A DNA stretch of 64,000 bases from assembly GCF_001580365.1 (NCBI RefSeq), contig NZ_CP014480.1:310001-374000 (forward strand). The letters are read 5' to 3'. How positions within the stretch are numbered: position 1 is the stretch's first letter; every line of letters starts with the position of its first letter. Positions 1-64,000 of this stretch are shown piece by piece. The translations under genes and the position numbers were made by a program. The DNA is from Kocuria turfanensis (GTDB lineage: Bacteria > Actinomycetota > Actinomycetes > Actinomycetales > Micrococcaceae). Below the pieces are notes generated by a model that had not been told where the DNA came from, searched no databases, and saw only the letters and a list, made by a program, of their open reading frames with translations.

Positions 1-461
1 TCGGCGAAGTCCGGGTTGTCGCTGTCGGTCCACCGCGCCGCGGTCGCGGCGGAGAGGGCACCGAGGGTGTCCACGGCGCCGGCCACGACGAGCGCCGCCT
101 GCGTCAGCGCGGTCTGGCTGTCCCGCGCGCGGCCCCGGGCGCGGCGCCGGCCGCGGACCCCGCGGCGGGGCCGGGCGCGGTCGACCACCAGGTACTCCAG
201 CTGCAGGCTCCCGTCCTGTTCCTCCAGGAAGGACACCGTCAGCTCCTCGGTGGGCGCGTCGCCGCGGACGCCCGTGTAGGCCCTGCGGAGCAGGTCCTGC
301 AGCTGGGTGGAGGACCTGCTGAGGGTGCGCGCGGACAGGCTCACGGGGCGCCCGTGGGCGTCGAGGCAGCGCACGACGCGCGGCAGGCCTGCCACCGCGG
401 TGACGAGGGGGGTGTCCACGGTGGGATCGGGCCTTTCTGCCGGGACGGGGAATGACCCCAT
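1..461 (-). CDS. hypothetical protein, C-terminus outside the window
   Basis: Reading leftward from an ATG at 461, the frame stays open to the window edge (153 codons). The visible product begins MGSFPVPAERPDP, has a middle part that looks like a compact alpha/beta fold, an Arg-rich stretch around residues 95-112 and an Ala-rich helix after it. I do not recognise the family. The start is uncertain: a GTG at 423 has an AGAAAGG sequence upstream, whereas the ATG has no clear ribosome binding site and might be leaderless. Third-position GC and the absence of stops support coding in this frame over the opposite strand. Nothing suggests a mobile origin. Confidence 0.5.
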   Translation of the reverse strand, partial: MGSFPVPAERPDPTVDTPLVTAVAGLPRVVRCLDAHGRPVSLSARTLSRSSTQLQDLLRRAYTGVRGDAPTEELTVSFLEEQDGSLQLEYLVVDRARPRRGVRGRRRARGRARDSQTALTQAALVVAGAVDTLGALSAATAARWTDSDNPDFA

Positions 462-606
462 TCTAGATGCGCATGCATCCGCCGCGCCGTGGAATCTGTG
501 GCCGGTTGTGGGGACAACCGCCGTCTCATCAGCGGTGATACGGCAGCCGCCCGGGACCGGGGCGCTCGTCCCCGGCCCCGGGCGGCCGCCGCACCGGCTC
601 AGCCGG

Positions 607-1308
607 TCACGGCCAGGAGCCCTCCTCGGCGTGGGCGATGAACAGCTCGCGGATTTCGCAGCCGGCCGGCTGGGCGAGGGCGAACAGGACCGCGTTCGCC
701 ACGTTCTCCGGGTCGTTGAGCTGGGAGTCGTCCTGGGGCTTGTACTGCTCGTCGCGGTCGTCGAAGAACCGGGTCTTCATGCCGCCCGGGATGAGCTGGG
801 TGACGCCCACCTCGCCCTTGAGCTCGGCGGCCAGGGCCTGGCTGAAGCCGAGCACCCCGAACTTGGACGCGCAGTAGGCGGTGGCGTCCGAGACGCCCTT
901 CAGCGCCAGGGTCGAGGCGACCGTGATCACCCGTCCGCGCGACTCCCGCAGCGCGGGCAGCGCCGCCCGCACGGTGGAGACCGTGCCGAAGAGGTTGACC
1001 TGGACGACCTTCTCCCACTCGGCGGTCTCCACGTCCTCGAGCCGGCCACAGCGGTCGATGCCGGCGGCGGTGACGACCGCGTCCAGGCCCCCGGCCTCCT
1101 GCACGGCCCGCTGGACCGCCGCGGTGACGGCGGCGGTGTCGGCGACGTCGACCTCGTAGGCGGTCACGCCGCTCAGCGCGCTGATGTCGCGGTCCAGGAC
1201 GATGGGGGTGCCGCCGTTGTCGCGGACCGACTCGGCCACCGCGGCGCCGAGCCCGGAGGCACCGCCGGTGATCAGGACGCGACCGGGGTTGGTGGGCTGG
1301 AAACTCAT
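607..1308 (-). CDS. short-chain dehydrogenase/reductase (SDR)
   Basis: A 233-residue classical SDR, a cytosolic NAD(P)-dependent alcohol/ketone oxidoreductase. The Rossmann glycine motif GGASGLG lies at residues 15-21, the TAAG-type motif near 80-83, and the catalytic Ser132, Tyr145 and Lys149 (YCASK) are all present. Length is normal for the family. It is divergently transcribed from the aldehyde dehydrogenase that starts at 1531, leaving a 222-bp shared promoter region. The two enzymes might therefore oxidise an alcohol to an acid in sequence; that link is inference. Substrate cannot be read from the sequence. Confidence 0.9.
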   Translation of the reverse strand: MSFQPTNPGRVLITGGASGLGAAVAESVRDNGGTPIVLDRDISALSGVTAYEVDVADTAAVTAAVQRAVQEAGGLDAVVTAAGIDRCGRLEDVETAEWEKVVQVNLFGTVSTVRAALPALRESRGRVITVASTLALKGVSDATAYCASKFGVLGFSQALAAELKGEVGVTQLIPGGMKTRFFDDRDEQYKPQDDSQLNDPENVANAVLFALAQPAGCEIRELFIAHAEEGSWP

Positions 1309-1530
1309 GCAACTTCCTCTCTGCTGGGCACTGCCCCGCCCGCGGACGGCGCCGCGGGCGGACGTGCTGCTCCTCGTCGGAACAGGGGGCAGGCCCCCGC
1401 GGGTGCGGCGGCCTGGTCACTGCTACCGTATCCGGTCCGGGGCCATCGGTAAGTATGCTCATCGGGACAGCCCCGGACCTCCCGGCTCCTTCGCGGCCGG
1501 AGGGCGTCCGCCCGACGGAACAGGAGATCC

Positions 1531-2925
1531 ATGACCACCGCAGCACCCACCACCGACCCGACCACCGAGCTCACCGTGCTGGACCCGCGGGACGGGTCCG
1601 TGGTGGGCACCGTGGCCGCGGCCACCGAGGACGAGGTCCGCGCCGCGGTCGCCGCCGCGCACGCCGCCGCCCGGGACTGGGCGCGCACGGCCCCGGAGCA
1701 GCGGGGCAGGGCCCTGCGAGCGGCCGCGGACCGCCTGGCCGAGCACGCCCGGGAGCTCGCCGAGCTCAACACCCGCGAGACCGGCAAGCCCTTCGAGGAG
1801 GCCCTCGGCGGGGTCCAGGCCGGGATCGGCACCCTCTACCAGTACGCCGAGCTGGGTCCCGTGCACCGGGGCCGCAGCCTGCGCGGCGACGTGCTGGCGT
1901 CGGACTACACCGTGGCCGAGCCGCGCGGCGTCGTCGTCGCCCTGACCCCCTGGAACGACCCGGTCGCCGTGGCCGCGGGCCTGCTCGGGGCCGCGCTGGT
2001 CTCGGGCAACACCGTGGTGCACAAGCCCAGCGAGCGCTGCCCGCACGTCGGTGCCCGGCTCGGGGAGATCCTCGCCGAGGCCCTGCCCGCCGGGGTGCTG
2101 GGCACCGTCAGCGGCGGGGCGGCCGTCGGCGAGCTGCTCACGGGTCTGCCCGACGTCGACGTCCTGGCCCACGTCGGATCCACCGCCACCGGGGAGGCCA
2201 TCGCCCGCGCCGCCGTGGGGACCGGCGCCCACGTGATCCGCGAGAACGGCGGCAACGACGCCCTCGTGGTCGACGACGACGTCGACCCCGGCTGGGCCGC
2301 CGAGCAGGCGGCCCTGGGGGCGTTCGCCAACGTGGGGCAGATCTGCGTGGCGGTCGAGCGGATCTACGTCCACCGCGCCGTGGCCGAGCCCTTCCTGGCG
2401 GCCCTCGCCGAGCAGGCGCGCCGGCGCAACGCCGAGGGCTCGCTCGCCCCGCTGGTCGACGAGCGGATGCGGGAGGAGGTCCACCGCCAGGTCGCCGACA
2501 GCGTCGCCGCGGGCGCCGTCGTGCTGGAGGGCGCGCGGGTGCCCGAGGGACCCGGCGCCTTCTACCCCGCCACCGTGCTGGCCGAGTGCGCCCCGGGGAT
2601 GACCGTCATGGCGGAGGAGACCTTCGGGCCCGTGGCCCCCGTCCAGGTGGTGGACAGCTTCGCGGAGGGCCTGCGGCTGGCCGCGGCCGACCGCTACGGG
2701 CTGGCCGCGACCGTCCTGACCGGCCGGATCGCCCATGCCCAGCAGGCCGTGGCGGAGCTGCCGGTCGGCACGCTGAAGGTCAACAACGTCTTCGGCGGCG
2801 CCCCGGGCGGTGCCGCGCAGCCGCGGCGGGCCAGCGGCGCGGGCTTCGGCTACGGGCCGGAGCTGCTGGACGAGATGACCCAGGTGAAGGTCGTGCACGT
2901 CGAGATGCCCCCGACCCGCGGCTGA
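1531..2925 (+). CDS. NAD(P)-dependent aldehyde dehydrogenase
   Basis: A 464-residue member of the aldehyde dehydrogenase superfamily, oxidising an aldehyde to the acid in the cytosol. Visible landmarks are TPWNDP (residues 139-144, the oxyanion-hole Asn), the cofactor Lys in HKPS near 165, a GST motif near 216-218, the general-base Glu in RENGG (239) and the catalytic Cys272 in VGQICV. The usual ELGGK is ENGGN here, and FTGS is HVGS, so it is a divergent subgroup, perhaps closer to benzaldehyde or vanillin dehydrogenases. The ATG follows an AGGAGA ribosome binding site. A strong palindromic terminator lies 6 bp after the stop codon. Confidence 0.9.
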   Translation: MTTAAPTTDPTTELTVLDPRDGSVVGTVAAATEDEVRAAVAAAHAAARDWARTAPEQRGRALRAAADRLAEHARELAELNTRETGKPFEEALGGVQAGIGTLYQYAELGPVHRGRSLRGDVLASDYTVAEPRGVVVALTPWNDPVAVAAGLLGAALVSGNTVVHKPSERCPHVGARLGEILAEALPAGVLGTVSGGAAVGELLTGLPDVDVLAHVGSTATGEAIARAAVGTGAHVIRENGGNDALVVDDDVDPGWAAEQAALGAFANVGQICVAVERIYVHRAVAEPFLAALAEQARRRNAEGSLAPLVDERMREEVHRQVADSVAAGAVVLEGARVPEGPGAFYPATVLAECAPGMTVMAEETFGPVAPVQVVDSFAEGLRLAAADRYGLAATVLTGRIAHAQQAVAELPVGTLKVNNVFGGAPGGAAQPRRASGAGFGYGPELLDEMTQVKVVHVEMPPTRG

Positions 2926-2931
2926 GCCCGA

Positions 2932-2963
2932 GGCAGTTCCCGGCCCCGGGGCCGGGAACTGCC
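2932..2963. terminator. bidirectional intrinsic terminator
   Basis: A perfect 32-nt palindrome (16-bp arms starting GGCAGTTCCCGG) lies between the convergent aldehyde dehydrogenase and SARP genes. There is no long T-run, as is usual for terminators in this GC class. Confidence 0.75.
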
Positions 2964-3059
2964 GCGGCACGCCCTGCGGGACGTCCCGGGGCGCGGACGC
3001 CTCCGGGGCCCCGGAACTCCGGCGCCCCGCTTCCCTCGGAGAACCGCCGCGGCGGGGTG

Positions 3060-3767
3060 TCAGCCCCGGCGCAGCGGCTGGAGCAGCCCGCGGACGCGCT
3101 CGGAGGGCTGCTCGCCCAGCTCCCGCGCCACCAGCGCGCGGAAGTCCTCGAACGTCCGCCGCGCCTCGGTCCCGTTGCCCAGACCCAAATGCGCGCGGAT
3201 CAGCAGGCACACGGCGCTCTCCCGCAGGGGAGCGGCGTCACGGACGGTGCGGGCCAGGGCCAGGGCGCGGTGGACGTCGCCGTGGGCGAGGCAGAACTCG
3301 GCCCGCTCCTCCACGGCGTTGACGTAGAGCTCCTGCAGCCGCGCCTGCTCGGCGAGGACCCAGTCGTCGTACCAGCCCGGCAGCAGCGCCACCCCGGGGC
3401 GGTCCAGCACCCACGCGTCGTCCCGGGCCACGGACCAGGCGGCCACCGGGCGCACCACCAGCTCGAGCAGGCGGTGCAGGTCCACGTCCACCGACTCGGC
3501 CAGCGCCAGGACGCCTCCCTGGCACACCACCGACCCCGGCAGGCGGCGGGAGAGCGCGAAGACGGCCGCCCGCAGATTGCCCAGCGCATGGTCCTCCGGC
3601 ACCTCCGGCCACAGCAGTCCGGCGAGGTAGGCCCGGGAGCGGGGGCCGTGGATCGCCAGGGCCGCCAGCAGCCGCTGCTGCCGAGACCCCGTCTGCACCC
3701 GGGTGCCCCGCACGGTGGCGTCCCAGCTCCCCAGCAGCCGCAGCGCGATCGTCCCCCGCTCGCCCAT
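3060..3767 (-). CDS. SARP-like transcriptional regulator (winged helix plus BTAD)
   Basis: About 235 residues. The first ~95 residues resemble an OmpR-type winged helix (IALRLLGSWDA ... RQQRLLAALAIHG ... LAGLLWPEVPEDHALGNLR), and the rest is the helical bacterial transcriptional activator domain (LHRLLELV ... ERAEFCLAHGDVHRAL ... RTFEDFRALVARELGEQP). This is the arrangement of SARP/AfsR-type DNA-binding activators, without the ATPase part. The ATG at 3767 is chosen because GGGAGA precedes it; an in-frame ATG at 3824 is a longer alternative. No biosynthetic cluster is next to it; the nearest genes in the same direction are the lectin (upstream) and none downstream. Targets are unknown. Confidence 0.8.
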   Translation of the reverse strand: MGERGTIALRLLGSWDATVRGTRVQTGSRQQRLLAALAIHGPRSRAYLAGLLWPEVPEDHALGNLRAAVFALSRRLPGSVVCQGGVLALAESVDVDLHRLLELVVRPVAAWSVARDDAWVLDRPGVALLPGWYDDWVLAEQARLQELYVNAVEERAEFCLAHGDVHRALALARTVRDAAPLRESAVCLLIRAHLGLGNGTEARRTFEDFRALVARELGEQPSERVRGLLQPLRRG

Positions 3768-3880
3768 GAGCCGTCTCCCCCCGCCTGACCAGGCGCGATG
3801 TCCGCGCCGTGGGTTCACCGCCATGCTGAGCCGCGGCCCCGGGGGAAGTCAACGACATGTCGCGCCCCGCATCGAGTGCG

Positions 3881-3926
3881 ACCGCCCCGGCCCGGACCCC
3901 GGTGCCGGGGCCCGGGCCGGGGCGGT
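3881..3926 (-). terminator. terminator of the propeller-lectin gene
   Basis: Long GC hairpin: ACCGCCCCGGCCCGG (3881-3895) pairs with 3912-3926 and CCCCGG pairs with CCGGGG inside, with one A/C mismatch and a TG loop. It lies 10 bp past the stop of the leftward lectin gene. Confidence 0.7.
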
Positions 3927-3936
3927 GCGGCGAGGG

Positions 3937-4890
3937 TCAGTCCCACCACTTGTGGTAGAGGCGGTCGTCGCTGCCGATCGCGCACACGTCGACCCGGTCG
4001 CGGGCCCAGGAGACCGCCGAGGGGTTGTGCTTGACCCGCCCGCCGAGGCTCTCCCAGCCGCTCCAGCCGCGGTCGTACCACTGGTGCCACACGGCGTCGT
4101 CGGTGCCGACCACGAAGCAGTCGAGCCGGCCCCTGGCCCAGGACGAGGCGCCGGTCCCGCCCCGGCAGACGCCGCCGAGGCTCTCCCAGCCGCTCCAGCG
4201 GCGCCCGTTCCACCACTTGTGCCACAGGGCGCTGTCCGTGCCGATGCCGAAGCAGTCGATCCGGTCCCGGTCCCAGGACACCGCGGAGGGGTTGTACCGC
4301 AGCCGGCCGCCGAGGCCCTCCCAGGCGCTCCAGCGGCGCCCGTTCCACCACTTGTGCCACAGGGCGTTGTCCGTGCCGAGCACGAAGCAGTCCAGCCGGT
4401 TGCGCGCCCAGGAGGAGACCCCCACGCCGCCGCGGCAGCGGCCGCCGAGGCTCTCCCAGCCGCTCCAGCGGCGCCCGTTCCACCACTTGTGCCACAGGGC
4501 GTTGTCGCGGCCGATGCCGAAGCAGTCGATCCGGTCGCGGTCCCAGGAGACGGCCGCGGGATTGGACTTCAGCCGGCCGCCGAGGCTCTCCCAGTCGCTC
4601 CAGCCGCCCTCGTACCACTTGTGCCACAGCGCGTCGTCGGTGCCGACGACGAAGGCGTCGAGGCGGCCCCGCGCCCAGGAGGACACGCCGGTGCCGTAGC
4701 GGCAGACCCCGCCCAGGTCCTCCCAGCCCGACCAGGCGGTGGTGGTGACGGGTGCGGCGGAGCCGGCCGGGGCCGGGCCCAGGGCCACCCCGGCACCCAG
4801 CACCGCCCCGGCCGTGATCAGGTTCCTGCGGGAGACGCCGCCGGGGGAGGCGGCAGCGGTCCGGTCGTGCGGAAGGTCCCGTGTGGTCAT
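3937..4890 (-). CDS. Tat-exported beta-propeller lectin-like protein (DUF346/PLL type)
   Basis: A 317-residue exported protein. The N-terminus carries a twin-arginine signal (SRRNLITAGAVLGAG, residues ~19-33) ending near AGSAAP. The rest is six tandem ~46-49-residue repeats, each with a core such as RGRLDCFVVGTD, then ALWHKWW or ALWHKWY, then W(S)GWESLGG. Two repeat types alternate: a GVSSWAR/FVVGTD form and an AVSWDRDRIDCFGIG form. The last repeat stops at YHKWWD, and the strand missing from it is supplied by the first WSGWEDLGG, the velcro closure typical of propellers. Sugar binding outside the cell is inferred from the PLL lectin family. The repeats are also near-identical at DNA level, so copy number may vary. 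Confidence 0.85.
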   Translation of the reverse strand: MTTRDLPHDRTAAASPGGVSRRNLITAGAVLGAGVALGPAPAGSAAPVTTTAWSGWEDLGGVCRYGTGVSSWARGRLDAFVVGTDDALWHKWYEGGWSDWESLGGRLKSNPAAVSWDRDRIDCFGIGRDNALWHKWWNGRRWSGWESLGGRCRGGVGVSSWARNRLDCFVLGTDNALWHKWWNGRRWSAWEGLGGRLRYNPSAVSWDRDRIDCFGIGTDSALWHKWWNGRRWSGWESLGGVCRGGTGASSWARGRLDCFVVGTDDAVWHQWYDRGWSGWESLGGRVKHNPSAVSWARDRVDVCAIGSDDRLYHKWWD

Positions 4891-5142
4891 GGTGTGCTCC
4901 TCGACGCGGGGCGGGACCGGCCGGTGGCACGGTGCTCCCGCCGCGGTGGACGGTGGCCGCGACCGGGCCGGGCCCTCGCGCCCGTCCGCCGGGCGGGCCG
5001 GGGCCCGCCGGTCGCACGGCCATGATGCGGCCCGCGGTGTGACCCCGGTGTGACTACTGCCGGGACACTTCGCCGGGACCCGTCCGGGACCTCTGTTCGT
5101 GCGCGCGAGCCGGCGGGCGGCCCCGGAGGCGGCCGGCCGGGC

Positions 5143-6821
<1,679 letters not shown>

Positions 6822-6825
<4 letters not shown>

Positions 6826-7970
6826 CGGCCGGCCACTCCGGTGCTCATCCGGGCCAGGTAGAAGGACATGAAGCCGGTGGCCACCGCCACGATGAAGCAC
6901 AGCGCGCTGACCAGCGGCTCGATCCCCAGGAACACCGCCCCGACCCCGGCCAGCAGCACGGTCACCGCCAGCAGCGCCCACACGGCCACGCCGACCCGCC
7001 CGGCGGCACCGGCGCGGGGCCGGGCCGAGGAGCGCTGGGCGGAGACGTCCTCGTCCTGCCCCGAGCGCTCGGCGCCGGCCCCGGTCACGGTCAGGCCCTT
7101 GCGCCACTTCTTGGCGTTGCGGGAGCGGTCGGCCTCGGCCGGGACGTAGGCGTCCGGCACCGGGTGGCTGTCGGCGGGCGGGAGCAGCTCGGGGACGTCG
7201 TTGGGCAGCCGCTCGAACCACTCCGCCGGGATCTCCTCCGGGCGGGCGGCCTGGATGGTCATCGACACCTCGAAGGCGGAGCCGCGGATCGTGCCCCACA
7301 CCGCGGTGAGCAGCTCGTGCTGGAACGCGTGGTTGATGATCGGGATGAACTGCTGGGACATCTGGGTGGAGAGCCGGCCCACCTGCCGGCGCTCGTAGAG
7401 CACGTCCACGGTGTCCACGACCTGCCCGTGGTGGTTCTTGACCTTGTTCGCCTCCAGGGTCAGCATCACCCGGCCCTCGCCCGACGGCGGCACCACGCTG
7501 TGCAGGTACTCGGCGAACTCCTGCTCGTCCAGGACCTTGATCGAGGGCCCCTGCGGCAGCACGGTCGCGTGCGTCGGGGGCGTGTTGAGCGGGAACAGCA
7601 GGTCCGGGGCCGCGATCGACAGCCGCGCCGACGCGTCGACCTCCGCCTGCCCGTCCTGGCGCAGCACGGTGGCGTCGAGCTTGAGCGGGGCCACCGGTGT
7701 GAACCCCGAGGCGATCACCCGGGCCAGGTAGGGCCAGTACCGCTGCGCGTCCTGCTGGGCGAGGTGACCGATCTTGTTGGGCCCGATCCGCACCGAGACC
7801 GTGTGCGGGTCGAAGGGGTTGTCCGGCTCCGGCACCAGCGCCGCATTGCCCGTCCAGGTCCGCAGCTTGCCGAAGGACAGACCGCCGAACACCCGCATGA
7901 TCTCGGTGTCGTAGAAGTTCTCCGTGACGATCTCCAGAGAGCCGCGGTCGTTGAGCGCGTAGTCGGTCAT
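6822..7970 (-). CDS. membrane-anchored protein with a HIRAN-like N-terminal segment
   Basis: 382 residues, first gene of a two-gene operon with the UbiB-type kinase. Residues ~45-85 (EPDNPFDPHTVSVRIG ... KIGHLAQQDAQRYWPYL) resemble the HIRAN pattern of EPxNPxDPxAVxV followed by iGylpr. The middle is a repeat of beta-rich sequence, residues 265-330 are polar and low complexity, and two transmembrane helices (VAVWALLAVTVLLAGVG and ISALCFIVAVATGFMSFYL-like) lie at the C-terminus, so the soluble part is probably cytoplasmic. A GAGGGAG ribosome binding site precedes the ATG. HIRAN assignment is tentative; no catalytic motif is visible. Confidence 0.65.
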
Positions 7971-8173
7971 GGTCTCCCTCGGTGGAGCTGGGGCGGCAAG
8001 TCGTCAATAGCTTCTCACGATTCCCGGATCGGCCGGTTCATCCCCCCGGCCCCTACGGTGTCCGGGCCGACTGGTGCAATGATCACCGGTCAGGACACCG
8101 ATCAGGACACCGGGGCGGGCCCCGGTGCCCGCCCCGGGACGAGAGCCGGACCGGGACCGGAGAGGAGGTGCGG

Positions 8174-9592
8174 ATGCCCCAGGGCCAGGTCCCCCCGCCC
8201 GAGCCCGCCCGCACGGCCGTGGACGTCGACGTGCTCCGCACGCTGTTCCTCAGCCCCGGCGGCTGGATCCACCGCCGCGTGGAGTCCGTGCTCATGAGCC
8301 CCGACGGCGTCACCCGGCGGAAGGTCTCCCTCGACGTGGACCTCGCCGCCCACGACCCGTGGCCGGCCGACGCCGCGGGCCGGCTGCTGGTGCCGGTCAC
8401 CATCCAGGCCAAGCAGCCCCTGCGCAACTTCGACGCCGTCTGCGAGGGGGAGCCCGCCCCCGTGCTCGGCACCGAGGACAACGGGGCGCTCGCCGAGCTG
8501 CTGCTGCGCGGGCTCATCCCGGAGCAGCTGCCGCTGGCCGAGGCCGCGCTGCTGGCCGAGCAGCACGTGCCCGCGATCGTGCACGCGCCGGAGCTGCTCG
8601 TGGAGGACGCCCTCGACCGGTTCTGGGCCCACTGCGAGCACCTGCGCGCGGTCGTGCACGAGCTGATCGTGCTGGGCCGGCTCTCGGCCGAGGACGCCGA
8701 GAACTGGGACGGCGACTTCGCCCTGTTCACCACGGTGGCCGACCAGCTGGCCCGCGGGTTCCTGCTGACCTTCGCGCTGCCCGCCGAGCTCGCGGGCCGG
8801 CGGCTCGTGCTCAAGTACGCGATGGACGAGCAGTACGCCGCCGGCCGCCGGCCACGGGCGCAGGACCGGCTGCGGCACTGCTGGAAGCCCTGGGTCGGCC
8901 GGGTGGGCCTGCACGACCTCGCCTCCTGCCGCAGCTTCCACCTGGAGCTGACGGTGCCCGCGGAGGTCCGGCTGCACGAGTTCACGGTCCTCTCCGCCGA
9001 GGACGACCGGAGCGGCACGGCCCCGGACCGGGCGGTGGACCGCGTCCTGGCCGAGGACCGGACCGTGCAGCGGTGGCCCGGCGCCGTCCGCGGCCACCTG
9101 GCGCTGCGGCCCACGTCCCGGTTCGACGACGCCTTCTGCGAGATGGTGATCCTGCCGGCCCGGCAGGGGATCACGGCGTTCGCGTCCGTGGCGGTGAGCC
9201 TGATCACCGCGGTCTTGCTTCTCGTGGGCCTCGTGGCGGCCGCGCCCGACCGGGTGCTGGGGCCGGGTTGGCAGGTGCCGTCGGCGGCGGCGTCGATCGT
9301 GATGTCCGTGGTCGCAGTGCTGCTGTCCTGGATCAACCGGCAGCCCGAGCACGACCTGTCGGTGCGGGTGATGCGCCCGCTGCGCTACGCCCTGAACCTG
9401 GAGGCGTTCGTCATGCTCATGCTCGCCGGCGCGGCGTCGGTGCCCTTCACCCCGGGGGCGGCCGGGACGTACTGGGCGACGCTGCTGCTCCTGCACGCGC
9501 TGTCCCTCGTGCTGGTCGTGCGCACCTGGTGGGTGCGCCGGGCCGTGGACCGCGGCCGCTACACCGCCCGGGCGCGACGGCGCGGGCCGTGA
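8174..9592 (+). CDS. hypothetical multi-domain membrane protein
   Basis: 472 residues from the ATG at 8174, which follows AGAGGAGG; an upstream in-frame ATG at 7982 would add 64 residues with no coding character. Residues 1-~330 are soluble and rich in charged beta/alpha sequence without a motif I recognise. Four transmembrane helices follow: FASVAVSLITAVLLLVGL, ASIVMSVVAVLLSWI, LEAFVMLMLAGAASVPF and YWATLLLLHALSLVLVV, ending in a basic tail (ARARRRG). It is divergent from the HIRAN-like/UbiB operon with a 203-bp gap. Function unknown. Confidence 0.75.
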   Translation: MPQGQVPPPEPARTAVDVDVLRTLFLSPGGWIHRRVESVLMSPDGVTRRKVSLDVDLAAHDPWPADAAGRLLVPVTIQAKQPLRNFDAVCEGEPAPVLGTEDNGALAELLLRGLIPEQLPLAEAALLAEQHVPAIVHAPELLVEDALDRFWAHCEHLRAVVHELIVLGRLSAEDAENWDGDFALFTTVADQLARGFLLTFALPAELAGRRLVLKYAMDEQYAAGRRPRAQDRLRHCWKPWVGRVGLHDLASCRSFHLELTVPAEVRLHEFTVLSAEDDRSGTAPDRAVDRVLAEDRTVQRWPGAVRGHLALRPTSRFDDAFCEMVILPARQGITAFASVAVSLITAVLLLVGLVAAAPDRVLGPGWQVPSAAASIVMSVVAVLLSWINRQPEHDLSVRVMRPLRYALNLEAFVMLMLAGAASVPFTPGAAGTYWATLLLLHALSLVLVVRTWWVRRAVDRGRYTARARRRGP

Positions 9593-9604
9593 CCGGCGGC
9601 GCTC

Positions 9605-9633
9605 TGTTCAGTGGGACGGTGGCCTCCTACACT
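9605..9633 (+). promoter_or_regulatory. candidate promoter of the 67-residue protein
   Basis: TGTTCA (9605-9610) and TACACT (9628-9633) are spaced by 17 bp, 26 bp upstream of the start codon. The -35 match is weak. Confidence 0.35.
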
Positions 9634-9658
9634 GGAGAGGTCACGGAAAGGATCCACC

Positions 9659-9862
9659 ATGGCCTACGACGCACGCACCGGCCCGCAGGAGCCCCAGCCG
9701 CGCCGCACGCGCTCCAACGACTCCAAGGTGAACGTGCTGCAGATGGGCAACTCGTCGATGTCCCTCGGCCAGAGCCTGGACCGGCGGGTCTTCAAGTCCA
9801 ACGAGGACGCCCAGCGCGCGGTGGAGCGCGTGCTGCGCCGGGCCGCCCGCCGCGCCGGCTGA
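9659..9862 (+). CDS. small conserved-looking basic protein
   Basis: 67 residues, starting MAYDARTGPQEPQPRR with a GGAAAGG ribosome binding site 7 bp upstream. The N-terminal third is disordered and basic. The rest is polar and ends in a predicted amphipathic helix (NEDAQRAVERVLRRAARRAG). It stands alone between the membrane protein and the convergent arrestin-like gene. The well-placed ribosome binding site and codon bias make it a real gene. Family not recognised. Confidence 0.65.
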   Translation: MAYDARTGPQEPQPRRTRSNDSKVNVLQMGNSSMSLGQSLDRRVFKSNEDAQRAVERVLRRAARRAG

Positions 9863-10000
9863 GGCGGCGCCGCCGGACCGGGCGCACCCCGGGCGGCGGG
9901 CCTCCTTGCCACCGCCCGTCGAGATCCTGACTCCGCAGCCCCTGACCCCTCCCGGGACGCTGTCCTGCGGCCGCCGATCGGCGTGCCCGGGCGACCGCCG

Positions 10001-10972
10001 TCAGACCGCAGCGCCCCCGGTGCCGGGCGCCGAGACCGCGGGGGCGTGCAGCGGCAGGGTGAGCGTGGGGTCCGGGCGCCAGGGCACGTCGATCACCGCG
10101 CGCAGGGCCCACCGGATCCGCAGCCCCGGCAGCCGCAGGGTCGGGGCGGGCAGCCGGTCCGGCACCGGCAGCGTGAACGACACCTCCCGCACCTGCCCGC
10201 CCGGGATGTCCCCGCCGCGGACCACCGTGCGGGACACGACGGTCTCCACCTCCCGGCCGTCGTCGGCGGGGCTGCGGGCGGGGTCCGCCCCCGCGCCGGG
10301 GCCGTGCTCGACGCGCTCCTGCAGGACGAGCTCGACGCGGAAGGAGCGGGCGGGCACGCCGGTGAGCGCGGCCAGGCGCAGGGTCCCGGTCAGCGGGTGT
10401 CCCGGGACGAGGGCGCGCGAGGAGAGCCGGTCGAGGTCCATGGCCGCGTAGGCCCGCGAGCGCTCCTGCGGCGGCGTGTGGGCGTCGGCCATCCCCTCCC
10501 GCGCTCCGGCGCGGACCTCCACGGGCCGTTCCCGCACGACGTCGCGGCGCCCTCGGCGCGGCAGCCGCAGCCGCACCGCCCAGCGGACCTGGATCAGCTT
10601 CCCCTCGGCGCTGCCCGGCGCCCCGGCCGGGACCGTGAGCTCGGCGCGGAGGACCGCGGGCTCGTCGGGGTCCGGCCGGGCGGAGGTGTCGTCCGGCGCG
10701 CGGTCCACCGCGGTGTCCAGGGTGGCGGTGTCCACGGTGACGGTGTCCTCCGCCCAGGCGGTCTGCATCGCCCCGTAGAGGTTGCCGCGGCGGTATCCGT
10801 AGCGCAGCGTGCGGAGCAGCTCCACGGTGGCACCGTCGAAGCCTGCGTGCTCGTCCTCCGTGGCGCGCGCCCGCACGACCACCCCCAGGTGCGCGCCCGC
10901 CTCGACAGGCCCGTCGGGGTCCACGAGGAGCTCGACGTCGAGTCCTGCCCGGGTTCCGGTGCCGATGGCCAT
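10001..10972 (-). CDS. arrestin/Spo0M-like domain protein
   Basis: About 323 residues in two beta-sandwich halves. The first (GLDVELLVDPDGPVEAG ... VRARATED) and second (GHPLTGTLRLAA ... FRVELVLQERVEH ... VSFTLPVPDRLPAPTL) both follow the arrestin-fold pattern seen in Spo0M-like bacterial proteins. The closing RWALRAVIDVPWRPDPTLTLPL is typical of the end of such domains. The start at 10972 is chosen from where homology-like sequence begins; the ribosome binding site is weak. It is downstream of pepN in the same direction, 89 bp away. Role unknown; Spo0M relatives act in cell-envelope or sporulation control. Confidence 0.65.
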   Translation of the reverse strand: MAIGTGTRAGLDVELLVDPDGPVEAGAHLGVVVRARATEDEHAGFDGATVELLRTLRYGYRRGNLYGAMQTAWAEDTVTVDTATLDTAVDRAPDDTSARPDPDEPAVLRAELTVPAGAPGSAEGKLIQVRWAVRLRLPRRGRRDVVRERPVEVRAGAREGMADAHTPPQERSRAYAAMDLDRLSSRALVPGHPLTGTLRLAALTGVPARSFRVELVLQERVEHGPGAGADPARSPADDGREVETVVSRTVVRGGDIPGGQVREVSFTLPVPDRLPAPTLRLPGLRIRWALRAVIDVPWRPDPTLTLPLHAPAVSAPGTGGAAV

Positions 10973-11061
10973 GCCGTCATCGTCGGGATCGGGCGCGGGC
11001 GGTGTCAACGCTCCGGCCGCACCGGGCCGGTAGATGACGCCCGGCCCGGCCCGGCGGCCCG

Positions 11062-13674
11062 TCAGGGACGGGCGGCCGCCTGGGCGCGCAGGGCCCGCAG
11101 CAGGTGGTCCTGCTCCTCGGCCAGGATCCGGCGCAGCGCGGCCGGCGCTCCGGCGTGGTTGGTCAGCCACAGCTCCGTGCGCGCCACCACGGGGTGGTGC
11201 TGCGGGTCGCGGCCCGGCTCCAGATCGACGTCCGAGGGGTAGAGGCCCTCGACGGTGCGGGTGGCCATCCCGATGGACCGGCGCGCCCAGACCTCCTCCA
11301 GCATGGCGAAGTAGGGCTCCCGGTAGGGCTCCACCAGCTCCTCCGGGCCGAGCCGGAACCCGGCGATGGTGGCCGTCAGCAGGTCGTTGGACAGCCCCTC
11401 GCCGGTGATCGCCGCCCAGGCCTCGGCCTTGGCCTCCGGGGTGGGCCGGGCGGCGCGGGTGCGAGCCCACCCGATCTGCCCCGTGCGGGTGCGGTCCGCC
11501 GCGTGCTCCCGCTGCACGGCGGCCTCCAGCTCCGGGTCCGGGCCGTGGGCGGTCGCCACCAGCGCCGTCCACAGCGCCCAGCGCAGCTCCGAGCCCAGCG
11601 CCAGCCCCGGCAGGGAGTCCGCCCCGGTGAGCAGGTCCCGCAGCCAGCCGTCGTGGGAGCGGTCGCGCCGGGCCAGGCGCGCGGTCTGCCGGGCAAGGGC
11701 GAGCTGGCGGTCGCTGCCGGGGTCCGCCCCGCGCAGCTCGCGCACGGCGACGTCGAGCAGCCGCCCCCGCAGCCGGTCCCGCCGCGCCGGCGGGGTGTAG
11801 CGCTCCACCGCCTGCACGGCGTGCTCCACGGCGTTGGCGAACATCCCCGGCTGCGGTTCGGCGAACCCGTGGTCCAGCACGGCCCCCACCCAGTCCCCGG
11901 GGTCCAGCTCGGCGTCGCGGGCCGCGTTCCACAGCCCCGACCACAGCTGGGCCCGGGCCATGGCGTCCTCCACGGAGGACAGCGAGCTCAGCGCCGTGGT
12001 CAGCGACAGCGGGTCCAGGCGGGTCTTGGCGTAGGTCAGGTCCTCGTCGTTGACCACCAGCAGCGGGGCGGTGGAGCCCACGAGCTCCGGGACCTCCACG
12101 CAGGCCGCCGCGGGCAGGTCCACGCTGACCGTGCCGGTGCGCACCAGCACGTCCCCGGGCCCGCGCTCGTAGCCGCCGAGCAGCAGCCGGTGCGGCCGCA
12201 GCACGCCGGGGCCGGGCTCCTGCAGCAGCGCGGCGAAGGTCACCGCCCCGTCGTCGTCCCGGGCGAGGTCCAGGCTGAGGGTGCCGACCCCCGAGGTGCC
12301 CAGCCAGGACTCCGCCCACCCGCGCACGTCCCGCCCGGAGGCCTCCTCGAGCACGGCCAGGAAGTTCTCCAGCGTGGTGGACCCGTAGGCGTGGCGGCGG
12401 AAGTAGGAGCGGCACGCGTCGACGAACGGGCCGTAGCCCACGAAGGCGACGAGCTGCTTGAGCACCGCCGCGCCCTTGGCGTAGGTGATGCCGTCGAAGT
12501 TCTGCCGGGCGGCCTCGAGGTCCGGGATGTCGGCGACCACCGGGTGCGTGGTCGGGAGCTGGTCCTGCTGGTACGCCCAGGCCTTGCGCCGGTCGGCGAA
12601 GGCGATCCACGCCTCCTCGAAGTCGGTGGCCTGCACCGACGCGTGGGCGCCCATGAACTCCGCGAAGGACTCCTTCAGCCACAGGTCGTCCCACCAGCTC
12701 ATGGTCACGAGGTCCCCGAACCACATGTGGGACATCTCGTGCATCAGCGTGTTCGCCCGGCCCTGGTACTGGGCACGGGTCGCCCCGTCCGGGAACAGGT
12801 ACTCCTCGGTGAACGTCACCAGACCCGGGTTCTCCATCGCCCCGAGGTTGTACTCGGGCACGAACGCCTGCTCGTACTTCCCGAACGGGTACGGGTGGTC
12901 GAAGAGCTCGGTGAAGAACGTCAGCCCCTGCCGGGTGAGGTCGAACAGCTCGCGGGCGTCGAGGTGCTCGGCCAGCGAGGCCCGGCAGTACAGGGCCAGC
13001 GGCACGGTCATCCGGCTGCCGTCCTCGAAGGAGTGCCGCCACTCGCTCGCCACCCGGTGGTAGGGCCCGGCCAGGACGGTGGTGATGTACGTGGAGATCC
13101 GCTCGGTGGGGGAGAACTCGTGCCGCAGCGCCCCGCCGCGCTCCGCCTCCGGGGCGGGGGAGGTCGCCATCCGCACCCCGTTGGACGAGACCTCCCAGCC
13201 CTCCGGGGCCAGGACCGTGAACCGGAACGACGCCTTGAGGTCGGGCTGCTCGAAGCCGGCGAAGACCCGGCGGGCGTCCGCCGGCTCGTACTGCGTGTAG
13301 AGATAGGTCCGCCCGTCGGCGGGGTCCACGAAGCGGTGCATGCCCTCGCCCGAGCGGGAGTACCGGGCCCGGCCGGCCACCGTGACCTCGTTGTGCGCGG
13401 CGAGGGACGGCAACCGGATCCGGGAGCCCTCCACGACGTCGTCCGGGTCCAGGGCCAGGCCGTTGACCGTCACCGACTCCACCGAGTGCGCGATGAAGTC
13501 CAGGAACGTCTGCGCGCCCTCCTCGGCGCGGAAGCGCACCGTGGTCACCGACCCGAACGAGTCCTCCGCCGGGTCGGCGGCGGCGGAGAGGTCGAGCACC
13601 ACCTCGTAGTCCTCCACGGTGATCAGCGCGGAGCGCTCGGCGGCCTCACGGCGGGTCAGGTTGTCGTTGCGCAC
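11062..13674 (-). CDS. pepN: aminopeptidase N (M1 family zinc metallopeptidase)
   Basis: 870 residues from a GTG at 13674 (VRNDNLTRREAAERS), matching the usual start of actinobacterial PepN; the frame is open further upstream but that sequence lacks coding character. The exopeptidase GAMEN motif (NLGAMENPG, near residue 270) and the zinc site HEMSH followed 18 residues later by the third ligand Glu (HExxHx18E, starting near residue 310) are both intact. The N-terminal beta domain and long C-terminal helical ERAP-like domain complete the M1 fold. It releases N-terminal amino acids from peptides in the cytosol. It is probably expressed alone or with the arrestin-like gene downstream. Confidence 0.95.
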   Translation of the reverse strand: MRNDNLTRREAAERSALITVEDYEVVLDLSAAADPAEDSFGSVTTVRFRAEEGAQTFLDFIAHSVESVTVNGLALDPDDVVEGSRIRLPSLAAHNEVTVAGRARYSRSGEGMHRFVDPADGRTYLYTQYEPADARRVFAGFEQPDLKASFRFTVLAPEGWEVSSNGVRMATSPAPEAERGGALRHEFSPTERISTYITTVLAGPYHRVASEWRHSFEDGSRMTVPLALYCRASLAEHLDARELFDLTRQGLTFFTELFDHPYPFGKYEQAFVPEYNLGAMENPGLVTFTEEYLFPDGATRAQYQGRANTLMHEMSHMWFGDLVTMSWWDDLWLKESFAEFMGAHASVQATDFEEAWIAFADRRKAWAYQQDQLPTTHPVVADIPDLEAARQNFDGITYAKGAAVLKQLVAFVGYGPFVDACRSYFRRHAYGSTTLENFLAVLEEASGRDVRGWAESWLGTSGVGTLSLDLARDDDGAVTFAALLQEPGPGVLRPHRLLLGGYERGPGDVLVRTGTVSVDLPAAACVEVPELVGSTAPLLVVNDEDLTYAKTRLDPLSLTTALSSLSSVEDAMARAQLWSGLWNAARDAELDPGDWVGAVLDHGFAEPQPGMFANAVEHAVQAVERYTPPARRDRLRGRLLDVAVRELRGADPGSDRQLALARQTARLARRDRSHDGWLRDLLTGADSLPGLALGSELRWALWTALVATAHGPDPELEAAVQREHAADRTRTGQIGWARTRAARPTPEAKAEAWAAITGEGLSNDLLTATIAGFRLGPEELVEPYREPYFAMLEEVWARRSIGMATRTVEGLYPSDVDLEPGRDPQHHPVVARTELWLTNHAGAPAALRRILAEEQDHLLRALRAQAAARP

Positions 13675-13774
13675 GGTGCCATTGAACCATCCGGGCCGCC
13701 GCCCCGCCCTGGACGGCAGGCTGACGGTGCCTAGGCTGGAGGCGACCGCCGCCCTCGACCCCAGGAGGCCCCTC

Positions 13775-14275
13775 ATGGCCGACGCCCCCGCCGCCCGCAG
13801 CGGGCGCGCCCCCGAGCCGGCGGGTCCCGCCGGGCAGGACCGCCGCACCGTGCTCGCCGGCGCGCTGCTGGGCGCGGGCATCGCCGCCTCCGTGGTGGAC
13901 CTCGCCGTGTTCCACCTCATCCTGCACTGGCACCACTTCTACGACCTGTCCACCACCGGCGTCGCGCTGTTCTCGGACGGCCTCTTCCACGCCTTCGGCT
14001 GGTTCGTGACGGTCGGCTCGCTCTTCCTGCTCGCCGACGTGCGGCGCCGCGGGCCCGTGTCCCGGGGGCGCTGGGCCGGGGCGCTGCTGGCCGGCCTGGG
14101 CGCCTTCCAGCTCTTCGACGGCGTGGTGCTGCACAAGGTGCTCCGGATCCACCAGGTCCGCTACGACGTGGACCTGCTGCTCTACGACGCCACCTGGATC
14201 GGGACCGCCGTGCTCGCGCTCGCGGCGGGGCTGGGGGTGCTCCACCGCGCCCGGCCCGCCCGGGCCGCCCGGTGA
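13775..14275 (+). CDS. DUF2243 family membrane protein
   Basis: 166 residues with four predicted membrane helices (VLAGALLGAGIAASVVDL, GLFHAFGWFVTVGSLFLLA, WAGALLAGLGAFQLFDGVV, TAVLALAAGLGVL). The histidine pattern FHLILHWHHFYD and the FDGVVLHKVLRIHQVR element are the hallmark of DUF2243. CAGGAGG lies before the ATG. The stop overlaps the GTG of ctaG (GTGA), so the two are co-translated. The conserved histidines and its partner suggest a role around copper or cytochrome oxidase assembly; that is inference from context. Confidence 0.85.
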   Translation: MADAPAARSGRAPEPAGPAGQDRRTVLAGALLGAGIAASVVDLAVFHLILHWHHFYDLSTTGVALFSDGLFHAFGWFVTVGSLFLLADVRRRGPVSRGRWAGALLAGLGAFQLFDGVVLHKVLRIHQVRYDVDLLLYDATWIGTAVLALAAGLGVLHRARPARAAR

Positions 14276-15051
14276 GCCCGCACCACGGCGGCCCGGACTG
14301 GGCCGCCGTCGAGGCCGCGGCCGGGCTCGTCCTGGTGGCGGGTGCGGCCGGGTACGCCGCGGCGCTGTGGGCGGCCCGGCACCGCGGCCCGTGGCCGGGC
14401 GGACGGACGGTCCTGTGGTTCGCGGGGCTCGGCTGCGCGGGGGCGTCCCTGCTCGGACCCCTGGCCGCCGCCGCCCACGGCAGCTTCGTCGCCCACATGG
14501 TGGTGCACCTGCTCCTCGGGATGGCGGCGCCGCTGCTGCTCGTGCTCGGCGCGCCCGTGACCCTGGCGCTGCGGGCGCTGCCCGTGGCCGGCGCCCGGTC
14601 CCTGTCCCGGCTCCTGCGCAGCCGTCCGGTCCGGGTGGTGAGCCACCCGGTGGTGGCGGGGACGCTGAACGCCGGCGGGCTCTGGGTGCTGTACGGCACC
14701 GGCCTGTACGCCGCCATGCACTCCTCGGCGCCGGTGCACGCGGCCGTGCACGCCCACGTGCTGCTCGCCGGGTACCTCTTCACCGCGGCGGTCGTGGGCG
14801 TGGACCCCGACCCCCACCGGGGATCCCTCCGCCTGCGCGCGGCGGTGCTGGTGGGGTTCCTGACCGTGCACGCGGTGCTGGCGAAGCGGCTCTCCGGGGA
14901 CCCGCCCGCCGGGGTGGGCACCGCCGACGCGCAGCTGGGGTCCAGGATCATGTACTACGGCGGGGACGCCGTGGACGTGGCCCTGCTCGTGGTCTTCTTC
15001 GCCCAGTGGTACGCCGCCGGCCGGACCCGGACGGCCCCGGCGGCGGTGTGA
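14272..15051 (+). CDS. ctaG: cytochrome c oxidase assembly factor (caa3-type CtaG)
   Basis: 259-residue integral membrane protein with about seven helices. Conserved histidine-bearing helices HMVVHLLLGMAAPLLL, HSSAPVHAAVHAHVLLAG and a YYGGDAVDVALLVVFFAQWY end segment fit the caa3_CtaG family, which supports copper insertion into cytochrome oxidase. It starts with GTG overlapping the DUF2243 stop by 4 bp. Length is close to normal for the single-domain form (larger actinobacterial versions are fused to CopD). No oxidase structural genes are in the window. Confidence 0.85.
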   Translation: MSPHHGGPDWAAVEAAAGLVLVAGAAGYAAALWAARHRGPWPGGRTVLWFAGLGCAGASLLGPLAAAAHGSFVAHMVVHLLLGMAAPLLLVLGAPVTLALRALPVAGARSLSRLLRSRPVRVVSHPVVAGTLNAGGLWVLYGTGLYAAMHSSAPVHAAVHAHVLLAGYLFTAAVVGVDPDPHRGSLRLRAAVLVGFLTVHAVLAKRLSGDPPAGVGTADAQLGSRIMYYGGDAVDVALLVVFFAQWYAAGRTRTAPAAV

Positions 15052-15061
15052 ACGGCCGGGC

Positions 15062-15334
15062 TCAGGCCGCCGGCGCGGAGCCGCCCCGGGCCTCGAGCTC
15101 GGCGAGGAGCTCGTCGTGCCGGTCCTGGGTGACGGGGTGCGGGCCGTCCGGACCGGTCAGGTACTCGTGCTCGAGCTGGCACGCGACCCGGCTGTGCAGC
15201 ACCTGCAGCTCCACCAGGGACAGGGCGGAGAGCTCGGCGGGGAAGGCGCAGTCCGGGCCCAGGCACGTCTCGCAGCCGGGCGTTCCCCCGGCGGCGGGGC
15301 CGGCCGGGGACGGGACGGTGTCGAGGCCGCTCAT
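15062..15334 (-). CDS. small Cys-containing protein
   Basis: 90 residues from ATG 15334, overlapping the upstream 38-residue peptide gene by 4 bp (ATGA). It carries CETCLGPDC near residues 22-30, a possible metal or redox site, then an acidic helical region (LSALSLVELQVLHSRVACQLEHEYL ... DRHDELLAELEARG) that looks like a coiled protein-binding module. It lies convergent with ctaG, 10 bp away. I do not know the family. The overlap implies it works with, or on, the short peptide encoded just upstream. Confidence 0.65.
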   Translation of the reverse strand: MSGLDTVPSPAGPAAGGTPGCETCLGPDCAFPAELSALSLVELQVLHSRVACQLEHEYLTGPDGPHPVTQDRHDELLAELEARGGSAPAA

Positions 15335-15447
15335 GCCGCCACCCCCGCCGGGTCGGTCCCGCCGGGGGGCCGCGGGACGGGGACGGTGCCGGTGCGGCAC
15401 CGGGCGACCGGGTCGATCTGCACGACGACGGTCAGCTGGGAGTCCAT
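15331..15447 (-). CDS. 38-residue peptide gene
   Basis: A short gene with a good GGAAGGA ribosome binding site 8-14 bp before its ATG. The product starts MDSQLTVVVQIDPVARC and ends in a Pro/Gly-rich tail (PVPRPPGGTDPAGVAA) with one Cys. Its stop overlaps the ATG of the Cys-containing protein. Conserved coupling to a small partner is typical of leader or modified peptides, but no modifying enzyme is next to it, so a function cannot be assigned. Missed easily because of its length. Confidence 0.55.
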   Translation of the reverse strand: MDSQLTVVVQIDPVARCRTGTVPVPRPPGGTDPAGVAA

Positions 15448-15624
15448 GGAGGATTCCTTCCACAACGGGACGGCGTGGCCGGCTGCTTGACCCGTGAGGT
15501 CGAGCTTAGACCCGCCCGCCCCCCGCCACCAGGGGAAATGCGCAGCCGCGCGCCGGCCGGGGCGGGGGCCCGCCCACGGTGCGGTGTGCCGGACCGGGGC
15601 CCGCCGGCCGGTAGCCTCGGGGGC

Positions 15625-16596
15625 ATGCGCACACTCGTGGTCGGTTGGTCCAGCGTCCTGCACGGCGAGGCGACGGCCGGTGACGTCCTCGCCATGGACG
15701 CCGTCGCCGACGCCCTCGGCGCGGCCGGCATCCCGCACGACGTCGCCTGGAGCGCGGTGATGTGCCCGCCCGGCGGGCTGCGCCTCGACGACGCCGACCC
15801 CGGCCGGTACACGGATCTCGTGTTCGTCTGCGGGCCGGCCACCGGCCGCTCGATCGCCGAGCTGCACGAGCGCTTCGCCCACTGCCGCCGGACCGCGGTG
15901 GGGGTCAGCGTGCTCGACCCCGCCGACCCGGTGACCGCCGGGTTCCACCGGGTGATCGCCCGCGACCGCCCCGGGTCCGGGGCCCACCGCGATCTGGCGG
16001 CCCGCCCGGCGCCGCAGGCGGTGCCCGTGCTGGGGGTCTACCTCACCTCCGGGCAGCAGGAGTACGGTGCCCGCCGCCGGCACGAGACGACGCGGGCCGG
16101 GCTCGAGGCGTGGCTGGGCGGGCTGGACGCGGCCCGGCTGCCGCTGGAGACCCGGCTGGACCCGCGCGACTGGCGGCTGCCCGCCACCGCGGCCCAGGTC
16201 GGCTCCGTCATCGCCCGGCTCGACGCCGTCGTGACCATGCGCATGCACGGTCTCGTCCTGGCCCTGCGGGCGGGGGTCCCCGTCCTGGCCGTGGACCCCG
16301 TCGCCGGGGGCGGGAAGGTCACCGCCCAGGCGCGGGCCTGGGACTGGCCGGCCGTCGTCGGGCCCGAGGAGCTGGGCGCCGACCGCCTCGAGGAGCAGCT
16401 GCACTGGTGCCTGTCGGAGGACGGGCGGAAGGCGGCCCAGGCGCGCTCCGCGAAGGATCCCAGCGGGGCCGAGCAGCTGCACGACCTCGTCCGGTCGCTG
16501 GGCGGCACCCCGCGCCTCGACGCGGCCGGCCGGCTCGGCGGCGGGATCTCCGACGGGCTCCTCGAGAGCGCCGGAACCCCCGCGCACCAGCGGTGA
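15625..16596 (+). CDS. polysaccharide pyruvyl transferase family protein
   Basis: 323 residues, starting MRTLVVGWSSVLHGEATAGD, a nucleotide-sugar-like Rossmann start. The segment TMRMHGLVLALRAGVPVLAVD (residues ~204-224) is the signature of the polysaccharide pyruvyl transferase (PF04230) family, which adds ketal pyruvate to sugars of exo- or cell-wall polysaccharides. It precedes the carbamoyltransferase by 49 bp and opens the glycan locus. The N-terminal ~50 codons of the open frame before the ATG are not coding-like. Substrate unknown. Confidence 0.75.
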   Translation: MRTLVVGWSSVLHGEATAGDVLAMDAVADALGAAGIPHDVAWSAVMCPPGGLRLDDADPGRYTDLVFVCGPATGRSIAELHERFAHCRRTAVGVSVLDPADPVTAGFHRVIARDRPGSGAHRDLAARPAPQAVPVLGVYLTSGQQEYGARRRHETTRAGLEAWLGGLDAARLPLETRLDPRDWRLPATAAQVGSVIARLDAVVTMRMHGLVLALRAGVPVLAVDPVAGGGKVTAQARAWDWPAVVGPEELGADRLEEQLHWCLSEDGRKAAQARSAKDPSGAEQLHDLVRSLGGTPRLDAAGRLGGGISDGLLESAGTPAHQR

Positions 16597-16645
16597 CACG
16601 CCCCCAAGATCAGCCGCCTGATCAGTCTGTGTAATACTCCGCTCT

Positions 16646-18283
16646 ATGAACTACCTGGGCATCAACGCGATTTTTCACGACCCCGCGGCGGCTCTCGTCG
16701 TGGACGGCAGAGTGGTGGCGGCGGCGGAGGAGGAGCGGTTCTCCCGGCGCAAGCACGGCAAGCGGCCCGTGCCGTTCTCCGCGTGGGAGCTGCCCGAGCA
16801 GGCGATGCGCTGGTGCCTCGCCGAGGCCGGGCTGACCCCGGCGGACCTGGACGCCGTCGGCTACTCCTTCGACCCGGCGATCGCCGCCGAGATGCCGGAC
16901 GACCCGTACGACCCGGTCCGGGTGGACTACGCCCGCCGCGCCCCGGGCTTCCTCGCCGAGGCGCTGCCCGGCCTGGACCGGGACAAGGTCCGCTTCGTCG
17001 AGCACCACGTCGCCCACGCGGCGTCGGCGGGCCTGGCCGCCCCCTCCCGCACCAGCAGCGTGCTCGTGGTCGACGGCCGCGGCGAGGCGCACTCGCACCT
17101 GGCCGGCCGCTACCGCGACGGCGAGCTGGAGATCCTGCACCGCCAGGCCCTGCCGGAGTCCCTGGGCCTGCTCTACGAGTCCCTCACCGACCACCTCGGC
17201 TTCCTGCGCTCCTCCGACGAGTTCAAGGTCATGGCCCTGGCCTCCTACGGCGAGCCCCGCTTCCTGCCCGAGCTGCGCGAGATCGTCCGCGCCACCGGCG
17301 ACGGCGGGTTCACCGCCCAGGCCCCGGACTGGAGCCGCTTCGCCTCCCGCCGGATCGACGACGGCACCTGGGGCGGGGACCACGCCGACCTCGCCGCCTC
17401 CGTGCAGGCGGTGGTCGAGGAGGTCCTGGTGGACCTCGCCACCTGGCTGCACGGACAGACCGGCGACCGGGTGCTCACCATGGCCGGCGGCACCGCCCTG
17501 AACTGCGTGGCCAACTCCCGCATCTGGCGGGACACCCCCTTCGAGGAGGTCTGGGTCCAGCCCGCCTCCGGCGACTCCGGCACCGCCCTCGGCGCCGCCC
17601 TGCACCTGGCCCAGGAGGCCGGTGACCTGGGGGAGCCGCAGCCCACCGCCGCCCTCGGGCGCAGCTGGTCCGACGAGGAGCTCGCGCAGTGGCTGCGCAC
17701 CGCCCAGGTGCCCTTCACCACGCCCGAGGACCTCGCCGGGGAGGTCGCCGACGTCCTCGCGGACAACGGGGTCGTCGCCTGGTTCGACGGCCGCAGCGAG
17801 TTCGGCCCCCGCGCCCTGGGCCGCCGGTCCCTGATCGCCAACCCGATGCACCCGGACAACCTCGAGCGGCTCAACGACGTCAAGGGCCGGGAGCAGTTCC
17901 GCCCCGTGGCGCCCATGGTCCTCGAGGAGCGCGCCGCGGAGATCTTCAGCGGCGGACCGATGCCCAGCCCGTTCATGCTGTTCGTGCACGACGTGGCCCC
18001 GGAGTGGCGGGAGAAGATCCCCACGGTCACCCACGTGGACGGCACGGCGCGCATCCAGACCGTCACGGACGAGGACAACGCCGGGATCGCGGCGCTGCTG
18101 CGGGCCTTCGACGAGCGCACGGGCGTGCCCGTCGTCGTGAACACCTCGCTCAACACCGCCGGCCGTCCCATGGTCGACGACCCCCGCGACGCCCTCGAGC
18201 TCTTCGGCTCCGCCCCCGTGGCCGCGCTCGTGCTGGGCCCGCACCTGGTCCGTCGCGCCTCCTTCTTCCAGGAGGCCCGATGA
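16646..18283 (+). CDS. NodU/CmcH/TobZ-type O-carbamoyltransferase
   Basis: 545-residue carbamoyltransferase. The N-terminal Kae1-like domain has GINAIFHDPAAALVVDG, EEERFSRRKHG and the metal-binding HHVAHAASAG (residues ~116-125). VVDGRGEAHS and MAGGTALNCVAN form the nucleotide site. The C-terminal YrdC-related part has FGPRALGRRSLIANP and VNTSLNTAGRP. These enzymes transfer carbamoyl from carbamoyl phosphate via carbamoyl-AMP to a sugar or antibiotic hydroxyl. Position inside the heptose and glycosyltransferase genes suggests a carbamoylated sugar in the envelope glycan. Its TGA overlaps the next ATG (ATGA). Length is near the family norm. Confidence 0.92.
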   Translation: MNYLGINAIFHDPAAALVVDGRVVAAAEEERFSRRKHGKRPVPFSAWELPEQAMRWCLAEAGLTPADLDAVGYSFDPAIAAEMPDDPYDPVRVDYARRAPGFLAEALPGLDRDKVRFVEHHVAHAASAGLAAPSRTSSVLVVDGRGEAHSHLAGRYRDGELEILHRQALPESLGLLYESLTDHLGFLRSSDEFKVMALASYGEPRFLPELREIVRATGDGGFTAQAPDWSRFASRRIDDGTWGGDHADLAASVQAVVEEVLVDLATWLHGQTGDRVLTMAGGTALNCVANSRIWRDTPFEEVWVQPASGDSGTALGAALHLAQEAGDLGEPQPTAALGRSWSDEELAQWLRTAQVPFTTPEDLAGEVADVLADNGVVAWFDGRSEFGPRALGRRSLIANPMHPDNLERLNDVKGREQFRPVAPMVLEERAAEIFSGGPMPSPFMLFVHDVAPEWREKIPTVTHVDGTARIQTVTDEDNAGIAALLRAFDERTGVPVVVNTSLNTAGRPMVDDPRDALELFGSAPVAALVLGPHLVRRASFFQEAR

Positions 18284-19908
18284 CGACGGCACCCACCGAG
18301 ACCGCCACCTACGCCGTCGTCATCCCCTCGGTGGGCCGGCCCACCCTGCAGTGGCTGCTGGACACCCTCTCCGCCCAGGACGTCGACGCCCGCCACCCCG
18401 GCCCGCTGGAGGTCGTCGTGGTCGACGACCGCCGCGGGGACGTGGCGCCGCTGCAGCTGACGGTCCCGGACACCGTCGCCTGGACCGTGCGCACCGTGCG
18501 CGGCTACGGGCGCGGCCCCGCCGCGGCCCGCAACCGCGGCTGGCGCGCCGCCCGGCGCTCGGGTGCCGAGTGGATCGCGTTCCTCGACGACGACGTCGAG
18601 CTGCCCGCCGGCTGGGCCCAGCGCCTGGCCGAGGACCTCGCCGCCTGCGGGCCCGAGATCGGCGCGACCCAGGGCCGCATCGACGTCCCGCTGCCGGACA
18701 CCCGCCGGCCCACGGACTGGGAGCGCAACACCGCCTCCCTCCAGGACGCCGACTGGGCCACCGCCGACATGGCCTACCGGGTGGCGGCCCTGGAAGCCGT
18801 CTCCGGCTTCGACGAGCGGTTCCCGCGCGCCTACCGCGAGGACGCCGACCTCGCCCTGCGCGTGCGCCGGGCGGGCTGGCAGCTCGTGCGGGGCGAGCGG
18901 CGGATCACCCACCCGGTGCGCCCGGCCGACGACCTGGTGAGCCTGCGCGTGCAGGCCGGCAACGCCGACGACGCCCTGATGCGCCGGCTGCACGGGCCGG
19001 ACTGGCGCGCCGCGGCCGAGGCGCCCCGCGGCGGCTTCGCGTGGCACGTCGCCACCGTCGGCGCCCTGGGGGTCACCGCCGCCGGGGCGGCCACGGCCGC
19101 CGGCGCCGCCGCCCTGGGCCGGCGCTCGGGCGCCCGCACCGCCCTGGCCGCGGCCGGCACCGGCGCCGCGGCCTGGGGCTGGCTCACCGGCCGGTTCCTG
19201 ATGCTGCGCATGGGCCCGGGCCCGCGGCCCGGGGACCCCGAGTTCCTGCCCGAGCTCAGCCGCATGACCCGCACCAGCGCCGCGATCCCCGTGGCCGCCG
19301 TGCGGCACAAGCTGCGCGGCCGGTGGCGGCACCGGGGGACCGGTCCCTGGCCGGTCCCGGTGCGGGCGGTGCTCTTCGACCGGGACGGCACCCTCGTGCA
19401 CGACGTGCCCTACAACGGCGACCCGGCCAAGGTGGAGCTCGTGCCCGGGGCGGAGGAGGCCGTGGCCGCCGTGCGCGCCGCCGGGCTCGCCGTGGGCGTG
19501 GTCTCCAACCAGTCCGGCATCGGCCGCGGCCTGCTCACCCGCGCGCAGGTCGACGCCGTCAACGCCCGGGTGGCCGAGCTGCTCGGCCCCTTCGACACCT
19601 GGCAGCTGTGCCCGCACGCCCCCGAGGACCGCTGCGCGTGCCGCAAGCCGAGCCCTGGCATGGTGCTCGCCGCCGCCGCGGAGCTGGGCGTGCAGCCCGC
19701 CGAGTGCGTGCTGATCGGGGACATCGGCGCCGACGTCGAGGCGGCCCAGGCCGCCGGGGCGCGCTCCGTGCTGGTGCCCACGCCCGTGACCCGCGAGGAG
19801 GAGGTCGCCGCCGCCCCCGCGGTGGCCGCGACCCTGACCGAGGCGGTCGCCTCCGTGCTGGGCACCCCGACCGGCCGCCCGGCCGTGCCCGCCGGGGCCC
19901 GGGGCTGA
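18280..19908 (+). CDS. fusion: family 2 glycosyltransferase - GmhB-type heptose bisphosphate phosphatase
   Basis: 542 residues. Residues 1-~300 are a GT-A glycosyltransferase: VVIPSVGRPTL, VVVDDR, FLDDDVELP (DxD) and a YREDADLALRVRRAG catalytic loop. Around 265-310 is Ala/Gly-rich sequence that may touch the membrane. Residues ~360-510 are a HAD-IIIA phosphatase of the GmhB type: FDRDGTLVHD, SNQSGIGRG, the zinc knuckle CPHAPEDRCACRKP and IGDIGADVEAAQAAGA. GmhB removes the C7 phosphate from D-glycero-D-manno-heptose 1,7-bisphosphate. The start overlaps the carbamoyltransferase stop. Fusion of a transferase to its precursor pathway enzyme suggests channelling; that is inference. Confidence 0.9.
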   Translation: MTTAPTETATYAVVIPSVGRPTLQWLLDTLSAQDVDARHPGPLEVVVVDDRRGDVAPLQLTVPDTVAWTVRTVRGYGRGPAAARNRGWRAARRSGAEWIAFLDDDVELPAGWAQRLAEDLAACGPEIGATQGRIDVPLPDTRRPTDWERNTASLQDADWATADMAYRVAALEAVSGFDERFPRAYREDADLALRVRRAGWQLVRGERRITHPVRPADDLVSLRVQAGNADDALMRRLHGPDWRAAAEAPRGGFAWHVATVGALGVTAAGAATAAGAAALGRRSGARTALAAAGTGAAAWGWLTGRFLMLRMGPGPRPGDPEFLPELSRMTRTSAAIPVAAVRHKLRGRWRHRGTGPWPVPVRAVLFDRDGTLVHDVPYNGDPAKVELVPGAEEAVAAVRAAGLAVGVVSNQSGIGRGLLTRAQVDAVNARVAELLGPFDTWQLCPHAPEDRCACRKPSPGMVLAAAAELGVQPAECVLIGDIGADVEAAQAAGARSVLVPTPVTREEEVAAAPAVAATLTEAVASVLGTPTGRPAVPAGARG

Positions 19909-19910
19909 GC

Positions 19911-21020
19911 GTGGGCCGCATCCTCGCCGTCCGCCTCGACTCGGACGGGGACGTCCTGCTGACCGGCCCCGCGCTCCGGGCCCTGGCCCGCACCGGGAGC
20001 CCGGTGGACCTGCTGGCCTCGCCCTCCGGGGCGGCCGCCGCCCGGCTGCTGCCGGACGTGGCGCAGGTCCTCGAGCACTCGGCGCCCTGGTCGGGCTTCC
20101 GGCCGCCGCCGGTGGACCCGGAGGCCACCCTCGGCCTCGTCGGGGAGCTCGCCGCCCGGGGCTACGACCTCGCCGTGATCTTCACGTCCTTCCACCAGAG
20201 CCCCCTGCCCATGGCGCTGCTGGCCCGCCTCGCCGGGATCCCCCGGGTGGTGGCCACCAGCGAGGACTACCCGGGGTCCCTGCTCGACGTCCGGCACCGC
20301 CGCGCCGACCCGCCCGGCGGCGGGCACGAGGTCGAGGCGGCCGTGGAGCTCGCCGTCGCGGCCGGCGCGCCGCCGGCCACCGGGGACGAGCTGCGCCTGG
20401 CCGTGCGCCGCCCGCTGCCCCCGCTGCCGCCGGAGCTCGCGGACGCCGTCCCGGGCGGGGGCTACGTGGTGCTGCACCCGGGTGCCTCCGTCCCCTCCCG
20501 CGGTCTGACCCCCGAGCACGCCGGGTCCCTCGCGGCCGGGCTCGCGGCCGCGGGGCACACCGTGGTCCTGACCGGCGGTCCGGGGGAGCGCGAGCTCACC
20601 GCGGCGACCCGGGCCGCCGCGCTGCGCACGGCGCCCGAGGGCGCCGTGCTGGACCTCGCCGGCCGCACGGACCTGTCGGGCCTGGCCGCCGTGCTCGACG
20701 CCGCGGCCTGCGTCGTCGTCGGCAACACGGGCCCGGCCCACCTCGCCGCCGCCGTGGGCACCCCGGTCGTGTCCCTCTTCTCCCCGGTGGTCCCGCCCGA
20801 GCGGTGGGCCCCCTACGGGGTGCCGGTCGTGCTGCTCGGCGACCAGACCGCGCCCTGCCGCGGCTCCCGGGCCCGCGACTGCCCCGTCCCCGGGCACCCG
20901 TGCCTGTCCGAGGTCCCGCCCGCGGCCGTGCTCGCCGCCGTCGAGGACCTCACGCGCCGCCCCGCGGGCGCCCCCGCCCCTGTTCCCGCACCGGAAGGAG
21001 GACCCCGATGCGCGTCCTGA
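19911..21020 (+). CDS. family 9 glycosyltransferase (heptosyltransferase-like)
   Basis: 369 residues starting with GTG two bases after the previous stop. It has the GT9 layout: ILAVRLDSDGDVLLTGPALRAL (N-terminal, cf. RxxxxGDvllt-tP), VVLHPGASVPSRGLTPEH near 225-245, TGGPGERELT and VVGNTGPAHLAAAVGTPVV. GT9 enzymes move heptose from ADP-heptose onto glycans. The C-terminal Cys-bearing stretch (APCRGSRARDCPVPGHPC) is common in this family. The last 13 bp overlap the next gene and contain its AAGGAGG ribosome binding site. Confidence 0.88.
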   Translation: MGRILAVRLDSDGDVLLTGPALRALARTGSPVDLLASPSGAAAARLLPDVAQVLEHSAPWSGFRPPPVDPEATLGLVGELAARGYDLAVIFTSFHQSPLPMALLARLAGIPRVVATSEDYPGSLLDVRHRRADPPGGGHEVEAAVELAVAAGAPPATGDELRLAVRRPLPPLPPELADAVPGGGYVVLHPGASVPSRGLTPEHAGSLAAGLAAAGHTVVLTGGPGERELTAATRAAALRTAPEGAVLDLAGRTDLSGLAAVLDAAACVVVGNTGPAHLAAAVGTPVVSLFSPVVPPERWAPYGVPVVLLGDQTAPCRGSRARDCPVPGHPCLSEVPPAAVLAAVEDLTRRPAGAPAPVPAPEGGPRCAS

Positions 21021-21967
21021 TCTGGCACGTCCACGGCTCGTGGACCACCTCGTTCGTCCACGGCTCCCACACCTGCCTGCTGCCCGTGGTCGAGGACCGC
21101 GGCCCCGACGGCCGGGGCCGCGCCCGCACCTGGGACTGGCCCGCCTCCGCCGTGGAGCTCGGCCCGGCCGAGCTGGCCGACGCCGACATCGACGCCGTGG
21201 TGCTCCAGCGCCCGCACGAGCTCGAGCTCCTCGAGCGCTGGACCGGGCGCCGGGCCGGGACCGACCTCCCGGCCGTGTACGTGGAGCACGACACCCCGCG
21301 CGGACCCGCCGTGGCCACCCGCCACCCGATGGCGGAGCGCTCCGACATCCCGGTGGTGCACGTGACGCACTTCAACCGGATGATGTGGGACAACGGGCAG
21401 GCGCCCACGGAGGTCGTGGAGCACGGCATCCTCGACCCCGGCCCGCTCTACACCGGGCACGCCGCCAGCCTGGCCGCGGTGGTCAACGAGCCCGTCCGTC
21501 GCGGGCGGATCGCGGGCACCGACCTGCTGACCGCCCTGGCCCGGGAGCTGCCGGTGGACGTGTACGGGATGGGCATGGACCGGCTGGCCGAGCACGCGCC
21601 CCACATGGCCGGGCGGTTGCACGAGAACTATCCTCAGGAGAAGCTGCACGGGGCCCTCGGCGAGCACCGGGCCTACTTCCACCCCTACCGGTGGACGAGC
21701 CTGGGGCTGGCGCTGCTCGAGGCCATGACCATCGGCATGCCGGTGCTCGGGCTCTCGACCACCGAGGCGCCGCGCGCCGTGCCGCCGGGGGCGGGGCTGC
21801 TCTCCAACGACCCGGAGGCCCTCGCCGCGCAGGCCCGGCACTGGCTGAACGACCCCGACGCGGCGGCCGCCGCGGGCACCGCCGCCCGCGAGCACGCCCT
21901 GAGACACTACGGTCTGGACCGCTTCCTGGCGGACTGGGACCGCATCCTGGAGAAGGTGACTGCATGA
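21008..21967 (+). CDS. GT4-like glycosyltransferase
   Basis: 319 residues from ATG 21008. Residues 1-~110 form a short, atypical N-terminal Rossmann domain (MRVLIWHVHGSWTTSFVHG). The C-terminal half has YFHPYRWTSLGLALLEAMTIG, the GT-B donor-binding E-x7-E region, followed by a helical close. It resembles transferases that recur beside actinobacterial heptose genes. Overlaps on both sides (13 bp before, 4 bp after) place it firmly in the operon. Donor and acceptor are unknown. Confidence 0.8.
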   Translation: MRVLIWHVHGSWTTSFVHGSHTCLLPVVEDRGPDGRGRARTWDWPASAVELGPAELADADIDAVVLQRPHELELLERWTGRRAGTDLPAVYVEHDTPRGPAVATRHPMAERSDIPVVHVTHFNRMMWDNGQAPTEVVEHGILDPGPLYTGHAASLAAVVNEPVRRGRIAGTDLLTALARELPVDVYGMGMDRLAEHAPHMAGRLHENYPQEKLHGALGEHRAYFHPYRWTSLGLALLEAMTIGMPVLGLSTTEAPRAVPPGAGLLSNDPEALAAQARHWLNDPDAAAAAGTAAREHALRHYGLDRFLADWDRILEKVTA

Positions 21968-23823
21968 GAATCGCAATGGTGTCCGAGCACGCCAGTCCCC
22001 TGGCCGCACTCGGCGGGGTCGACGCCGGGGGGCAGAACGTCTACGTGGCCGCCCTGGCCACGGGCCTGGCCCGCCGCGGCCACGAGGTCGTCGTCTACAC
22101 GCGGCGCGACGCCGTGCGGCTCCCCGACGTCGTGGAGCTCGCCCCCGGCGCGCGCGTGGTGCACGTCCCGGCCGGGCCAGCGAGCCCGCTGCCCAAGGAC
22201 GACCTCGCCCCCTACATGGACGAGTTCGGCCGCTGGCTCGCCCGGGACTGGGCGCGCACCGGCGCCCCCGACCTCGTGCACGCGCACTTCTGGATGTCCG
22301 GGATCGCCGCCCGTCGGGCCGCCGAGGCCCTGCAGATCCCGGTGGTGCAGACCTTCCACGCCCTCGGCGCCGTCAAGCGCCGCCACCAGGGCGCGGCGGA
22401 CACCAGCCCGGTCGGCCGGCTCGCGGCGGAGAACGAGATCATCGCCGCCGCGGACCTGGTCCTGGCCACCTGCCGGGACGAGCGCGCGGAGCTGCTCGCC
22501 CTGGGCGGGGACGACTCCCGGATCGACGTCGTGCCCTGCGGGGTGGACCTGGACGCCTTCGTCCCGGCACCGCCGCCCACCGGCCGGCGCCGGCCCCGGA
22601 TCCTGGCCCTCGGCCGGCTGGTGGAGCGCAAGGGCGTCGACGTCGTCGTGCGGGCCCTGGCCGAGCTGCCCGAGGCCGAGCTCGTCGTGGCGGGCGGCCC
22701 GGACCGGGCCGACCTCGACCGCGACCCCGAGGCCCTGCGGCTGCGCGCCCTGGCCCGCGAGCTCGGCGTGGACGGCCGCCTGGAGCTGCTCGGGCGCGTG
22801 GACCACGACGACACCGCTGCCCTGCTGGCCGGCGCGGACGTCGTGGCCTGCACCCCCTGGTACGAGCCCTTCGGCATGGTCCCGCTCGAGGCGATGGCCT
22901 GCGCCCGCCCCGTGGTCGGCACCGCCGTGGGCGGGCTGCTCGACAGCGTGGAGGACGGCGTGACCGGCCTGCACGTGCCCCCGCGCGACGTCGCCGGCAC
23001 CGCCGCCGCCCTGCGCGCCCTGCTGGAGGACCCCGGGCTGGCCGCCCGGATGGGCCGCGCCGGCCGCGAGCGCGTCGAACGGCTCTTCGGCTGGGAGCGC
23101 GTCGCGGAGGAGACGGAGCGCTCCTACGCCCGGGTGCTCGAGCGCCACCGGCGCGAGCACCCGCCGCTGCGCGACCGGACCGAGCTGTGGCTGGAGACGC
23201 ACGCGCACGAGCTCGCCGTCGCGGCGCGCGAGGCCGCCCGGCACGCCGACGTGGTGGACCGCTGGGGCGCCCGCCTGGCCGGGCTGCTGACCGACGGCGG
23301 GCGCGTGCTCGCCGCCGGCAACGGCGGCAGCGCCGCGGAGGCCCAGCACTTCACCGCCGAGCTCGTGGGCCGCTTCGTCGACGAGCGCCGCCCGCTGTCG
23401 GCCCTCTGCCTGTCCGCCGAGACCTCCAGCCTCACCGCGATCGTCAACGACTACGGCGCGGAGGAGGTCTTCGCCCGCCAGGTGGGCGCCCACGGCCGCC
23501 CCGGGGACGTCCTGGTGGTGCTCTCCACCAGCGGGCGCAGCCCCAACGTGCTGGCCGCCGCCGAGCGGGCGCGCGAGCAGGGGATGCACGTCTGGGCGCT
23601 CACCGGCCCGGGCCCCAACCCGCTGACCGAGCGGGCGGACGAGTTCCTGACGGTGCCCGCCACCAGCACCTCGGTGATCCAGGAGGTGCACCTGATGCTG
23701 CTGCACGCCGTGTGCGCGGCCGTCGACGCCCGGCTGGTCCCGGCCGCGGAGGAGCCCGCGAGCGGGGACGAGCGGACCGGTGAGCTCGCGGCGCGCGACG
23801 CCGTGCGGGCGGGGGTCGCATGA
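21964..23823 (+). CDS. fusion: GT4 glycosyltransferase - GmhA-type sedoheptulose-7-phosphate isomerase
   Basis: 619 residues. Residues 1-~400 are a GT4 transferase (GGVDAGGQNVYVAALATGLA, VVPCGVDLDAF, LGRLVERKGVD, and PWYEPFGMVPLEAMACARPV with the E-x7-E pair). Residues ~415-595 are a SIS-domain isomerase: LAAGNGGSAAEAQHFTAELVGRF and VLSTSGRSPNVLAAA, the sugar-phosphate loops of GmhA, which makes D-glycero-D-manno-heptose 7-phosphate from sedoheptulose 7-phosphate. The linker around 400-420 is charged (RHRREHPPLRDRTE). Both halves look complete. The gene overlaps its neighbours by 4 bp at each end. Confidence 0.92.
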   Translation: MRIAMVSEHASPLAALGGVDAGGQNVYVAALATGLARRGHEVVVYTRRDAVRLPDVVELAPGARVVHVPAGPASPLPKDDLAPYMDEFGRWLARDWARTGAPDLVHAHFWMSGIAARRAAEALQIPVVQTFHALGAVKRRHQGAADTSPVGRLAAENEIIAAADLVLATCRDERAELLALGGDDSRIDVVPCGVDLDAFVPAPPPTGRRRPRILALGRLVERKGVDVVVRALAELPEAELVVAGGPDRADLDRDPEALRLRALARELGVDGRLELLGRVDHDDTAALLAGADVVACTPWYEPFGMVPLEAMACARPVVGTAVGGLLDSVEDGVTGLHVPPRDVAGTAAALRALLEDPGLAARMGRAGRERVERLFGWERVAEETERSYARVLERHRREHPPLRDRTELWLETHAHELAVAAREAARHADVVDRWGARLAGLLTDGGRVLAAGNGGSAAEAQHFTAELVGRFVDERRPLSALCLSAETSSLTAIVNDYGAEEVFARQVGAHGRPGDVLVVLSTSGRSPNVLAAAERAREQGMHVWALTGPGPNPLTERADEFLTVPATSTSVIQEVHLMLLHAVCAAVDARLVPAAEEPASGDERTGELAARDAVRAGVA

Positions 23824-25226
23824 GCGCGGCACGCATCGTCGTGGTCGGCGACGCCCTGCTGGACCGGGACGTGGCCGGGACCTCGACCCGGCTCAGCCCC
23901 GACGCCCCGGTCCCGGTGGTGGACGTGGACGCCGTCTTCGCCAGCCCGGGCGGGGCCGGCCTGGCCGCCCTGCTGTGCGCGGAGCCCCCGGCGGTCGGGG
24001 CCGTCCCGGCGCGGGTGACGGTGACGCTGCTGGCGCCGGTGGCCGAGGACGACGCCGGCCGGCAGCTGGCCGACGCGCTCGGGGACGTCCGCCTGGAGCG
24101 GCTCGGCCACGAGGGCGGCACCCGCACCAAGACCCGGGTCCGCAGCGCGGGCCAGACCCTCGTGCGCGTGGACGAGGGCGGGCCCGGCACCCCGGTCGGC
24201 GTCACGGCCGCGCACGTGGCCGCCGTCCTGGCGGAGGCCGACGCCGTGCTGGTCTCCGACTACGGGGGAGGCGTCACCGCCGACCCCGCCGTGCGCGCGG
24301 CGCTGGAGGAGCACGCCCGCACCGGCGTGGTCGTCTGGGACCCGCACCCGCGCGGCGGCGCCCCGGTGCCGGGCTGCACGCTCGTCACCCCGAACGCCGC
24401 CGAGGCCGCGGCCGCCCTCGACGCCCCGGGCACGCCCCGGGACCTGGCGGGCGGGCTGCGGCGGCACTGGGCCGCCCACGCCGTGGCCGTCACGGCCGGG
24501 GCGGACGGGGCGTACCTGGCCACGGCCACGGGCGTGGAGCTGGTGCCGGCGGCGCCGGTGCAGAACACGGATCCCTGCGGGGCGGGGGACCGGTTCGCCT
24601 CCGCGGCGGCGCTGGCCCTGGGCGGCGGCGCCCATGTGACCGCGGCCGTGGAGACCGCCGTCGAGGCCGCGGGCCAGTGGGTCGCCGCCGGCGGCGCGGC
24701 CACCTACCGCACCCGCCGCGCCGCCGGGGTGCACGCCCGCCCGGCCCTGCACCCGGGCGCCGAGCGGCTGCCCCGGGAGGTGCAGGAGCTGCTGAGCGAG
24801 GTCCGCGGGCGCGGCGGGACCGTGGTGGCCACCGGCGGCTGCTTCGACGTGCTGCACGCCGGGCACATCGCCTCCCTGGACGCCGCGCGGCGCCTGGGCG
24901 ACGCCCTCGTGGTGCTGCTGAACGCCGACGACTCCGTGCGCCGGCTCAAGGGCCCGGGCCGGCCCGTGGTCGGCGAGGCCGACCGCGCCCGGGTGCTGAG
25001 CGCGCTGCGCAGCGTCGACGCGGTCGTGGTCTTCGACGAGGACGACCCGCGCGCGGCCCTGAACCTGCTCCGCCCCGACGTGTGGGTCAAGGGCGGGGAC
25101 TACACCCCCGAGCAGCTGCCCGAGGCCGCCGACGTTCGCGGCTGGGGCGGGCGGGTCACCGTGCTGCCCTACCTCTCGGGGCGCTCCACCACGGCCATCC
25201 TGCAGAAGGCCGGCCGTGAGCGCTGA
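23820..25226 (+). CDS. hldE: bifunctional heptose-7-phosphate kinase / heptose-1-phosphate nucleotidyltransferase
   Basis: 468 residues with the HldE (RfaE) layout. The N-terminal PfkB-type kinase has VVVGDALLDRDVAGTSTRL, SDYGGGV and the anion-hole motif DPCGAGDRFAS (residues ~256-266). The C-terminal cytidylyltransferase-like domain has TGGCFDVLHAGHIASLDAAR (HxGH), LKGPGRPVV and VKGGDY. It phosphorylates heptose 7-phosphate at C1 and later joins the 1-phosphate to a nucleotide, classically AMP. Together with the fused GmhA and GmhB this completes ADP-D-glycero-beta-D-manno-heptose synthesis. The kinase half is a little shorter than in Gram-negative HldE. Confidence 0.93.
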   Translation: MSAARIVVVGDALLDRDVAGTSTRLSPDAPVPVVDVDAVFASPGGAGLAALLCAEPPAVGAVPARVTVTLLAPVAEDDAGRQLADALGDVRLERLGHEGGTRTKTRVRSAGQTLVRVDEGGPGTPVGVTAAHVAAVLAEADAVLVSDYGGGVTADPAVRAALEEHARTGVVVWDPHPRGGAPVPGCTLVTPNAAEAAAALDAPGTPRDLAGGLRRHWAAHAVAVTAGADGAYLATATGVELVPAAPVQNTDPCGAGDRFASAAALALGGGAHVTAAVETAVEAAGQWVAAGGAATYRTRRAAGVHARPALHPGAERLPREVQELLSEVRGRGGTVVATGGCFDVLHAGHIASLDAARRLGDALVVLLNADDSVRRLKGPGRPVVGEADRARVLSALRSVDAVVVFDEDDPRAALNLLRPDVWVKGGDYTPEQLPEAADVRGWGGRVTVLPYLSGRSTTAILQKAGRER

Positions 25227-26229
25227 GCCGGCCACCGCGCAGCGCCGTCCCGCGCCCGGGCGGTGCACCGTGGACCCGGCCACGGTCGGGTCCGGGGACG
25301 TGCTCGTGCTGCGGGCGCTGGGCCTGGGGGACACGCTGACCGCGGTGGCCCCCCTGCGCGGCGTGCGCCGGATGCTGCCCGACCACCGGATCGTGCTCGC
25401 CGCCCCGGAGCCCCTGGGCTCCTGGCTGACCGAGCTCGGCGTCGTCGACGCAGTGCTGCCCCAGGCCGGGCTGGTCCCGCTGCCGCCGGTGCGCGGCGGG
25501 CACGTGGCCGTGAACCTGCACGGGCGCGGCCCGCGCAGCCACGAGCTGCTGCTGGCCTCCGGGCCCGAGCGGCTCGTCGGGTTCGCCGCCCCGGAGGCCG
25601 GGCATCCCGGTCCGGCCTGGCGGCGGGACGAGCACGAGGTGCACCGCTGGTGCCGCCTGGTGCGCGAGGCCGGCGGCCCGTGCGGTCCCGAGGACCTGCT
25701 CCTGCGGCCCCACCGCCCCGCGCCGGCCGGCGCCCCCGTGCTGATCCACCCGGGCGCCGCCTCCGGCTCCCGGCGCTGGCCCGCCGCGCGCTGGCGGGAG
25801 GTCGCCCGGGCGCTCGTCGCCGACGGCCACCGGGTCGTCGTCACCGGCACCCCGGCCGAGTCCGAGCTCGCCGCCGCCGTGGTGGACGGCGTGGCCGGCG
25901 CCGAGGACCGCTGCGGCACCCTGAGCCTGGCCGGGCTGGCCGGGGTCGTGGGGGACAGCGCCGCGGTGCTGAGCACGGACACCGGCGTGGCGCACGTGGC
26001 CACCGCCCTGGCCGTGCGCTCCGTGGTCCTGTTCGGCCCGACCCCGCCCGCGTGGTGGGGTCCGGCCGTGGACCCCGGGCTGCACACGGTCCTGTGGCAC
26101 GGCGACCCGTCCGCGCCGGCCTGGGGCGACCCGCACGCGGCGGAGCTCGACGAGCGCCTCGCCGCCGTCACCCCGGACGAGGTCCTGGCCGCGGCCCGGG
26201 CCCAGCTGGCCGCCGCCGCCCGCACCTGA
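25216..26229 (+). CDS. family 9 glycosyltransferase (heptosyltransferase-like)
   Basis: 337 residues from a GTG inside the end of hldE (11-bp overlap). GT9 signatures are [49 protein letters not shown] and [26 protein letters not shown]. It is the second GT9 in the operon, so at least two heptosyl-type transfers are likely. It is the last tightly coupled gene; a 62-bp gap follows. Confidence 0.9.
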
Positions 26230-26291
26230 GACCGGCCGGCGCCGCGGCCCCGCGCCGGCCCCACCATCCCTTGTCGATCCAGAGGAGCACC

Positions 26292-27293
26292 GTGAACCCC
26301 ACGCCCGACGTGACCACCCGCCCGATCCGCCGTGCCGTCGTGACCGGCGGCGCCGGCTTCCTCGGCAGCCACCTGTGCACCGAGCTGCGCCGCCGGGAGG
26401 TCGAGGTGGTGTGCCTCGACAACTTCCTGACCGGCTCCGCGGCCAACATCGAGCACCTCGTGGGCGACCCCGGGTTCCGGCTCGTCCAGTGCGACGTCAC
26501 CGACTACGTGCACGTGCCCGGCGACGTGGACCTGGTCCTGCACTTCGCCTCCCCGGCCTCCCCGATCGACTACCTCAAGCTGCCCATCCACACGCTCAAG
26601 GTCGGTTCGATCGGCACCCACCACGCCCTGGGCCTGGCCAAGGACAAGGGCGCCCGCTTCGTGCTCGCCTCCACCTCCGAGGTCTACGGCGACCCGCAGG
26701 TCCACCCCCAGCCCGAGAGCTACTGGGGCCACGTCAACCCGGTCGGTCCCCGCGGGGTGTACGACGAGGCCAAGCGCTTCGCCGAGGCCCTCACGGTCGC
26801 CTACCGCGCCCAGCACGGCGTGGACACCGGGATCGTGCGGATCTTCAACACCTTCGGCCCGCGGATGCGACCCTTCGACGGCCGGGCCATCCCCACGTTC
26901 ATCCGGCAGGCCCTCGCGGGGGAGCCGCTCACCGTCGCCGGCGACGGCGAGCAGACCCGCTCGGTCTGCTACGTCTCGGACCTGGTGCGGGGCATCCTCG
27001 CCCTGGCCGGCAGCGGGCACAGCGGGCCGATGAACATCGGCAACCCGCACGAGCTGTCCGTGCTGCAGATCGCCCGCGACGTCATCGCCGCCACCGGGTC
27101 CTCCTCGGCCGTGGAGTTCGTCGACCGCCCGGTCGACGACCCCATGGTGCGCCGGCCCGACACCGCGCTGGCCACGGAGGTCCTCGGCTGGGCGCCGGAG
27201 GTGCCCTGGAGCGAGGGCCTCGAGCGCACGGTCGAGTGGTTCCGGCGCGGCGCCGCCGCCCGCCCGGTCTCCGCCGCCCCGGGCCTGGGCTGA
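26292..27293 (+). CDS. NAD-dependent epimerase/decarboxylase, UDP-glucuronate decarboxylase-like
   Basis: 333 residues, GTG start with AGAGGAG upstream. Extended [20 protein letters not shown] (GxxGxxG), LDNFLTGS, the Ser/Thr of [10 protein letters not shown] and the active-site YDEAK. The elements [31 protein letters not shown] and [10 protein letters not shown] are those of UDP-xylose synthase (UXS), which turns UDP-glucuronate into UDP-xylose. A role as a nucleotide-heptose epimerase (HldD) is less likely from these motifs. It probably supplies a further sugar for the same glycan. Confidence 0.85.
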
Positions 27294-27361
27294 GGCGCGC
27301 CCGGGCCGCTCCGGTCCGGGACCGCGCCGGGGCGACCTCCCGTCAGGCGTCCGTGCGGCGC

Positions 27362-28213
27362 CTACGGCCGGGCGCGGAGCTGGATCCTCCCGTCCTGGAC
27401 GCGGACCTCGTAGCTCGGCTGCGGATAGCTCGCCGGCCCGCGCACGACCCCGCCGTCCGCCAGCCGGAAGACGCTGCCGTGCCAGGGGCACTGCACGCAC
27501 CCCTCGGCGATGCCGCCCCGCTCCAGCGGGCCGCCCAGGTGGCTGCAGACGCTGTCCAGGGCGTGGATGCGGGCCCCCTCGCGGACCAGCAGCACCGAGA
27601 CCCGCCCGGCCGGCACCCGCCGGGGCTCGCCCTCCCCGAGCTCGGCCTCGGCGAGGACGTCCGTCCACTCGGCGGGGCCCCGGCGCCAGGCGGTGCGGTT
27701 GACGTTGACGCCCTGCGCGAAGCTGAGGTGGCCGCCCACGAAGCCCCCGCCCGAGCGCGCGCCCAGCCCCGCCAGGGCGAGCGCCTTGCCCGTCCCGCGG
27801 TGGCCGCGGCGGCGGGCCAGCAGCGAGGCCGCGTACAGGCCCAGGGCGGTGCTGTTGGCGGCGGCGTGCACCAGGCCCACCCGGCTCGCCGCGCCCTGGG
27901 TGTCGGACCAGTCGTGCAGGCCGGTCGCGGCGGTGGGGACGGCGGCCGCGAGCCCGGTGGCGATCAGCAGGTCGGCGGCCGGCTCCGCGGCCGGGCCGCC
28001 GGCGAGGTCCAGCAGCGTGGCCATGCTCCACGCGCCGATCGGCACGTCGGTGAGCGGCGGGTGCAGCGGATGGCCGACGGTGCTGCCGCCGAGCAGGTTC
28101 CGGACCGGGCGCGGGCGCACCGCGCGCCCCACCCCGGCGGCCAGGGGACGGGCCAGCGTGTCGAGGGCCTCCCAGCGCTCCAGCCGTCCCGTCAGATCGT
28201 TCAGCACGCCCAT
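27362..28213 (-). CDS. DUF2231 membrane domain fused to a Rieske [2Fe-2S] domain
   Basis: 283 residues. Residues ~30-165 form a four-helix membrane domain of the DUF2231 type (HPLHPPLTDVPIGAWSMATLLD, DWSDTQGAASRVGLVHAAAN, FVGGHLSFAQG). Residues ~185-280 are a Rieske ferredoxin with cluster ligands in CSHLGGPLERG and CPWHGSVFRL (CxH ... CxxH). It should carry electrons at the membrane; the partner is not in the window. It starts at ATG 28213 inside the unclear 3' end of the upstream glycosyltransferase frame and sits convergent to the epimerase gene. Confidence 0.85.
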   Translation of the reverse strand: MGVLNDLTGRLERWEALDTLARPLAAGVGRAVRPRPVRNLLGGSTVGHPLHPPLTDVPIGAWSMATLLDLAGGPAAEPAADLLIATGLAAAVPTAATGLHDWSDTQGAASRVGLVHAAANSTALGLYAASLLARRRGHRGTGKALALAGLGARSGGGFVGGHLSFAQGVNVNRTAWRRGPAEWTDVLAEAELGEGEPRRVPAGRVSVLLVREGARIHALDSVCSHLGGPLERGGIAEGCVQCPWHGSVFRLADGGVVRGPASYPQPSYEVRVQDGRIQLRARP

Positions 28214-28389
28214 TGCCGGCCTCCCTCGCGCGACCACGGTGCCCGCCCGCGGCGCCGGCCGGTGCCGGGCGCCGCACCCGGCGGGTGTGACCGGCCGGGC
28301 CCGGGCCGAACAGTCTCCCACCGCGGCGAACCCGCCCACAAGACGGTGCGGCTTCGTGTCGGCAGCCGTTCCCTGCGCCGGCGCGCCAC

Positions 28390-29306
28390 CGGCTCCGCGC
28401 CCGGCGCTGGGAGTCCTCCAGGGCCAGGAAGCGCCGCTCCACCCGCTCGGGGAGGGGGCGCCGCTCGCGCAGCACCCACGGCGCCCCGCGCAGCGCGTCG
28501 AGCAGGGCCAGGGCCGTCACCCGGTCCCGCGGGGCGCCGCCGACCACGTCCCGGGTGCGGCGCAGCGCGGCCCGCAGCGGCCGGCGCAGCCAGATGAACC
28601 ACAGCGTGTTGCGCAGCCCGTGCCGGCGGCGAAGGTGCGGGTCCCGGACCGTCGAGGCCTGGTGGTGGACCACCACGTCGGGCAGGTGCACCAGCTCCCA
28701 GCCGGCGGTCGCGAGGTCCGCGGCCAGCAGCTCCTCCTCCCCGCCCAGCCACAGCCGCTCGCTGAAGCCGCCGACCTCCTGGAACGCCGTGCGGCGCACC
28801 ACGGAGGCCCCGGCCAGGAAGCTGCCCAGCGCCGGGCCCGGCAGCCAGTCGGGGCCCTGCACGGGGGAGTGCAGCAGCTCCGCGTTGATCGCGTCCTCGC
28901 GGGCGCCGGGCTCCACCAGGATCCGGCCGGTGACCACGCCCAGGCGCGGATGGGCCGCCAGGGCGTCGGCGGCCCGGCGCAGGGACCCCGGCTCCCACCA
29001 GGTGTCGTCGTCGCAGAAGGCCACGAACGGGGTCCGCACCCGCTCCATGGCCACGTTGCGGCCCACCGCGCCGAGGTTCACCGCGCTGGCCACCAGCTCC
29101 GCCCAGGGGTGCTGCTCGCGGATCGCGTCCGCGGTCCCGTCCTGCGAGCCGTTGTCGACCACCACCACGTGCGGGCGCTCGGGCAGCTCGCGCAGCCGCG
29201 CCAGCGCCAGCAACGCCTCGTCCCGGCGGTTGTAGGTGATCATCACCACCGCCACGCGCTCGTCGGGGCCGGTGCCGGTCGCGGGGGTGGGGGCGGTCTC
29301 GGTCAC
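28390..29306 (-). CDS. family 2 glycosyltransferase; 3' end unresolved (no proper stop)
   Basis: GTG start at 29306 overlaps the stop of the upstream GT2 gene (GTGA). About 305 residues are recognisable: VVMITYNRRDEALLALARL, VVVDNGSQDGTAD, FCDDDTWWEPG (DDD metal site), FLAGASVVRRTAFQEVGGF, LWLGGEEELLAADL and a helical end with RRFLALEDSQRR. After about position 28390 codon bias collapses, yet no in-frame stop appears: the same frame stays open far beyond the Rieske gene on the same strand. Either a frameshift lies near 28390, or the protein is read into unrelated sequence. The end coordinate given is where homology-like sequence stops. Confidence 0.7.
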
Positions 29307-30238
29307 GGGCTGTCCTCCGGTGCAGTGGAATCGGTGGCGGTCGGATCGGTGGCGGTCGGGTCGGTGGCGGTCGGGTCGGTGGTGGCCGGTGCGTGCAGCA
29401 GCGCCAGCGCGGCCTCCGTGGTGGGAGAGACGCGGCGGCGGGCCCGCAGGGCGGCCGGGACCCGGGGCAGGGCCCCGAGCACGCCGCGGCGCCCCGTGCG
29501 CCCGGCGCGCAGGGCGTCCCGCAGCTCCCGGCCCACGGCGCGCCAGGACCGGCGCATCAGCGCGGTCAGCAGGCGGCTGCGCACGAGCTCGGTCCGGCGG
29601 CGGTCGCTGGTCTCCCGGTGCGGGGAGGGGTGGTGGTGGGCCCGGATCTCCGGGACGTAGGCCAGCCGCCAGCCGGCGTCGAACAGGTCCAGGGCCACGC
29701 GCTCCTCCTCGCCGGGAAAGCGCACGACGTCGTCGAAGCCGCCGACCTCCAGGAACGCCGAGCGGCGCACGATCGCCCCGCAGCCCACGAAGCCGAGCAG
29801 CGCGGGGCCCGGGCACCCCGGGGGGATGCCCAGCGGGGAGGCCGCCAGCACGGCGTTGAGCGGGTCGGGACGCTCCTCGGGCCCCACGGCGATCGACCCG
29901 GCGAGCAGGCCCAGCCGGGGATGGGCGTCGAACACGGCGGCCGCGCGGGCGAGCGCGCCGGGGGCCCACCAGGAGTCGTCGTCGGCGAAGGCCACGTAGG
30001 GGGTGCGGGCCAGGCGCACGCCCACGGTGCGGGCCACCGCCCCGACGTTGCGCGGCAGGGGCACGACCCGCACGTGCGGGTGCGCCGCGCGCACCGCCTC
30101 GACGGAGCCGTCCGTGGAGGCGTTGTCGACGACGATCACGGGCCCCTCGTGCCGTCCCAGGTGCTCGACGAGCTCCTCCCGCCGGTTGCGGGTCGCCACG
30201 ACCACGGTGACGCGGTGCTGGGGGTCCGGGGCGTCCAT
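29303..30238 (-). CDS. family 2 glycosyltransferase
   Basis: 311 residues, ATG 30238 with AGAGGAA before it. GT-A features are VTVVVATRNRREELVEHL, VIVVDNASTDGSVEAV, FADDDSWWAPGALARA, FVGCGAIVRRSAFLEVGGF and FPGEEERVALDLFDAGW. It is a paralogue of the downstream gene and overlaps it by 4 bp. The C-terminus ends in four PTATD-like pentapeptides encoded by a 15-bp tandem repeat, probably a flexible tail. Divergent from the ATP-grasp operon with a 229-bp gap. Confidence 0.85.
   Translation of the reverse strand: MDAPDPQHRVTVVVATRNRREELVEHLGRHEGPVIVVDNASTDGSVEAVRAAHPHVRVVPLPRNVGAVARTVGVRLARTPYVAFADDDSWWAPGALARAAAVFDAHPRLGLLAGSIAVGPEERPDPLNAVLAASPLGIPPGCPGPALLGFVGCGAIVRRSAFLEVGGFDDVVRFPGEEERVALDLFDAGWRLAYVPEIRAHHHPSPHRETSDRRRTELVRSRLLTALMRRSWRAVGRELRDALRAGRTGRRGVLGALPRVPAALRARRRVSPTTEAALALLHAPATTDPTATDPTATDPTATDSTAPEDSP
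29331..29390. repeat. 15-bp tandem repeat, four units
   Basis: Units TCGGTGGCGGTCGGR at 29331, 29346 and 29361, and a diverged fourth at 29376, in the 3' end of the GT2 gene. In-frame 15-bp units would change protein tail length by five residues without breaking the frame. Confidence 0.85.
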
Positions 30239-30467
30239 CGGTTCCTCTCCGCTCGGGCCCGCCGCGCCCGGTCGGCCGGAGCGGCGTCGCGTCCGCGTCG
30301 GGCGGGCGCGCCATCCCATCGTAGGGGCACGTCCCGCCCGGTCCCGCGGCACGGCGCGTGACAGAATCGGAAGAACGCTCGGCATCCCGGTTACCACTGC
30401 GAAATACGGCGCGTCCATACTGCGGGTACAGACCGCCACGATCCCGAAAGGCGTGTGATCGCCCGAC

Positions 30468-32096
30468 ATGCCCGACCTGCCCGACCTGTTCGACCACTAC
30501 GCCGCCGACATGTCCGGCGCGGCGGCCTACGACGAGATGTTCACCGCGGACCAGCGGGCCCGGCCCGGCTACGAGCGGATCGGCGGCGTGCTGGGCGAGC
30601 TGTCCCTCAGCGACGTCAACACCCGGGCCGACTCGATGGCCCGGTCCTTCCTCGACCGCGGCGTGACCTTCGACTTCGCCGGGGAGGAGCGGCCCTTCCC
30701 CCTGGACATCGTTCCGCGCGTGCTCACCGCCGGGGAGTGGGACGTCATCGAGCGGGGCGTGAAGCAGCGGGTCCGGGCGCTGGAGTGCTTCCTCGACGAC
30801 GTCTACGGGGAGCAGCGGGTGGTGGCCGACGGGATCGTGCCGCGGGCGCTGATCACCTCCTCCGCGCACTTCCACCGCGCGGTGTGGGGCTTCCGGCCGC
30901 CGGGCGGGGTGCGGATCCACGTGGCCGGCATCGACGTGGTCCGCGACCAGCAGGGCGTGTTCCGGGTGCTCGAGGACAACGTGCGCGTGCCCTCCGGGGT
31001 CTCCTACGTGATCGAGAACCGGCGGGCCATGGCCAAGGGCCTGCCCGAGGCGTTCATGTCCCAGCCCATCCGCGCCGTGGAGGCCTATCCCCGGCACCTC
31101 TACCGGGCGCTGCGCGCCACCGCCCCCGAGGCGGCCGAGGACCCGGTGGTCGTGGTGCTCACCCCGGGCGTGTTCAACTCCGCCTACTTCGAGCACACCC
31201 TGCTGGCCGGGCTGATGGGCGTGGAGCTCGTGGAGGGCCGCGACCTCGTGGTGCGCGGGGACAAGGTCTACATGCGCACCACCGACGGCGAGCAGCGCGT
31301 GGACGTGATCTACAAGCGCATCGACGACGACTTCGTGGACCCCTTGCACTTCCGCTCCGACTCCGCGCTGGGCTGCTCCGGGCTGGTCAACGCCGCCCGG
31401 GCCGGCAACGTGACCATCGCCAACGCCATCGGCAACGGCGTGGCCGACGACAAGCTGACCTACTCCTACGTGCCCGAGCTGATCCGCTACTACCTCGGCG
31501 AGGAACCGGTGCTGCCCAACGTGGACACCTACCGGCTGGAGGAGGACGAGGCCCGCGCCTACGTCCTGGACCACCTGGACGAGCTCGTGGTCAAGCCCGT
31601 GGACGGCTCCGGCGGCAAGGGCCTGGTGATCGGCCCCCAGGCCACCGCGGCCGAGCTGGAGGAGCTGCGGGCCAAGGTGCTCGCCGACCCGCGCGGGTGG
31701 ATCGCCCAGCCCGTGCTGCAGCTGTCCACCGTGCCGACGTTCGCGGACGGGGAGTTCAGCCCCCGCCACGTGGACCTGCGCCCCTTCGCGGTCAACAGCG
31801 GCGAGGACGTCTACGTGCTGCCCGGCGGGCTGACCCGCGTGGCGATGCAGAAGGGGTCGTTGATCGTGAACTCCTCCCAGGGCGGCGGCTCGAAGGACAC
31901 CTGGGTGCTGGGCCAGCCCCAGACCCAGGACCTCGACCCCGGCCAGGCGCCGCCGCCGGACGTGGACTCCTCGGTGCACACCTGGCCGGTGTCCGCGTCC
32001 TGGCAGGACGAGGCGGACAGCGACCAGCAGCAGCAGCAGCAGCAGGGGCGGGCCGCCGCCCCCACGACCCGCACCGGAGAGGAGCCCTCATGCTGA
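30468..32096 (+). CDS. circularly permuted ATP-grasp protein (type 2)
   Basis: 542 residues. The order of motifs (RALITSSAHFHRAVWGFRP, RVLEDNVRVPSGVSYVIENR, DVIYKRIDDDFVDP, VKPVDGSGGKGLVIGPQ, HVDLRPFAVNSGEDVYVLPGGLTRVA; each shortened here) fits the circularly permuted ATP-grasp family, predicted to form peptide or amide bonds using ATP. It opens a three-gene operon with an alpha-E protein and a transglutaminase-like protein. The tail has a run of seven Gln coded entirely by CAG, then a short linker that overlaps the next gene by 7 bp. Family members are widespread, but the product is unknown. Confidence 0.88.
   Translation: MPDLPDLFDHYAADMSGAAAYDEMFTADQRARPGYERIGGVLGELSLSDVNTRADSMARSFLDRGVTFDFAGEERPFPLDIVPRVLTAGEWDVIERGVKQRVRALECFLDDVYGEQRVVADGIVPRALITSSAHFHRAVWGFRPPGGVRIHVAGIDVVRDQQGVFRVLEDNVRVPSGVSYVIENRRAMAKGLPEAFMSQPIRAVEAYPRHLYRALRATAPEAAEDPVVVVLTPGVFNSAYFEHTLLAGLMGVELVEGRDLVVRGDKVYMRTTDGEQRVDVIYKRIDDDFVDPLHFRSDSALGCSGLVNAARAGNVTIANAIGNGVADDKLTYSYVPELIRYYLGEEPVLPNVDTYRLEEDEARAYVLDHLDELVVKPVDGSGGKGLVIGPQATAAELEELRAKVLADPRGWIAQPVLQLSTVPTFADGEFSPRHVDLRPFAVNSGEDVYVLPGGLTRVAMQKGSLIVNSSQGGGSKDTWVLGQPQTQDLDPGQAPPPDVDSSVHTWPVSASWQDEADSDQQQQQQQGRAAAPTTRTGEEPSC
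32025..32045 (+). repeat. (CAG)7 trinucleotide repeat
   Basis: Seven uninterrupted CAG codons in the 3' end of the ATP-grasp gene, giving a seven-residue glutamine run. Perfect triplet runs of this length are uncommon in bacterial coding DNA and prone to slippage. Confidence 0.9.
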
Positions 32097-33016
32097 GCCG
32101 GATCGCCGAGTCCCTGTTCTGGATCGGGCGCTACGTCGAGCGCGCCGACGGCGTCGCCCGGATCCTGGACGTCCACCTCGAGCGCATCACCCAGCTGCCC
32201 GTGGGGGAGCAGGAGGCCGAGGTGCGGCGCATCATGGCGGTCATGGGCGTGGAGCCCGCCGACGGGGACTACAGCGTCCGGTCGATGATCCACGAGCTCG
32301 CCTGGAACAAGGACTGCCTCACCTCGATCTCCGGCTCCCTGCACGCGGCCCGGGAGAACGCCCGCCGCGCCCGTGAGACCGTCTCCTCGGCCATGTGGGA
32401 GTCGCTGAACTCCACCTACTACGGCCTGGGACAGCACCGCCGGGACGTGGTCGGCACCTTCCGCGTCTGCCACTGGACCGTGGAGCGGATGGCCACCGTG
32501 CGCGGGCAGGTGCAGATGACCATGTCCCACGACGAGTCGTGGATGTTCCTGTCCCTGGGCGCCGCGATCGAGCGGGCGGACATGACCTCGCGGCTGCTGT
32601 GGACCCGCTCCACGTCCACCTCGGGGATGTCCTGGGTGTCGATCCTGCACTGCGCCGGGGCCTACGAGGCGTTCCTGCGCACCCGCTACGGAACGTTCAG
32701 CGACGAGTCGGCCACGCAGTTCCTGCTGCTGGACCGGCTCTTCCCGCGCTCCATCCTGCACGCCCTCACCACGGCCGAGGAGATCCTCGTGAACCTGGAG
32801 CCGGGCATCCAGCGGGTCGGGTTCAAGGACGACGCCCGGCGGATCATCGGCGAGGCGCGCACGGCCCTGGAGTTCCACCACGCGGAGGACCTCATCGCGG
32901 TGCTGCCCGAGCACCTGAACAACGTCCAGGCCGCGTGCGCGAGGGCGTCGGAGTCCGTGGGCGCCAAGTACTTCTCGCACGCCCTCGAGGCGTCCTGGTT
33001 CGGAGGCATGCTGTGA
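32090..33016 (+). CDS. alpha-E domain protein
   Basis: 308 residues, start overlapping the ATP-grasp stop. An almost all-helical protein with the family start MLSRIAESLFWIGRYVERAD, then RSMIHELAWNKDCLTSI, ARENARRARETVSSAMWESLN, WMFLSLGAAIERADMTSRLL and a Cys/His-poor helical end. Alpha-E proteins always travel with circularly permuted ATP-grasp and transglutaminase-like proteins and may be scaffold or substrate-binding partners. The following gene begins with a GTG overlapping its stop (GTGA). Confidence 0.9.
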   Translation: MLSRIAESLFWIGRYVERADGVARILDVHLERITQLPVGEQEAEVRRIMAVMGVEPADGDYSVRSMIHELAWNKDCLTSISGSLHAARENARRARETVSSAMWESLNSTYYGLGQHRRDVVGTFRVCHWTVERMATVRGQVQMTMSHDESWMFLSLGAAIERADMTSRLLWTRSTSTSGMSWVSILHCAGAYEAFLRTRYGTFSDESATQFLLLDRLFPRSILHALTTAEEILVNLEPGIQRVGFKDDARRIIGEARTALEFHHAEDLIAVLPEHLNNVQAACARASESVGAKYFSHALEASWFGGML

Positions 33017-33867
33017 CCCGGCTCAAGATCGACCACGTCACCCGATACGACTACAACGACAGCGTCTCGAAGTCCTACAACGAGGCCCGGATGACGCCCA
33101 TCACCGACGACGAGCAGATCGTCCTGGAGGCGGAGCTGACGCTGAGCCCGGGCATCGCCACGCTCAGCAACTACCGGGACTACTGGGGCACCCGGGTGGC
33201 CGCCTTCGACATCCAGGGCCGGCACCGCCACCTGGAGATCCGCTCCTCCGCCACCGTCGAGGTCAACCGCCGCCCCGGGGACGAGGCCGCCGACGGGCTC
33301 AGCTGGGAGGAGCTGGCCGTGCCCGAGGTGCTGGACGCGGTCTCCGACCACGTCCCGCAGACGGCGCTGACCCGGATCGGGCCCGAGCTGGAGAAGGTCG
33401 CCGAGCAGATCCGCGCGCAGTCCCCGGACCCGGCCGCGGCGGCCGCGGCGATCTTCGCCGGGATCGCCTCGCACATGCAGTACGTCCCGGGCGTCACCGG
33501 GGTGCACACCGACGCGGAGGCCGCCTGGCGGGAGGCCAAGGGCGTCTGCCAGGACCTCGCGCACGTGGCCATCGGGATGATGCGGCACATCGGGATCCCC
33601 GCCCGCTACGTCTCGGGATATCTGCACCCGGACTACCAGGCCGGCATCGGCCGGACCGTGCCGGGGGAGTCCCACGCCTGGATCGAGTGGTGGAACGACC
33701 GCTGGTACGCCTACGACCCCACCAACCACACGCGGCTGACGGACTTCCACGTCACGGTCGCCCGCGGCCGCGACTACACCGACGTCACCCCGCTCAAGGG
33801 CATGGTCACCGGCGGGGGCGGGACCTCCGGGCTCGACGTCACGGTCGAGGTCACCCAGACCGCCTGA
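33013..33867 (+). CDS. transglutaminase-like cysteine protease family protein
   Basis: 284 residues. Residues 1-~110 form the N-terminal beta domain (DHVTRYDYNDSVSKSYNEAR). The transglutaminase core has the catalytic triad: Cys in REAKGVCQDLAHV (~180), His in ESHAWIEWW (~220) and Asp in WYAYDPTNH (~237). The partner ATP-grasp would make, and this enzyme would cleave or transfer, an isopeptide-type bond; that model is from comparative genomics, not shown here. GTG start overlaps the alpha-E gene. A perfect hairpin terminator begins 3 bp after its stop. Confidence 0.9.
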   Translation: MTRLKIDHVTRYDYNDSVSKSYNEARMTPITDDEQIVLEAELTLSPGIATLSNYRDYWGTRVAAFDIQGRHRHLEIRSSATVEVNRRPGDEAADGLSWEELAVPEVLDAVSDHVPQTALTRIGPELEKVAEQIRAQSPDPAAAAAAIFAGIASHMQYVPGVTGVHTDAEAAWREAKGVCQDLAHVAIGMMRHIGIPARYVSGYLHPDYQAGIGRTVPGESHAWIEWWNDRWYAYDPTNHTRLTDFHVTVARGRDYTDVTPLKGMVTGGGGTSGLDVTVEVTQTA

Positions 33868-33870
33868 GCA

Positions 33871-33912
33871 CGACGCAGCCGCCCACCCCCGGGAGGGCGG
33901 GCGGCTGCGTCG
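33871..33912. terminator. bidirectional terminator between the transglutaminase gene and glgC
   Basis: 13-14 bp perfect stem CGACGCAGCCGCC (33871-33883) with its complement at 33900-33912 and a C/G-rich 14-nt loop. It serves both convergent genes. Confidence 0.85.
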
Positions 33913-33918
33913 TCGGTG

Positions 33919-35163
33919 CTACAGCTCGAAGCGGAAGTTCTTCGGGGCCACCGTGAGCCCGGACGGCGTGACCGTCAGACCCCGCGAGCGGTCGAGCTCG
34001 CGGTCCACGCCCACCTGCACGCCCGGCGGCACCACGACGTTCTTGTCGAGGATGCACCGCTCGACCACCGCGCCCTCGCCCACCTGGACGTTGGGCAGCA
34101 GGACGGACTGGTTAACGGTGGCGTCGTTGTTGACCAGCACCTTGGGGGAGAGCACCGACTCGGAGACCCGGCCGCCGGTGACCAGCACCCCGGCGGAGAG
34201 GATCGAGTCGGTGGTCAGTCCGCCCTCCCCGTGCGGGCCGCGCACGAGCTTGGCCGGCGGGGCCTGCAGCTCGTGCGTGTAGATCGGCCACGCGTAGTTG
34301 TAGAGGTTGAAGACCGGCAGCGGGCGGATCAGGTCCATGTGCGAGTCGTAGTAGGAGTCCAGGGTGCCCACGTCACGCCAGTACTGGCGGTCCCGGTCCG
34401 TGGAGCCGGGCACGTCGTTGTGCGTGAAGTCGTAGACGGCGGCCTCGCCCCGGTCCGCGAACCAGGGCATGATGTCCCCGCCCATGTCGTGCTTGGTGCC
34501 CTCCTTGAGCTCGTCCGCCCGCAGCGCCTCGACGAGGGCGTCGGTGTCGAAGACGTAGTTGCCCATCGAGGCCAGGAAGGCGTTGGGGTCGTCCGGCAGG
34601 GGAGCGGTGGTCTCCGGCTTCTCCACGAAGCGGGTGATCTTCGTGACGTCCTGCGGGTCGGTCTCGATCACCCCGAAGGAGGTGACCATCTCCATGGGCT
34701 GGCGCACGCCGGCCACCGTGGCCCGCGCGCCGGACGTCACGTGGAAGTCGACCATCGCGGAGAAGTCCATCCGGTACACGTGGTCGGCGCCGACGACCAC
34801 CACGATGTCCGGGCGGGCGTCGTCGACGAGGTTCATCGACTGGAAGATCGCGTTGGCCGAGCCCAGGAACCAGTCCTTGCCGCGGCGCTGCTGCGCGGGC
34901 ACGGTCGCCACGTAGTTGCCCAGCTGAGTGGACAGCCGCCAGGTCTGGGAGACGTGCTGGTCCAGGGAGTGGGACTTGTACTGGGTGAGCACCACGACCT
35001 GCAGGTAGCCCGAGTTCACGATGTTGGACAGGGCGAAGTCGATGAGCCGATAGCTGCCCCCGAAGGGCACCGCGGGCTTGGCGCGGTCCTCGGTCAGCGG
35101 CATGAGGCGTTTGCCCTCGCCTCCGGCCAAAACGATGGCGAGTACCTTCTTACGGTGGGGCAT
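33919..35163 (-). CDS. glgC: glucose-1-phosphate adenylyltransferase
   Basis: 414 residues. N-terminal nucleotidyltransferase: [18 protein letters not shown] and [19 protein letters not shown] (effector and ATP sites), [13 protein letters not shown] (metal Asp), [13 protein letters not shown] and the glucose-1-phosphate site FVEKP. The C-terminal left-handed beta helix has [19 protein letters not shown]. It makes ADP-glucose for glycogen. The ATG at 35163 follows AGAGAGG; the open frame upstream lacks coding character. Divergent from glgA with a 212-bp shared control region. Confidence 0.95.
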
Positions 35164-35375
35164 GGAGGACCTCTCTGACTTCGACGGCAACGGGCGCAAC
35201 CTCTCCGCCTCGCGGTGCGGAACCACTCGACAGGCGCCTTCATTGTGTCTTAACACGCCGGACGCCGTGCGATCCCGGACACAGCCGTGCCGATGTGTCA
35301 CCAGAACTGGGGATCTCGGCCCCGCGCGGCGGCGCGCCCGTGGCAACGCCGCGATCCTGCAGTACGCTCGGGACC

Positions 35376-36569
35376 GTGCGAGTCGATATCTTGTCCAAGG
35401 AGTTCCCGCCCGAGATCTACGGCGGCGCCGGAGTCCACGTGTCCGAGCTCTCGCGGGTCCTGGCCCCGCTGGTCGACCTGAGGGTGCGGTGCTTCGGCGC
35501 GCCGCGCGAGCCGCGGGTCAACGGCGTGGAGGTCCAGGCCTATCCGGTGCCCGCGGACCTGAGCGGCGCCAACGCCGCGATCCAGACCCTCGGCGTGGAC
35601 CTCGCCATGATCGACGACATCGCCGGCGCGGACCTGGTCCACTCGCACACCTGGTACGCCAACATGGGCGGGCACCTGGCGTCGCTGATGTACGGGATCC
35701 CGCACGTGCTCTCCGCGCACTCGCTCGAGCCCCTCCGCCCGTGGAAGGCCGAGCAGCTCGGGGGCGGCTACGCGGTGTCCTCGTTCGTGGAGAAGACCGC
35801 CTACGAGGCCGCCGCCGCGATCATCGCCGTCTCCGACGGCATGCGCGACGACATCCTGCGCTCCTACCCCGAGGTCGACCCCGATCGCGTGCGGACCGTG
35901 CACAACGGCATCGACGTCAGCCAGTGGGTCCCCGACGAGGGCACCGACGTCCTCGAGTCCTACGGCATCGACCCCGCCAAGCCCTCGGTGGCCTTCGTGG
36001 GCCGGGTGACCCGGCAGAAGGGCGTGCCCTTCCTGCTGCGCGCCGCCGCCCAGCTGCCCGACGACGTCCAGCTCGTGCTGTGCGCCGGCGCGGCGGACAC
36101 CCCGGAGCTCGGGGCCGAGGTCAACGCGCTGATCGACGAGCTCAAGGCCACCCGCTCCGGCGTGGTGCTCATCGAGAAGATGCTGCCGCGCCGGGAGATC
36201 GTCCAGATCCTCTCCGGCGCCACGGCCTTCGCCTGCCCCTCGGTCTACGAGCCGCTGGGCATCGTCAACCTCGAGGCCATGGCCTGCGGCACCGCCGTGG
36301 TCGCCTCGGCCACGGGCGGCATCCCCGAGGTCGTCGTCGAGGGCGAGACCGGCCGGCTGGTGCCGCTCGAGCAGGTCCAGGACGGCACCGGCACGCCCCT
36401 GGACCCGGAGAAGTTCGTGGCCGACTTCGCCGCCGCCCTCACCGACGTGGTCACCGACCCGGCGCGGGCCCGCGAGATGGGCGCGGCCGGCCGCCGCCGC
36501 GCCGAGCAGCACTTCTCCTGGGAGTCCATCGCCGAGCGGACCGTGGAGGTCTACCGCTCCGTGCTGTGA
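35376..36569 (+). CDS. glgA: glycogen synthase, actinobacterial GT4 type
   Basis: 397 residues from GTG 35376 ([21 protein letters not shown]). GT-B features are [15 protein letters not shown] (acceptor/donor glycine loop), [28 protein letters not shown] and the donor site [20 protein letters not shown] with its E-x7-E pair. This ~400-residue GT4 form, unlike the ~480-residue GT5 enzyme, is the usual GlgA of Corynebacteriales and Micrococcales and may also make maltose 1-phosphate (GlgM-like) from ADP-glucose. Paired divergently with glgC. Confidence 0.92.
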
Positions 36570-36603
36570 GCCGCTCGGGCGGCTTCGGCGCCGCCGGCCC
36601 CGA

Positions 36604-36633
36604 TGTGAACTGCGGGCCGGCATGTGGTAAATT
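36604..36633 (+). promoter_or_regulatory. candidate promoter of the tRNA-Leu gene
   Basis: TGTGAA (36604-36609) and TAAATT (36628-36633) with an 18-bp spacer in an unusually A/T-rich pocket about 65 bp before the tRNA. Assignment is by position and composition only. Confidence 0.35.
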
Positions 36634-36696
36634 ATTTCCTGTTGCGTTCAGGAAAGAACGGCCGGAAACGGTGTGACGTTCCTCCTGGATCCACTC

Positions 36697-36782
36697 GCGC
36701 GGGTGGCGGAATAGGCAGACGCGCTAGCTTGAGGTGCTAGTCCTCGTATTAGAGGGTGGGGGTTCAAGTCCCCCCTCGCGCA
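36697..36782 (+). tRNA. tRNA-Leu (anticodon GAG)
   Basis: An 86-nt class II tRNA. The acceptor stem GCGCGGG pairs with CTCGCGC before discriminator A at 36782. The anticodon stem CTAGC/GCTAG encloses loop TTGAGGT, giving GAG at 36731-36733, which reads CUC and CUU. A long variable arm (TCCTCGTATTAGAGGGT region) and the T-arm GGGGG-TTCAAGT-CCCCC follow. CCA is not encoded. A terminator lies 32 bp downstream, so the tRNA is transcribed alone. Confidence 0.97.
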
Positions 36783-36813
36783 CAGGAACCGGCCGGACCA
36801 GGCCGGAGACGGA

Positions 36814-36861
36814 AGCCCCGTCGTCGACAGGAAGAGAACTCCTGCCGACGGCGGGGCTTTT
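36814..36861 (+). terminator. intrinsic terminator after tRNA-Leu
   Basis: 18-bp stem beginning AGCCCCG with its complement CGGGGCT, two mismatches, loop AAGAGAACT and a run of four T at the end. Confidence 0.85.
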
Positions 36862-36922
36862 GTCGTCGCCGTGGCCGGCCTCGGACGGCGTGCACAGAAG
36901 CTCGGACCACTGACCGGGGCTG

Positions 36923-36960
36923 CGCTGCGGCGCGCCCCCGGGCGGGGACGCGCCGCAGCG
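36923..36960 (-). terminator. terminator of the 99-residue membrane protein gene
   Basis: Perfect 12-bp stem CGCTGCGGCGCG (36923-36934) with 36949-36960, plus an inner CCCC/GGGG helix, directly after the stop of the leftward gene. Confidence 0.7.
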
Positions 36961-36964
36961 GTTC

Positions 36965-37264
36965 TCAGGGAGCCGCCCGTGTCTCCACGGCCACGATCTC
37001 CCCGTCCGTCGGGTCCGGTTCCGGCTCGGCGCGACCGGTGAGCCCGGTGATCGCCTCGGAGGCGGCGGTCACCGTGGTCCGGGCCGTGTGCGAGGTCGCG
37101 GACGGGGAGATGATCGCCACGCCGGCCACCAGGATGACGGCGCCCACGGCCACGAAGCGTCGGCGTCGGCGGCCGGCGATGATCAGCAGCCCGGCGGCGG
37201 CCAGGATGGATCCGGTGGCGGCCAGCAGGGCGGGCAGGGCGGGCTCGAAGAGCGGCAGGATCAT
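36965..37264 (-). CDS. small two-helix membrane protein
   Basis: 99 residues from ATG 37264 (MILPLFEPALPALLAATGS). Two transmembrane helices (ALLAATGSILAAAGLLIIAG and VAVGAVILVAGVAIIS) are joined by a five-Arg turn, and a polar acidic tail follows (EPEPDPTDGEIVAVE). The positive-inside rule puts the loop in the cytoplasm. No family recognised. A hairpin terminator lies right after it. Confidence 0.6.
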   Translation of the reverse strand: MILPLFEPALPALLAATGSILAAAGLLIIAGRRRRRFVAVGAVILVAGVAIISPSATSHTARTTVTAASEAITGLTGRAEPEPDPTDGEIVAVETRAAP

Positions 37265-37531
37265 CGGGTGCCGCCTGCTGGGTGGAGGCGCGAGCAGGAG
37301 GAATCGGGCATGGGGTACCTCCGGGGAAGGAGAGGCCGATGGGGAAGGGGGCGGTGAGCGCGGGACCGCGGTGCCCACCGGCACCATTATCGGCGGCCGG
37401 GAGGCGGAAACGGGCGCGGCGCGCCCCGGTCCGGACTCCGCCGCGACGGACGACGTGGCGGGCCCTGCAGCCGGGGCTCGACCCGCGGGTGCGGACGGAG
37501 CGGGGAGTCCTGCCAGGTGCTCGGCCGGCCG

Positions 37532-38110
37532 TCAGCGGCAGTACCGCTGCTCCAGTTCCCGGTCCAGGCCCCGGGCCCGGGCCCGCTGCGCCAGGACGTG
37601 GATCACCGGCCCGGCCACCCGGGAGATCCCGGGCAGGCGCATGTCGGTGAGCTCTGTGATCCACGCCGTCACCAGCGGGTCGCGCGGGACCCCCTTGGCG
37701 GAGGACCGCCCGTCGCCGGCCAACCCGTAGAGGATCGGCAACCCCTTCTCGAACCCCTCGCTGGCCGGAGTGATCTCCGCCAGGGCCCGCACCGTGGACG
37801 AGCCCTGATTCACCCACCGGTGCACGGTGTTCACCGGCACCGTGGCCTCCTCCCCGGGCAGCACGACATGGGGTTGTCTGGCGACCTCGACGGTCAGGGC
37901 GCCCTCGAGGACCTCGAAGTGCTCCGAGGAGTGCAGATGGTAGTGCCGGGGCACACCGGCCCCGGGCCCGGCCACGAGGTGGACGAGGGTGTACTCCCCA
38001 CCGGTCTCGGCGCTGGTGCGCAGGAAGGTGACCGCGTCGTCCTGGAACGTGCTCCGGTGGGTGGTGCGCGTGGCGAGCAGCTCGTCGATCTCCGTGTCGG
38101 TCGGGCGCAT
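37532..38110 (-). CDS. cupin domain protein
   Basis: 192 residues. Central double-stranded beta-helix with cupin motif 1 (HYHLHSSEHFEVLEGALTVEV; H, H and E ligands) and motif 2 (VPVNTVHRWVNQG; third His). The metal-binding set looks complete, so it may be an enzyme or a small-molecule-binding protein. The N-terminal 25 and C-terminal 60 residues are helical. GGGGA precedes the ATG. No neighbouring gene hints at a substrate. Confidence 0.8.
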   Translation of the reverse strand: MRPTDTEIDELLATRTTHRSTFQDDAVTFLRTSAETGGEYTLVHLVAGPGAGVPRHYHLHSSEHFEVLEGALTVEVARQPHVVLPGEEATVPVNTVHRWVNQGSSTVRALAEITPASEGFEKGLPILYGLAGDGRSSAKGVPRDPLVTAWITELTDMRLPGISRVAGPVIHVLAQRARARGLDRELEQRYCR

Positions 38111-38281
38111 CGGAAGTCCCCGTTCGTGAGTCCCGTTCCTCTTCCACGCTACGCTCGCCGGTGGCGGCGCCGGCCACGTGACGACCGTGGAACCCGGGAC
38201 GGCCCCAGCGGGGCGGCGCCGCGTTCGTCGGGCGCGACGGGCCACCGGCTCCAGCCGGGGAGCCGTCGCGAAGGGAACCGG

Positions 38282-38467
38282 TCAGTGAGCGCCGCGAGCG
38301 CGGAGGCCGCGGCTGCGCACCCAGGAGCCGACGACCACGCCCGCCAGCGCCCACAGTGCGCCGGCGCCCACCCCGGCGAGCACGATCCAGAACGGCACGC
38401 GGAGCTCCTCGGCAAGGGGAGTCTGGTGGCGAGCCGGAGCGGTCACGTTCTTCCTCATGTGCGTCAT
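38282..38467 (-). CDS. small single-helix membrane protein
   Basis: 61 residues (or 58 from ATG 38458). One strong transmembrane helix, FWIVLAGVGAGALWALAGVV, is flanked by a soluble N-terminus (RHQTPLAEELRVP) and a basic C-terminus (RSRGLRARGAH). No clear ribosome binding site, so the start is uncertain. Hydrophobic profile and codon bias support coding. Confidence 0.45.
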   Translation of the reverse strand: MTHMRKNVTAPARHQTPLAEELRVPFWIVLAGVGAGALWALAGVVVGSWVRSRGLRARGAH

Positions 38468-38724
38468 GCGGGCATGATGGCACGCGCCGCGAAGGTGTTC
38501 CAGACGCGACCGGTCTATGACCGGGGCCGTCGTGGCTGCGGCCCGACCCGGGCGCGCGGCGCCCCGGACCCGGAGCCGGGAGGACGACCCCGACGATGTC
38601 GACCGCGGCCGCGGCCGGCGTCTCCCGCTCCACCCGAGCAGCGGCCGGGTGACCGGTGAAGCCCCGCCCTCCCGGTCCCGGTCGGGCCGCGGAGCAGCGG
38701 GGCTTCGTGCTGGTGAGGCCGTGC

Positions 38725-39843
38725 TCAGCCCTCGCAGGCCACCCCGTCGCCGTCGCGGTCCAGCTTGGGGGCGTAGCCCGGGGAACCGACATGGAGCGGG
38801 GCCGCACCGGCGGCCCGGGCCTCCGTGCAGTTGGCGAACCCGACGGCCGGTGCTGCCGGGACCGGCTCGGCTTCCGGGGCAGGGGCGACCGGCGCCGGAG
38901 CCACCGGGGCCGGTTCCGGGGCGACCGGCTCGGGCGCTGCGGGAACGGGCTCGGGCTCCGGGGCCTCCTGCACCGGGGCCGGCTCGGGGGCTTCCTCGAC
39001 CGGGGCCGGGGCCGTGGCGGCGATGTCGGCGAGGACCGCGCCGGTGGGGAGCTCCTGGCCCGCGCAGTCGGCGAGCACCTCGGACATCGCGGTCTTCTCC
39101 GGGGCGGTGACCCACAGGTCGTACTTGGCCTTCACCGCGATCTGGATGGCGACGAACTCGCACCGGAAGTCCACGTTCGGCGGCAGCCACGCATCGGCGG
39201 CCTTGTCCGACTTCGCCTGGTTGGTCGGCCCGTCCACCGCCAGCAGGTTCAGCGGGTCGTTGGCCAGCTCCACGCGCTGGTCCTGGGTGAGCCGGCGGGC
39301 CCCGGTGACCCAGGCGTTGCCGAGTGAGACCACGTGGTCGATCTGCACGTCGGAGGATGTGGCCGGGCCGCGCACGAAGTCGATGGTGGTGGCGGTGTAG
39401 GGGTCCGGGTCCAGGACCCCGGAGTCGACCCGGCACCCGTCGGCGGAGACGACGTCGCGGAGGTCGCGGTTGAGGATCTCCTGGCGGGTGTCCTCGCAGT
39501 CGCCGTCGGCGTCGATCCACCCGCCGAACAGTCCCTCACGGTCGTAGTCGGACATGGTGCCGCGGGCGGCGACCTTGAGTCCGTTCAGCGCGCTCAGCGC
39601 CTCGGAGGAGGCAGCCGCCGGCGCGGCCGTCGCCGTCGGCGCGGCCGTGGCGGAGGCGGTCTCGGCGGGGGTGCTGGGGGCCGCGGGCGTGGTGGTCGCG
39701 CTCGCGGTGGCGTCGGAGTCGGCACCGGGGTCGGCCACGGACGTGGAGCACCCGGTGAGCAGGGCCAGGGCCATGGCCGCCGAGGTCCAGGCCGCGGCGG
39801 TGCGGCCGCGGGCGCGGCCGGGCGAGGGGAGGGGGAGGGTCAT
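38725..39843 (-). CDS. exported lipoprotein nuclease: HNH (DUF1524-like) plus excalibur domain
   Basis: 372 residues. The N-terminus has a lipobox signal (MALALLTGCS), then an Ala/Thr/Pro-rich linker. Residues ~85-265 are an HNH-type endonuclease core: IDHVVSLGNAWVTGA (the DH of the active site), then NDPLNLLAVDGPTNQAKSDK (the second N/H-type element, with K in the active site) and WLPPN. A Pro/Ala/Glu repeat spacer (~265-330) leads to a C-terminal excalibur domain, FANCTEARAAGAAP ... DRDGDGVACE, a calcium-binding DxDxDGxxCE site. It is likely a surface or secreted Ca-dependent DNase. Confidence 0.88.
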   Translation of the reverse strand: MTLPLPSPGRARGRTAAAWTSAAMALALLTGCSTSVADPGADSDATASATTTPAAPSTPAETASATAAPTATAAPAAASSEALSALNGLKVAARGTMSDYDREGLFGGWIDADGDCEDTRQEILNRDLRDVVSADGCRVDSGVLDPDPYTATTIDFVRGPATSSDVQIDHVVSLGNAWVTGARRLTQDQRVELANDPLNLLAVDGPTNQAKSDKAADAWLPPNVDFRCEFVAIQIAVKAKYDLWVTAPEKTAMSEVLADCAGQELPTGAVLADIAATAPAPVEEAPEPAPVQEAPEPEPVPAAPEPVAPEPAPVAPAPVAPAPEAEPVPAAPAVGFANCTEARAAGAAPLHVGSPGYAPKLDRDGDGVACEG

Positions 39844-40001
39844 GTCGCTCCTGGGGGAGGGCGCCGGGGGCCCGGGGATCTGGGGGTGGGCGGCGCGGGG
39901 GATCGAGACGTCCTCCATCCTCCTACCGGCTGGTCACCAAAGCGAACGCGCGCCCGATGTGACGCCCCCGCCCGTCATCCGACACGCGTGACCTGACGCC
40001 G

Positions 40002-40078
40002 GGCGACCTCCGGCTCCAGCGGCCGTCGGGTGCGCGCGGGACAGCGGCACCTGCCCGTCCCGCACCCAGGAGGTCGCC
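40002..40078 (-). other. nested inverted repeats in a 318-bp intergenic stretch
   Basis: GGCGACCTCC (40002-40011) pairs with GGAGGTCGCC (40069-40078), and between them GCGGGAC pairs with GTCCCGC. It lies downstream of the leftward membrane protein gene (ending 40162) and upstream of the nuclease gene. It could be a terminator or a small structured RNA. The rest of 39844-40161 shows no gene. Confidence 0.35.
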
Positions 40079-40161
40079 GCATTCACTCCGGCGACCGTCG
40101 TAGCAGGATGCGCGCACGGACCGGTGGGCCCACCTCTGGGCGGACGTCGGGGAACGGACGG

Positions 40162-40506
40162 TCAGCCCCAGGTGCCCAACAGCGCCGCGACCACCGCGAC
40201 GACCGCCGCGGTGACGGCCAGGGTCGCCGCGGCGGCGCGGTAGCGACCGCGGACCAGCATCCGGGCCATGAACGCCGGCAGCACCAGTCCGGCGGCGGCT
40301 CCGGCCACCAGTGCGGCGGTGTAGACCCCGTCCGACGACTCGTCCGGCGGGCCGCCGAACCCCCCGAGGTGCAGGTACAGGGCCAGCAGCGCCCCGGTCG
40401 TGGCGATCAGCCCGGACAGCGCGAGCACCGGGACACCCACGACCAGGAGCGCCGTGCGCGCAGGTGTGGTGTCGGCGGGGGAGCCGGTGGCGCTCATGGC
40501 GTCCAT
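40162..40506 (-). CDS. three-helix membrane protein
   Basis: 114 residues from ATG 40506 (an ATG at 40497 is also possible). Helices are ALLVVGVPVLALSGLIATTG, YTAALVAGAAAGLVLPAFM and AAAATLAVTAAVVAVVAALLG, with basic residues between the second and third. Family not recognised. It is divergent from the HAD phosphatase gene, whose ribosome binding region begins 100 bp away. Confidence 0.6.
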   Translation of the reverse strand: MDAMSATGSPADTTPARTALLVVGVPVLALSGLIATTGALLALYLHLGGFGGPPDESSDGVYTAALVAGAAAGLVLPAFMARMLVRGRYRAAAATLAVTAAVVAVVAALLGTWG

Positions 40507-40611
40507 GATGCCTCGGACGGCCCGGCAGAAGCCCCTGGCCGCAGCCGGCGCCCGTCCTGGCAGTAGCATCGTGGAAGGTTGCCCACGAGATCCTGGAGAC
40601 GAGGAGTGGTG

Positions 40612-41388
40612 ATGGACCGGTCCCACCCGGAGTGCTGGTTGACGGACATGGACGGGGTCCTCGTCCACGAGGACAAGGCCCTTCCCGGCGCTGCGGACTT
40701 CCTGCAGAGACTCGTCGACCGGGAGCGCCGTTTCCTGGTGCTCACCAACAACTCCATCTACACTCCCCGCGACCTCGCCGCCCGGCTGGCGAAGAGCGGC
40801 CTGACCGTCCCCGAGGAGTCGATCTGGACCTCGGCGCTGGCCACCGCGGGGTTCCTCGCCGACCAGGTCCCTCGCGGGTCGGCGTACGTGGTCGGTGAGG
40901 CGGGTCTGACCACCGCGCTGTACGAAGTCGGCTACACCCTCACCGATGTCAGCCCCGACTACGTGGTCCTGGGAGAGACCCGGACCTACTCGTTCGAGTC
41001 CATCACCAAGGCGATCCGGCTGATCGAGTCGGGGTCACGCTTCATTGCGACCAACCCGGACTCCACCGGGCCCTCGGCGGAGGGTCCGCTGCCGGCGACC
41101 GGGGCGGTCGCTGCCCTGATCACCCGGGCCACCGGGGCCGTCCCGTACTTCGTGGGCAAGCCCAACCCGATGATGTTCCGCAGCGCGATGAACCGGATCG
41201 AGGCCCACTCCGAGACCACGGTGATGATCGGTGACCGGATGGACACCGACGTCGTCGCGGGCATCGAGGCCGGGCTGGAGACGATCCTGGTGCTGAGCGG
41301 CTCCACCCAGGCGGCGGACATCACCACGTATCCGTACCGCCCCGGACGGGTGCTGGACTCGATCGCCGACGTCATCGAGCTCGTCTGA
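40612..41388 (+). CDS. HAD-IIA family phosphatase (NagD-like)
   Basis: 258 residues, ATG 40612 preceded by GAGGAG. HAD motif I is DMDGVLVHEDKALPGA with both catalytic Asp, motif II FLVLTNNS, motif III GKPNPMMF (Lys) and motif IV IGDRMDTDVVAGIEAG. The C2-type cap fits NagD-type nucleotide or sugar phosphatases. It lies alone between two leftward gene sets. Substrate unknown; UMP or glycerol-phosphate-like compounds are typical for the family. Confidence 0.9.
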   Translation: MDRSHPECWLTDMDGVLVHEDKALPGAADFLQRLVDRERRFLVLTNNSIYTPRDLAARLAKSGLTVPEESIWTSALATAGFLADQVPRGSAYVVGEAGLTTALYEVGYTLTDVSPDYVVLGETRTYSFESITKAIRLIESGSRFIATNPDSTGPSAEGPLPATGAVAALITRATGAVPYFVGKPNPMMFRSAMNRIEAHSETTVMIGDRMDTDVVAGIEAGLETILVLSGSTQAADITTYPYRPGRVLDSIADVIELV

Positions 41389-41462
41389 CACAGCTCGCCG
41401 CCGCGGCGGGGTCGAGCGTTCGACGCCGCCCCATCCCGACTCCTCGTGTCCTGCGCCGGGAC

Positions 41463-42320
41463 TCAGCGCGCGGTGCGGTGGCCCCAGTTCAGCGCCCGGG
41501 ACAGGTGCTCGGGGCTGAACCCGGGGTGGGCCAGCTGCAGCTCCACCCGGTCGTCGTGGGCGTCCCGGGCGCCGTAGGCCAGATCCACCGCGTGGGCGAG
41601 CAGCTCCTCGGTGCGCAGGATCGCGTCCTCGATCGCCGCCTCGTCGTGGAGATCACTGAGGGCCGCGCGGATGTCGACCGGTTCCCTCCCCGGGCGGACC
41701 GGGCGGGCGTGGCGGTGGTTGTAGAGCACCAGGATGAAGACCCCGTTGAGCAGGTCCTCGTCGCGTGCCCGGGCCATCACCTCGGGCTCGGGGTCGCTGG
41801 TGGGACCCGGCTCCGGCGGCGGCACGGCGGCCCGGCGCCGGGCGGGCACCGGAAGTCCCGCCACACGGTCCTGATCGTCCGTCTCGTCCTCGCGCTGCGC
41901 GCCGCCGGCCCGGGCTCGACCGTCCCGGGGGCCGCTCCCGTCCTCGTGCGGGCGGGGGCGCGTCCTCCCGAGCAGCCAGCCCACGCCGGCGCCGCAACCC
42001 GTGCAGGCCGCGATCCAGAACAGCTGACGGGTGAGCGCGGCGACGACCACCCCGACGGCCAGCCCGCAGAACAAGCCCGTCTGCAGCGGATCCAGGCGTC
42101 GGCTGGGCGGGGTGCTGGTCATGGATCCATTCTCGGCCGCCGGCGCCGTCAGGTCACCACGCACCCGGGCCCGGAGCAGCTCCAGCGCGACCCCGACGAG
42201 GACGCCGAGGTCGATGGCGTGCCCGTTCCGGGTGAACAGCGCCAGCACCGCTCCGGCGGCCGCGCCGAACGCCGCGCCGCGCACGATGTGCCGCCCGGCG
42301 AGCACCCCGGGAAGGTCCAT
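41463..42320 (-). CDS. hypothetical membrane protein
   Basis: 285 residues. Two hydrophobic N-terminal blocks (AAFGAAAGAVLALFTRNG, then GLFCGLAVGVVVAALTR and FWIAACTGCGAGVGWLLG) anchor it. A charged, Arg/Glu/Pro-rich linker (~115-175) leads to a cytosolic helical domain (ARDEDLLNGVFILVLYNHRH ... AAIEDAILRTEELLAHAVDL). It is last of a three-gene leftward set of membrane proteins with gaps of 6 and 21 bp. No family recognised. Confidence 0.65.
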   Translation of the reverse strand: MDLPGVLAGRHIVRGAAFGAAAGAVLALFTRNGHAIDLGVLVGVALELLRARVRGDLTAPAAENGSMTSTPPSRRLDPLQTGLFCGLAVGVVVAALTRQLFWIAACTGCGAGVGWLLGRTRPRPHEDGSGPRDGRARAGGAQREDETDDQDRVAGLPVPARRRAAVPPPEPGPTSDPEPEVMARARDEDLLNGVFILVLYNHRHARPVRPGREPVDIRAALSDLHDEAAIEDAILRTEELLAHAVDLAYGARDAHDDRVELQLAHPGFSPEHLSRALNWGHRTAR

Positions 42321-42326
42321 GGCGGG

Positions 42327-42650
42327 TCAGGCTCCCCGAGGAGTTCCCGGCACCGGTGGGGGTGGCAGCCGGCTCAGGCGGACCAGGGTGAGGACCGCCG
42401 GGATCGCCAGGCCCCCGAGCAGCAGGAGACCGAACAGTCCGAGGAACCACGCCATGAGCAGCAGCGGGGCCGCGGCGAGCAGCGACAGGACGGCGAGCAC
42501 GGTCGCCGCGGTGCGGCGCCGAGGTGGGATCGGTTCCCGGCGCAGCACGGGGGCCTCGACGACGAGCTGGGCGATGATCAGCGCGGGCAGGCCCAGCAGC
42601 GGCAGGGCGAGGATGAGCGCCTCGAGGGCGACGATGCTGTCGTCGGGCAC
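42327..42650 (-). CDS. hypothetical membrane protein
   Basis: 107 residues with three helices: IVALEALILALPLLGLPALI, TVLAVLSLLAAAPLLLMAW and [22 protein letters not shown], then a Pro-rich tail. Middle gene of the set; its start lies 21 bp after the 64-residue gene. Confidence 0.6.
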   Translation of the reverse strand: MPDDSIVALEALILALPLLGLPALIIAQLVVEAPVLRREPIPPRRRTAATVLAVLSLLAAAPLLLMAWFLGLFGLLLLGGLAIPAVLTLVRLSRLPPPPVPGTPRGA

Positions 42651-42671
42651 AGCGGCTCCTACCGGGTGGGC

Positions 42672-42866
42672 TCAGTCGCCGTCGGCGCCCGGGTCGCGGT
42701 CCTCCCCGCGGGGACGGGGCGGGACGTCGCGCTGTCGACGGCGGGTGCGCAGGAGGATCGTGACGACCAGGCCGATCACGCCCAGGCTCACCAGGGCGAA
42801 CAGCACGATGCTGGCCGGTGAGCCGGGCTCGACGAGGCCGGCGGCGGCGGGGACGACGATGCTCAT
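42672..42866 (-). CDS. small single-helix membrane protein
   Basis: 64 residues from ATG 42866. One helix (SIVLFALVSLGVIGLVVTILL) is followed by a strongly basic then acidic tail (RTRRRQRD ... GEDRDPGADGD), so the C-terminus is probably cytosolic. First gene of the three-gene membrane set. Confidence 0.55.
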   Translation of the reverse strand: MSIVVPAAAGLVEPGSPASIVLFALVSLGVIGLVVTILLRTRRRQRDVPPRPRGEDRDPGADGD

Positions 42867-42906
42867 GCTCCGAATGTACTGCGGCGCCGCCGCCGAGCCA
42901 CCACGA

Positions 42907-43443
42907 TCAGCGTGCGCCGGGGACCGTGGCGTCGACCTCCAGCGGCCGGACGACGTGGCCGGGGCGGGCGACCAGGGCACGGCCGAGCACCAGGGCGTTC
43001 GTCAGCCCGTGGGTCAGCCGGTGTCGCAGCGGCACGAAGCCGAACGCCCCGTAGAAGGCCAACAGCTCGTCGAAGCCCTCCCGCGGATCGGCGGGCACCG
43101 GCCGCAGCACCACCCAGGTGTTGCCGGCCGCACGTGCGGCGTCCAGGAACTGCTCCAGCAGCGCCGCCCCGACGCCGTGGCCCCGGTGCGAACGGGCCAC
43201 GACGAGGGTGTCGAGGTAGCTGCACCGCCACTCCAGCGGCGGCTCCGGCTCCACGACGAAGCTCTGCCAGGTCGCCGAGGCGTGGTTGCCGTGGCACAGC
43301 CCGACGACGTCCCCGTGCGTCACCGCGACCGTGGTGGTGTCCAGCCACGCCGTGAACTGCGCGCGGGACAGCTCCCGGCCCCGGGCGACCTGCCGGTAGA
43401 GCTCGGCGGTGGCGGGGCGGATGTCGATGCCGGGGGAGGACAT
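42907..43443 (-). CDS. GNAT family N-acetyltransferase
   Basis: 178 residues. The acetyl-CoA site lies in LDTLVVARSHRGHGVGAALLEQF (R/QxxGxG/A; residues ~77-99), followed by the beta5 region TWVVLRPVPADPREGF and LAFYGAFGFVPL, the typical Y of the C-terminal GNAT core. N-terminal RPATAELYRQVARGR is the usual opening. Substrate unknown. It stands 40 bp from the 64-residue membrane protein gene, in the same direction. Confidence 0.85.
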   Translation of the reverse strand: MSSPGIDIRPATAELYRQVARGRELSRAQFTAWLDTTTVAVTHGDVVGLCHGNHASATWQSFVVEPEPPLEWRCSYLDTLVVARSHRGHGVGAALLEQFLDAARAAGNTWVVLRPVPADPREGFDELLAFYGAFGFVPLRHRLTHGLTNALVLGRALVARPGHVVRPLEVDATVPGAR

Positions 43444-43515
43444 GGGGCGATCGTAACGGCACCGGCCGTAGACCTGTAGGGGGCGTCGAGTCCTGCGGGC
43501 GGCCCGGCTGGGTCG

Positions 43516-44178
43516 TCAGTCCTCGACGAGGATGCCCAGGTGGGCGGCCAGCGCAGGGGCCAGCTGCTGCAGCTGCAGGTGGTTGAGCGCCGCGCCCTGC
43601 AGATGGGCCAGGCCGGTGATGTCAGGCAGGTCGAGCGCGCGCAGGTCGACGTCGACCAGTGTGGCGCCGGAGACGTCCAGGACCGCCAGCTCGGAGCCCG
43701 GGAACGCCAGCCGCTCAGCGCGTGCGCCGGTCAGATCCAGCTCGCCGAGGACGCAGTCCTCGAACACCACGTCCCGCACCGTGGCGCCGCGCAGGCTCAC
43801 GTAGCCGAGCTTGCACCCGGTGATCCGCACGGTGTCCCAGGTGCCCTCGATGCACTGCAGCACCCCCAGCCGGGAGTCCTCGAGCACGACGGTGCGCAGC
43901 GTGGCGTAGGCGGCCGAGACCGTGGGGATGTCCAGGCGCGTGAGCTGTGAGTCGGTGATCCGGCCGTCGGTGAGCTCCAGCTCGTGGATGTTGAGCCGCG
44001 TGAAAGAGCAGTCGGTGAATCCGACGTCGGACAGGTCCGTCCCCGTGAGGTCGTCCTCGGCGAAAGCCAGCGCCTCGTAGGTGCCGTGGGCGAGGACCTC
44101 GACCCCGTCGGCGGCGGAGAGCTCGGGGAGCCGGGGCGAGCGCAGTCTCGGGGGAGCAGGAGTGTTCCGTCGGGCCAT
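43516..44178 (-). CDS. pentapeptide-repeat protein
   Basis: 220 residues. From about residue 38 on it shows A(D/N)LxX-type five-residue periodicity: DDLTGTDLSDVGFTDCSF, LRTVVLEDSRLGVLQC, LGYVSLRGATVRDVVFEDC, LGELDLTGARAERLAF. This predicts a right-handed quadrilateral beta helix. Such proteins can mimic DNA, for example as gyrase-protecting Qnr/MfpA proteins. The repeat set is shorter and more degenerate here. The end (LQQLAPALAAHLGILVED) is helical. Confidence 0.8.
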   Translation of the reverse strand: MARRNTPAPPRLRSPRLPELSAADGVEVLAHGTYEALAFAEDDLTGTDLSDVGFTDCSFTRLNIHELELTDGRITDSQLTRLDIPTVSAAYATLRTVVLEDSRLGVLQCIEGTWDTVRITGCKLGYVSLRGATVRDVVFEDCVLGELDLTGARAERLAFPGSELAVLDVSGATLVDVDLRALDLPDITGLAHLQGAALNHLQLQQLAPALAAHLGILVED

Positions 44179-44466
44179 GCCGTTCACCGTAGTGCCTGCC
44201 GCGGCCGGTGGGGGACGTGAGCGGTCAGGCCGCGGGACACCCGGCGCCGCTCGAGGGCGGCGGCGAGTCGGCGTCAGCCGGCGGGGAGGTCGGCGTGCGC
44301 GGCCGTCAGGGAGCGCTCGCTGCGGCAACCCGGAGCGCCGGGACGCGGACGGGGTGCCGCGAGGAGGGAGCTGCGGCGCCGCAGCGGACGTGCGGGCCGG
44401 TCGTCGTGCCGGCGGGCCGTGACGAGCTACTCCGGCCGGGTCGGCGCGGTCCGCGGGCGGTGTGCG

Positions 44467-44829
44467 TCAGGGCTGGCTGATCCAGGCCAGTGCCGCGGTG
44501 CGCTCGTCGAGGTGGAACCGGCGCGTGGGGACGTGGAGGAGCTCGGTGGTCCACTCGGAGACCTTCGCCTCCCAGTCGACGTCGGTGACCACCGCCAGAC
44601 GCTCGAGCTTCTTGATGTATCCGGCCGACTTCAGGTCCAGCCACAGCGCCCTCGGGGAGATGTCGGCGAAGTCGATGTCGCCCCGGACCGCGACCATTCG
44701 CACGCTGTCGTGCTCGCGGATGACCTCGTCGAGGACCTCGCGCATGTGCTGCATGTCCGCGGCGGTGATCCCGCCGTGGGCGTTGATCGTGACGATGTTG
44801 GTGCCGGACTGCACCGTGGTCTCCAGCAT
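44467..44829 (-). CDS. SpoIIAA-like (STAS-fold) protein
   Basis: 120 residues from ATG 44829, with GGAGGAG upstream. Pattern TIVTINAHGGITAADMQHMREVLDEVIREHDSV, then VRGDIDFADISPRALWLDLK and KKLERLAVVTDVDWEAK matches the DUF3478/SpoIIAA-like family, single-domain STAS-type proteins. No anti-sigma factor is next to it. Role unknown; possibly lipid or membrane binding. A 287-bp gene-free gap follows toward the pentapeptide gene. Confidence 0.8.
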   Translation of the reverse strand: MLETTVQSGTNIVTINAHGGITAADMQHMREVLDEVIREHDSVRMVAVRGDIDFADISPRALWLDLKSAGYIKKLERLAVVTDVDWEAKVSEWTTELLHVPTRRFHLDERTAALAWISQP

Positions 44830-44900
44830 GGCCGGCTCTCCTCCCGGGTCGCGGCGGAGCGGATCTGCGGTATCCAGGCTAGGACCGGTGGTGCCGGCGC

Positions 44901-45776
44901 TCAACAGGTGGCCGAGCCGTGACGCCCCGGGGCACGAGGGCGCCCACCGGGGGCTCGGTCCCGCCGGGCGTCCGCTGCGAGCAGCCCCCGCCGCTCAGCG
45001 GTGAGGGCGCCAATGTCCTGGCGGATCGCCAGGCGCCGACCGGTGGGCACGCGCACCTGCGGGCCGTGGCCCGGGGCCAGGACCTCGAAATCCACTCCGG
45101 AGAGCAGCGTGCGAGCCGCGTTCTCGGCGGTGGTGGGGTCGTGGTGGAACGGGGCGGGCAGCAGGTGCGGCACCCCGTCCGCCGTGGTGGTCCGGTGCCC
45201 GGTGACCACGGCGTCGCCCGCGGCGAGGATCCCGGTGTGACCGACCAGGTAGGCGGTGTGCCCGGAGGTGTGTCCCGTGGTGGCCACCGGCCGCGGGGAG
45301 CCGGGCAGGTCCAGCACCTCCGTGGCCGGGCCGAACGGGGTGACGGCGCTCTCCTCGACGGTGACGTCCTTCAGACCCCCGGCGCGCAGGGCGTGGAGGG
45401 ACCATTTCGCCCAGCCGAGCGAGCACGCCGCGCGGGGCAGGGACTCCTCCGGGCCGATCTGCTCCCGGGAGGCCCCGGTGATGTTGGGGATCTCGGCGGC
45501 CGCGCAGTGCACCGGCACCCCGGCGGCGATGTAGCGGCCGAGGGTGCCGATGTGGTCGCCGTGGGCGTGGGTGACGACCACGGCCTCGGGCAGACCGGTG
45601 GCGCCGGCGGCGTGGATGGAGGCGTCCACCAGGCTCCGATCACCGGGGTAGCCGCAGTCGATCAGCGTGTAGGACGCCCCGTCGCGCAGGATCAGCCAGT
45701 TCGATCCCGGGCCGGTGACCAGGGTGGTGCCGTATCCGAGGTCGTGGGTGTTGGCGGCGGTGATCCAGCGGGTCAT
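44901..45776 (-). CDS. MBL-fold metallo-hydrolase
   Basis: 291 residues. The metallo-beta-lactamase zinc motif THAHGDHIG lies near 70-78. Further ligands are His in TGHTSGHTAYLV, Asp in LAAGDAVV and His in LAPGHGPQV. SNWLILRDGASYTLIDCGYPGD is the usual opening. Close to the hydroxyacylglutathione-hydrolase/quorum-lactonase branch; substrate unknown. AGGAGC precedes the ATG. Confidence 0.88.
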   Translation of the reverse strand: MTRWITAANTHDLGYGTTLVTGPGSNWLILRDGASYTLIDCGYPGDRSLVDASIHAAGATGLPEAVVVTHAHGDHIGTLGRYIAAGVPVHCAAAEIPNITGASREQIGPEESLPRAACSLGWAKWSLHALRAGGLKDVTVEESAVTPFGPATEVLDLPGSPRPVATTGHTSGHTAYLVGHTGILAAGDAVVTGHRTTTADGVPHLLPAPFHHDPTTAENAARTLLSGVDFEVLAPGHGPQVRVPTGRRLAIRQDIGALTAERRGLLAADARRDRAPGGRPRAPGRHGSATC

Positions 45777-46001
45777 GGGATGCGGGGCTCCTGGGGGACG
45801 TCGGGGTGTTCCGACTCCAGTCTGCGCCCCGTTCGCTCCTCCCGGTCGGAGGGCGCGTCGTCAGGATGCTCGGCACGTCGGCGGACCGGCCTGCCCGCGT
45901 CGGCTGGAGCTGAACGCTGCGCCTCGTGCGGACGCCCCTGGAGGAGGTGCGGGGGCCCACCGCGACCCTGCGGCCGGTGTGCGGCGGGTCCCGGCCCGGT
46001 C

Positions 46002-47177
46002 TCAGTCCGTACACCGCAGGGCGAGCACAGTGGAGTCGTCGTCGAGACCGGCGGACCTGGCGTAGCCGGCGCACCGTTCGACCAGCTCTGCGGCCGTGGC
46101 CGCCGTGGCGTTCGCCGCAGCGGCGCTCGCGATCCCCTCGTCGATGCCGGCGAAGTAGTCGAGGAACCCGTCGGAGACCACCAGCAGAGTCTCCCCGGCC
46201 TCCAGTGCCGTGGTGTGGATCCGCCACTGCGCCCCGGGCACTGCGCCCAGGGGCGGTCCCGAGGTCTCCAGGCGCCGGTGGGTGCCGTCGGGGCACAGGA
46301 CGAGTGCCAGACCGTGACCGGCGTCCACGTACTCGAGCACACCGGTCGTGGAGGACAGGCGGGCGGTGAAGACGGTGACGAAGGCTCCGGCTTCCTCCAG
46401 CAGCGGGTCCAGGGCCCCGGTGGCACGGGCGATCGCCTCGGCCGGCTCGTTGTACTGGAAGGTCCCGCGCAGCACCGCGCGCGCCGAGGCGGAGAGCAGC
46501 GCCGCCGGGATGCCTTTGCCCATCACGTCGGCCAGCGTGAGCTGCAGCCGGTCTCCGTTGCGGAACCAGTCGTAGAAGTCCCCGCCGATCGACTGCGCGG
46601 CGGTGCAGCGCCCGGCGATCTCCCACCCCGGAAGCGCTGGATCGGTCTTGGGCATGAGCATCTGCTGGATCTGCTCGGCGCGGTCGAGCTCTCCCTGGGC
46701 GGCGAGCTCGCGTTCCACCCACCCGGCCAGCTCGGCCAGCAGGCGCCGCTCCCGGTCGGTGAGCTGCCGGGGCTGATGGTCGACCAGGCACAGCGAGCCC
46801 ACGGCTTCCCCACCGGGGGCGTGCAGTGGCTGCCCGGCGTAGAAGCGCACCGGCGGATCGGCGGTCACGAACGGATTGCCGCGGAACAGCTCCTCGACGG
46901 CCGCGTCCGGCACGACCAGCGGCGCGTCACGGGCGACGGTGTGGCTGCACAAGGAATCGGCGCGCGGGGTGTGCACGAGGCCCGGCAGCCCGGCTTCGGC
47001 CTTGGTGAACTGGCGCTCCGCATCGATCAGGTTGACCGCGGCGGCGGCCACCTGGAAGACCTCCCGCGCGATGCGGACGACACGGTCGTAGCGCTCCTCC
47101 CGCGGCGTGTCCAGGATTCTGAGGTCGTGGAGGGCCGCGACCCGCGCCTGTTCCTGCTGATCGATGTGCATGCGCAT
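46002..47177 (-). CDS. GAF domain - SpoIIE/PP2C-type serine phosphatase
   Basis: 391 residues from ATG 47177. The GAF domain (~25-160) has ILDTPREERYDRVVRIARE and ADSLCSHTVARDAPLVVPDA. A short helix with QIQQMLMPKTDPALPGWE introduces the SpoIIE/RsbU-type phosphatase domain: GGDFYDWFRNGDRLQLTLADVMGKG, LEYVDAGHGLALVLCPDG and VSDGFLDYF, with metal-binding Asp residues present. It is expected to act in a sigma-factor partner-switching pathway. The SpoIIAA-like protein 1.2 kb away could be linked. Ribosome binding site weak. Confidence 0.9.
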   Translation of the reverse strand: MRMHIDQQEQARVAALHDLRILDTPREERYDRVVRIAREVFQVAAAAVNLIDAERQFTKAEAGLPGLVHTPRADSLCSHTVARDAPLVVPDAAVEELFRGNPFVTADPPVRFYAGQPLHAPGGEAVGSLCLVDHQPRQLTDRERRLLAELAGWVERELAAQGELDRAEQIQQMLMPKTDPALPGWEIAGRCTAAQSIGGDFYDWFRNGDRLQLTLADVMGKGIPAALLSASARAVLRGTFQYNEPAEAIARATGALDPLLEEAGAFVTVFTARLSSTTGVLEYVDAGHGLALVLCPDGTHRRLETSGPPLGAVPGAQWRIHTTALEAGETLLVVSDGFLDYFAGIDEGIASAAAANATAATAAELVERCAGYARSAGLDDDSTVLALRCTD

Positions 47178-47643
47178 AGGGCCCACGCTACCGACCGATG
47201 TCGCGCGTGCCGCGCCGCCACGTCGACGGTCTCCGCCATGGGCCTCGACTCGGCGACGCCGGCGCGACGCTGCTGTGCCGCGGGGCCCGGCTGGGAAGCA
47301 CAGGCCGTTGTCACACCTGCGCTGAGGACCGGACGGGCGGTTGGACCGGCCCGGTGACGGGCGGCAGTTCGATGTCACTGCTCTGGTGGTGACTGGCCTG
47401 ACCCTCGCATCCATGCGGTGGCTGCGGCCACGCTTCCGGCCAGGGAGCTTGGACGGCAGGACGTGTTGACCGGAGGTGGTCACCTCGCAGCTCATCGGAT
47501 GCGAGACGCCTTGTGTCGGGTGGTTCGTCAGGCGGTCGGGGGGTGGGGCCGGCGGTTCGTGCTGCCCCGGAGCTCGGTGCTCGGCAGCCGGCACCAGGAG
47601 CGTGGTGCCGGGCTGCTCGAGGTCCAGCTCGGTGGTTCCGGTC
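47178..47643. other. 466-bp stretch without a recognisable gene
   Basis: Between the phosphatase start and the methyltransferase stop. No frame has a convincing start or codon bias. It holds CTCGCATCC (47404-47412) and GGATGCGAGAC (47497-47507), an inverted pair that recurs upstream of the recombinase at 52.3 kb. Confidence 0.6.
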
Positions 47644-48243
47644 TCAGGGTTGCGGGGCCGTGGTGGCGCGCAGCACGGCCACGAGGAAGTCGCTGTCCTT
47701 CGAGAACGGCCGCAGGTCCCAGGTGGACAGGAGCAGGTCGGGCACCAGCCCGGCCCGCTCGGCGTCGGTGAGGAACTCGGCGAAGGGGTAGCCGCGCCCA
47801 GCACCGAACCCGACGACCGCGCGCCCTGCCGGACTCAGGTGCTGGTGGAAGCGCCGCAGCACGTCGGTGCGCGTGCTCGGCGCCAGGAAGGTCATGACGT
47901 TGCCGGCGCACAGGATGATGTCGAAGGGCTCGGGGATCCCGCGGACGGGCAGGTCGAGTTCGGCCAGATCTCCGATGATCCACTGGGGGCCGGGGTGGTC
48001 GGTGCGGGCGGCGGTGATGAGGGTGGGATCGACGTCGACCCCGACGACGGTGTGCCCGGTGTGGTGCAGGTAGCCGCCATTGCGGCCGGCTCCGCAACCG
48101 GCGTCGAGGATCCGTGCTCCGCGGGGAACCATGGTGTCGATCATCCGGGCTTCCCCGACGATGTCCTCTCCGGCGGCGGCCAGGTTCCGGAACCGGTCGA
48201 CGTACCAGGCCGAGTGTCCGGGGTCGGCCTGCACCTTGGTCAT
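47644..48243 (-). CDS. SAM-dependent methyltransferase (class I)
   Basis: 199 residues from ATG 48243; longer in-frame starts (GTG near 48264, ATG 48414) are possible but less like the family. Motif I is ILDAGCGAGRNGGYL, then VVGVDVDPTLITAA, a motif with Asp/Ile (FDIILCAGNVMTF), and GYPFAEFL in the substrate part. The start HSAWYVDRFRNLAAAGEDI is typical of small actinobacterial methyltransferases. Substrate unknown. Confidence 0.8.
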   Translation of the reverse strand: MTKVQADPGHSAWYVDRFRNLAAAGEDIVGEARMIDTMVPRGARILDAGCGAGRNGGYLHHTGHTVVGVDVDPTLITAARTDHPGPQWIIGDLAELDLPVRGIPEPFDIILCAGNVMTFLAPSTRTDVLRRFHQHLSPAGRAVVGFGAGRGYPFAEFLTDAERAGLVPDLLLSTWDLRPFSKDSDFLVAVLRATTAPQP

Positions 48244-48549
48244 CCACACGCTTTGTTCCACCACCCCGTCAGGGTACAGGTGAAGCCGTGCCCACCTCGG
48301 CTCCTGGCCTACCGCCAGGCCTCGCCCTCCGGAGCCAGGAGGCATGAGGGTCCTCAGCAGTCCCGTCACCGTGTATCCGCCGAGGCCTCCTAGGCCGGCC
48401 CCGGCAGAGCGCATGGGCGGGGCGGGGCGGACCTTGGAAGGCAGCGCATTCCCCGGAGCGGGCGAGGGGGCCCGAAGGAGTGCGGTACTGCTGCGGCCCG
48501 GTGTGGCGGTACCGCGCTGACCTCACGGCGGACCGTCGTCGGCCGCGTA

Positions 48550-48874
48550 CTACAACTCACGGAGCTGAGCGGAGATGCGGCCGCGGTCGGAGGCCTGGTG
48601 GCCGTGCTTCTGTGCCCAGGCACGGATCGCCAGGGGCTCGGCGACATCACCGCCGGAGCTGCGGGCGGTCCTGGTGTGCTTGCGGCGCCCCATGTCGTTG
48701 GCCTTGCAGGAGGCGGCAACGAACGCGCCCGGCGCCTTGCCCAGCCGCTGGGCGCTGGCGGCCGACAGGTCGATCCCGTAGTCGCGCCCGTCCAGGGCAA
48801 AGGTGACGGACGGTCTCATCAGCCGGGACGCCGTCGAGGTCGTCCGTCAGCTGGATCCCGACCTTCTGGGCCCT
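48550..48874 (-). pseudogene. lsr2: lsr2 pseudogene (lost start, 4-bp frameshift)
   Basis: Two frames together spell an Lsr2 nucleoid-associated protein. From 48874: AQKVGIQLTDDLDGVPADETV, preceded where ATG is expected by AGG, with GAAAGGA upstream as the old ribosome binding site. Then CGTC is present twice (GACCGTCCGTCACC), shifting the frame. From there: TFALDGRDYGIDLSAASAQRL (dimer part), a basic linker (GRRKHTRTA) and the DNA-binding RAWAQKHGHQASDRGRISA, ending at TAG two or three residues earlier than usual (YAA follows the stop). A shortened product from ATG near 48819 would lack the first strand. H-NS-like silencing is therefore probably lost for this copy. Confidence 0.85.
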
Positions 48875-49009
48875 GAGGGCCGTTCCTTTCGTTATCTCGC
48901 AGTGAGGGAGGGACGCCGTCTGGAGCGCAAAGCCAGGTGCCGGTGGCGGTCGAGGGCGCCGGCTCGACGGTCAGTCGGCTTCGGTGGTGGTGGTGGTCTC
49001 CTCGTCGTG

Positions 49010-49603
49010 GACCTGGACCGACAGATTGACGCCCTCCGAGCGGTGGGGATCGCGCCCGAACGGATCTATGTGGACAAGAGGTCCGGGGCCACCGCCGACC
49101 GCCCCGGCCTTTCCGCAGCGCTGGCCTACGCCCGGGAGGGCGATGTGATCGTGGTGCACACCCTGGACCGGCTCGGGCGCACGGTGCGCGACACGTTGAA
49201 CCTGATCCAGGATCTGGCCGAGCATGGGGTTGGGGTGCGCAATCTGGCGGACCCGATCCAGGTGGACTCCACGAACCCGAACGATCCGATGGCGCAGCTG
49301 GCGGTGGTGCTGCTGGCGCTGTTCGGGCAGATGGAGCGTACCTACACCTTGGAGCGGGCCGCCCATGCAAGGGCGGTGGCCGCGGCCGAAGGCCGGCGGA
49401 TTGGACGGCCCTCGGTGGTGGATGCGGACAAGCTGGCCTGCGCGGCGCATCTGCGCGAAGCCGGGCACACGATGGCGGAGATCGTGGCCAAGACGGGGAT
49501 CACTCGCACCACCCTCTACCGCCACCTCCCGCCCCGGCCGGCCGAGGCGGTGACGGCCACGCCGGTCACTGCTGCCGAAGCCCAGCGGGAGTCGGTCGAC
49601 TGA
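49010..49603 (+). pseudogene. serine recombinase (resolvase) remnant without its catalytic N-terminus
   Basis: Homology to Tn3-type resolvases starts abruptly at DLDRQIDALRAVGI and continues with IYVDKRSGATADRPGL, GDVIVVHTLDRLGRTVRDTL, DSTNPNDPMAQL, GQMERTYTLERA, GRPS and the C-terminal helix-turn-helix AEIVAKTGITRTTLYRHL. The opening YARVSTxxQ block with the nucleophilic Ser is absent; unrelated sequence precedes it. The frame runs back to an ATG at 48803, overlapping the lsr2 relic, so a chimeric protein could be made, but it could not cut DNA. Confidence 0.8.
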
Positions 49604-49742
49604 CCAGACCGCCGAGGTGGTTGCGGGCAATGAGCTTCGGGTTCACGGCGGCGCTGTCTGCCCGGGCCTGGGTTCGTGGGCACTGGGGTGCATACACGCA
49701 CCGACGCAGCCGCACCCCGATCCCTCCGGCGGTCAGCATGGA

Positions 49743-50308
49743 ATGACCGTGGACGGGGATCTGGCGTCCCAGCTGAGCGAGCTGGCCCGGTCCCTGCAGG
49801 ACGAGGAGGACTTCGAGGCCACCTTGGCCACCATGGTCGCCGCGGCCCTGGACCTGATCCCCGGGGCGGCGGAGGCCTCGATCTCCGTGGTCGAAGCCCG
49901 CAGGACGATCAGTTCCCACGCCCCGTCCTCCGCCCTGCCGGCGGCCGTGGACCGGATGCAGCAGAAGGCCGGTCAGGGCCCGTGCATGGACGCCGCCTGG
50001 GAGAAGAAGGTCGAGCGAGTCCCGGACTTCTCCGTCGAGGACCGGTGGCCTTCGCCGACGCCCAGCAGATCAGCGGCCTGAAAGAGGCCCTGGCCACCCG
50101 GGATCTGATCGGCCAGGCCAAGGGCATCCTGATGGAGCACTACAAGATCACCGACCAGCAGGCCTTCCTGCTGCTCACCCGGGCCAGCTCCCGCACCACC
50201 ACCAAACTCCGGGCCGTGGCCGAACACCTGACCACCACCGGCAACCTGCCCGGCCTGCGGGACACCGCCCTGCATCTGGCCACCCCGTACTCCGTCGGCG
50301 AGCGATGA
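49743..50308 (+). pseudogene. GAF-ANTAR regulator with an internal deletion and frame change
   Basis: ATG 49743 opens a GAF domain (LASQLSELARSLQDEEDFEATL, MVAAALDLIPGAAEASISV, GPCMDAAWEKKV) that stops near 50045 mid-domain. The sequence then continues in the +2 frame with the GAF end and ANTAR domain: VAFADAQQISGLKEALATRDLIGQAKGILMEHYKITDQQAF and a helical close ending at 50308. About 80 residues of GAF sequence appear to be missing at the junction (VEDRWPS / VAFADAQ). ANTAR proteins bind RNA hairpins to stop termination; this copy can give only a truncated GAF product (ending 50081) unless the ANTAR part is translated alone. Confidence 0.8.
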
Positions 50309-50445
50309 GCCGCGGCCGCAGCCCGGCGCGGGGGAGCGGCGCATCCACTGGCGGGGAGAGAGCGCTCCGAGGGCCGCCCAGCGCCGTCGAGAGCGTCGAG
50401 AGCGTCGCGGGCCGGCCGGCCGCGGGACCTGCGGGCCGCCACGGC

Positions 50446-50478
50446 CGAGGGTGCCCGTCCACCGGACGGGCACCCTCG
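50446..50478. terminator. bidirectional intrinsic terminator
   Basis: Perfect 15-bp stem CGAGGGTGCCCGTCC / GGACGGGCACCCTCG with a 3-nt loop between the ANTAR relic and the convergent secreted-repeat protein gene. Confidence 0.85.
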
Positions 50479-50516
50479 TCGATCACGCCACGAACTCAGC
50501 CGCGGGGGCGGGGGTC

Positions 50517-51131
50517 CTAGTCGTCGTCCTGCTCGAAGAGGACCTTGACCCACTTCTTGTCGACCGTCTTGACCGTCTTGTCGGTCTTGTCGGTGTACCT
50601 GGCGTCGCGGTAGTACTTGTGCCAGTCGCCGCCGTCGGCCTTGTCCTTGGCGATGGAGGCGGCCTCCTTCAGCTCCACGTCGTAGTACCTCTTGGACTCC
50701 CACTCACCGTGGTGGCGGTACTTCACGATGACGTCGACCTCGCCGTTCTTGCGCGCGTCGTCGTCGTCCTGCTTGAAGAGGACCTTGAGCCCCTTCTTGT
50801 CGACCGTCTTGACCGTCTTGTCGGTCCGGTCGCTGTACTTGGCGTCGCGGTAGTACTTGTGCCAGTCGCCGCCGTCGGCCTTCTCCTTGGCCATGGAGGC
50901 GGCCTTCTTGAGCTCGACGTCGTTGTACTCCCTGACCTTCCACTCGCCGTGGTGGTAGTACTTCACGACGACGTCGACCTCGCCGTTCTTGCGCTCGTCC
51001 TCGTCGTGGTGGCTGTGGCCGCCCTTGTCGTGCCCGTTGTCGCCCCCCGCGAACGCCGGAGCGGAGAAGCCGCTCACCACCAGCATGCCCGCCAGGGCTG
51101 CGCCGGCCAGAGTGTGCCGCAGATCTTTCAT
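50517..51131 (-). CDS. exported protein with two 80-residue repeats
   Basis: 204 residues. A Sec signal peptide (TLAGAALAGMLVVSGFSAPAFA) is followed by a His/Asp-rich linker (HDKGGHSHHDEDE), then two near-identical 80-residue units, each RKNGEVDVxVKYxHHGEW ... VELKxAAS-A-KADGGDWHKYYRDA ... TVKTVDKK ... VLFxQDDD. The units are Lys/Asp/Tyr-rich with no Cys. I do not recognise the domain; a surface or metal-binding role is possible from the His/Asp content. Base composition is lower in GC than neighbours, so transfer is possible. A TTCTTAA/TTAAGAA palindrome lies about 90 bp upstream. Confidence 0.8.
   Translation of the reverse strand: MKDLRHTLAGAALAGMLVVSGFSAPAFAGGDNGHDKGGHSHHDEDERKNGEVDVVVKYYHHGEWKVREYNDVELKKAASMAKEKADGGDWHKYYRDAKYSDRTDKTVKTVDKKGLKVLFKQDDDDARKNGEVDVIVKYRHHGEWESKRYYDVELKEAASIAKDKADGGDWHKYYRDARYTDKTDKTVKTVDKKWVKVLFEQDDD
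50520..50993. repeat. 240-bp direct repeat inside the secreted-protein gene
   Basis: The coding repeats are spaced exactly 240 bp (for example CTTGTCGACCGTCTTGACCG at 50557 and 50797). Long identical blocks suggest a recent duplication or ongoing conversion. Confidence 0.85.
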
Positions 51132-51220
51132 GGTGTTCCCCCTCGTGAATGAACCTGATTCCCCAAGGTGAATCCGGTGGGATCAGGCTAGGAGCGGCAC
51201 ATTCATGTGCACCAGTAAAT

Positions 51221-51236
51221 TTCTTAAAGTTAAGAA
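51221..51236. promoter_or_regulatory. palindromic operator-like site TTCTTAA-AG-TTAAGAA
   Basis: A perfect 7-bp inverted repeat with a 2-bp spacer in an A/T-rich pocket, 90 bp upstream of the secreted-repeat gene. The shape suits a MarR-type or similar dimeric regulator. No regulator is adjacent. Confidence 0.5.
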
Positions 51237-51737
51237 TTGCCGATGCGAATGCTGTGAAGGGAGGACGCGGTGGCACAGACCGTGCGCGGCCGTTCCGGCG
51301 GCTCGGCCGGCGCGGGCCCACCCCGGTCGTCGGGGTGCTGCTGCACCGTCCGTGCGACGGTGCAGGTCACAGCGGCCTTCCGGGTGGGTGCGGGTCCCAC
51401 GCGGAGGGGACGGTCGGGGCAGTCCGTCACGTCGCAGCCGTCTCGCGGCGTCGCCGGAACCCGTGCCCGGCGGCGGCATCCTGACCGCGTGATCCGATAT
51501 TGCGAGCGGGTGCACCGCCGCGTCCGATCAATAACAAGTGCAAATGCAGGAATTTGCAAAGAAATTCGGATCTTTGGACAAATGCAACGTGCACCGTTCG
51601 GCCTTGGATGCACGGGAGCCGCCTCCGGCAAGGACGCCGGAGAGGGAACTCGTGTGTGGTGCGCCCGAAGGTGTCCGGTGTCAGTGGATAGGAAACAGCT
51701 GTCCTGGGACATCGGAACCACCGCTCCTACCGTGCGG
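51237..51737. other. 501-bp stretch without a recognisable gene
   Basis: No frame combines a plausible start, ribosome binding site and codon bias. The part from about 51515 to 51600 is clearly less GC-rich than the surroundings (for example ATTTGCAAAGAAATTC), typical of horizontally acquired or decayed DNA next to the transposase relic. Confidence 0.6.
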
Positions 51738-52070
51738 GAGTGCAGAAGAACCAAGCGACCATCCTGGCGGTGGTCGCCGGGGCGATGTCCCAGGCCGAGG
51801 CCGCCCACCGGTTCCAGGGCAGCCGCTCCAGGGTGTCGGAACTGGTGGCCCACTACCGCGCCGAGGTCACGGCAGCGTCCACGCCTGGCTCCCGAGCCGC
51901 CCAGCACCACCCCAATGCGATCCCGGCCCCGACGGTTCAGACGAGCCTGTCCACCCGCCGGCCCTGGTGGCAGCCGGTCATGACACCGACCCCAAGACCC
52001 GCACCGCACACCTGGCCCGCGCCGCTCGGGGCCGAAGCGGCGCTGTGCGATGCCGTGCAGGACACCGGGT
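51738..52070 (+). pseudogene. IS481-like transposase remnant
   Basis: From a GTG at 51738: QKNQATILAVVAGAMSQAEAA and HRFQGSRSRVSELVAHYRAE, the helix-turn-helix start of an IS481/IS3-type transposase. The frame goes on with PNAIPAPTV, then the matching sequence moves to another frame (LVAAGHDTDPKTRTAHLARA). The catalytic DDE domain is absent. No terminal repeats found. It marks transposition in this island. Confidence 0.7.
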
Positions 52071-52229
52071 GATCGGATCTCGTAGGCCGAAGGCGATTGG
52101 GGTTTGAACACCTCCCGGTAGTGAACCTATGAACGGTGCACTGACTGACGCTGCATCGGGTGGTGTGCACCCGCGGGCGAGACGAAGTCTTAGAAGCTGT
52201 CGGTGCGTTGGTGCGTATCGCAGGTCAAG

Positions 52230-52351
52230 GGATGCGAGACGTCTCGTCACGAGAATTTGCCCCCGCATGTTTCCGCGGTTCGGTCTGTCTCGCATCCTTG
52301 TGCTTTATCCATACCCCTAGAATTGGCTACTCAACGTTGGTTGCGAGACAG
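52230..52351. promoter_or_regulatory. candidate recombination (res/att-like) and promoter region of the recombinase
   Basis: GGATGCGAGAC at 52230-52240 runs into CGAGACGTCTCG, a 12-bp palindrome (52235-52246). CTGTCTCGCATCC (52285-52297) and TGCGAGACAG (52342-52351) form an inverted repeat with a 44-bp spacer just before the recombinase GTG. Serine resolvases usually bind such sub-sites beside their own gene. Assignment is by pattern only; the region 52073-52356 has no other gene. Confidence 0.5.
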
Positions 52352-52356
52352 ATGGA

Positions 52357-52956
52357 GTGAACTTGGGGAAGCTGATCGGGTACGCACGAGTGTCGACGCG
52401 CCAGCAGGACGCCGACCGTCAAGTGTCTGACCTTCTGGATGCCGGCGTGCGGCGCGATGACGTGTATGTCGACAGTGGAGTGTCTGGAGGGCGCGCGTCC
52501 CGTCCGGCCTTCGATAAGGCGGTGGCCGCCCTCGAGGAAGGCGACACCTTGGTCATCACCACGCTGGACCGGTTGGGTCGGTCGACGCAGAATATGCTCG
52601 CCTTCGCCGAAGCGCTGCGGGGCAGGGGAGCGGGGTTGCGGGTGCTGAACCTCGGTGGGGGAGACGTGGACACGGCCACTCCTATGGGGTCGATGGTCTT
52701 CACCGTCATGGCCGCCCTGGCGCAGATGGAGTTGGAGATCAAGCGGGAGCGGATCACCGACTCGGTGGCTAAACGTCGGGCCGCCGGCAAGGACCTGGGT
52801 GGCCGCCGCCAGACGTTCACCGACTCCCAGATCCGCAACGCCCTGCGGCTGATCGAGGGCGGAGAGCCGGCCACTCAGGTGGCCCGCGATCTCGGGATGT
52901 CCCGCGCGACCTTGTACCGGCGGATCCGGGAGCTTCCGCAGACAACGACCATCTGA
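52357..52956 (+). CDS. serine recombinase (resolvase/invertase, Tn3-type)
   Basis: 199 residues from GTG 52357. The N-terminal catalytic domain is complete: LIGYARVSTRQQDADRQ with the nucleophilic Ser, VYVDSGVSGGRASRP, LVITTLDRLGRSTQNML (Arg residues of the active site) and MAALAQMELEIKRERI. The C-terminal helix-turn-helix is GEPATQVARDLGMSRATLYRRI. It is likely to resolve or invert DNA at res-like sites; candidate sites lie directly upstream and 4.7 kb to the left. It is the only apparently functional mobile-element enzyme in the window. Confidence 0.9.
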   Translation: MNLGKLIGYARVSTRQQDADRQVSDLLDAGVRRDDVYVDSGVSGGRASRPAFDKAVAALEEGDTLVITTLDRLGRSTQNMLAFAEALRGRGAGLRVLNLGGGDVDTATPMGSMVFTVMAALAQMELEIKRERITDSVAKRRAAGKDLGGRRQTFTDSQIRNALRLIEGGEPATQVARDLGMSRATLYRRIRELPQTTTI

Positions 52957-53049
52957 GCTCTTAGCGGGCGGCTTGTGTGCTCTCCCGTTGGATGTTGCGG
53001 TAGATCGTTCCCGTGCGGGCATCGTCGTTCGACGACACATGTGCTGTTC

Positions 53050-53991
53050 CTAAACCGTGTCCTGTGGATCGGTGGTGGGCTCGATGGACCGGGTGCTCGC
53101 TGCAGCGGGTTGGGGTCGGCTGCTCACGAGCGCGATGCCGCAGAACACCAGGGCTCCACCCCCGAGCTGGGCCAGGGACAGGGAGGCGCCCATGGCCACG
53201 CTGATGAGCACGGTGAAGACCGTGATGAGGTTGAGGAACACCCCGGCCCTGCCGGCGGGGACCCTGCGCAGAGCCATGTTCCACAGCAGATAGGAGCCCA
53301 CGGAGGGGAAGATGCCGATGAACAGCAACGACCACGCGGCCTCGTGCTCTTGCGGCCAGTGCACACCGGACCACAGGGCCATGGGCGTGAGCACGACCGC
53401 GGCGAGCACGGCCTGCACTGCGGTGGAGGCGATCGGTGGTGAACCGGTGAGGTGGCGCCCGAACAGCGTGTAGAGGCTCCAGACGAGGATCGCTGCGAGC
53501 ATCAGGGCGTTGCCGCGGTTGATCTGTAGGCCGAGCACGGCCGGGAGGTTGCCGTCGGTGAGGACCACGAGCACCCCGAGCAGCCCGAGCAGGATGCCGG
53601 TGGCCGCACGGGGCCTGATCCGGTCCCGGAACAGCGCCAGGGCGCACAGGGCGATCACCGCGGGGTTGGCCGCGTTGATCAGTGAGGCGTCGATGGCGCT
53701 GGTGTGCCGGAGAGCTCCGTAGAGGAGAAGCGTGTAGGCGATCATGCCGCTGAGCGACAACCCCAGGTGCACCGGCCACCGCCGCCACACCGCGCCCCAG
53801 TCCGGGCGCTCCACGACCTGGGCGATCACCAGCAACGGGACGGCGGCAATGACCCAGCGCAGGTAGGTGAGCTCCAGCGGATCCATCGTTCTCACCGCGA
53901 AGGCGCCCACGACGTAGTTTCCGGCCCAGAACAGCGTTGCCAGGATCAGCGCCAGCACCGGCCCCACCGCCTCCGCCCGGCCCGCGTTCAC
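53050..53991 (-). CDS. EamA/DMT-family transporter
   Basis: 313 residues from a GTG at 53991 (GGGACCGGAG upstream). Ten predicted helices in two EamA repeats: LILATLFWAGNYVVGAFAVR with LELTYLRWVIAAVPLL, SGMIAYTLLLYGALRHTSAI, LINAANPAVIALCALALF, AATGILLGLLGVLVVL, then the second half with AAILVWSLYTLFGRHL, ALWSGVHW, SYLLWNMALRRV and GALVFCGIALV. Drug/metabolite exporter family, often exporting amino acids or purines. Substrate unknown. A short tail with coding-like bias (52961-53040) follows on the same strand. Confidence 0.88.
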   Translation of the reverse strand: MNAGRAEAVGPVLALILATLFWAGNYVVGAFAVRTMDPLELTYLRWVIAAVPLLVIAQVVERPDWGAVWRRWPVHLGLSLSGMIAYTLLLYGALRHTSAIDASLINAANPAVIALCALALFRDRIRPRAATGILLGLLGVLVVLTDGNLPAVLGLQINRGNALMLAAILVWSLYTLFGRHLTGSPPIASTAVQAVLAAVVLTPMALWSGVHWPQEHEAAWSLLFIGIFPSVGSYLLWNMALRRVPAGRAGVFLNLITVFTVLISVAMGASLSLAQLGGGALVFCGIALVSSRPQPAAASTRSIEPTTDPQDTV

Positions 53992-54225
53992 CTCCGGTCC
54001 CTGTCCGGCTGCCCAGAAGCCCCTGCACGAGAGGCGCCCTGACCCTGATCGTCAGTAGCTATTGCCCACGATGGTGCTGCTGTCATCGGGTGTTGTCCTC
54101 CTGCTATTAGCCCACGAACGGGACCGGCCCGGCCGGTGCGCTGGTCCCGGCGACCCAGCCTAGGACCTGGCCCCTCAACAGGCGGGGCGGCTGGGATGGA
54201 CAGACCCCTGACGGCAGCTCACGGG

Positions 54226-54238
54226 TTTACATATGGCC
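54226..54238 (+). repeat. module-boundary motif, copy 1 (TTTACATATGGCC)
   Basis: Identical 13-mer to the one at 57231 and close to the one at 62010. It lies between the transporter and the biotin module. Very A/T-rich for this genome. Confidence 0.6.
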
Positions 54239-54259
54239 AATTAGCGGTGGACGAGCCTT

Positions 54260-54832
54260 TCAGATGTCACGAGTCCGTGCGGCGGTCCTGGAGTCGCCTG
54301 TCGATACGTGGCTGGCCCCCAGTCCCCGCAGGATCGTCTCGAGCCCCATCTCGAAGTCCTGTTCGTCCATGGCGTCCTGCTCTTCACTGGAACGGCCGGC
54401 AATCGAGGTCCGGGTTTGTTGAGCGGCGACGGACCCGAGGGTGTATCGGATCAGGGTGAGCGCACCACCGCGGGCTTTGTCGTCAGGCAGACCGAGGACG
54501 CGAAGCAGGGACACGAGCTCTGTTGTCGGCGGGAGGGTCTCCGACCCCAGGGCGTGAGCAACCGCGACGACATCGGCCCCGTCGCGGATTTCCAGGATCG
54601 CCAGACGCAGGGCGGTCACGAGCTCAGTGGGGGAGTCCTTGTCCCGGACCGGCTCGAGCATCCGCTCGGCGAGAGCCAGCAGCAGCGTCTGCTTGTCGGT
54701 CACGTGCCAGTAGAGCGCGCCCGGCTGAACGCCCATCTCGCGGGCGAGTCGGCGCATCGTGAGATCACCCAGCCCGTAGGTGCGCAGCAACGCCCATGCC
54801 GCGTCCACCACGGCGGTGCGGGTTAGAGACAC
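54260..54832 (-). CDS. bioQ: TetR-family repressor, probable biotin regulator BioQ
   Basis: 190 residues, GTG start. The TetR DNA-binding domain is residues 1-50: LTRTAVVDAAWALLRTYGLG, LTMRRLAREMGVQPGALYWHVTDKQTLL. The ligand-binding part is helical (AERMLEPVRDKD ... LGSVAAQQTRTSIAG). It faces the bioMNY transporter with two TTGAACnnnGTTCAA palindromes between. BioQ of Corynebacterium is a TetR repressor binding a TGAACN3GTTAC-type site, which fits. Identity is inferred from operator and neighbour, not from any residue signature. Confidence 0.75.
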   Translation of the reverse strand: MSLTRTAVVDAAWALLRTYGLGDLTMRRLAREMGVQPGALYWHVTDKQTLLLALAERMLEPVRDKDSPTELVTALRLAILEIRDGADVVAVAHALGSETLPPTTELVSLLRVLGLPDDKARGGALTLIRYTLGSVAAQQTRTSIAGRSSEEQDAMDEQDFEMGLETILRGLGASHVSTGDSRTAARTRDI

Positions 54833-54927
54833 CGGGCCTCCTCGAGGAGCGAGATGAACCGGGTCAGTCTACGGCGCGGCGTGCCGGCCTGCTGTCCGGC
54901 CGACGTCAGCGGGGACTCGGATTGACC

Positions 54928-54965
54928 AAGTATTGAACATCGTTCAATACTTGAACAGTGTTCAA
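54928..54965. promoter_or_regulatory. two overlapping BioQ-type operators
   Basis: AAGTATTGAAC-ATC-GTTCAATACTT (54928-54952; perfect 11-bp arms) and TTGAAC-AGT-GTTCAA (54951-54965; perfect 6-bp arms) overlap by two bases. Both carry TGAAC-N3-GTTCA and lie between the divergent bioQ and bioM genes, so one repressor set can control both. Confidence 0.8.
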
Positions 54966-55205
54966 CTAACGTTCGGGCCCGAGGAGAGCCAGGCCTCCCG
55001 GTGGCGCAGTGTGCGGTGGAGGAACGAGATGCGGCGGCATGCCCCTGTGGGGTCTGTGGTCACGCACCGTCCGTCCGTGGTGCCGAACGCAGAGGAAGAA
55101 TGCACCTCGGCACGATGCCCTGCCGAGGACTACCAGGGAAAGAGGACCCGCAAGATGTCGGTCGAACGTTCGATGTGGGATCCCTCCCGTGGTGAGGTGC
55201 CCGTG

Positions 55206-55907
55206 ATGTCTCCGGCGCCCCAGCACCCGGGCATCCGCCTGACGGGCGTCACCGTCACCCGGGAGGGCCGGGACATCCTCCGGGACGTGGACCTGACCCT
55301 GGACGAGCACCGGATCGCCGTGATCGGGCTCAACGGCTCGGGCAAGAGCACCCTCGTGCGCCTGCTCAACGCGCTGGTGCTGCCCACCCGCGGCACGGTG
55401 CAGGTGGGCGGGCTGACCACCGCCCGGGACGCCAAACGGATCCGGCGCCAGGTGGGGTTCGTGTTCCAGCACCCGGAGAACCAGATCGTGATGCCCCTGG
55501 TGGCCGAGGACATCGCCTTCGGCGTGCAGAACCTCGGGCTGCGCGGTGCCGAGCTCACCGACCGGGTGGAGGCGGTCCTGCAGCACCTGGACATCGCCCA
55601 CCTGCGCGACCGGGAGTCCTACACGCTCTCCGGCGGGGAGAAGCAGATGGTCGCCCTGGCCGCGGTGCTGGTGATGGAGCCCTCCACCGTCGTCTTCGAC
55701 GAGCCCACCACCATGCTCGACCGGCGCAACCGCCGCAGGCTCCAGGCCACGATCGACGGCCTGGACCAGCGGGCGATCGTGGTGACCCACGACCTGGACA
55801 TGGTCGAGGCCTACGACCGCGCCCTCGTGGTCCACGAGGGCCGCATCGCCTTCGACGGCGACCCCGGCCGGGCGCTCGAGTTCTACTGCCGGATCAGCGA
55901 CTCGTGA
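55206..55907 (+). CDS. bioM: biotin ECF transporter ATPase BioM
   Basis: 233 residues from ATG 55206; ATG 55155, with AGAGGA, is an alternative that adds 17 residues. ABC ATPase with Walker A GLNGSGKST, Q-loop VFQHPENQIVMPL, signature LSGGEKQMVALAAVL, Walker B VVFDEPT and switch His in VVTHDLDMV. Ecf-type ATPases pair with EcfT (BioN) and the substrate binder BioY, both encoded next. BioM normally pairs with itself. Its stop overlaps the BioN start (GTGA). Confidence 0.9.
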   Translation: MSPAPQHPGIRLTGVTVTREGRDILRDVDLTLDEHRIAVIGLNGSGKSTLVRLLNALVLPTRGTVQVGGLTTARDAKRIRRQVGFVFQHPENQIVMPLVAEDIAFGVQNLGLRGAELTDRVEAVLQHLDIAHLRDRESYTLSGGEKQMVALAAVLVMEPSTVVFDEPTTMLDRRNRRRLQATIDGLDQRAIVVTHDLDMVEAYDRALVVHEGRIAFDGDPGRALEFYCRISDS

Positions 55908-56533
55908 CCGGCGCCAGCCCCGCCGGTCCCCTGGCCGCGGTCCCGGCCGGGCCCAAGTTCGCGGTGCTCTTCCTCGCCAGCATCGCCCTGTACGCGGTGC
56001 CCGGGCTCCCGGCGCAGATCGGCTTCTTCGTCCTCGCGGTGGCGGCGGTGCTGCTGACCCGCACCCCGCTGCCGCGGCTGGCGCGCATGCTGGCCGGGCT
56101 GTTCCTCGTCGTGGGGATCGTCGCCGTCACCCTGGTGCTGACCACCGGCTGGGAGGCCGCCGCGGTCTCGGCCCTGCGGCTGCTCAGCCTCTGCTTCCTC
56201 GCCTACGCCGTCACCCTGAGCACCGCGTTCAGCGAGATGCTGGCCCTGTTCGAGACCCTGCTGCGCCCGGCCCGGCACCTGGGCCTGAACCCGGCCCAGA
56301 TCAGCCTGGCCCTGTCCATGACGATCCGGTTCATCCCCGAGATCCGCACCCAGTACCTCGCGATCCGCGAGGCGCAGTTCGCCCGCGGCCTGCACCACCG
56401 CCCGGTCGCCGTGCTGGTGCCCCTGCTGGTGCGCACCCTGGAGTCCGCCCAGGAGATCTCCGCCGCGATCGACGCCCGGTGCTACGACTCCGCCCCGCCG
56501 GGCCCGCGCCCCGCTCCTCCCGTGTCCGACTGA
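55904..56533 (+). CDS. bioN: biotin ECF transporter transmembrane protein BioN
   Basis: 209 residues with five helices (FAVLFLASIALYAVPGL, GFFVLAVAAVLL, LAGLFLVVGIVAVTLVL, ALRLLSLCFLAYAV and a late one). The EcfT coupling helices are present with ISLALSMTIRFIPEIRTQY, REAQFARGL and the final AAIDARCYD, matching the Ala-Arg-x coupling motifs that contact the ATPases. GTG start overlaps bioM by 4 bp. Confidence 0.9.
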   Translation: MTGASPAGPLAAVPAGPKFAVLFLASIALYAVPGLPAQIGFFVLAVAAVLLTRTPLPRLARMLAGLFLVVGIVAVTLVLTTGWEAAAVSALRLLSLCFLAYAVTLSTAFSEMLALFETLLRPARHLGLNPAQISLALSMTIRFIPEIRTQYLAIREAQFARGLHHRPVAVLVPLLVRTLESAQEISAAIDARCYDSAPPGPRPAPPVSD

Positions 56534-56563
56534 CCTCCCGTCCCGCCCACCCGAAGGATCCCC

Positions 56564-57160
56564 ATGGCCGCCGAGAACCCGCAGACCACCCAGAACACCG
56601 TCCTCGTGGCGGTCTTCGCCGCCCTGATCGCCGCCCTGGGCCTGGTGCCGCCGATCACCGTGGGCATCATCCCCGTGCCCATCACCCTGCAGACCCTCGG
56701 CGTGATGCTCGCCGGCGCGCTGCTCGGCCCGGTCCGGGGCATGCTCTCCGTGGTCGTGCTGGAGGTCCTCGTGCTCGCCGGGCTGCCGCTGCTGGCCGGC
56801 GGCCGGGGCGGGCTCGGGGTGTTCCTGGGGCCGACCGGCGGCTACGTGCTCGGCTGGATCCCGGCCGCCCTGGTCATCGGCTTCCTGGTGCAGCACTGGG
56901 CGCTGCGGCAGGCCCGTCCCGCGGCCCGTTTCGCCGCCGTCCTGCTCAGCACGGTCGTGGGCGGCATCGGCGTGGTCTACGCCTTCGGGGTGCCGTGGAC
57001 GGCCGTGGTCGCCGGGCTGCCGCTGTCCACGTCCTTGCTGGGCTCGCTCGTGTTCGTCCCCGGCGACCTGCTCAAGGCCGTCGTGGCCACCGCCGTGGCC
57101 CTCAACGTCCACCGCAGCTACCGCCGTCTGCTCGGCGGCGTGCAGACCACTTCTCGCTAA
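56564..57160 (+). CDS. bioY: biotin substrate-binding protein BioY
   Basis: 198-residue six-helix S-component. NTVLVAVFAALIAALGLVPPI, ITVGIIPVPITLQTLGVMLAG (family signature), GLPLLAGGRGGLGVFLGPTGGY and FVPGDLLKAVVATAVAL are the BioY hallmarks for high-affinity biotin uptake. ATG preceded by AAGGATC. It is 30 bp after bioN, so all three form one BioQ-controlled operon. No biotin-synthesis genes are in the window, so uptake is the point here. Confidence 0.93.
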   Translation: MAAENPQTTQNTVLVAVFAALIAALGLVPPITVGIIPVPITLQTLGVMLAGALLGPVRGMLSVVVLEVLVLAGLPLLAGGRGGLGVFLGPTGGYVLGWIPAALVIGFLVQHWALRQARPAARFAAVLLSTVVGGIGVVYAFGVPWTAVVAGLPLSTSLLGSLVFVPGDLLKAVVATAVALNVHRSYRRLLGGVQTTSR

Positions 57161-57230
57161 CGGCCGGCACACGCGTCTCGCCGCACCTGCAATAAAGTCC
57201 CGACCACCTGCAAAGCGGTCAATGCGCAAC

Positions 57231-57243
57231 TTTACATATGGCC
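57231..57243 (+). repeat. module-boundary motif, copy 2 (TTTACATATGGCC)
   Basis: Exact match to the 13-mer at 54226, lying 70 bp after bioY. The DNA just before it also repeats CACCTGCAA twice (57184 and 57205 regions). Confidence 0.6.
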
Positions 57244-57684
57244 GGCTACCGGACACTGCCCGTGGGAACGACGATGCAGATGAGGTTGGTCATACGCCGC
57301 GGGTTGCCACGGGCGAAGAGCGGGACCGGGGAGAGCCCTCCTGTGGTGCCGGAGGACGAATCCGAGGGCTCCGTGCACGGCTCCCGGGATCCGGTTGACG
57401 CCGTTCACCACGCCATTGATGACGCCACCCCCAGGCGGGCGTCATCTTTTCCGCGCACAACGCCCTCGACGACGCCCTGGTCTTCCGCCGGGACATCACT
57501 GAGCCCACGATGAGGGCCGGGCGGCCGGCCGTCACAAACTGTCACAAACCCGGCCCGACGTCGGCCGAAGCGGCCGAGCGCGACCGCCCGGCCCGAATAT
57601 GTCCCGACGTGTGGTTTTGTGACAACCGACCCCACCGTCCGTTGGACTATAGAGCCGTCCATCGAGTGGGATGAGCGCACCACA
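57244..57684. other. 441-bp stretch before the SAM riboswitch, no gene recognised
   Basis: No frame is convincing; one (57238-57513) has weak codon bias and no ribosome binding site. It may hold the riboswitch promoter (the A/T-rich GGACTATAG at 57644-57652 is close to the element) and the worn end of an inserted element. Confidence 0.5.
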
Positions 57685-57791
57685 CCATCCAGAGCGGCCG
57701 AGAGATCTGGCTCGACGACGCCGCAGCAACCAGTCAGCCGACCCTGGGACACCGGGACCGGCGGGCACGGTGCTACCGCCAGGACCGATGG
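57685..57791 (+). promoter_or_regulatory. SAM riboswitch (SAM-I/SAM-IV type) upstream of metY
   Basis: The conserved core reads AGAGCGGCCGAGAGA (57691-57705), then TGGCTCGACGACGCC and GCAGCAACC (to 57731), matching the S-box pattern AGAG-GG-GAG-GA ... GGC-CGA-GA-CC-GCAACC. The outer stem P1 pairs CCATC (57685-57689) with GATGG (57787-57791). The ribosome binding site GGAGGA (57790-57795) overlaps P1, so SAM binding should hide it: translational control of metY and the coupled genes. Confidence 0.85.
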
Positions 57792-57799
57792 AGGATCGA

Positions 57800-59104
57800 A
57801 TGAATCACCACGCCACCCAACAGGTCCACGCCGGCTACGAGCCCGAGGCCCCCTACTGGCCGGTGGCCGTGCCCATCCACCAGACGGCGGCCTACCGCTT
57901 CCCCGATCACGCCACGGCCGCCTCGATGTTCCGGCTGGAGACCCCCGGGTTCACCTACAGCCGCACGGGCAACCCCACGGTCGCCGTGTTCGAGAACCGA
58001 CTGGCGGCCCTGGAGGGCGGGATCGGGGCCATCGGCACCGCCACGGGACAAGCCGCCGTCGCGCTGTCCCTGCTGACCCTGCTCCACGGCGGCAAGCACT
58101 TGGTCGCCTCCAGCCAGCTCTACGGCGGGACGGTGGACCTGCTGACGGACACCTTCGCCGACTTCGGCATCGAGGTCACTTTCGCCGACCCGGCCGACCC
58201 GCAGGCCTGGGGCGCGGCGATCCGGCCGGACACCCGCGCGTTCTTCCTGGAGTCGATCACCAACCCGCTGGCCACCGTGCCGGACCTGCCGGCGCTGGCG
58301 GACATCGCCCACGCCTCCGGGGTCCCGGTCGTGGTGGACAGCACCTTGGCGACGCCGGTCCTGTACCGGCCACTGGAACATGGTGCCGACGTGGTGGTGC
58401 ACTCCGCCACGAAGTTCATCGGCGGGCACGGGGCCGTCCTCGGCGGGGCGATCGTGGACGGCGGCACCTTCGACTACGGCGCAGCCCCGGAGCGGTGGCC
58501 CCAACTGACCCGGCCCAAGGCCCGCTACGGCGGACAGGCACTCATCGACCGGCACGGCCGCGGCGCCTACCTGGCGCTGGCGCGCAGCAAGTTCCTGCAC
58601 GACCTCGGCCCCTCCCTCGCCCCGGCCAGCGCCGCCCAGTTCATCCAGGGCCTGGAGACCCTCGGCGTCCGCATCGCCCGGCAGGAGGAGACCGCGCGAA
58701 CGGTCGCCGAGCACCTGGCCCGGCACCCCACCGTCGGGCGCGTCCACCACCCGGCGATCCCCGGACACCCCAGCGCCGCCCTCGCCGAGAGGGACTTCCC
58801 GCACGGCACCGGCTCGGTGTTCTCCTTCGACCTGGCCGCCGGCTCCGAGGCCATCGGCCCGTTCATCGACGCTCTGGAGCTGTTCCAGCTCGTGGCCAAC
58901 ATCGGGGACGTGCGCTCCCTGGTCAGCCACCCGGCGACCATGACGCACTGCCGGCTCACCCCTAACCAACGCCGGGCCGCAGGCATCGCTGAGACCACGA
59001 TCCGGCTGTCCATCGGACTGGAGTGTCCCGAGGACCTGATCGCCGACCTCGACCGGGCGCTGGCCACCGTACCGGCCTCGGCCCTGACCGGGGAGGCGCG
59101 CTGA
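57800..59104 (+). CDS. metY: O-acetylhomoserine sulfhydrylase (MetY-type, Cys/Met PLP enzyme)
   Basis: 434 residues from ATG 57800 just after the riboswitch. Cys/Met-metabolism PLP fold: QVHAGYEPE at the start, [31 protein letters not shown] (aromatic PLP stack), ESITNPLA and VVDSTLATP, then the Schiff-base Lys in [12 protein letters not shown]. The extended ~430-residue length and QHPRGP-like middle point to O-acetylhomoserine sulfhydrylase, which makes homocysteine from sulfide. This feeds the methionine synthase encoded downstream. A metB relic follows 1 bp later. Confidence 0.9.
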
Positions 59105-59105
59105 G

Positions 59106-59423
59106 ATGACCCTCCTGAACGACTCATCACAGACGGACACTGCGCCGACGGCCCGTCGGGGCTTCAACACGATAGCGGTGCACGCCGGCCAGGCACCGGA
59201 CCCTCTGACCGGGGCGGTCGTGCCGCCGATCTACCAGACCAGCACCTTCGTGCAGGACGACATCAACGTGCTGCACGGCGGCCACGAGTACAGCCGGGGG
59301 TCCAACCCGCCCCGGACCGGTCAGCGCCGCGTCACCGCTGCGGCCCGCGCGGCCCGGGGAACCGGCAGCCCGGAGGCCAGGATTGACGTCGTCCGGGCAG
59401 CGCCGGGGGTGCCAGGAACATGA
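59106..59423 (+). pseudogene. metB: cystathionine gamma-synthase (metB) 5' remnant
   Basis: ATG 59106 opens [20 protein letters not shown] and [20 protein letters not shown], the standard MetB/MetC N-terminus. After [15 protein letters not shown] homology ends and about 33 unrelated residues follow to the stop at 59423. All PLP-binding sequence is missing, so it is inactive: a deletion scar left when mesX-mesD joined the operon. Confidence 0.85.
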
Positions 59424-59524
59424 CTGAGGCGACCTTCGGGAGGGCAGTTCACGAGCAACAGGGAAGGACGTTCGAGATGAGTACAGATCTGGGAGGCAGG
59501 CCCCCGGTCCACAGTGAGGAATCG

Positions 59525-60544
59525 ATGCATCAGACCACCAGGACGAACGACTTCACGTTCGGTATCAGCACGACCCGCTTCGATGAGGACTACTGCCCGT
59601 CGTCCAGTTCCCGAGGCACGACGAACTTCGCGAACCTGGCCCGCGGCGAGAACCGTCGGCAGAACCTCCGAAACACCCTGACAATGATCAATAGTCGCTT
59701 CAACGACCTGGCCCACTGGGACAATCCCAGCCGGGATCGCTATGCCGTGGAGATCGAGATCGTCTCCGTGGACCTGCACTTCGCCGCCGACGGCGACGAC
59801 GCGGTGTTCCCTTTGATCGAGGTCCTCGACGTGCAGATTCTCGACACGCTGTCCAATGTGCACATCGACGGGATCGTGGGGAACAACTTCTCGTCCTACC
59901 TCCGGGACTACGACTTCAGCGTGGTGCTGCCGGAACACCACGCGAAGGCGTCCCGGTCCAGCATCCCCAATGACTTCGGCGAATTGCACGGGAAGCTCTT
60001 CACGCACTTCCTGGACTCCGAGGCCTACCGCGAGCGGTTCCCCCAGCCGCCCGTGATCTGCATCAGCGTCTCGAGCACCAAGACGTATCGTCGGCTCGAG
60101 AACCACCATCCGATCCTCGGGGTCGAGTATCGGCAGGATGAATCCTCCTTGACGGATCGATACTTCGAGAAGATGGGACTGCGGGTCCGCTACTTCATGC
60201 CCCGCGGCGCGGTCGCACCCCTGGCGTTCTACTTCCGGGGCGATCTCCTCAATGACTATTCCAGCCTGGCACTCATCGGTCTCATCAGCACGATGGAAGC
60301 GTTCCAGAAGATCTATCGCCCGGAAATCTACAACGCCAATGCGGCGGCTGGTCGGATCTACCGGCCGAGCCTGGAGAGTCGAGACTACTCGGTGACGCAG
60401 ATCGCCTACGACCGCGAGGAGCGCAGTCAGCTGGCCCTCATGCAGGGGAAGTTCACGGAGGAGCACTTCGTGAAGCCACACCAGACCCTCCTGGAGCAGT
60501 GGGCCGCGGCCCACTGCGGACGAGAGACGGAGAAGCACCGATGA
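59525..60544 (+). CDS. mesX: MesX (DUF1852), partner of the MesD methionine synthase
   Basis: 339 residues from ATG 59525 (GTGAGGA upstream); an ATG at 59477 with GGAAGG is also possible. The DUF1852 opening TNDFTFGISTTRFDEDYCPS and TTNFANLARGENRRQNLRNT is clear, followed by an AEHH/PLIEVLD core and TEEHFVKPHQTLLEQW at the end. MesX is needed, with oxygen, for activity of the folate-independent synthase MesD in other bacteria; its chemistry is not established. Its TGA overlaps the ATG of mesD (ATGA), so the two are made together. Confidence 0.88.
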   Translation: MHQTTRTNDFTFGISTTRFDEDYCPSSSSRGTTNFANLARGENRRQNLRNTLTMINSRFNDLAHWDNPSRDRYAVEIEIVSVDLHFAADGDDAVFPLIEVLDVQILDTLSNVHIDGIVGNNFSSYLRDYDFSVVLPEHHAKASRSSIPNDFGELHGKLFTHFLDSEAYRERFPQPPVICISVSSTKTYRRLENHHPILGVEYRQDESSLTDRYFEKMGLRVRYFMPRGAVAPLAFYFRGDLLNDYSSLALIGLISTMEAFQKIYRPEIYNANAAAGRIYRPSLESRDYSVTQIAYDREERSQLALMQGKFTEEHFVKPHQTLLEQWAAAHCGRETEKHR

Positions 60545-61584
60545 ACACCCTGTTGCCCACCACCATCGTCGGCAGCCTGCCCAAGCCCTCCTGGCTCGCG
60601 GAAGGTGAGACGCTGTGGTCCCCTTGGAAGCTGGACGGCGAGGAACTGCGCGAGGGCAAGCGGGATGCGCTGAGCCTGGCCGTGGACGAGCAGCGCCAGG
60701 CGGGTATCGACATCGTCAGCGACGGCGAACAGACCCGTCAGCACTTTGTCACCACGTTCATCGAACACCTCAGCGGCGTCGACTTCGAACACCGGAAGAC
60801 GGTGCGGATCCGTGACCGCTACGACGCGAGCGTCCCGACGGTCGTCGGCGCGGTGGGCCGTGAGCGGCCGGTTTTCCTCGACGACGCGAAGGCCCTCCGC
60901 GCGCGGACCAGCCAGCCCATCAAGTGGACGCTCCCCGGTCCCATGACCATGATCGACACCCTCTACGACAAGCACTACAGGAGTCGCGAAAAGCTCGCCT
61001 GGGAGTTCGCGAAGATCCTCAACCAGGAGGCCAAAGAGCTGGAGGCGGCGGGCGTCGACATCATCCAGTTCGACGAGCCTGCCTTCAACGTGTTCTTCGA
61101 CGACCTCAAAGAGTGGGGCGTGACCGCACTGGAGCGAGCGGCCGAGGGACTGCGCAGCACAACAGCCGTGCATATCTGCTACGGCTACGGCATCAAAGCC
61201 AATACCGAGTGGAAGGCGACGCTCGGGTCGGAGTGGCGCCAGTATGAGATGTCATTCCCGCTACTCCAGCAGTCGACGATCGACATGGTCTCCCTGGAAC
61301 GCCACAACTCCCGCGTCCCGGTCGAGCTCATCGAGCTGCTCCGAGGTAAGCAGGTGATGGTCGGGGCCATCGACGTCGCCAGCGACGCGATCGAAACCCC
61401 GGAGGAAGTGGCCAGCACCCTCCGACAGGTGCTCCGGTTCGTCGATGCGGACAAGCTGTATCCGAGCACCAACTGCGGCATGGCGCCACTGGCTCGACAA
61501 GTTGCGCGAGACAAAATGATCGCTCTCGCTGCGGGTGCGGAGATCATCCGAGCGGAACTCTCCGGAGCAACCCCCTCGAAGTGA
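60541..61584 (+). CDS. mesD: MesD, folate-independent methionine synthase (core MetE)
   Basis: 347 residues, corresponding to the C-terminal catalytic domain of MetE without the folate-binding N-terminal half. Zinc/homocysteine residues are His and Cys in VHICYGYG, Glu in SLERHN and Cys in STNCGMAPL. LPTTIVGSLPKPSWLAEGE, SDGEQTRQHF, WTLPGPMTMID and IQFDEPAFN are the other core blocks. Pairing with MesX identifies the MesD family rather than MesA-C. The module would make methionine without methyltetrahydrofolate, using MetY homocysteine, under SAM riboswitch control. Confidence 0.9.
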   Translation: MNTLLPTTIVGSLPKPSWLAEGETLWSPWKLDGEELREGKRDALSLAVDEQRQAGIDIVSDGEQTRQHFVTTFIEHLSGVDFEHRKTVRIRDRYDASVPTVVGAVGRERPVFLDDAKALRARTSQPIKWTLPGPMTMIDTLYDKHYRSREKLAWEFAKILNQEAKELEAAGVDIIQFDEPAFNVFFDDLKEWGVTALERAAEGLRSTTAVHICYGYGIKANTEWKATLGSEWRQYEMSFPLLQQSTIDMVSLERHNSRVPVELIELLRGKQVMVGAIDVASDAIETPEEVASTLRQVLRFVDADKLYPSTNCGMAPLARQVARDKMIALAAGAEIIRAELSGATPSK

Positions 61585-62009
61585 CGGCCAGCCAGGGCGT
61601 TCAAGACCCGGCGGTGAGCCCCGCCTGACGCCCGAGTGAATCGTCCCCGTTAGCGGCCCCCGGAACGGACGGGACTGAACTGCCGCCCAAGCCCACTGTC
61701 CGACGTGCTGAAGTGCCAAGACGGACCTATCGTCATCACGGGCACCATCCTGACTTGCCCGGTGCGGTAGTCCACGACCCGGCCATCGGGGTGCCTGCGG
61801 GTGTTGCCGCTCTTGAAATGGTTTCAATAGTCTCTCCAAGGCGGTCGCCGGGCGCAGATGACAGTGATGGCCAGGGCGACGACAGCGGTGCCCTGCCCGG
61901 CGGCGTCGGCAGCGGCGATCGCGCGGGCATCTGCCAAGACACTGGGGCGGGTGGAGGCGGCCAAGGGCACACCTCAGAAGACATCCAGTCGGGGTAACGC
62001 ACCACCCGC
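61585..62009. other. 425-bp stretch without a recognisable intact gene
   Basis: One leftward frame (about 61720-61815, KSGNTRRHPDGRVVDYRTG then QVRMVPVMTIG) has coding-like codons and may be a piece of a lost gene. Nothing else is convincing. It lies between mesD and the third boundary motif. Confidence 0.45.
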
Positions 62010-62021
62010 TTTGCATATGGC
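62010..62021 (+). repeat. module-boundary motif, copy 3 (TTTGCATATGGC)
   Basis: Eleven of the first 12 bases equal those of copies 1 and 2; TATAGCGG follows, as TTAGCGG follows copy 1. It is 36 bp before the broken end of the pyruvate kinase relic. Confidence 0.55.
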
Positions 62022-62056
62022 GCATATAGCGGCCATCAAGCCGGCTCAGATGACAC

Positions 62057-62209
62057 CTACACATGCGGCGGTCCCGAGTCGTGGACGGAGTGGTCGCCGT
62101 GGCTCATGTTGAGCCGGGCCACGTTCATGCCGGACCGGATCGCCCGGGAGAGGTTCTCGTAGGAGGAGATGGCCGGGCCGATCGTGGCCACGATCTTCGC
62201 TCGTCGCAT
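62057..62209 (-). pseudogene. pyk: pyruvate kinase 5' remnant
   Basis: ATG 62209 opens [20 protein letters not shown] and [20 protein letters not shown], the unmistakable start of pyruvate kinase (residues 1-~42). After position ~62085 it becomes unrelated and ends at 62057. The active-site and substrate domains are gone. It follows the glycerate kinase on the same strand, where a glyoxylate-pathway pyk would be expected. A GGGGACTTCCTGT region upstream may contain its old ribosome binding site. Confidence 0.85.
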
Positions 62210-62300
62210 AGGGGACTTCCTGTCATGGGTGATGCCTGGAGGTGGAGGCGCGGGTTCTCGGTGGTGTGTCCTGACCCGGGGGAGGTGTTCCCCCAGGGGG

Positions 62301-64000
62301 TCAGGAGTCCGGTTGGTGGGTGCCGAGGGCGCGGCGAATGGAGCGCCCGGCTTCCTGGAGCACGGTTGTTGCCATGGCGGGGTTCTGCGAGGTGTCCTCT
62401 GTGGTGAGGTCCCCCAGGGCGATGACCGTGGACAGGCCCAGTTGGCGGGCGGCTGCTGTGTCCAAGGTGTTGCGGCCCACCACGGCCCACACCGGGGTGG
62501 TGCCGGCGTGGGTGCAGACGGCGGAGATGAGCTTGCCGCCTTCGGTCTGGGCGTCGAGGCTTCCTTCACCGGTGACGAGCAGATCGCACTGGCTCACGTG
62601 GGTGTCGAAGTCCAGCAGGTCCAGGAAGTAGTCGGCCCCCGAGACCAGGGATCCCCCCAGCAGCAGCAGGCCGAAGCCGATTCCGCCGGCGCTGCCGGCG
62701 CCGGCGGTGTCGGCCAGGGTCTGCGCGTCGAGGCCCGGCAGGTCCTCGCAGGCCTCCACCAGTGCGTGCAGTCCTTCATCGAGTGCTGTCACGGTGTTCT
62801 CGTCGGCTCCCTTCTGGGGGCCGAAGACGTGGGCGGCGCCGTGGGGTCCTCGCAGTGGATTGGTGACGTCGCTGGCGCCGATGATCTCGATGCCGCTGAG
62901 ATCGACGAGGTCGTTGAGGTCGATGTGGGTGATCCGGGCCAGCTCCCCGCCGTGGGGTTCCACGGTGTGTCCCTGGGCGTCGTGGAAGCGGGCGCCCAGG
63001 GCGGCGAGCATGCCGGCGCCGCCGTCGGTGCTGGCGCTGCCGCCCAGGGCCACGACCAGACGCTGCGGGTGCAGTTGTGCTGCGGCCCGGATGGCCTCTC
63101 CGAGACCGCGGCTGGAGGCGGTGAGCGGGCGCAAGGGCCCTTGCAGGGTGCCCAGTCCGCAGGTGGAGGCCACCTCGACCACGGCGGTGGTCCCGTCGAA
63201 GGCGATCTGGGCCTGGCGCAGGTGCCCGTCGGCGTCGTGGACCTCGACCGTGGAGGCCTGGGCGCCGGCGAGGACGGCGGCCTCCACGCTGCCGTCCCCG
63301 CCGTCGGCCAGGGGCAGGACCGTGACCTGGACGGGCGCGCCGCTCTCGTCAGACTCGATGCCGGAACGGATGGCCTGGGCCACGTCGAGGGCGCTGAGGC
63401 AGCCCTTGAACTTGTCCGGTGCGATGAGGACGTGCTGGGGCCGGGACGGCCCCGGTGCGGCGCCAGGGCCGTCGTCCGGCCGTCCGTGGTGGTCTGCGGA
63501 CGTACGCGCCGGGGAGCGGAGGATGTCGTAGACCGAGGAGTCGTCGTGCCGGCCGTGGCCCTCGCGGCGGCCGCGCACGTAGAGCTGCTCGGCCGCGGCG
63601 GCCAGCGGCACGGGCTGGGCGACCGCCCGGGCCGCGTCGGTGACCAGGCCCATGTCCTTGACGAAGATGTCCAGGGCGGAGCGGACCTCGGCCGCCTCGC
63701 CCTGCAGCATCCGCGGACCGCGGTCCTCGAACATGAAGGACGTGGCGGCCCCGGTGGAGAGCACCTCCAGGCACTGGCCCGGGTCCAGGCCCATGGAGTC
63801 GGCCAGCGCCAGCGCCTCGCCGGCCACGGCGATGTGCACCCCGCACAGCAGCTGGTTGACCACCTTGAAGCGCTGCCCGTCGCCCACCCGGGGCCCGACC
63901 AGGGGCGCGTTGGCGGCCATCGCGTCCAGCAGCGGCCGGACCGCGGCCACGTCCTCCTCGGCGCCGCCGACCATCACGAGCAGCTCCCCGGTGGCGGCCC
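62301..64000 (-). CDS. fusion: tartronate semialdehyde reductase - glycerate kinase, 5' end outside the window
   Basis: Open to the right edge, so the NAD-binding N-terminus is not seen. The visible first ~150 residues are the C-terminal half of a beta-hydroxyacid dehydrogenase (GarR/GlxR): [20 protein letters not shown] with the catalytic Lys, [19 protein letters not shown] and [15 protein letters not shown] 40-residue Pro/Gly-rich linker leads to a complete GarK-type glycerate 2-kinase: [56 protein letters not shown] and [16 protein letters not shown]. It would take tartronate semialdehyde to phosphoglycerate in one protein. Confidence 0.9.

Follow-up and report, generated by a model that had tools for sequence, protein, structure and literature searches.

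A putative NDP-heptose pathway in a cwg-type operon of Kocuria turfanensis, and its likely use in a cell-envelope glycan

What would a Gram-positive bacterium make with the enzymes that Gram-negatives use for the heptose of their lipopolysaccharide (LPS) core? The question is raised by a locus of Kocuria turfanensis in which an earlier annotation (hereafter the sequence-only reading) had recognised a fused GmhA, a fused GmhB, a bifunctional HldE, two GT9 heptosyltransferase-like proteins and a carbamoyltransferase. The window, that is, the whole stretch of DNA analysed, comprises 64,000 nucleotides, and the genome scanned together with it 4,159,643 bases in 5 contigs. With a probability of roughly 0.7, we read the locus as the Kocuria copy of an actinobacterial cwg-type operon, whose NDP-D,D-heptose would be the donor from which GT9 enzymes build heptose into a glycan of the envelope, one that is O-carbamoylated and probably contains xylose.

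All the genes listed above are present on the plus strand, in the expected place and in one overlapping array, as judged from open reading frames and profile models (Table 1). Between 16646 and 26229, the coordinates give overlaps of 4, 13, 4, 4 and 11 bases and a single gap of 2 bases, and this spacing is operon-like; the end of GmhA and the start of HldE share an ATGA overlap in different frames. The extended unit is flanked by two further genes: a pyruvyltransferase-like gene, probably the first of the unit in Kocuria, is separated from the carbamoyltransferase by 49 bases, and a UDP-xylose-synthase-like gene of the SDR family follows the second GT9 after 62 bases. Both had been missed in the original inventory, correct as it was for the genes that it listed, and so had the GT1 gene; the UDP-xylose-synthase-like gene and the other glycosyltransferases change the predicted product. 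A GT2 gene facing the operon is a possible extra part, and it also adjoins the operon in both loci of the genus examined (L133 and L134). A terminator scan of the locus gave no match, and none of the operon genes scanned with profile models was seen to encode an exporter, a ligase or an enzyme of a lipid carrier.

Table 1. Genes of the extended unit (15625-27293, plus strand) and of the facing glycosyltransferase; positions are those of the window.
Feature	Position	Strand	Evidence
Polysaccharide pyruvyltransferase-like, 323 aa from this start	15625..16596	+	Pfam PS_pyruv_trans 34.9 bits, short C-terminal stretch only
O-carbamoyltransferase, NodU/TobZ kind, 545 aa	16646..18283	+	Pfam Carbam_trans_C 213.8, Carbam_trans_N 175.6 bits
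Fusion of GT2 glycosyltransferase and GmhB-like heptose bisphosphate phosphatase, 542 aa	18280..19908	+	PF00535, HAD models
GT9 heptosyltransferase-like, first	19911..21020	+	PF01075 83.7 bits
GT1-type glycosyltransferase, operon marker gene	21008..21967	+	PF00534 36.4 bits
Fusion of GT4 (MshA/sucrose-phosphate-synthase-like) and GmhA-like phosphoheptose isomerase, 619 aa	21964..23823	+	PF00534, PF13439, SIS_2
HldE-like bifunctional heptose 7-phosphate kinase / heptose 1-phosphate nucleotidyltransferase, 468 aa	23820..25226	+	PRK11316, TIGR02199, TIGR02198
GT9 heptosyltransferase-like, second	25216..26229	+	PF01075 78.4 bits
SDR, UDP-glucuronate decarboxylase (UDP-xylose synthase)-like	26292..27293	+	2b69 351 bits
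GT2 glycosyltransferase facing the operon, possible extra part	29303..30469	-	PF00535 68.7 bits

The HldE-like protein matches PRK11316 over its full length (residues 2-464) with 278.7 bits, below the cut-off of 521, and its two halves, kinase (rfaE I) and nucleotidyltransferase (rfaE II), are both present and fused; TIGR02198 gives 133.1 bits, and TIGR02199, with a cut-off of 181.5, gives 180.0 bits for the protein and 183.2 in the genome scan. The solved structures that match it are 4e84, a heptose 7-phosphate kinase, for the kinase half, and 5x9q, a putative cytidylyltransferase, for the other half. The GmhA domain reaches 161.9 bits with TIGR00441, under the cut-off of 209.45, and the phosphoheptose isomerase 5i01 is the top match of this C-terminal part among the solved isomerases (151 bits). 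The GmhB domain scores 120.7 bits with the beta-anomer model PRK08942 (cut-off 178), 46.6 with the alpha model and 89 with 4pnh; its greater closeness to the beta model is consistent with a pathway of the HldE kind rather than one leading to GDP-heptose. That GmhA, GmhB and the whole HldE miss their curated equivalog cut-offs counts against certainty. On the other side stand the residues that we take to be key, kept at every locus with coverage among the 90 compared (the best 80 of at least 574 relatives, and 10 others): GAGD of HldE in 79/79, both histidines and the glycine of its HxGH in 80/80, H70, E74 and Q181 of GmhA in 87/87, and D20 and D22 of GmhB in 85/85. A complete enzyme set leading from sedoheptulose 7-phosphate to NDP-D,D-heptose, as first proposed, is thus a prediction well supported by domains and kept residues.

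Regarding the nucleotide, an excerpt of PMC11573728 gives the motif (F/L)XXGRSTT as a mark of nucleotidyltransferases that accept several NTPs. The Kocuria HldE has RSTT, within the local reading YLSGRSTT, with the arginine present and Y in first position; across 80 loci, 67 carry the arginine, and the motif opens with Y in 59 loci, with L in 13 and with F in 4. CDP- or UDP-heptose is a possible product of the nucleotidyltransferase. The way in which these domains are joined is variable: taking as fused those matches that share a frame with no stop between them, the same 90 loci include 38 with GT2-GmhB fused (17 not judgeable), 11 with GT4-GmhA (3 not judgeable) and 10 with GmhA-HldE (6 not judgeable). 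Open frames of some 1085 aa had pointed to a GT4-GmhA-HldE fusion in relatives from Kocuria; the idea was rejected after the GmhA and HldE frames were found to differ in the three loci of the genus compared, L040, L041 and L049 (Kocuria polaris contig NZ_LQBK01000038.1). Frames of such length are common in DNA of this G+C content.

The stereochemistry of the heptose depends on HldD, which the sequence-only reading had not seen. No HldD exceeds the cut-off of 274.6 bits in the whole genome (best 93.5) or in any of the 296 genomes sampled from the class (best 139.9), and 2 of 14 control genomes do; HldE-II (TIGR02199) is over its curated cut-off in 59 of the 296 and in 3 of the 14. Matches below threshold occur in 295 of the 296 class genomes, as expected of the SDR superfamily, and an HldD of strongly diverged sequence might go unnoticed in that set. 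The SDR at the end of the unit was considered as a hidden HldD and discarded, with 57.8 bits for the HldD model against 351 for UDP-glucuronate decarboxylase 1 (2b69). Since HldD is absent above cut-off from both the genome and the class sample, D-glycero-D-manno-heptose is the expected form, as had been anticipated, wherever the operon occurs in the class, barring an unrelated or far diverged epimerase. The lack of HldD fits the confinement of L-glycero-D-manno-heptose to Gram-negatives in a structure database of 2008, as an excerpt reports it (PMC2543016). A point against the preferred reading is that PMC7725333 reports the ADP-L,D-heptose pathway from Gammaproteobacteria only, with a false-negative caveat stated there.

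As for the enzymes that would use the heptose, both GT9 proteins pass the general cut-off of PF01075, and neither of the LPS heptosyltransferase equivalog cut-offs is reached (75.1 against 170.2 bits, and 63.1 against 185.3); the first matches weakly the E. coli-type heptosyltransferase II 1psw, and the second heptosyltransferase I 2h1f with 48 bits. The carbamoyltransferase, previously called NodU-type, obtains 204 of 1000 bits with the NodU equivalog NF041651, which speaks against NodU proper; its best solved match is 7xb6 (316 bits), with the novobiocin enzyme, GdmN and TobZ also among the matches, and by its Pfam domains it is classed as a member of the wider carbamoyltransferase family. 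The GT4 part gives 269 bits with TIGR03449 (MshA), under the cut-off of 462.5, and the MshA family acts on small phosphorylated acceptors. This likeness would suit a heptose that decorates a glycolipid or a protein instead of a wall polymer, and heptosylation of proteins has a precedent in Gram-negatives, according to an excerpt of PMC11573728. A gene for a lipid acceptor or a target protein was not recognised among the operon genes scanned, and we regard such a destination as rather unlikely.

A wall polymer is suggested by the cwg operon of Streptomyces coelicolor, which Hong et al. reportedly described in 2002 as controlled by sigma-E and induced by antibiotics that act on the cell wall. 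In the literature, the operon (sco6179-6190) has a sigma-E promoter and is assigned to cell wall glycan synthesis, a role that has itself been predicted for S. coelicolor (PMC6767563). Its listed genes comprise five transferases (cwgB, C, E, G and J), a dehydratase (cwgD), a phosphoheptose isomerase (cwgH) and a gene for a bifunctional synthase/transferase (cwgI) (PMC5839063), and SCO6185 is described as a stably transcribed glycosyltransferase close to cell wall synthesis (PMC4630627). Compared by gene names, the order SDR-CT-GT2-GmhB-GT9-GT1-GT4-GmhA-HldE-GT9 of Streptomyces loci fits all eight names in that partial listing, on the condition, which we infer, that the cwgD "dehydratase" is a HisB-like GmhB. 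The Kocuria unit differs in having the SDR last and not first, in the fusions GT2-GmhB and GT4-GmhA and in its leading pyruvyltransferase-like gene; furthermore, no sigma-E-like site was found upstream with two patterns (plus strand, 14901-16700), in a genus whose promoters may differ. By gene content and order, the Kocuria locus fits a cwg-type operon, its identity with that of S. coelicolor resting on gene names.

The same operon was found in other actinobacteria when it was sought there, as the sequence-only reading had advised. Strong GT1 matches (alignment A2, 11 relatives) are present in 71 of the 296 class genomes, about a quarter, and strong HldE-II matches in 69; both occur in 67 genomes, within 12 kb of each other in 63, GT1 by itself in 4 and HldE-II by itself in 2. 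These counts require at least 379 bits for GT1 and at least 143 for HldE-II, excluding weaker or partial matches (e.g., G305, 222 bits), and 59 of the 69 genomes also pass the curated HldE-II cut-off. The operon is therefore common in Actinomycetes, and in this survey the genes of the heptose pathway are closely associated with the cwg-type operon throughout the class. Its presentation as an unusual find in a Gram-positive does not hold, given this frequency, the fit to the cwg type and the actinobacterial NDP-heptose already published; in view of those published pathways, a Gram-positive heptose pathway is not new in kind.

Gene order was followed in the best 80 of at least 574 confirmed GT1 relatives (592 stretches), a set skewed to the Kocuria-like end and with several loci cut by contig ends, so that not all gene absences are real. 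By title, all 80 are actinobacterial, with Kocuria, Citricoccus, Dietzia, Cellulomonas, Georgenia, Kineococcus, Streptomyces, Nocardiopsis, Micromonospora, Pseudonocardia and Geodermatophilus among the genera. GT1 is present in 80 by construction, GT4 in 79, the first GT9 and GmhA in 77 each, GmhB in 75, HldE in 74, GT2 in 67, the second GT9 in 66, the carbamoyltransferase in 65, the SDR in 59 and the pyruvyltransferase-like gene in 15, in some of them on the opposite strand. The core order GmhB-GT9-GT1-GT4-GmhA-HldE is kept on one strand in 64 of these 80 loci and in all 10 further related ones, several of the remaining 16 being cut by contig ends and others rearranged; such conservation makes the operon more than chance. 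Within the same 80, nine genes from the carbamoyltransferase to the second GT9 retain their order in 47, and 24 show the order of ten genes that opens with the SDR, 21 of these being among the 30 Streptomyces-titled loci.

At the level of the genus, a full HldE is present in 8 of 27 genomes and the carbamoyltransferase in the same 8, indicating that the unit is present or absent as a whole; in four genus genomes lacking the operon (L129-L132), the gene related to the flanking CtaG gene sits among different neighbours. In the GT1 tree, the Kocuria protein groups with that of the K. polaris contig and two other rows of the genus (support 100/99), and the tree joins Kocuria, Citricoccus and Dietzia (100/99), at a distance from four further members of the family to which Kocuria belongs, whose loci have no carbamoyltransferase or GT2 matches. 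With the root arbitrary, this grouping hints at transfer between lineages.

This distribution also bears on the idea that the heptose ends up in a small compound that the cell secretes, a natural product resembling septacidin or hygromycin, instead of an envelope glycan. The documented use of ADP-heptose by two Streptomyces, in the partial text of PMC10221265, is for septacidin and hygromycin B, and the carbamoyltransferase family also modifies antibiotics, as do the novobiocin enzyme, GdmN, TobZ and 7xb6; against it, a unit carried by about a quarter of the class sample, with five glycosyltransferase domains, a fit to a sigma-E-controlled operon and no typical natural-product assembly enzyme among the 10 proteins scanned, makes this destination improbable. 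Least credible of all is that the three enzymes were repurposed for another sugar phosphate and make no heptose, which the missed equivalog cut-offs would allow and which the cohesion of all the activities, the kept key residues, the two adjoining GT9 genes and an HldE-II domain that scores 183.2 bits in the genome scan, against a cut-off of 181.5, render very improbable.

Under the preferred reading, a heptose-bearing envelope glycan, the GmhA domain would start from sedoheptulose 7-phosphate and form D-glycero-D-manno-heptose 7-phosphate, which the kinase half of HldE would turn into the 1,7-bisphosphate, and the GmhB domain would strip the 7-phosphate; four steps would thus end in NDP-heptose, which would remain in the D,D form for want of HldD. 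In a fifth step, the two GT9 enzymes may transfer the heptose; GT1, GT2 and GT4 would then add other sugars, probably including xylose supplied through the UDP-xylose-synthase-like SDR, and the carbamoyltransferase would finally place an O-carbamoyl group on the heptose or on another sugar. Domain identity and kept residues speak for steps one to four, and protein families, neighbourhood and the S. coelicolor operon for the later steps and for the location of the product. A cell-envelope glycan is plausible and the most likely product. Of the original proposal, the carbamoyltransferase within the same unit is upheld, and the envelope as end use is favoured by analogy with cwg.

A wider proposal, which we put forward tentatively and at somewhat less than even odds, is that one conserved operon specifies, in many Actinomycetes, an unrecognised class of envelope glycans combining heptose in the D-glycero-D-manno and not the L,D form, O-carbamoyl groups and xylose, and that some of the nucleotidyltransferases may give CDP- or UDP-heptose and not ADP-heptose. 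Counting against the preferred reading, no heptose-bearing wall glycan of actinobacteria was found in the open-licence papers searched, nor any work pairing a heptosyltransferase with Kocuria (PMC13390465 does not contain "heptos"). Vertebrates sense NDP-heptoses through ALPK1, as noted in an excerpt of PMC11573728, and these compounds may be made by many harmless actinobacteria. The linkage of GT1 to HldE-II, together with the 0/296 result for HldD, gives a sharp chemical prediction that can be tested by sugar analysis.

Among known systems, Tang et al. reportedly described tridomain NDP-heptose synthetases of actinobacteria in 2022 and, in 2018, the heptose pathway for septacidin and hygromycin B in Streptomyces. 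The tridomain synthetases likewise join isomerase, kinase and nucleotidyltransferase towards NDP-heptose in an actinobacterium; in Kocuria, by contrast, the isomerase is fused to GT4 and HldE is a separate two-domain protein, the differing GmhA and HldE frames excluding a single chain. The septacidin and hygromycin B pathways also draw their heptose from sedoheptulose 7-phosphate in a Gram-positive, but serve secondary metabolites, whereas the neighbours in Kocuria are glycosyltransferases. With the LPS inner core and the Pseudomonas cluster, the locus shares GmhA, GmhB, HldE, GT9 and a carbamoyltransferase: excerpts report that the Pseudomonas LPS core has carbamoylated heptose and that its core cluster includes the putative carbamoyltransferase WapO (PMC8005017), linked to carbamoylation of that core (PMC7168646). 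Kocuria departs from the LPS pathway in being Gram-positive, in having no HldD over cut-off and in GT9 proteins far below the heptosyltransferase cut-offs. If the wider proposal is true, the predicted glycans would be the equivalent, in Gram-positives, of the heptose-containing inner core, and would supply the chemistry behind the cwg operon.

Among the matches listed, the operon of Dietzia aurantiaca (locus L050), which belongs to an order other than that of Kocuria, is one of those nearest to the heptose operon of the Kocuria window, and this hints that the operon has moved by horizontal transfer. The operon marker glycosyltransferase GT1 is 72% identical between the two, and Dietzia groups with Kocuria in the GT1 tree with support of 100/99, the root being arbitrary. 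A Citricoccus MAG (L051) is listed alongside Dietzia aurantiaca for the nearness of its operon to that of Kocuria.

A relative of the CtaG-type gene upstream of the operon sits in a different neighbourhood in four genomes of the genus without the operon. On the other side, the nearer of two GT2 genes agrees with its relatives as far as ...LEDSQR and then diverges from their shared end, and its frame runs free of stops for 1951 codons in the window, so its 3' end seems to have been altered (Table).

Table. Features of the operon, its flanks and related loci.
Feature	Location	Strand	Remarks
CtaG-type cytochrome oxidase assembly gene	window 14272-15051		PF09678, 211.4 bits; just upstream of operon
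First GT9	window 19911-21020	+	
GT1	window 21008-21967	+	
GT2, nearer to operon	window 28331-29306	-	faces operon
GT2, farther from operon	window 29303-30469	-	faces operon
Circularly permuted ATP-grasp protein	window 30468-32096		PF14403, 544.5 bits; past the GT2 genes
Second HldE	L039:7301-8818	-	
Second HldE	L045:12058-13488	+	
Second HldE	L046:7310-8752	-	
Second HldE	L048:14803-16185	+	

Four genomes of the window's family carry an extra HldE about 5 kb away from the first one, adjoining in L039 and L045 a short-chain SDR, a further GT9 and an aldehyde-dehydrogenase-like gene (gene names assigned by eye). Across the class survey (296 Actinomycetes genomes), 19 strong matches (at least 143 bits) to HldE-II, the nucleotidyltransferase-half model, lie more than 12 kb from GT1.

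Regarding the operon glycosyltransferases, the GT1 protein matches Pfam weakly (best, 36.4 bits), and its N-terminal WHVHGSW is strongly conserved in the GT1 alignment. The position aligned with the D of the heptosyltransferase DTG/DSG motif is occupied by N in the first GT9 at 87 of 89 loci, whereas in the second GT9 74 of 84 loci show D there; the difference may reflect another donor or acceptor.
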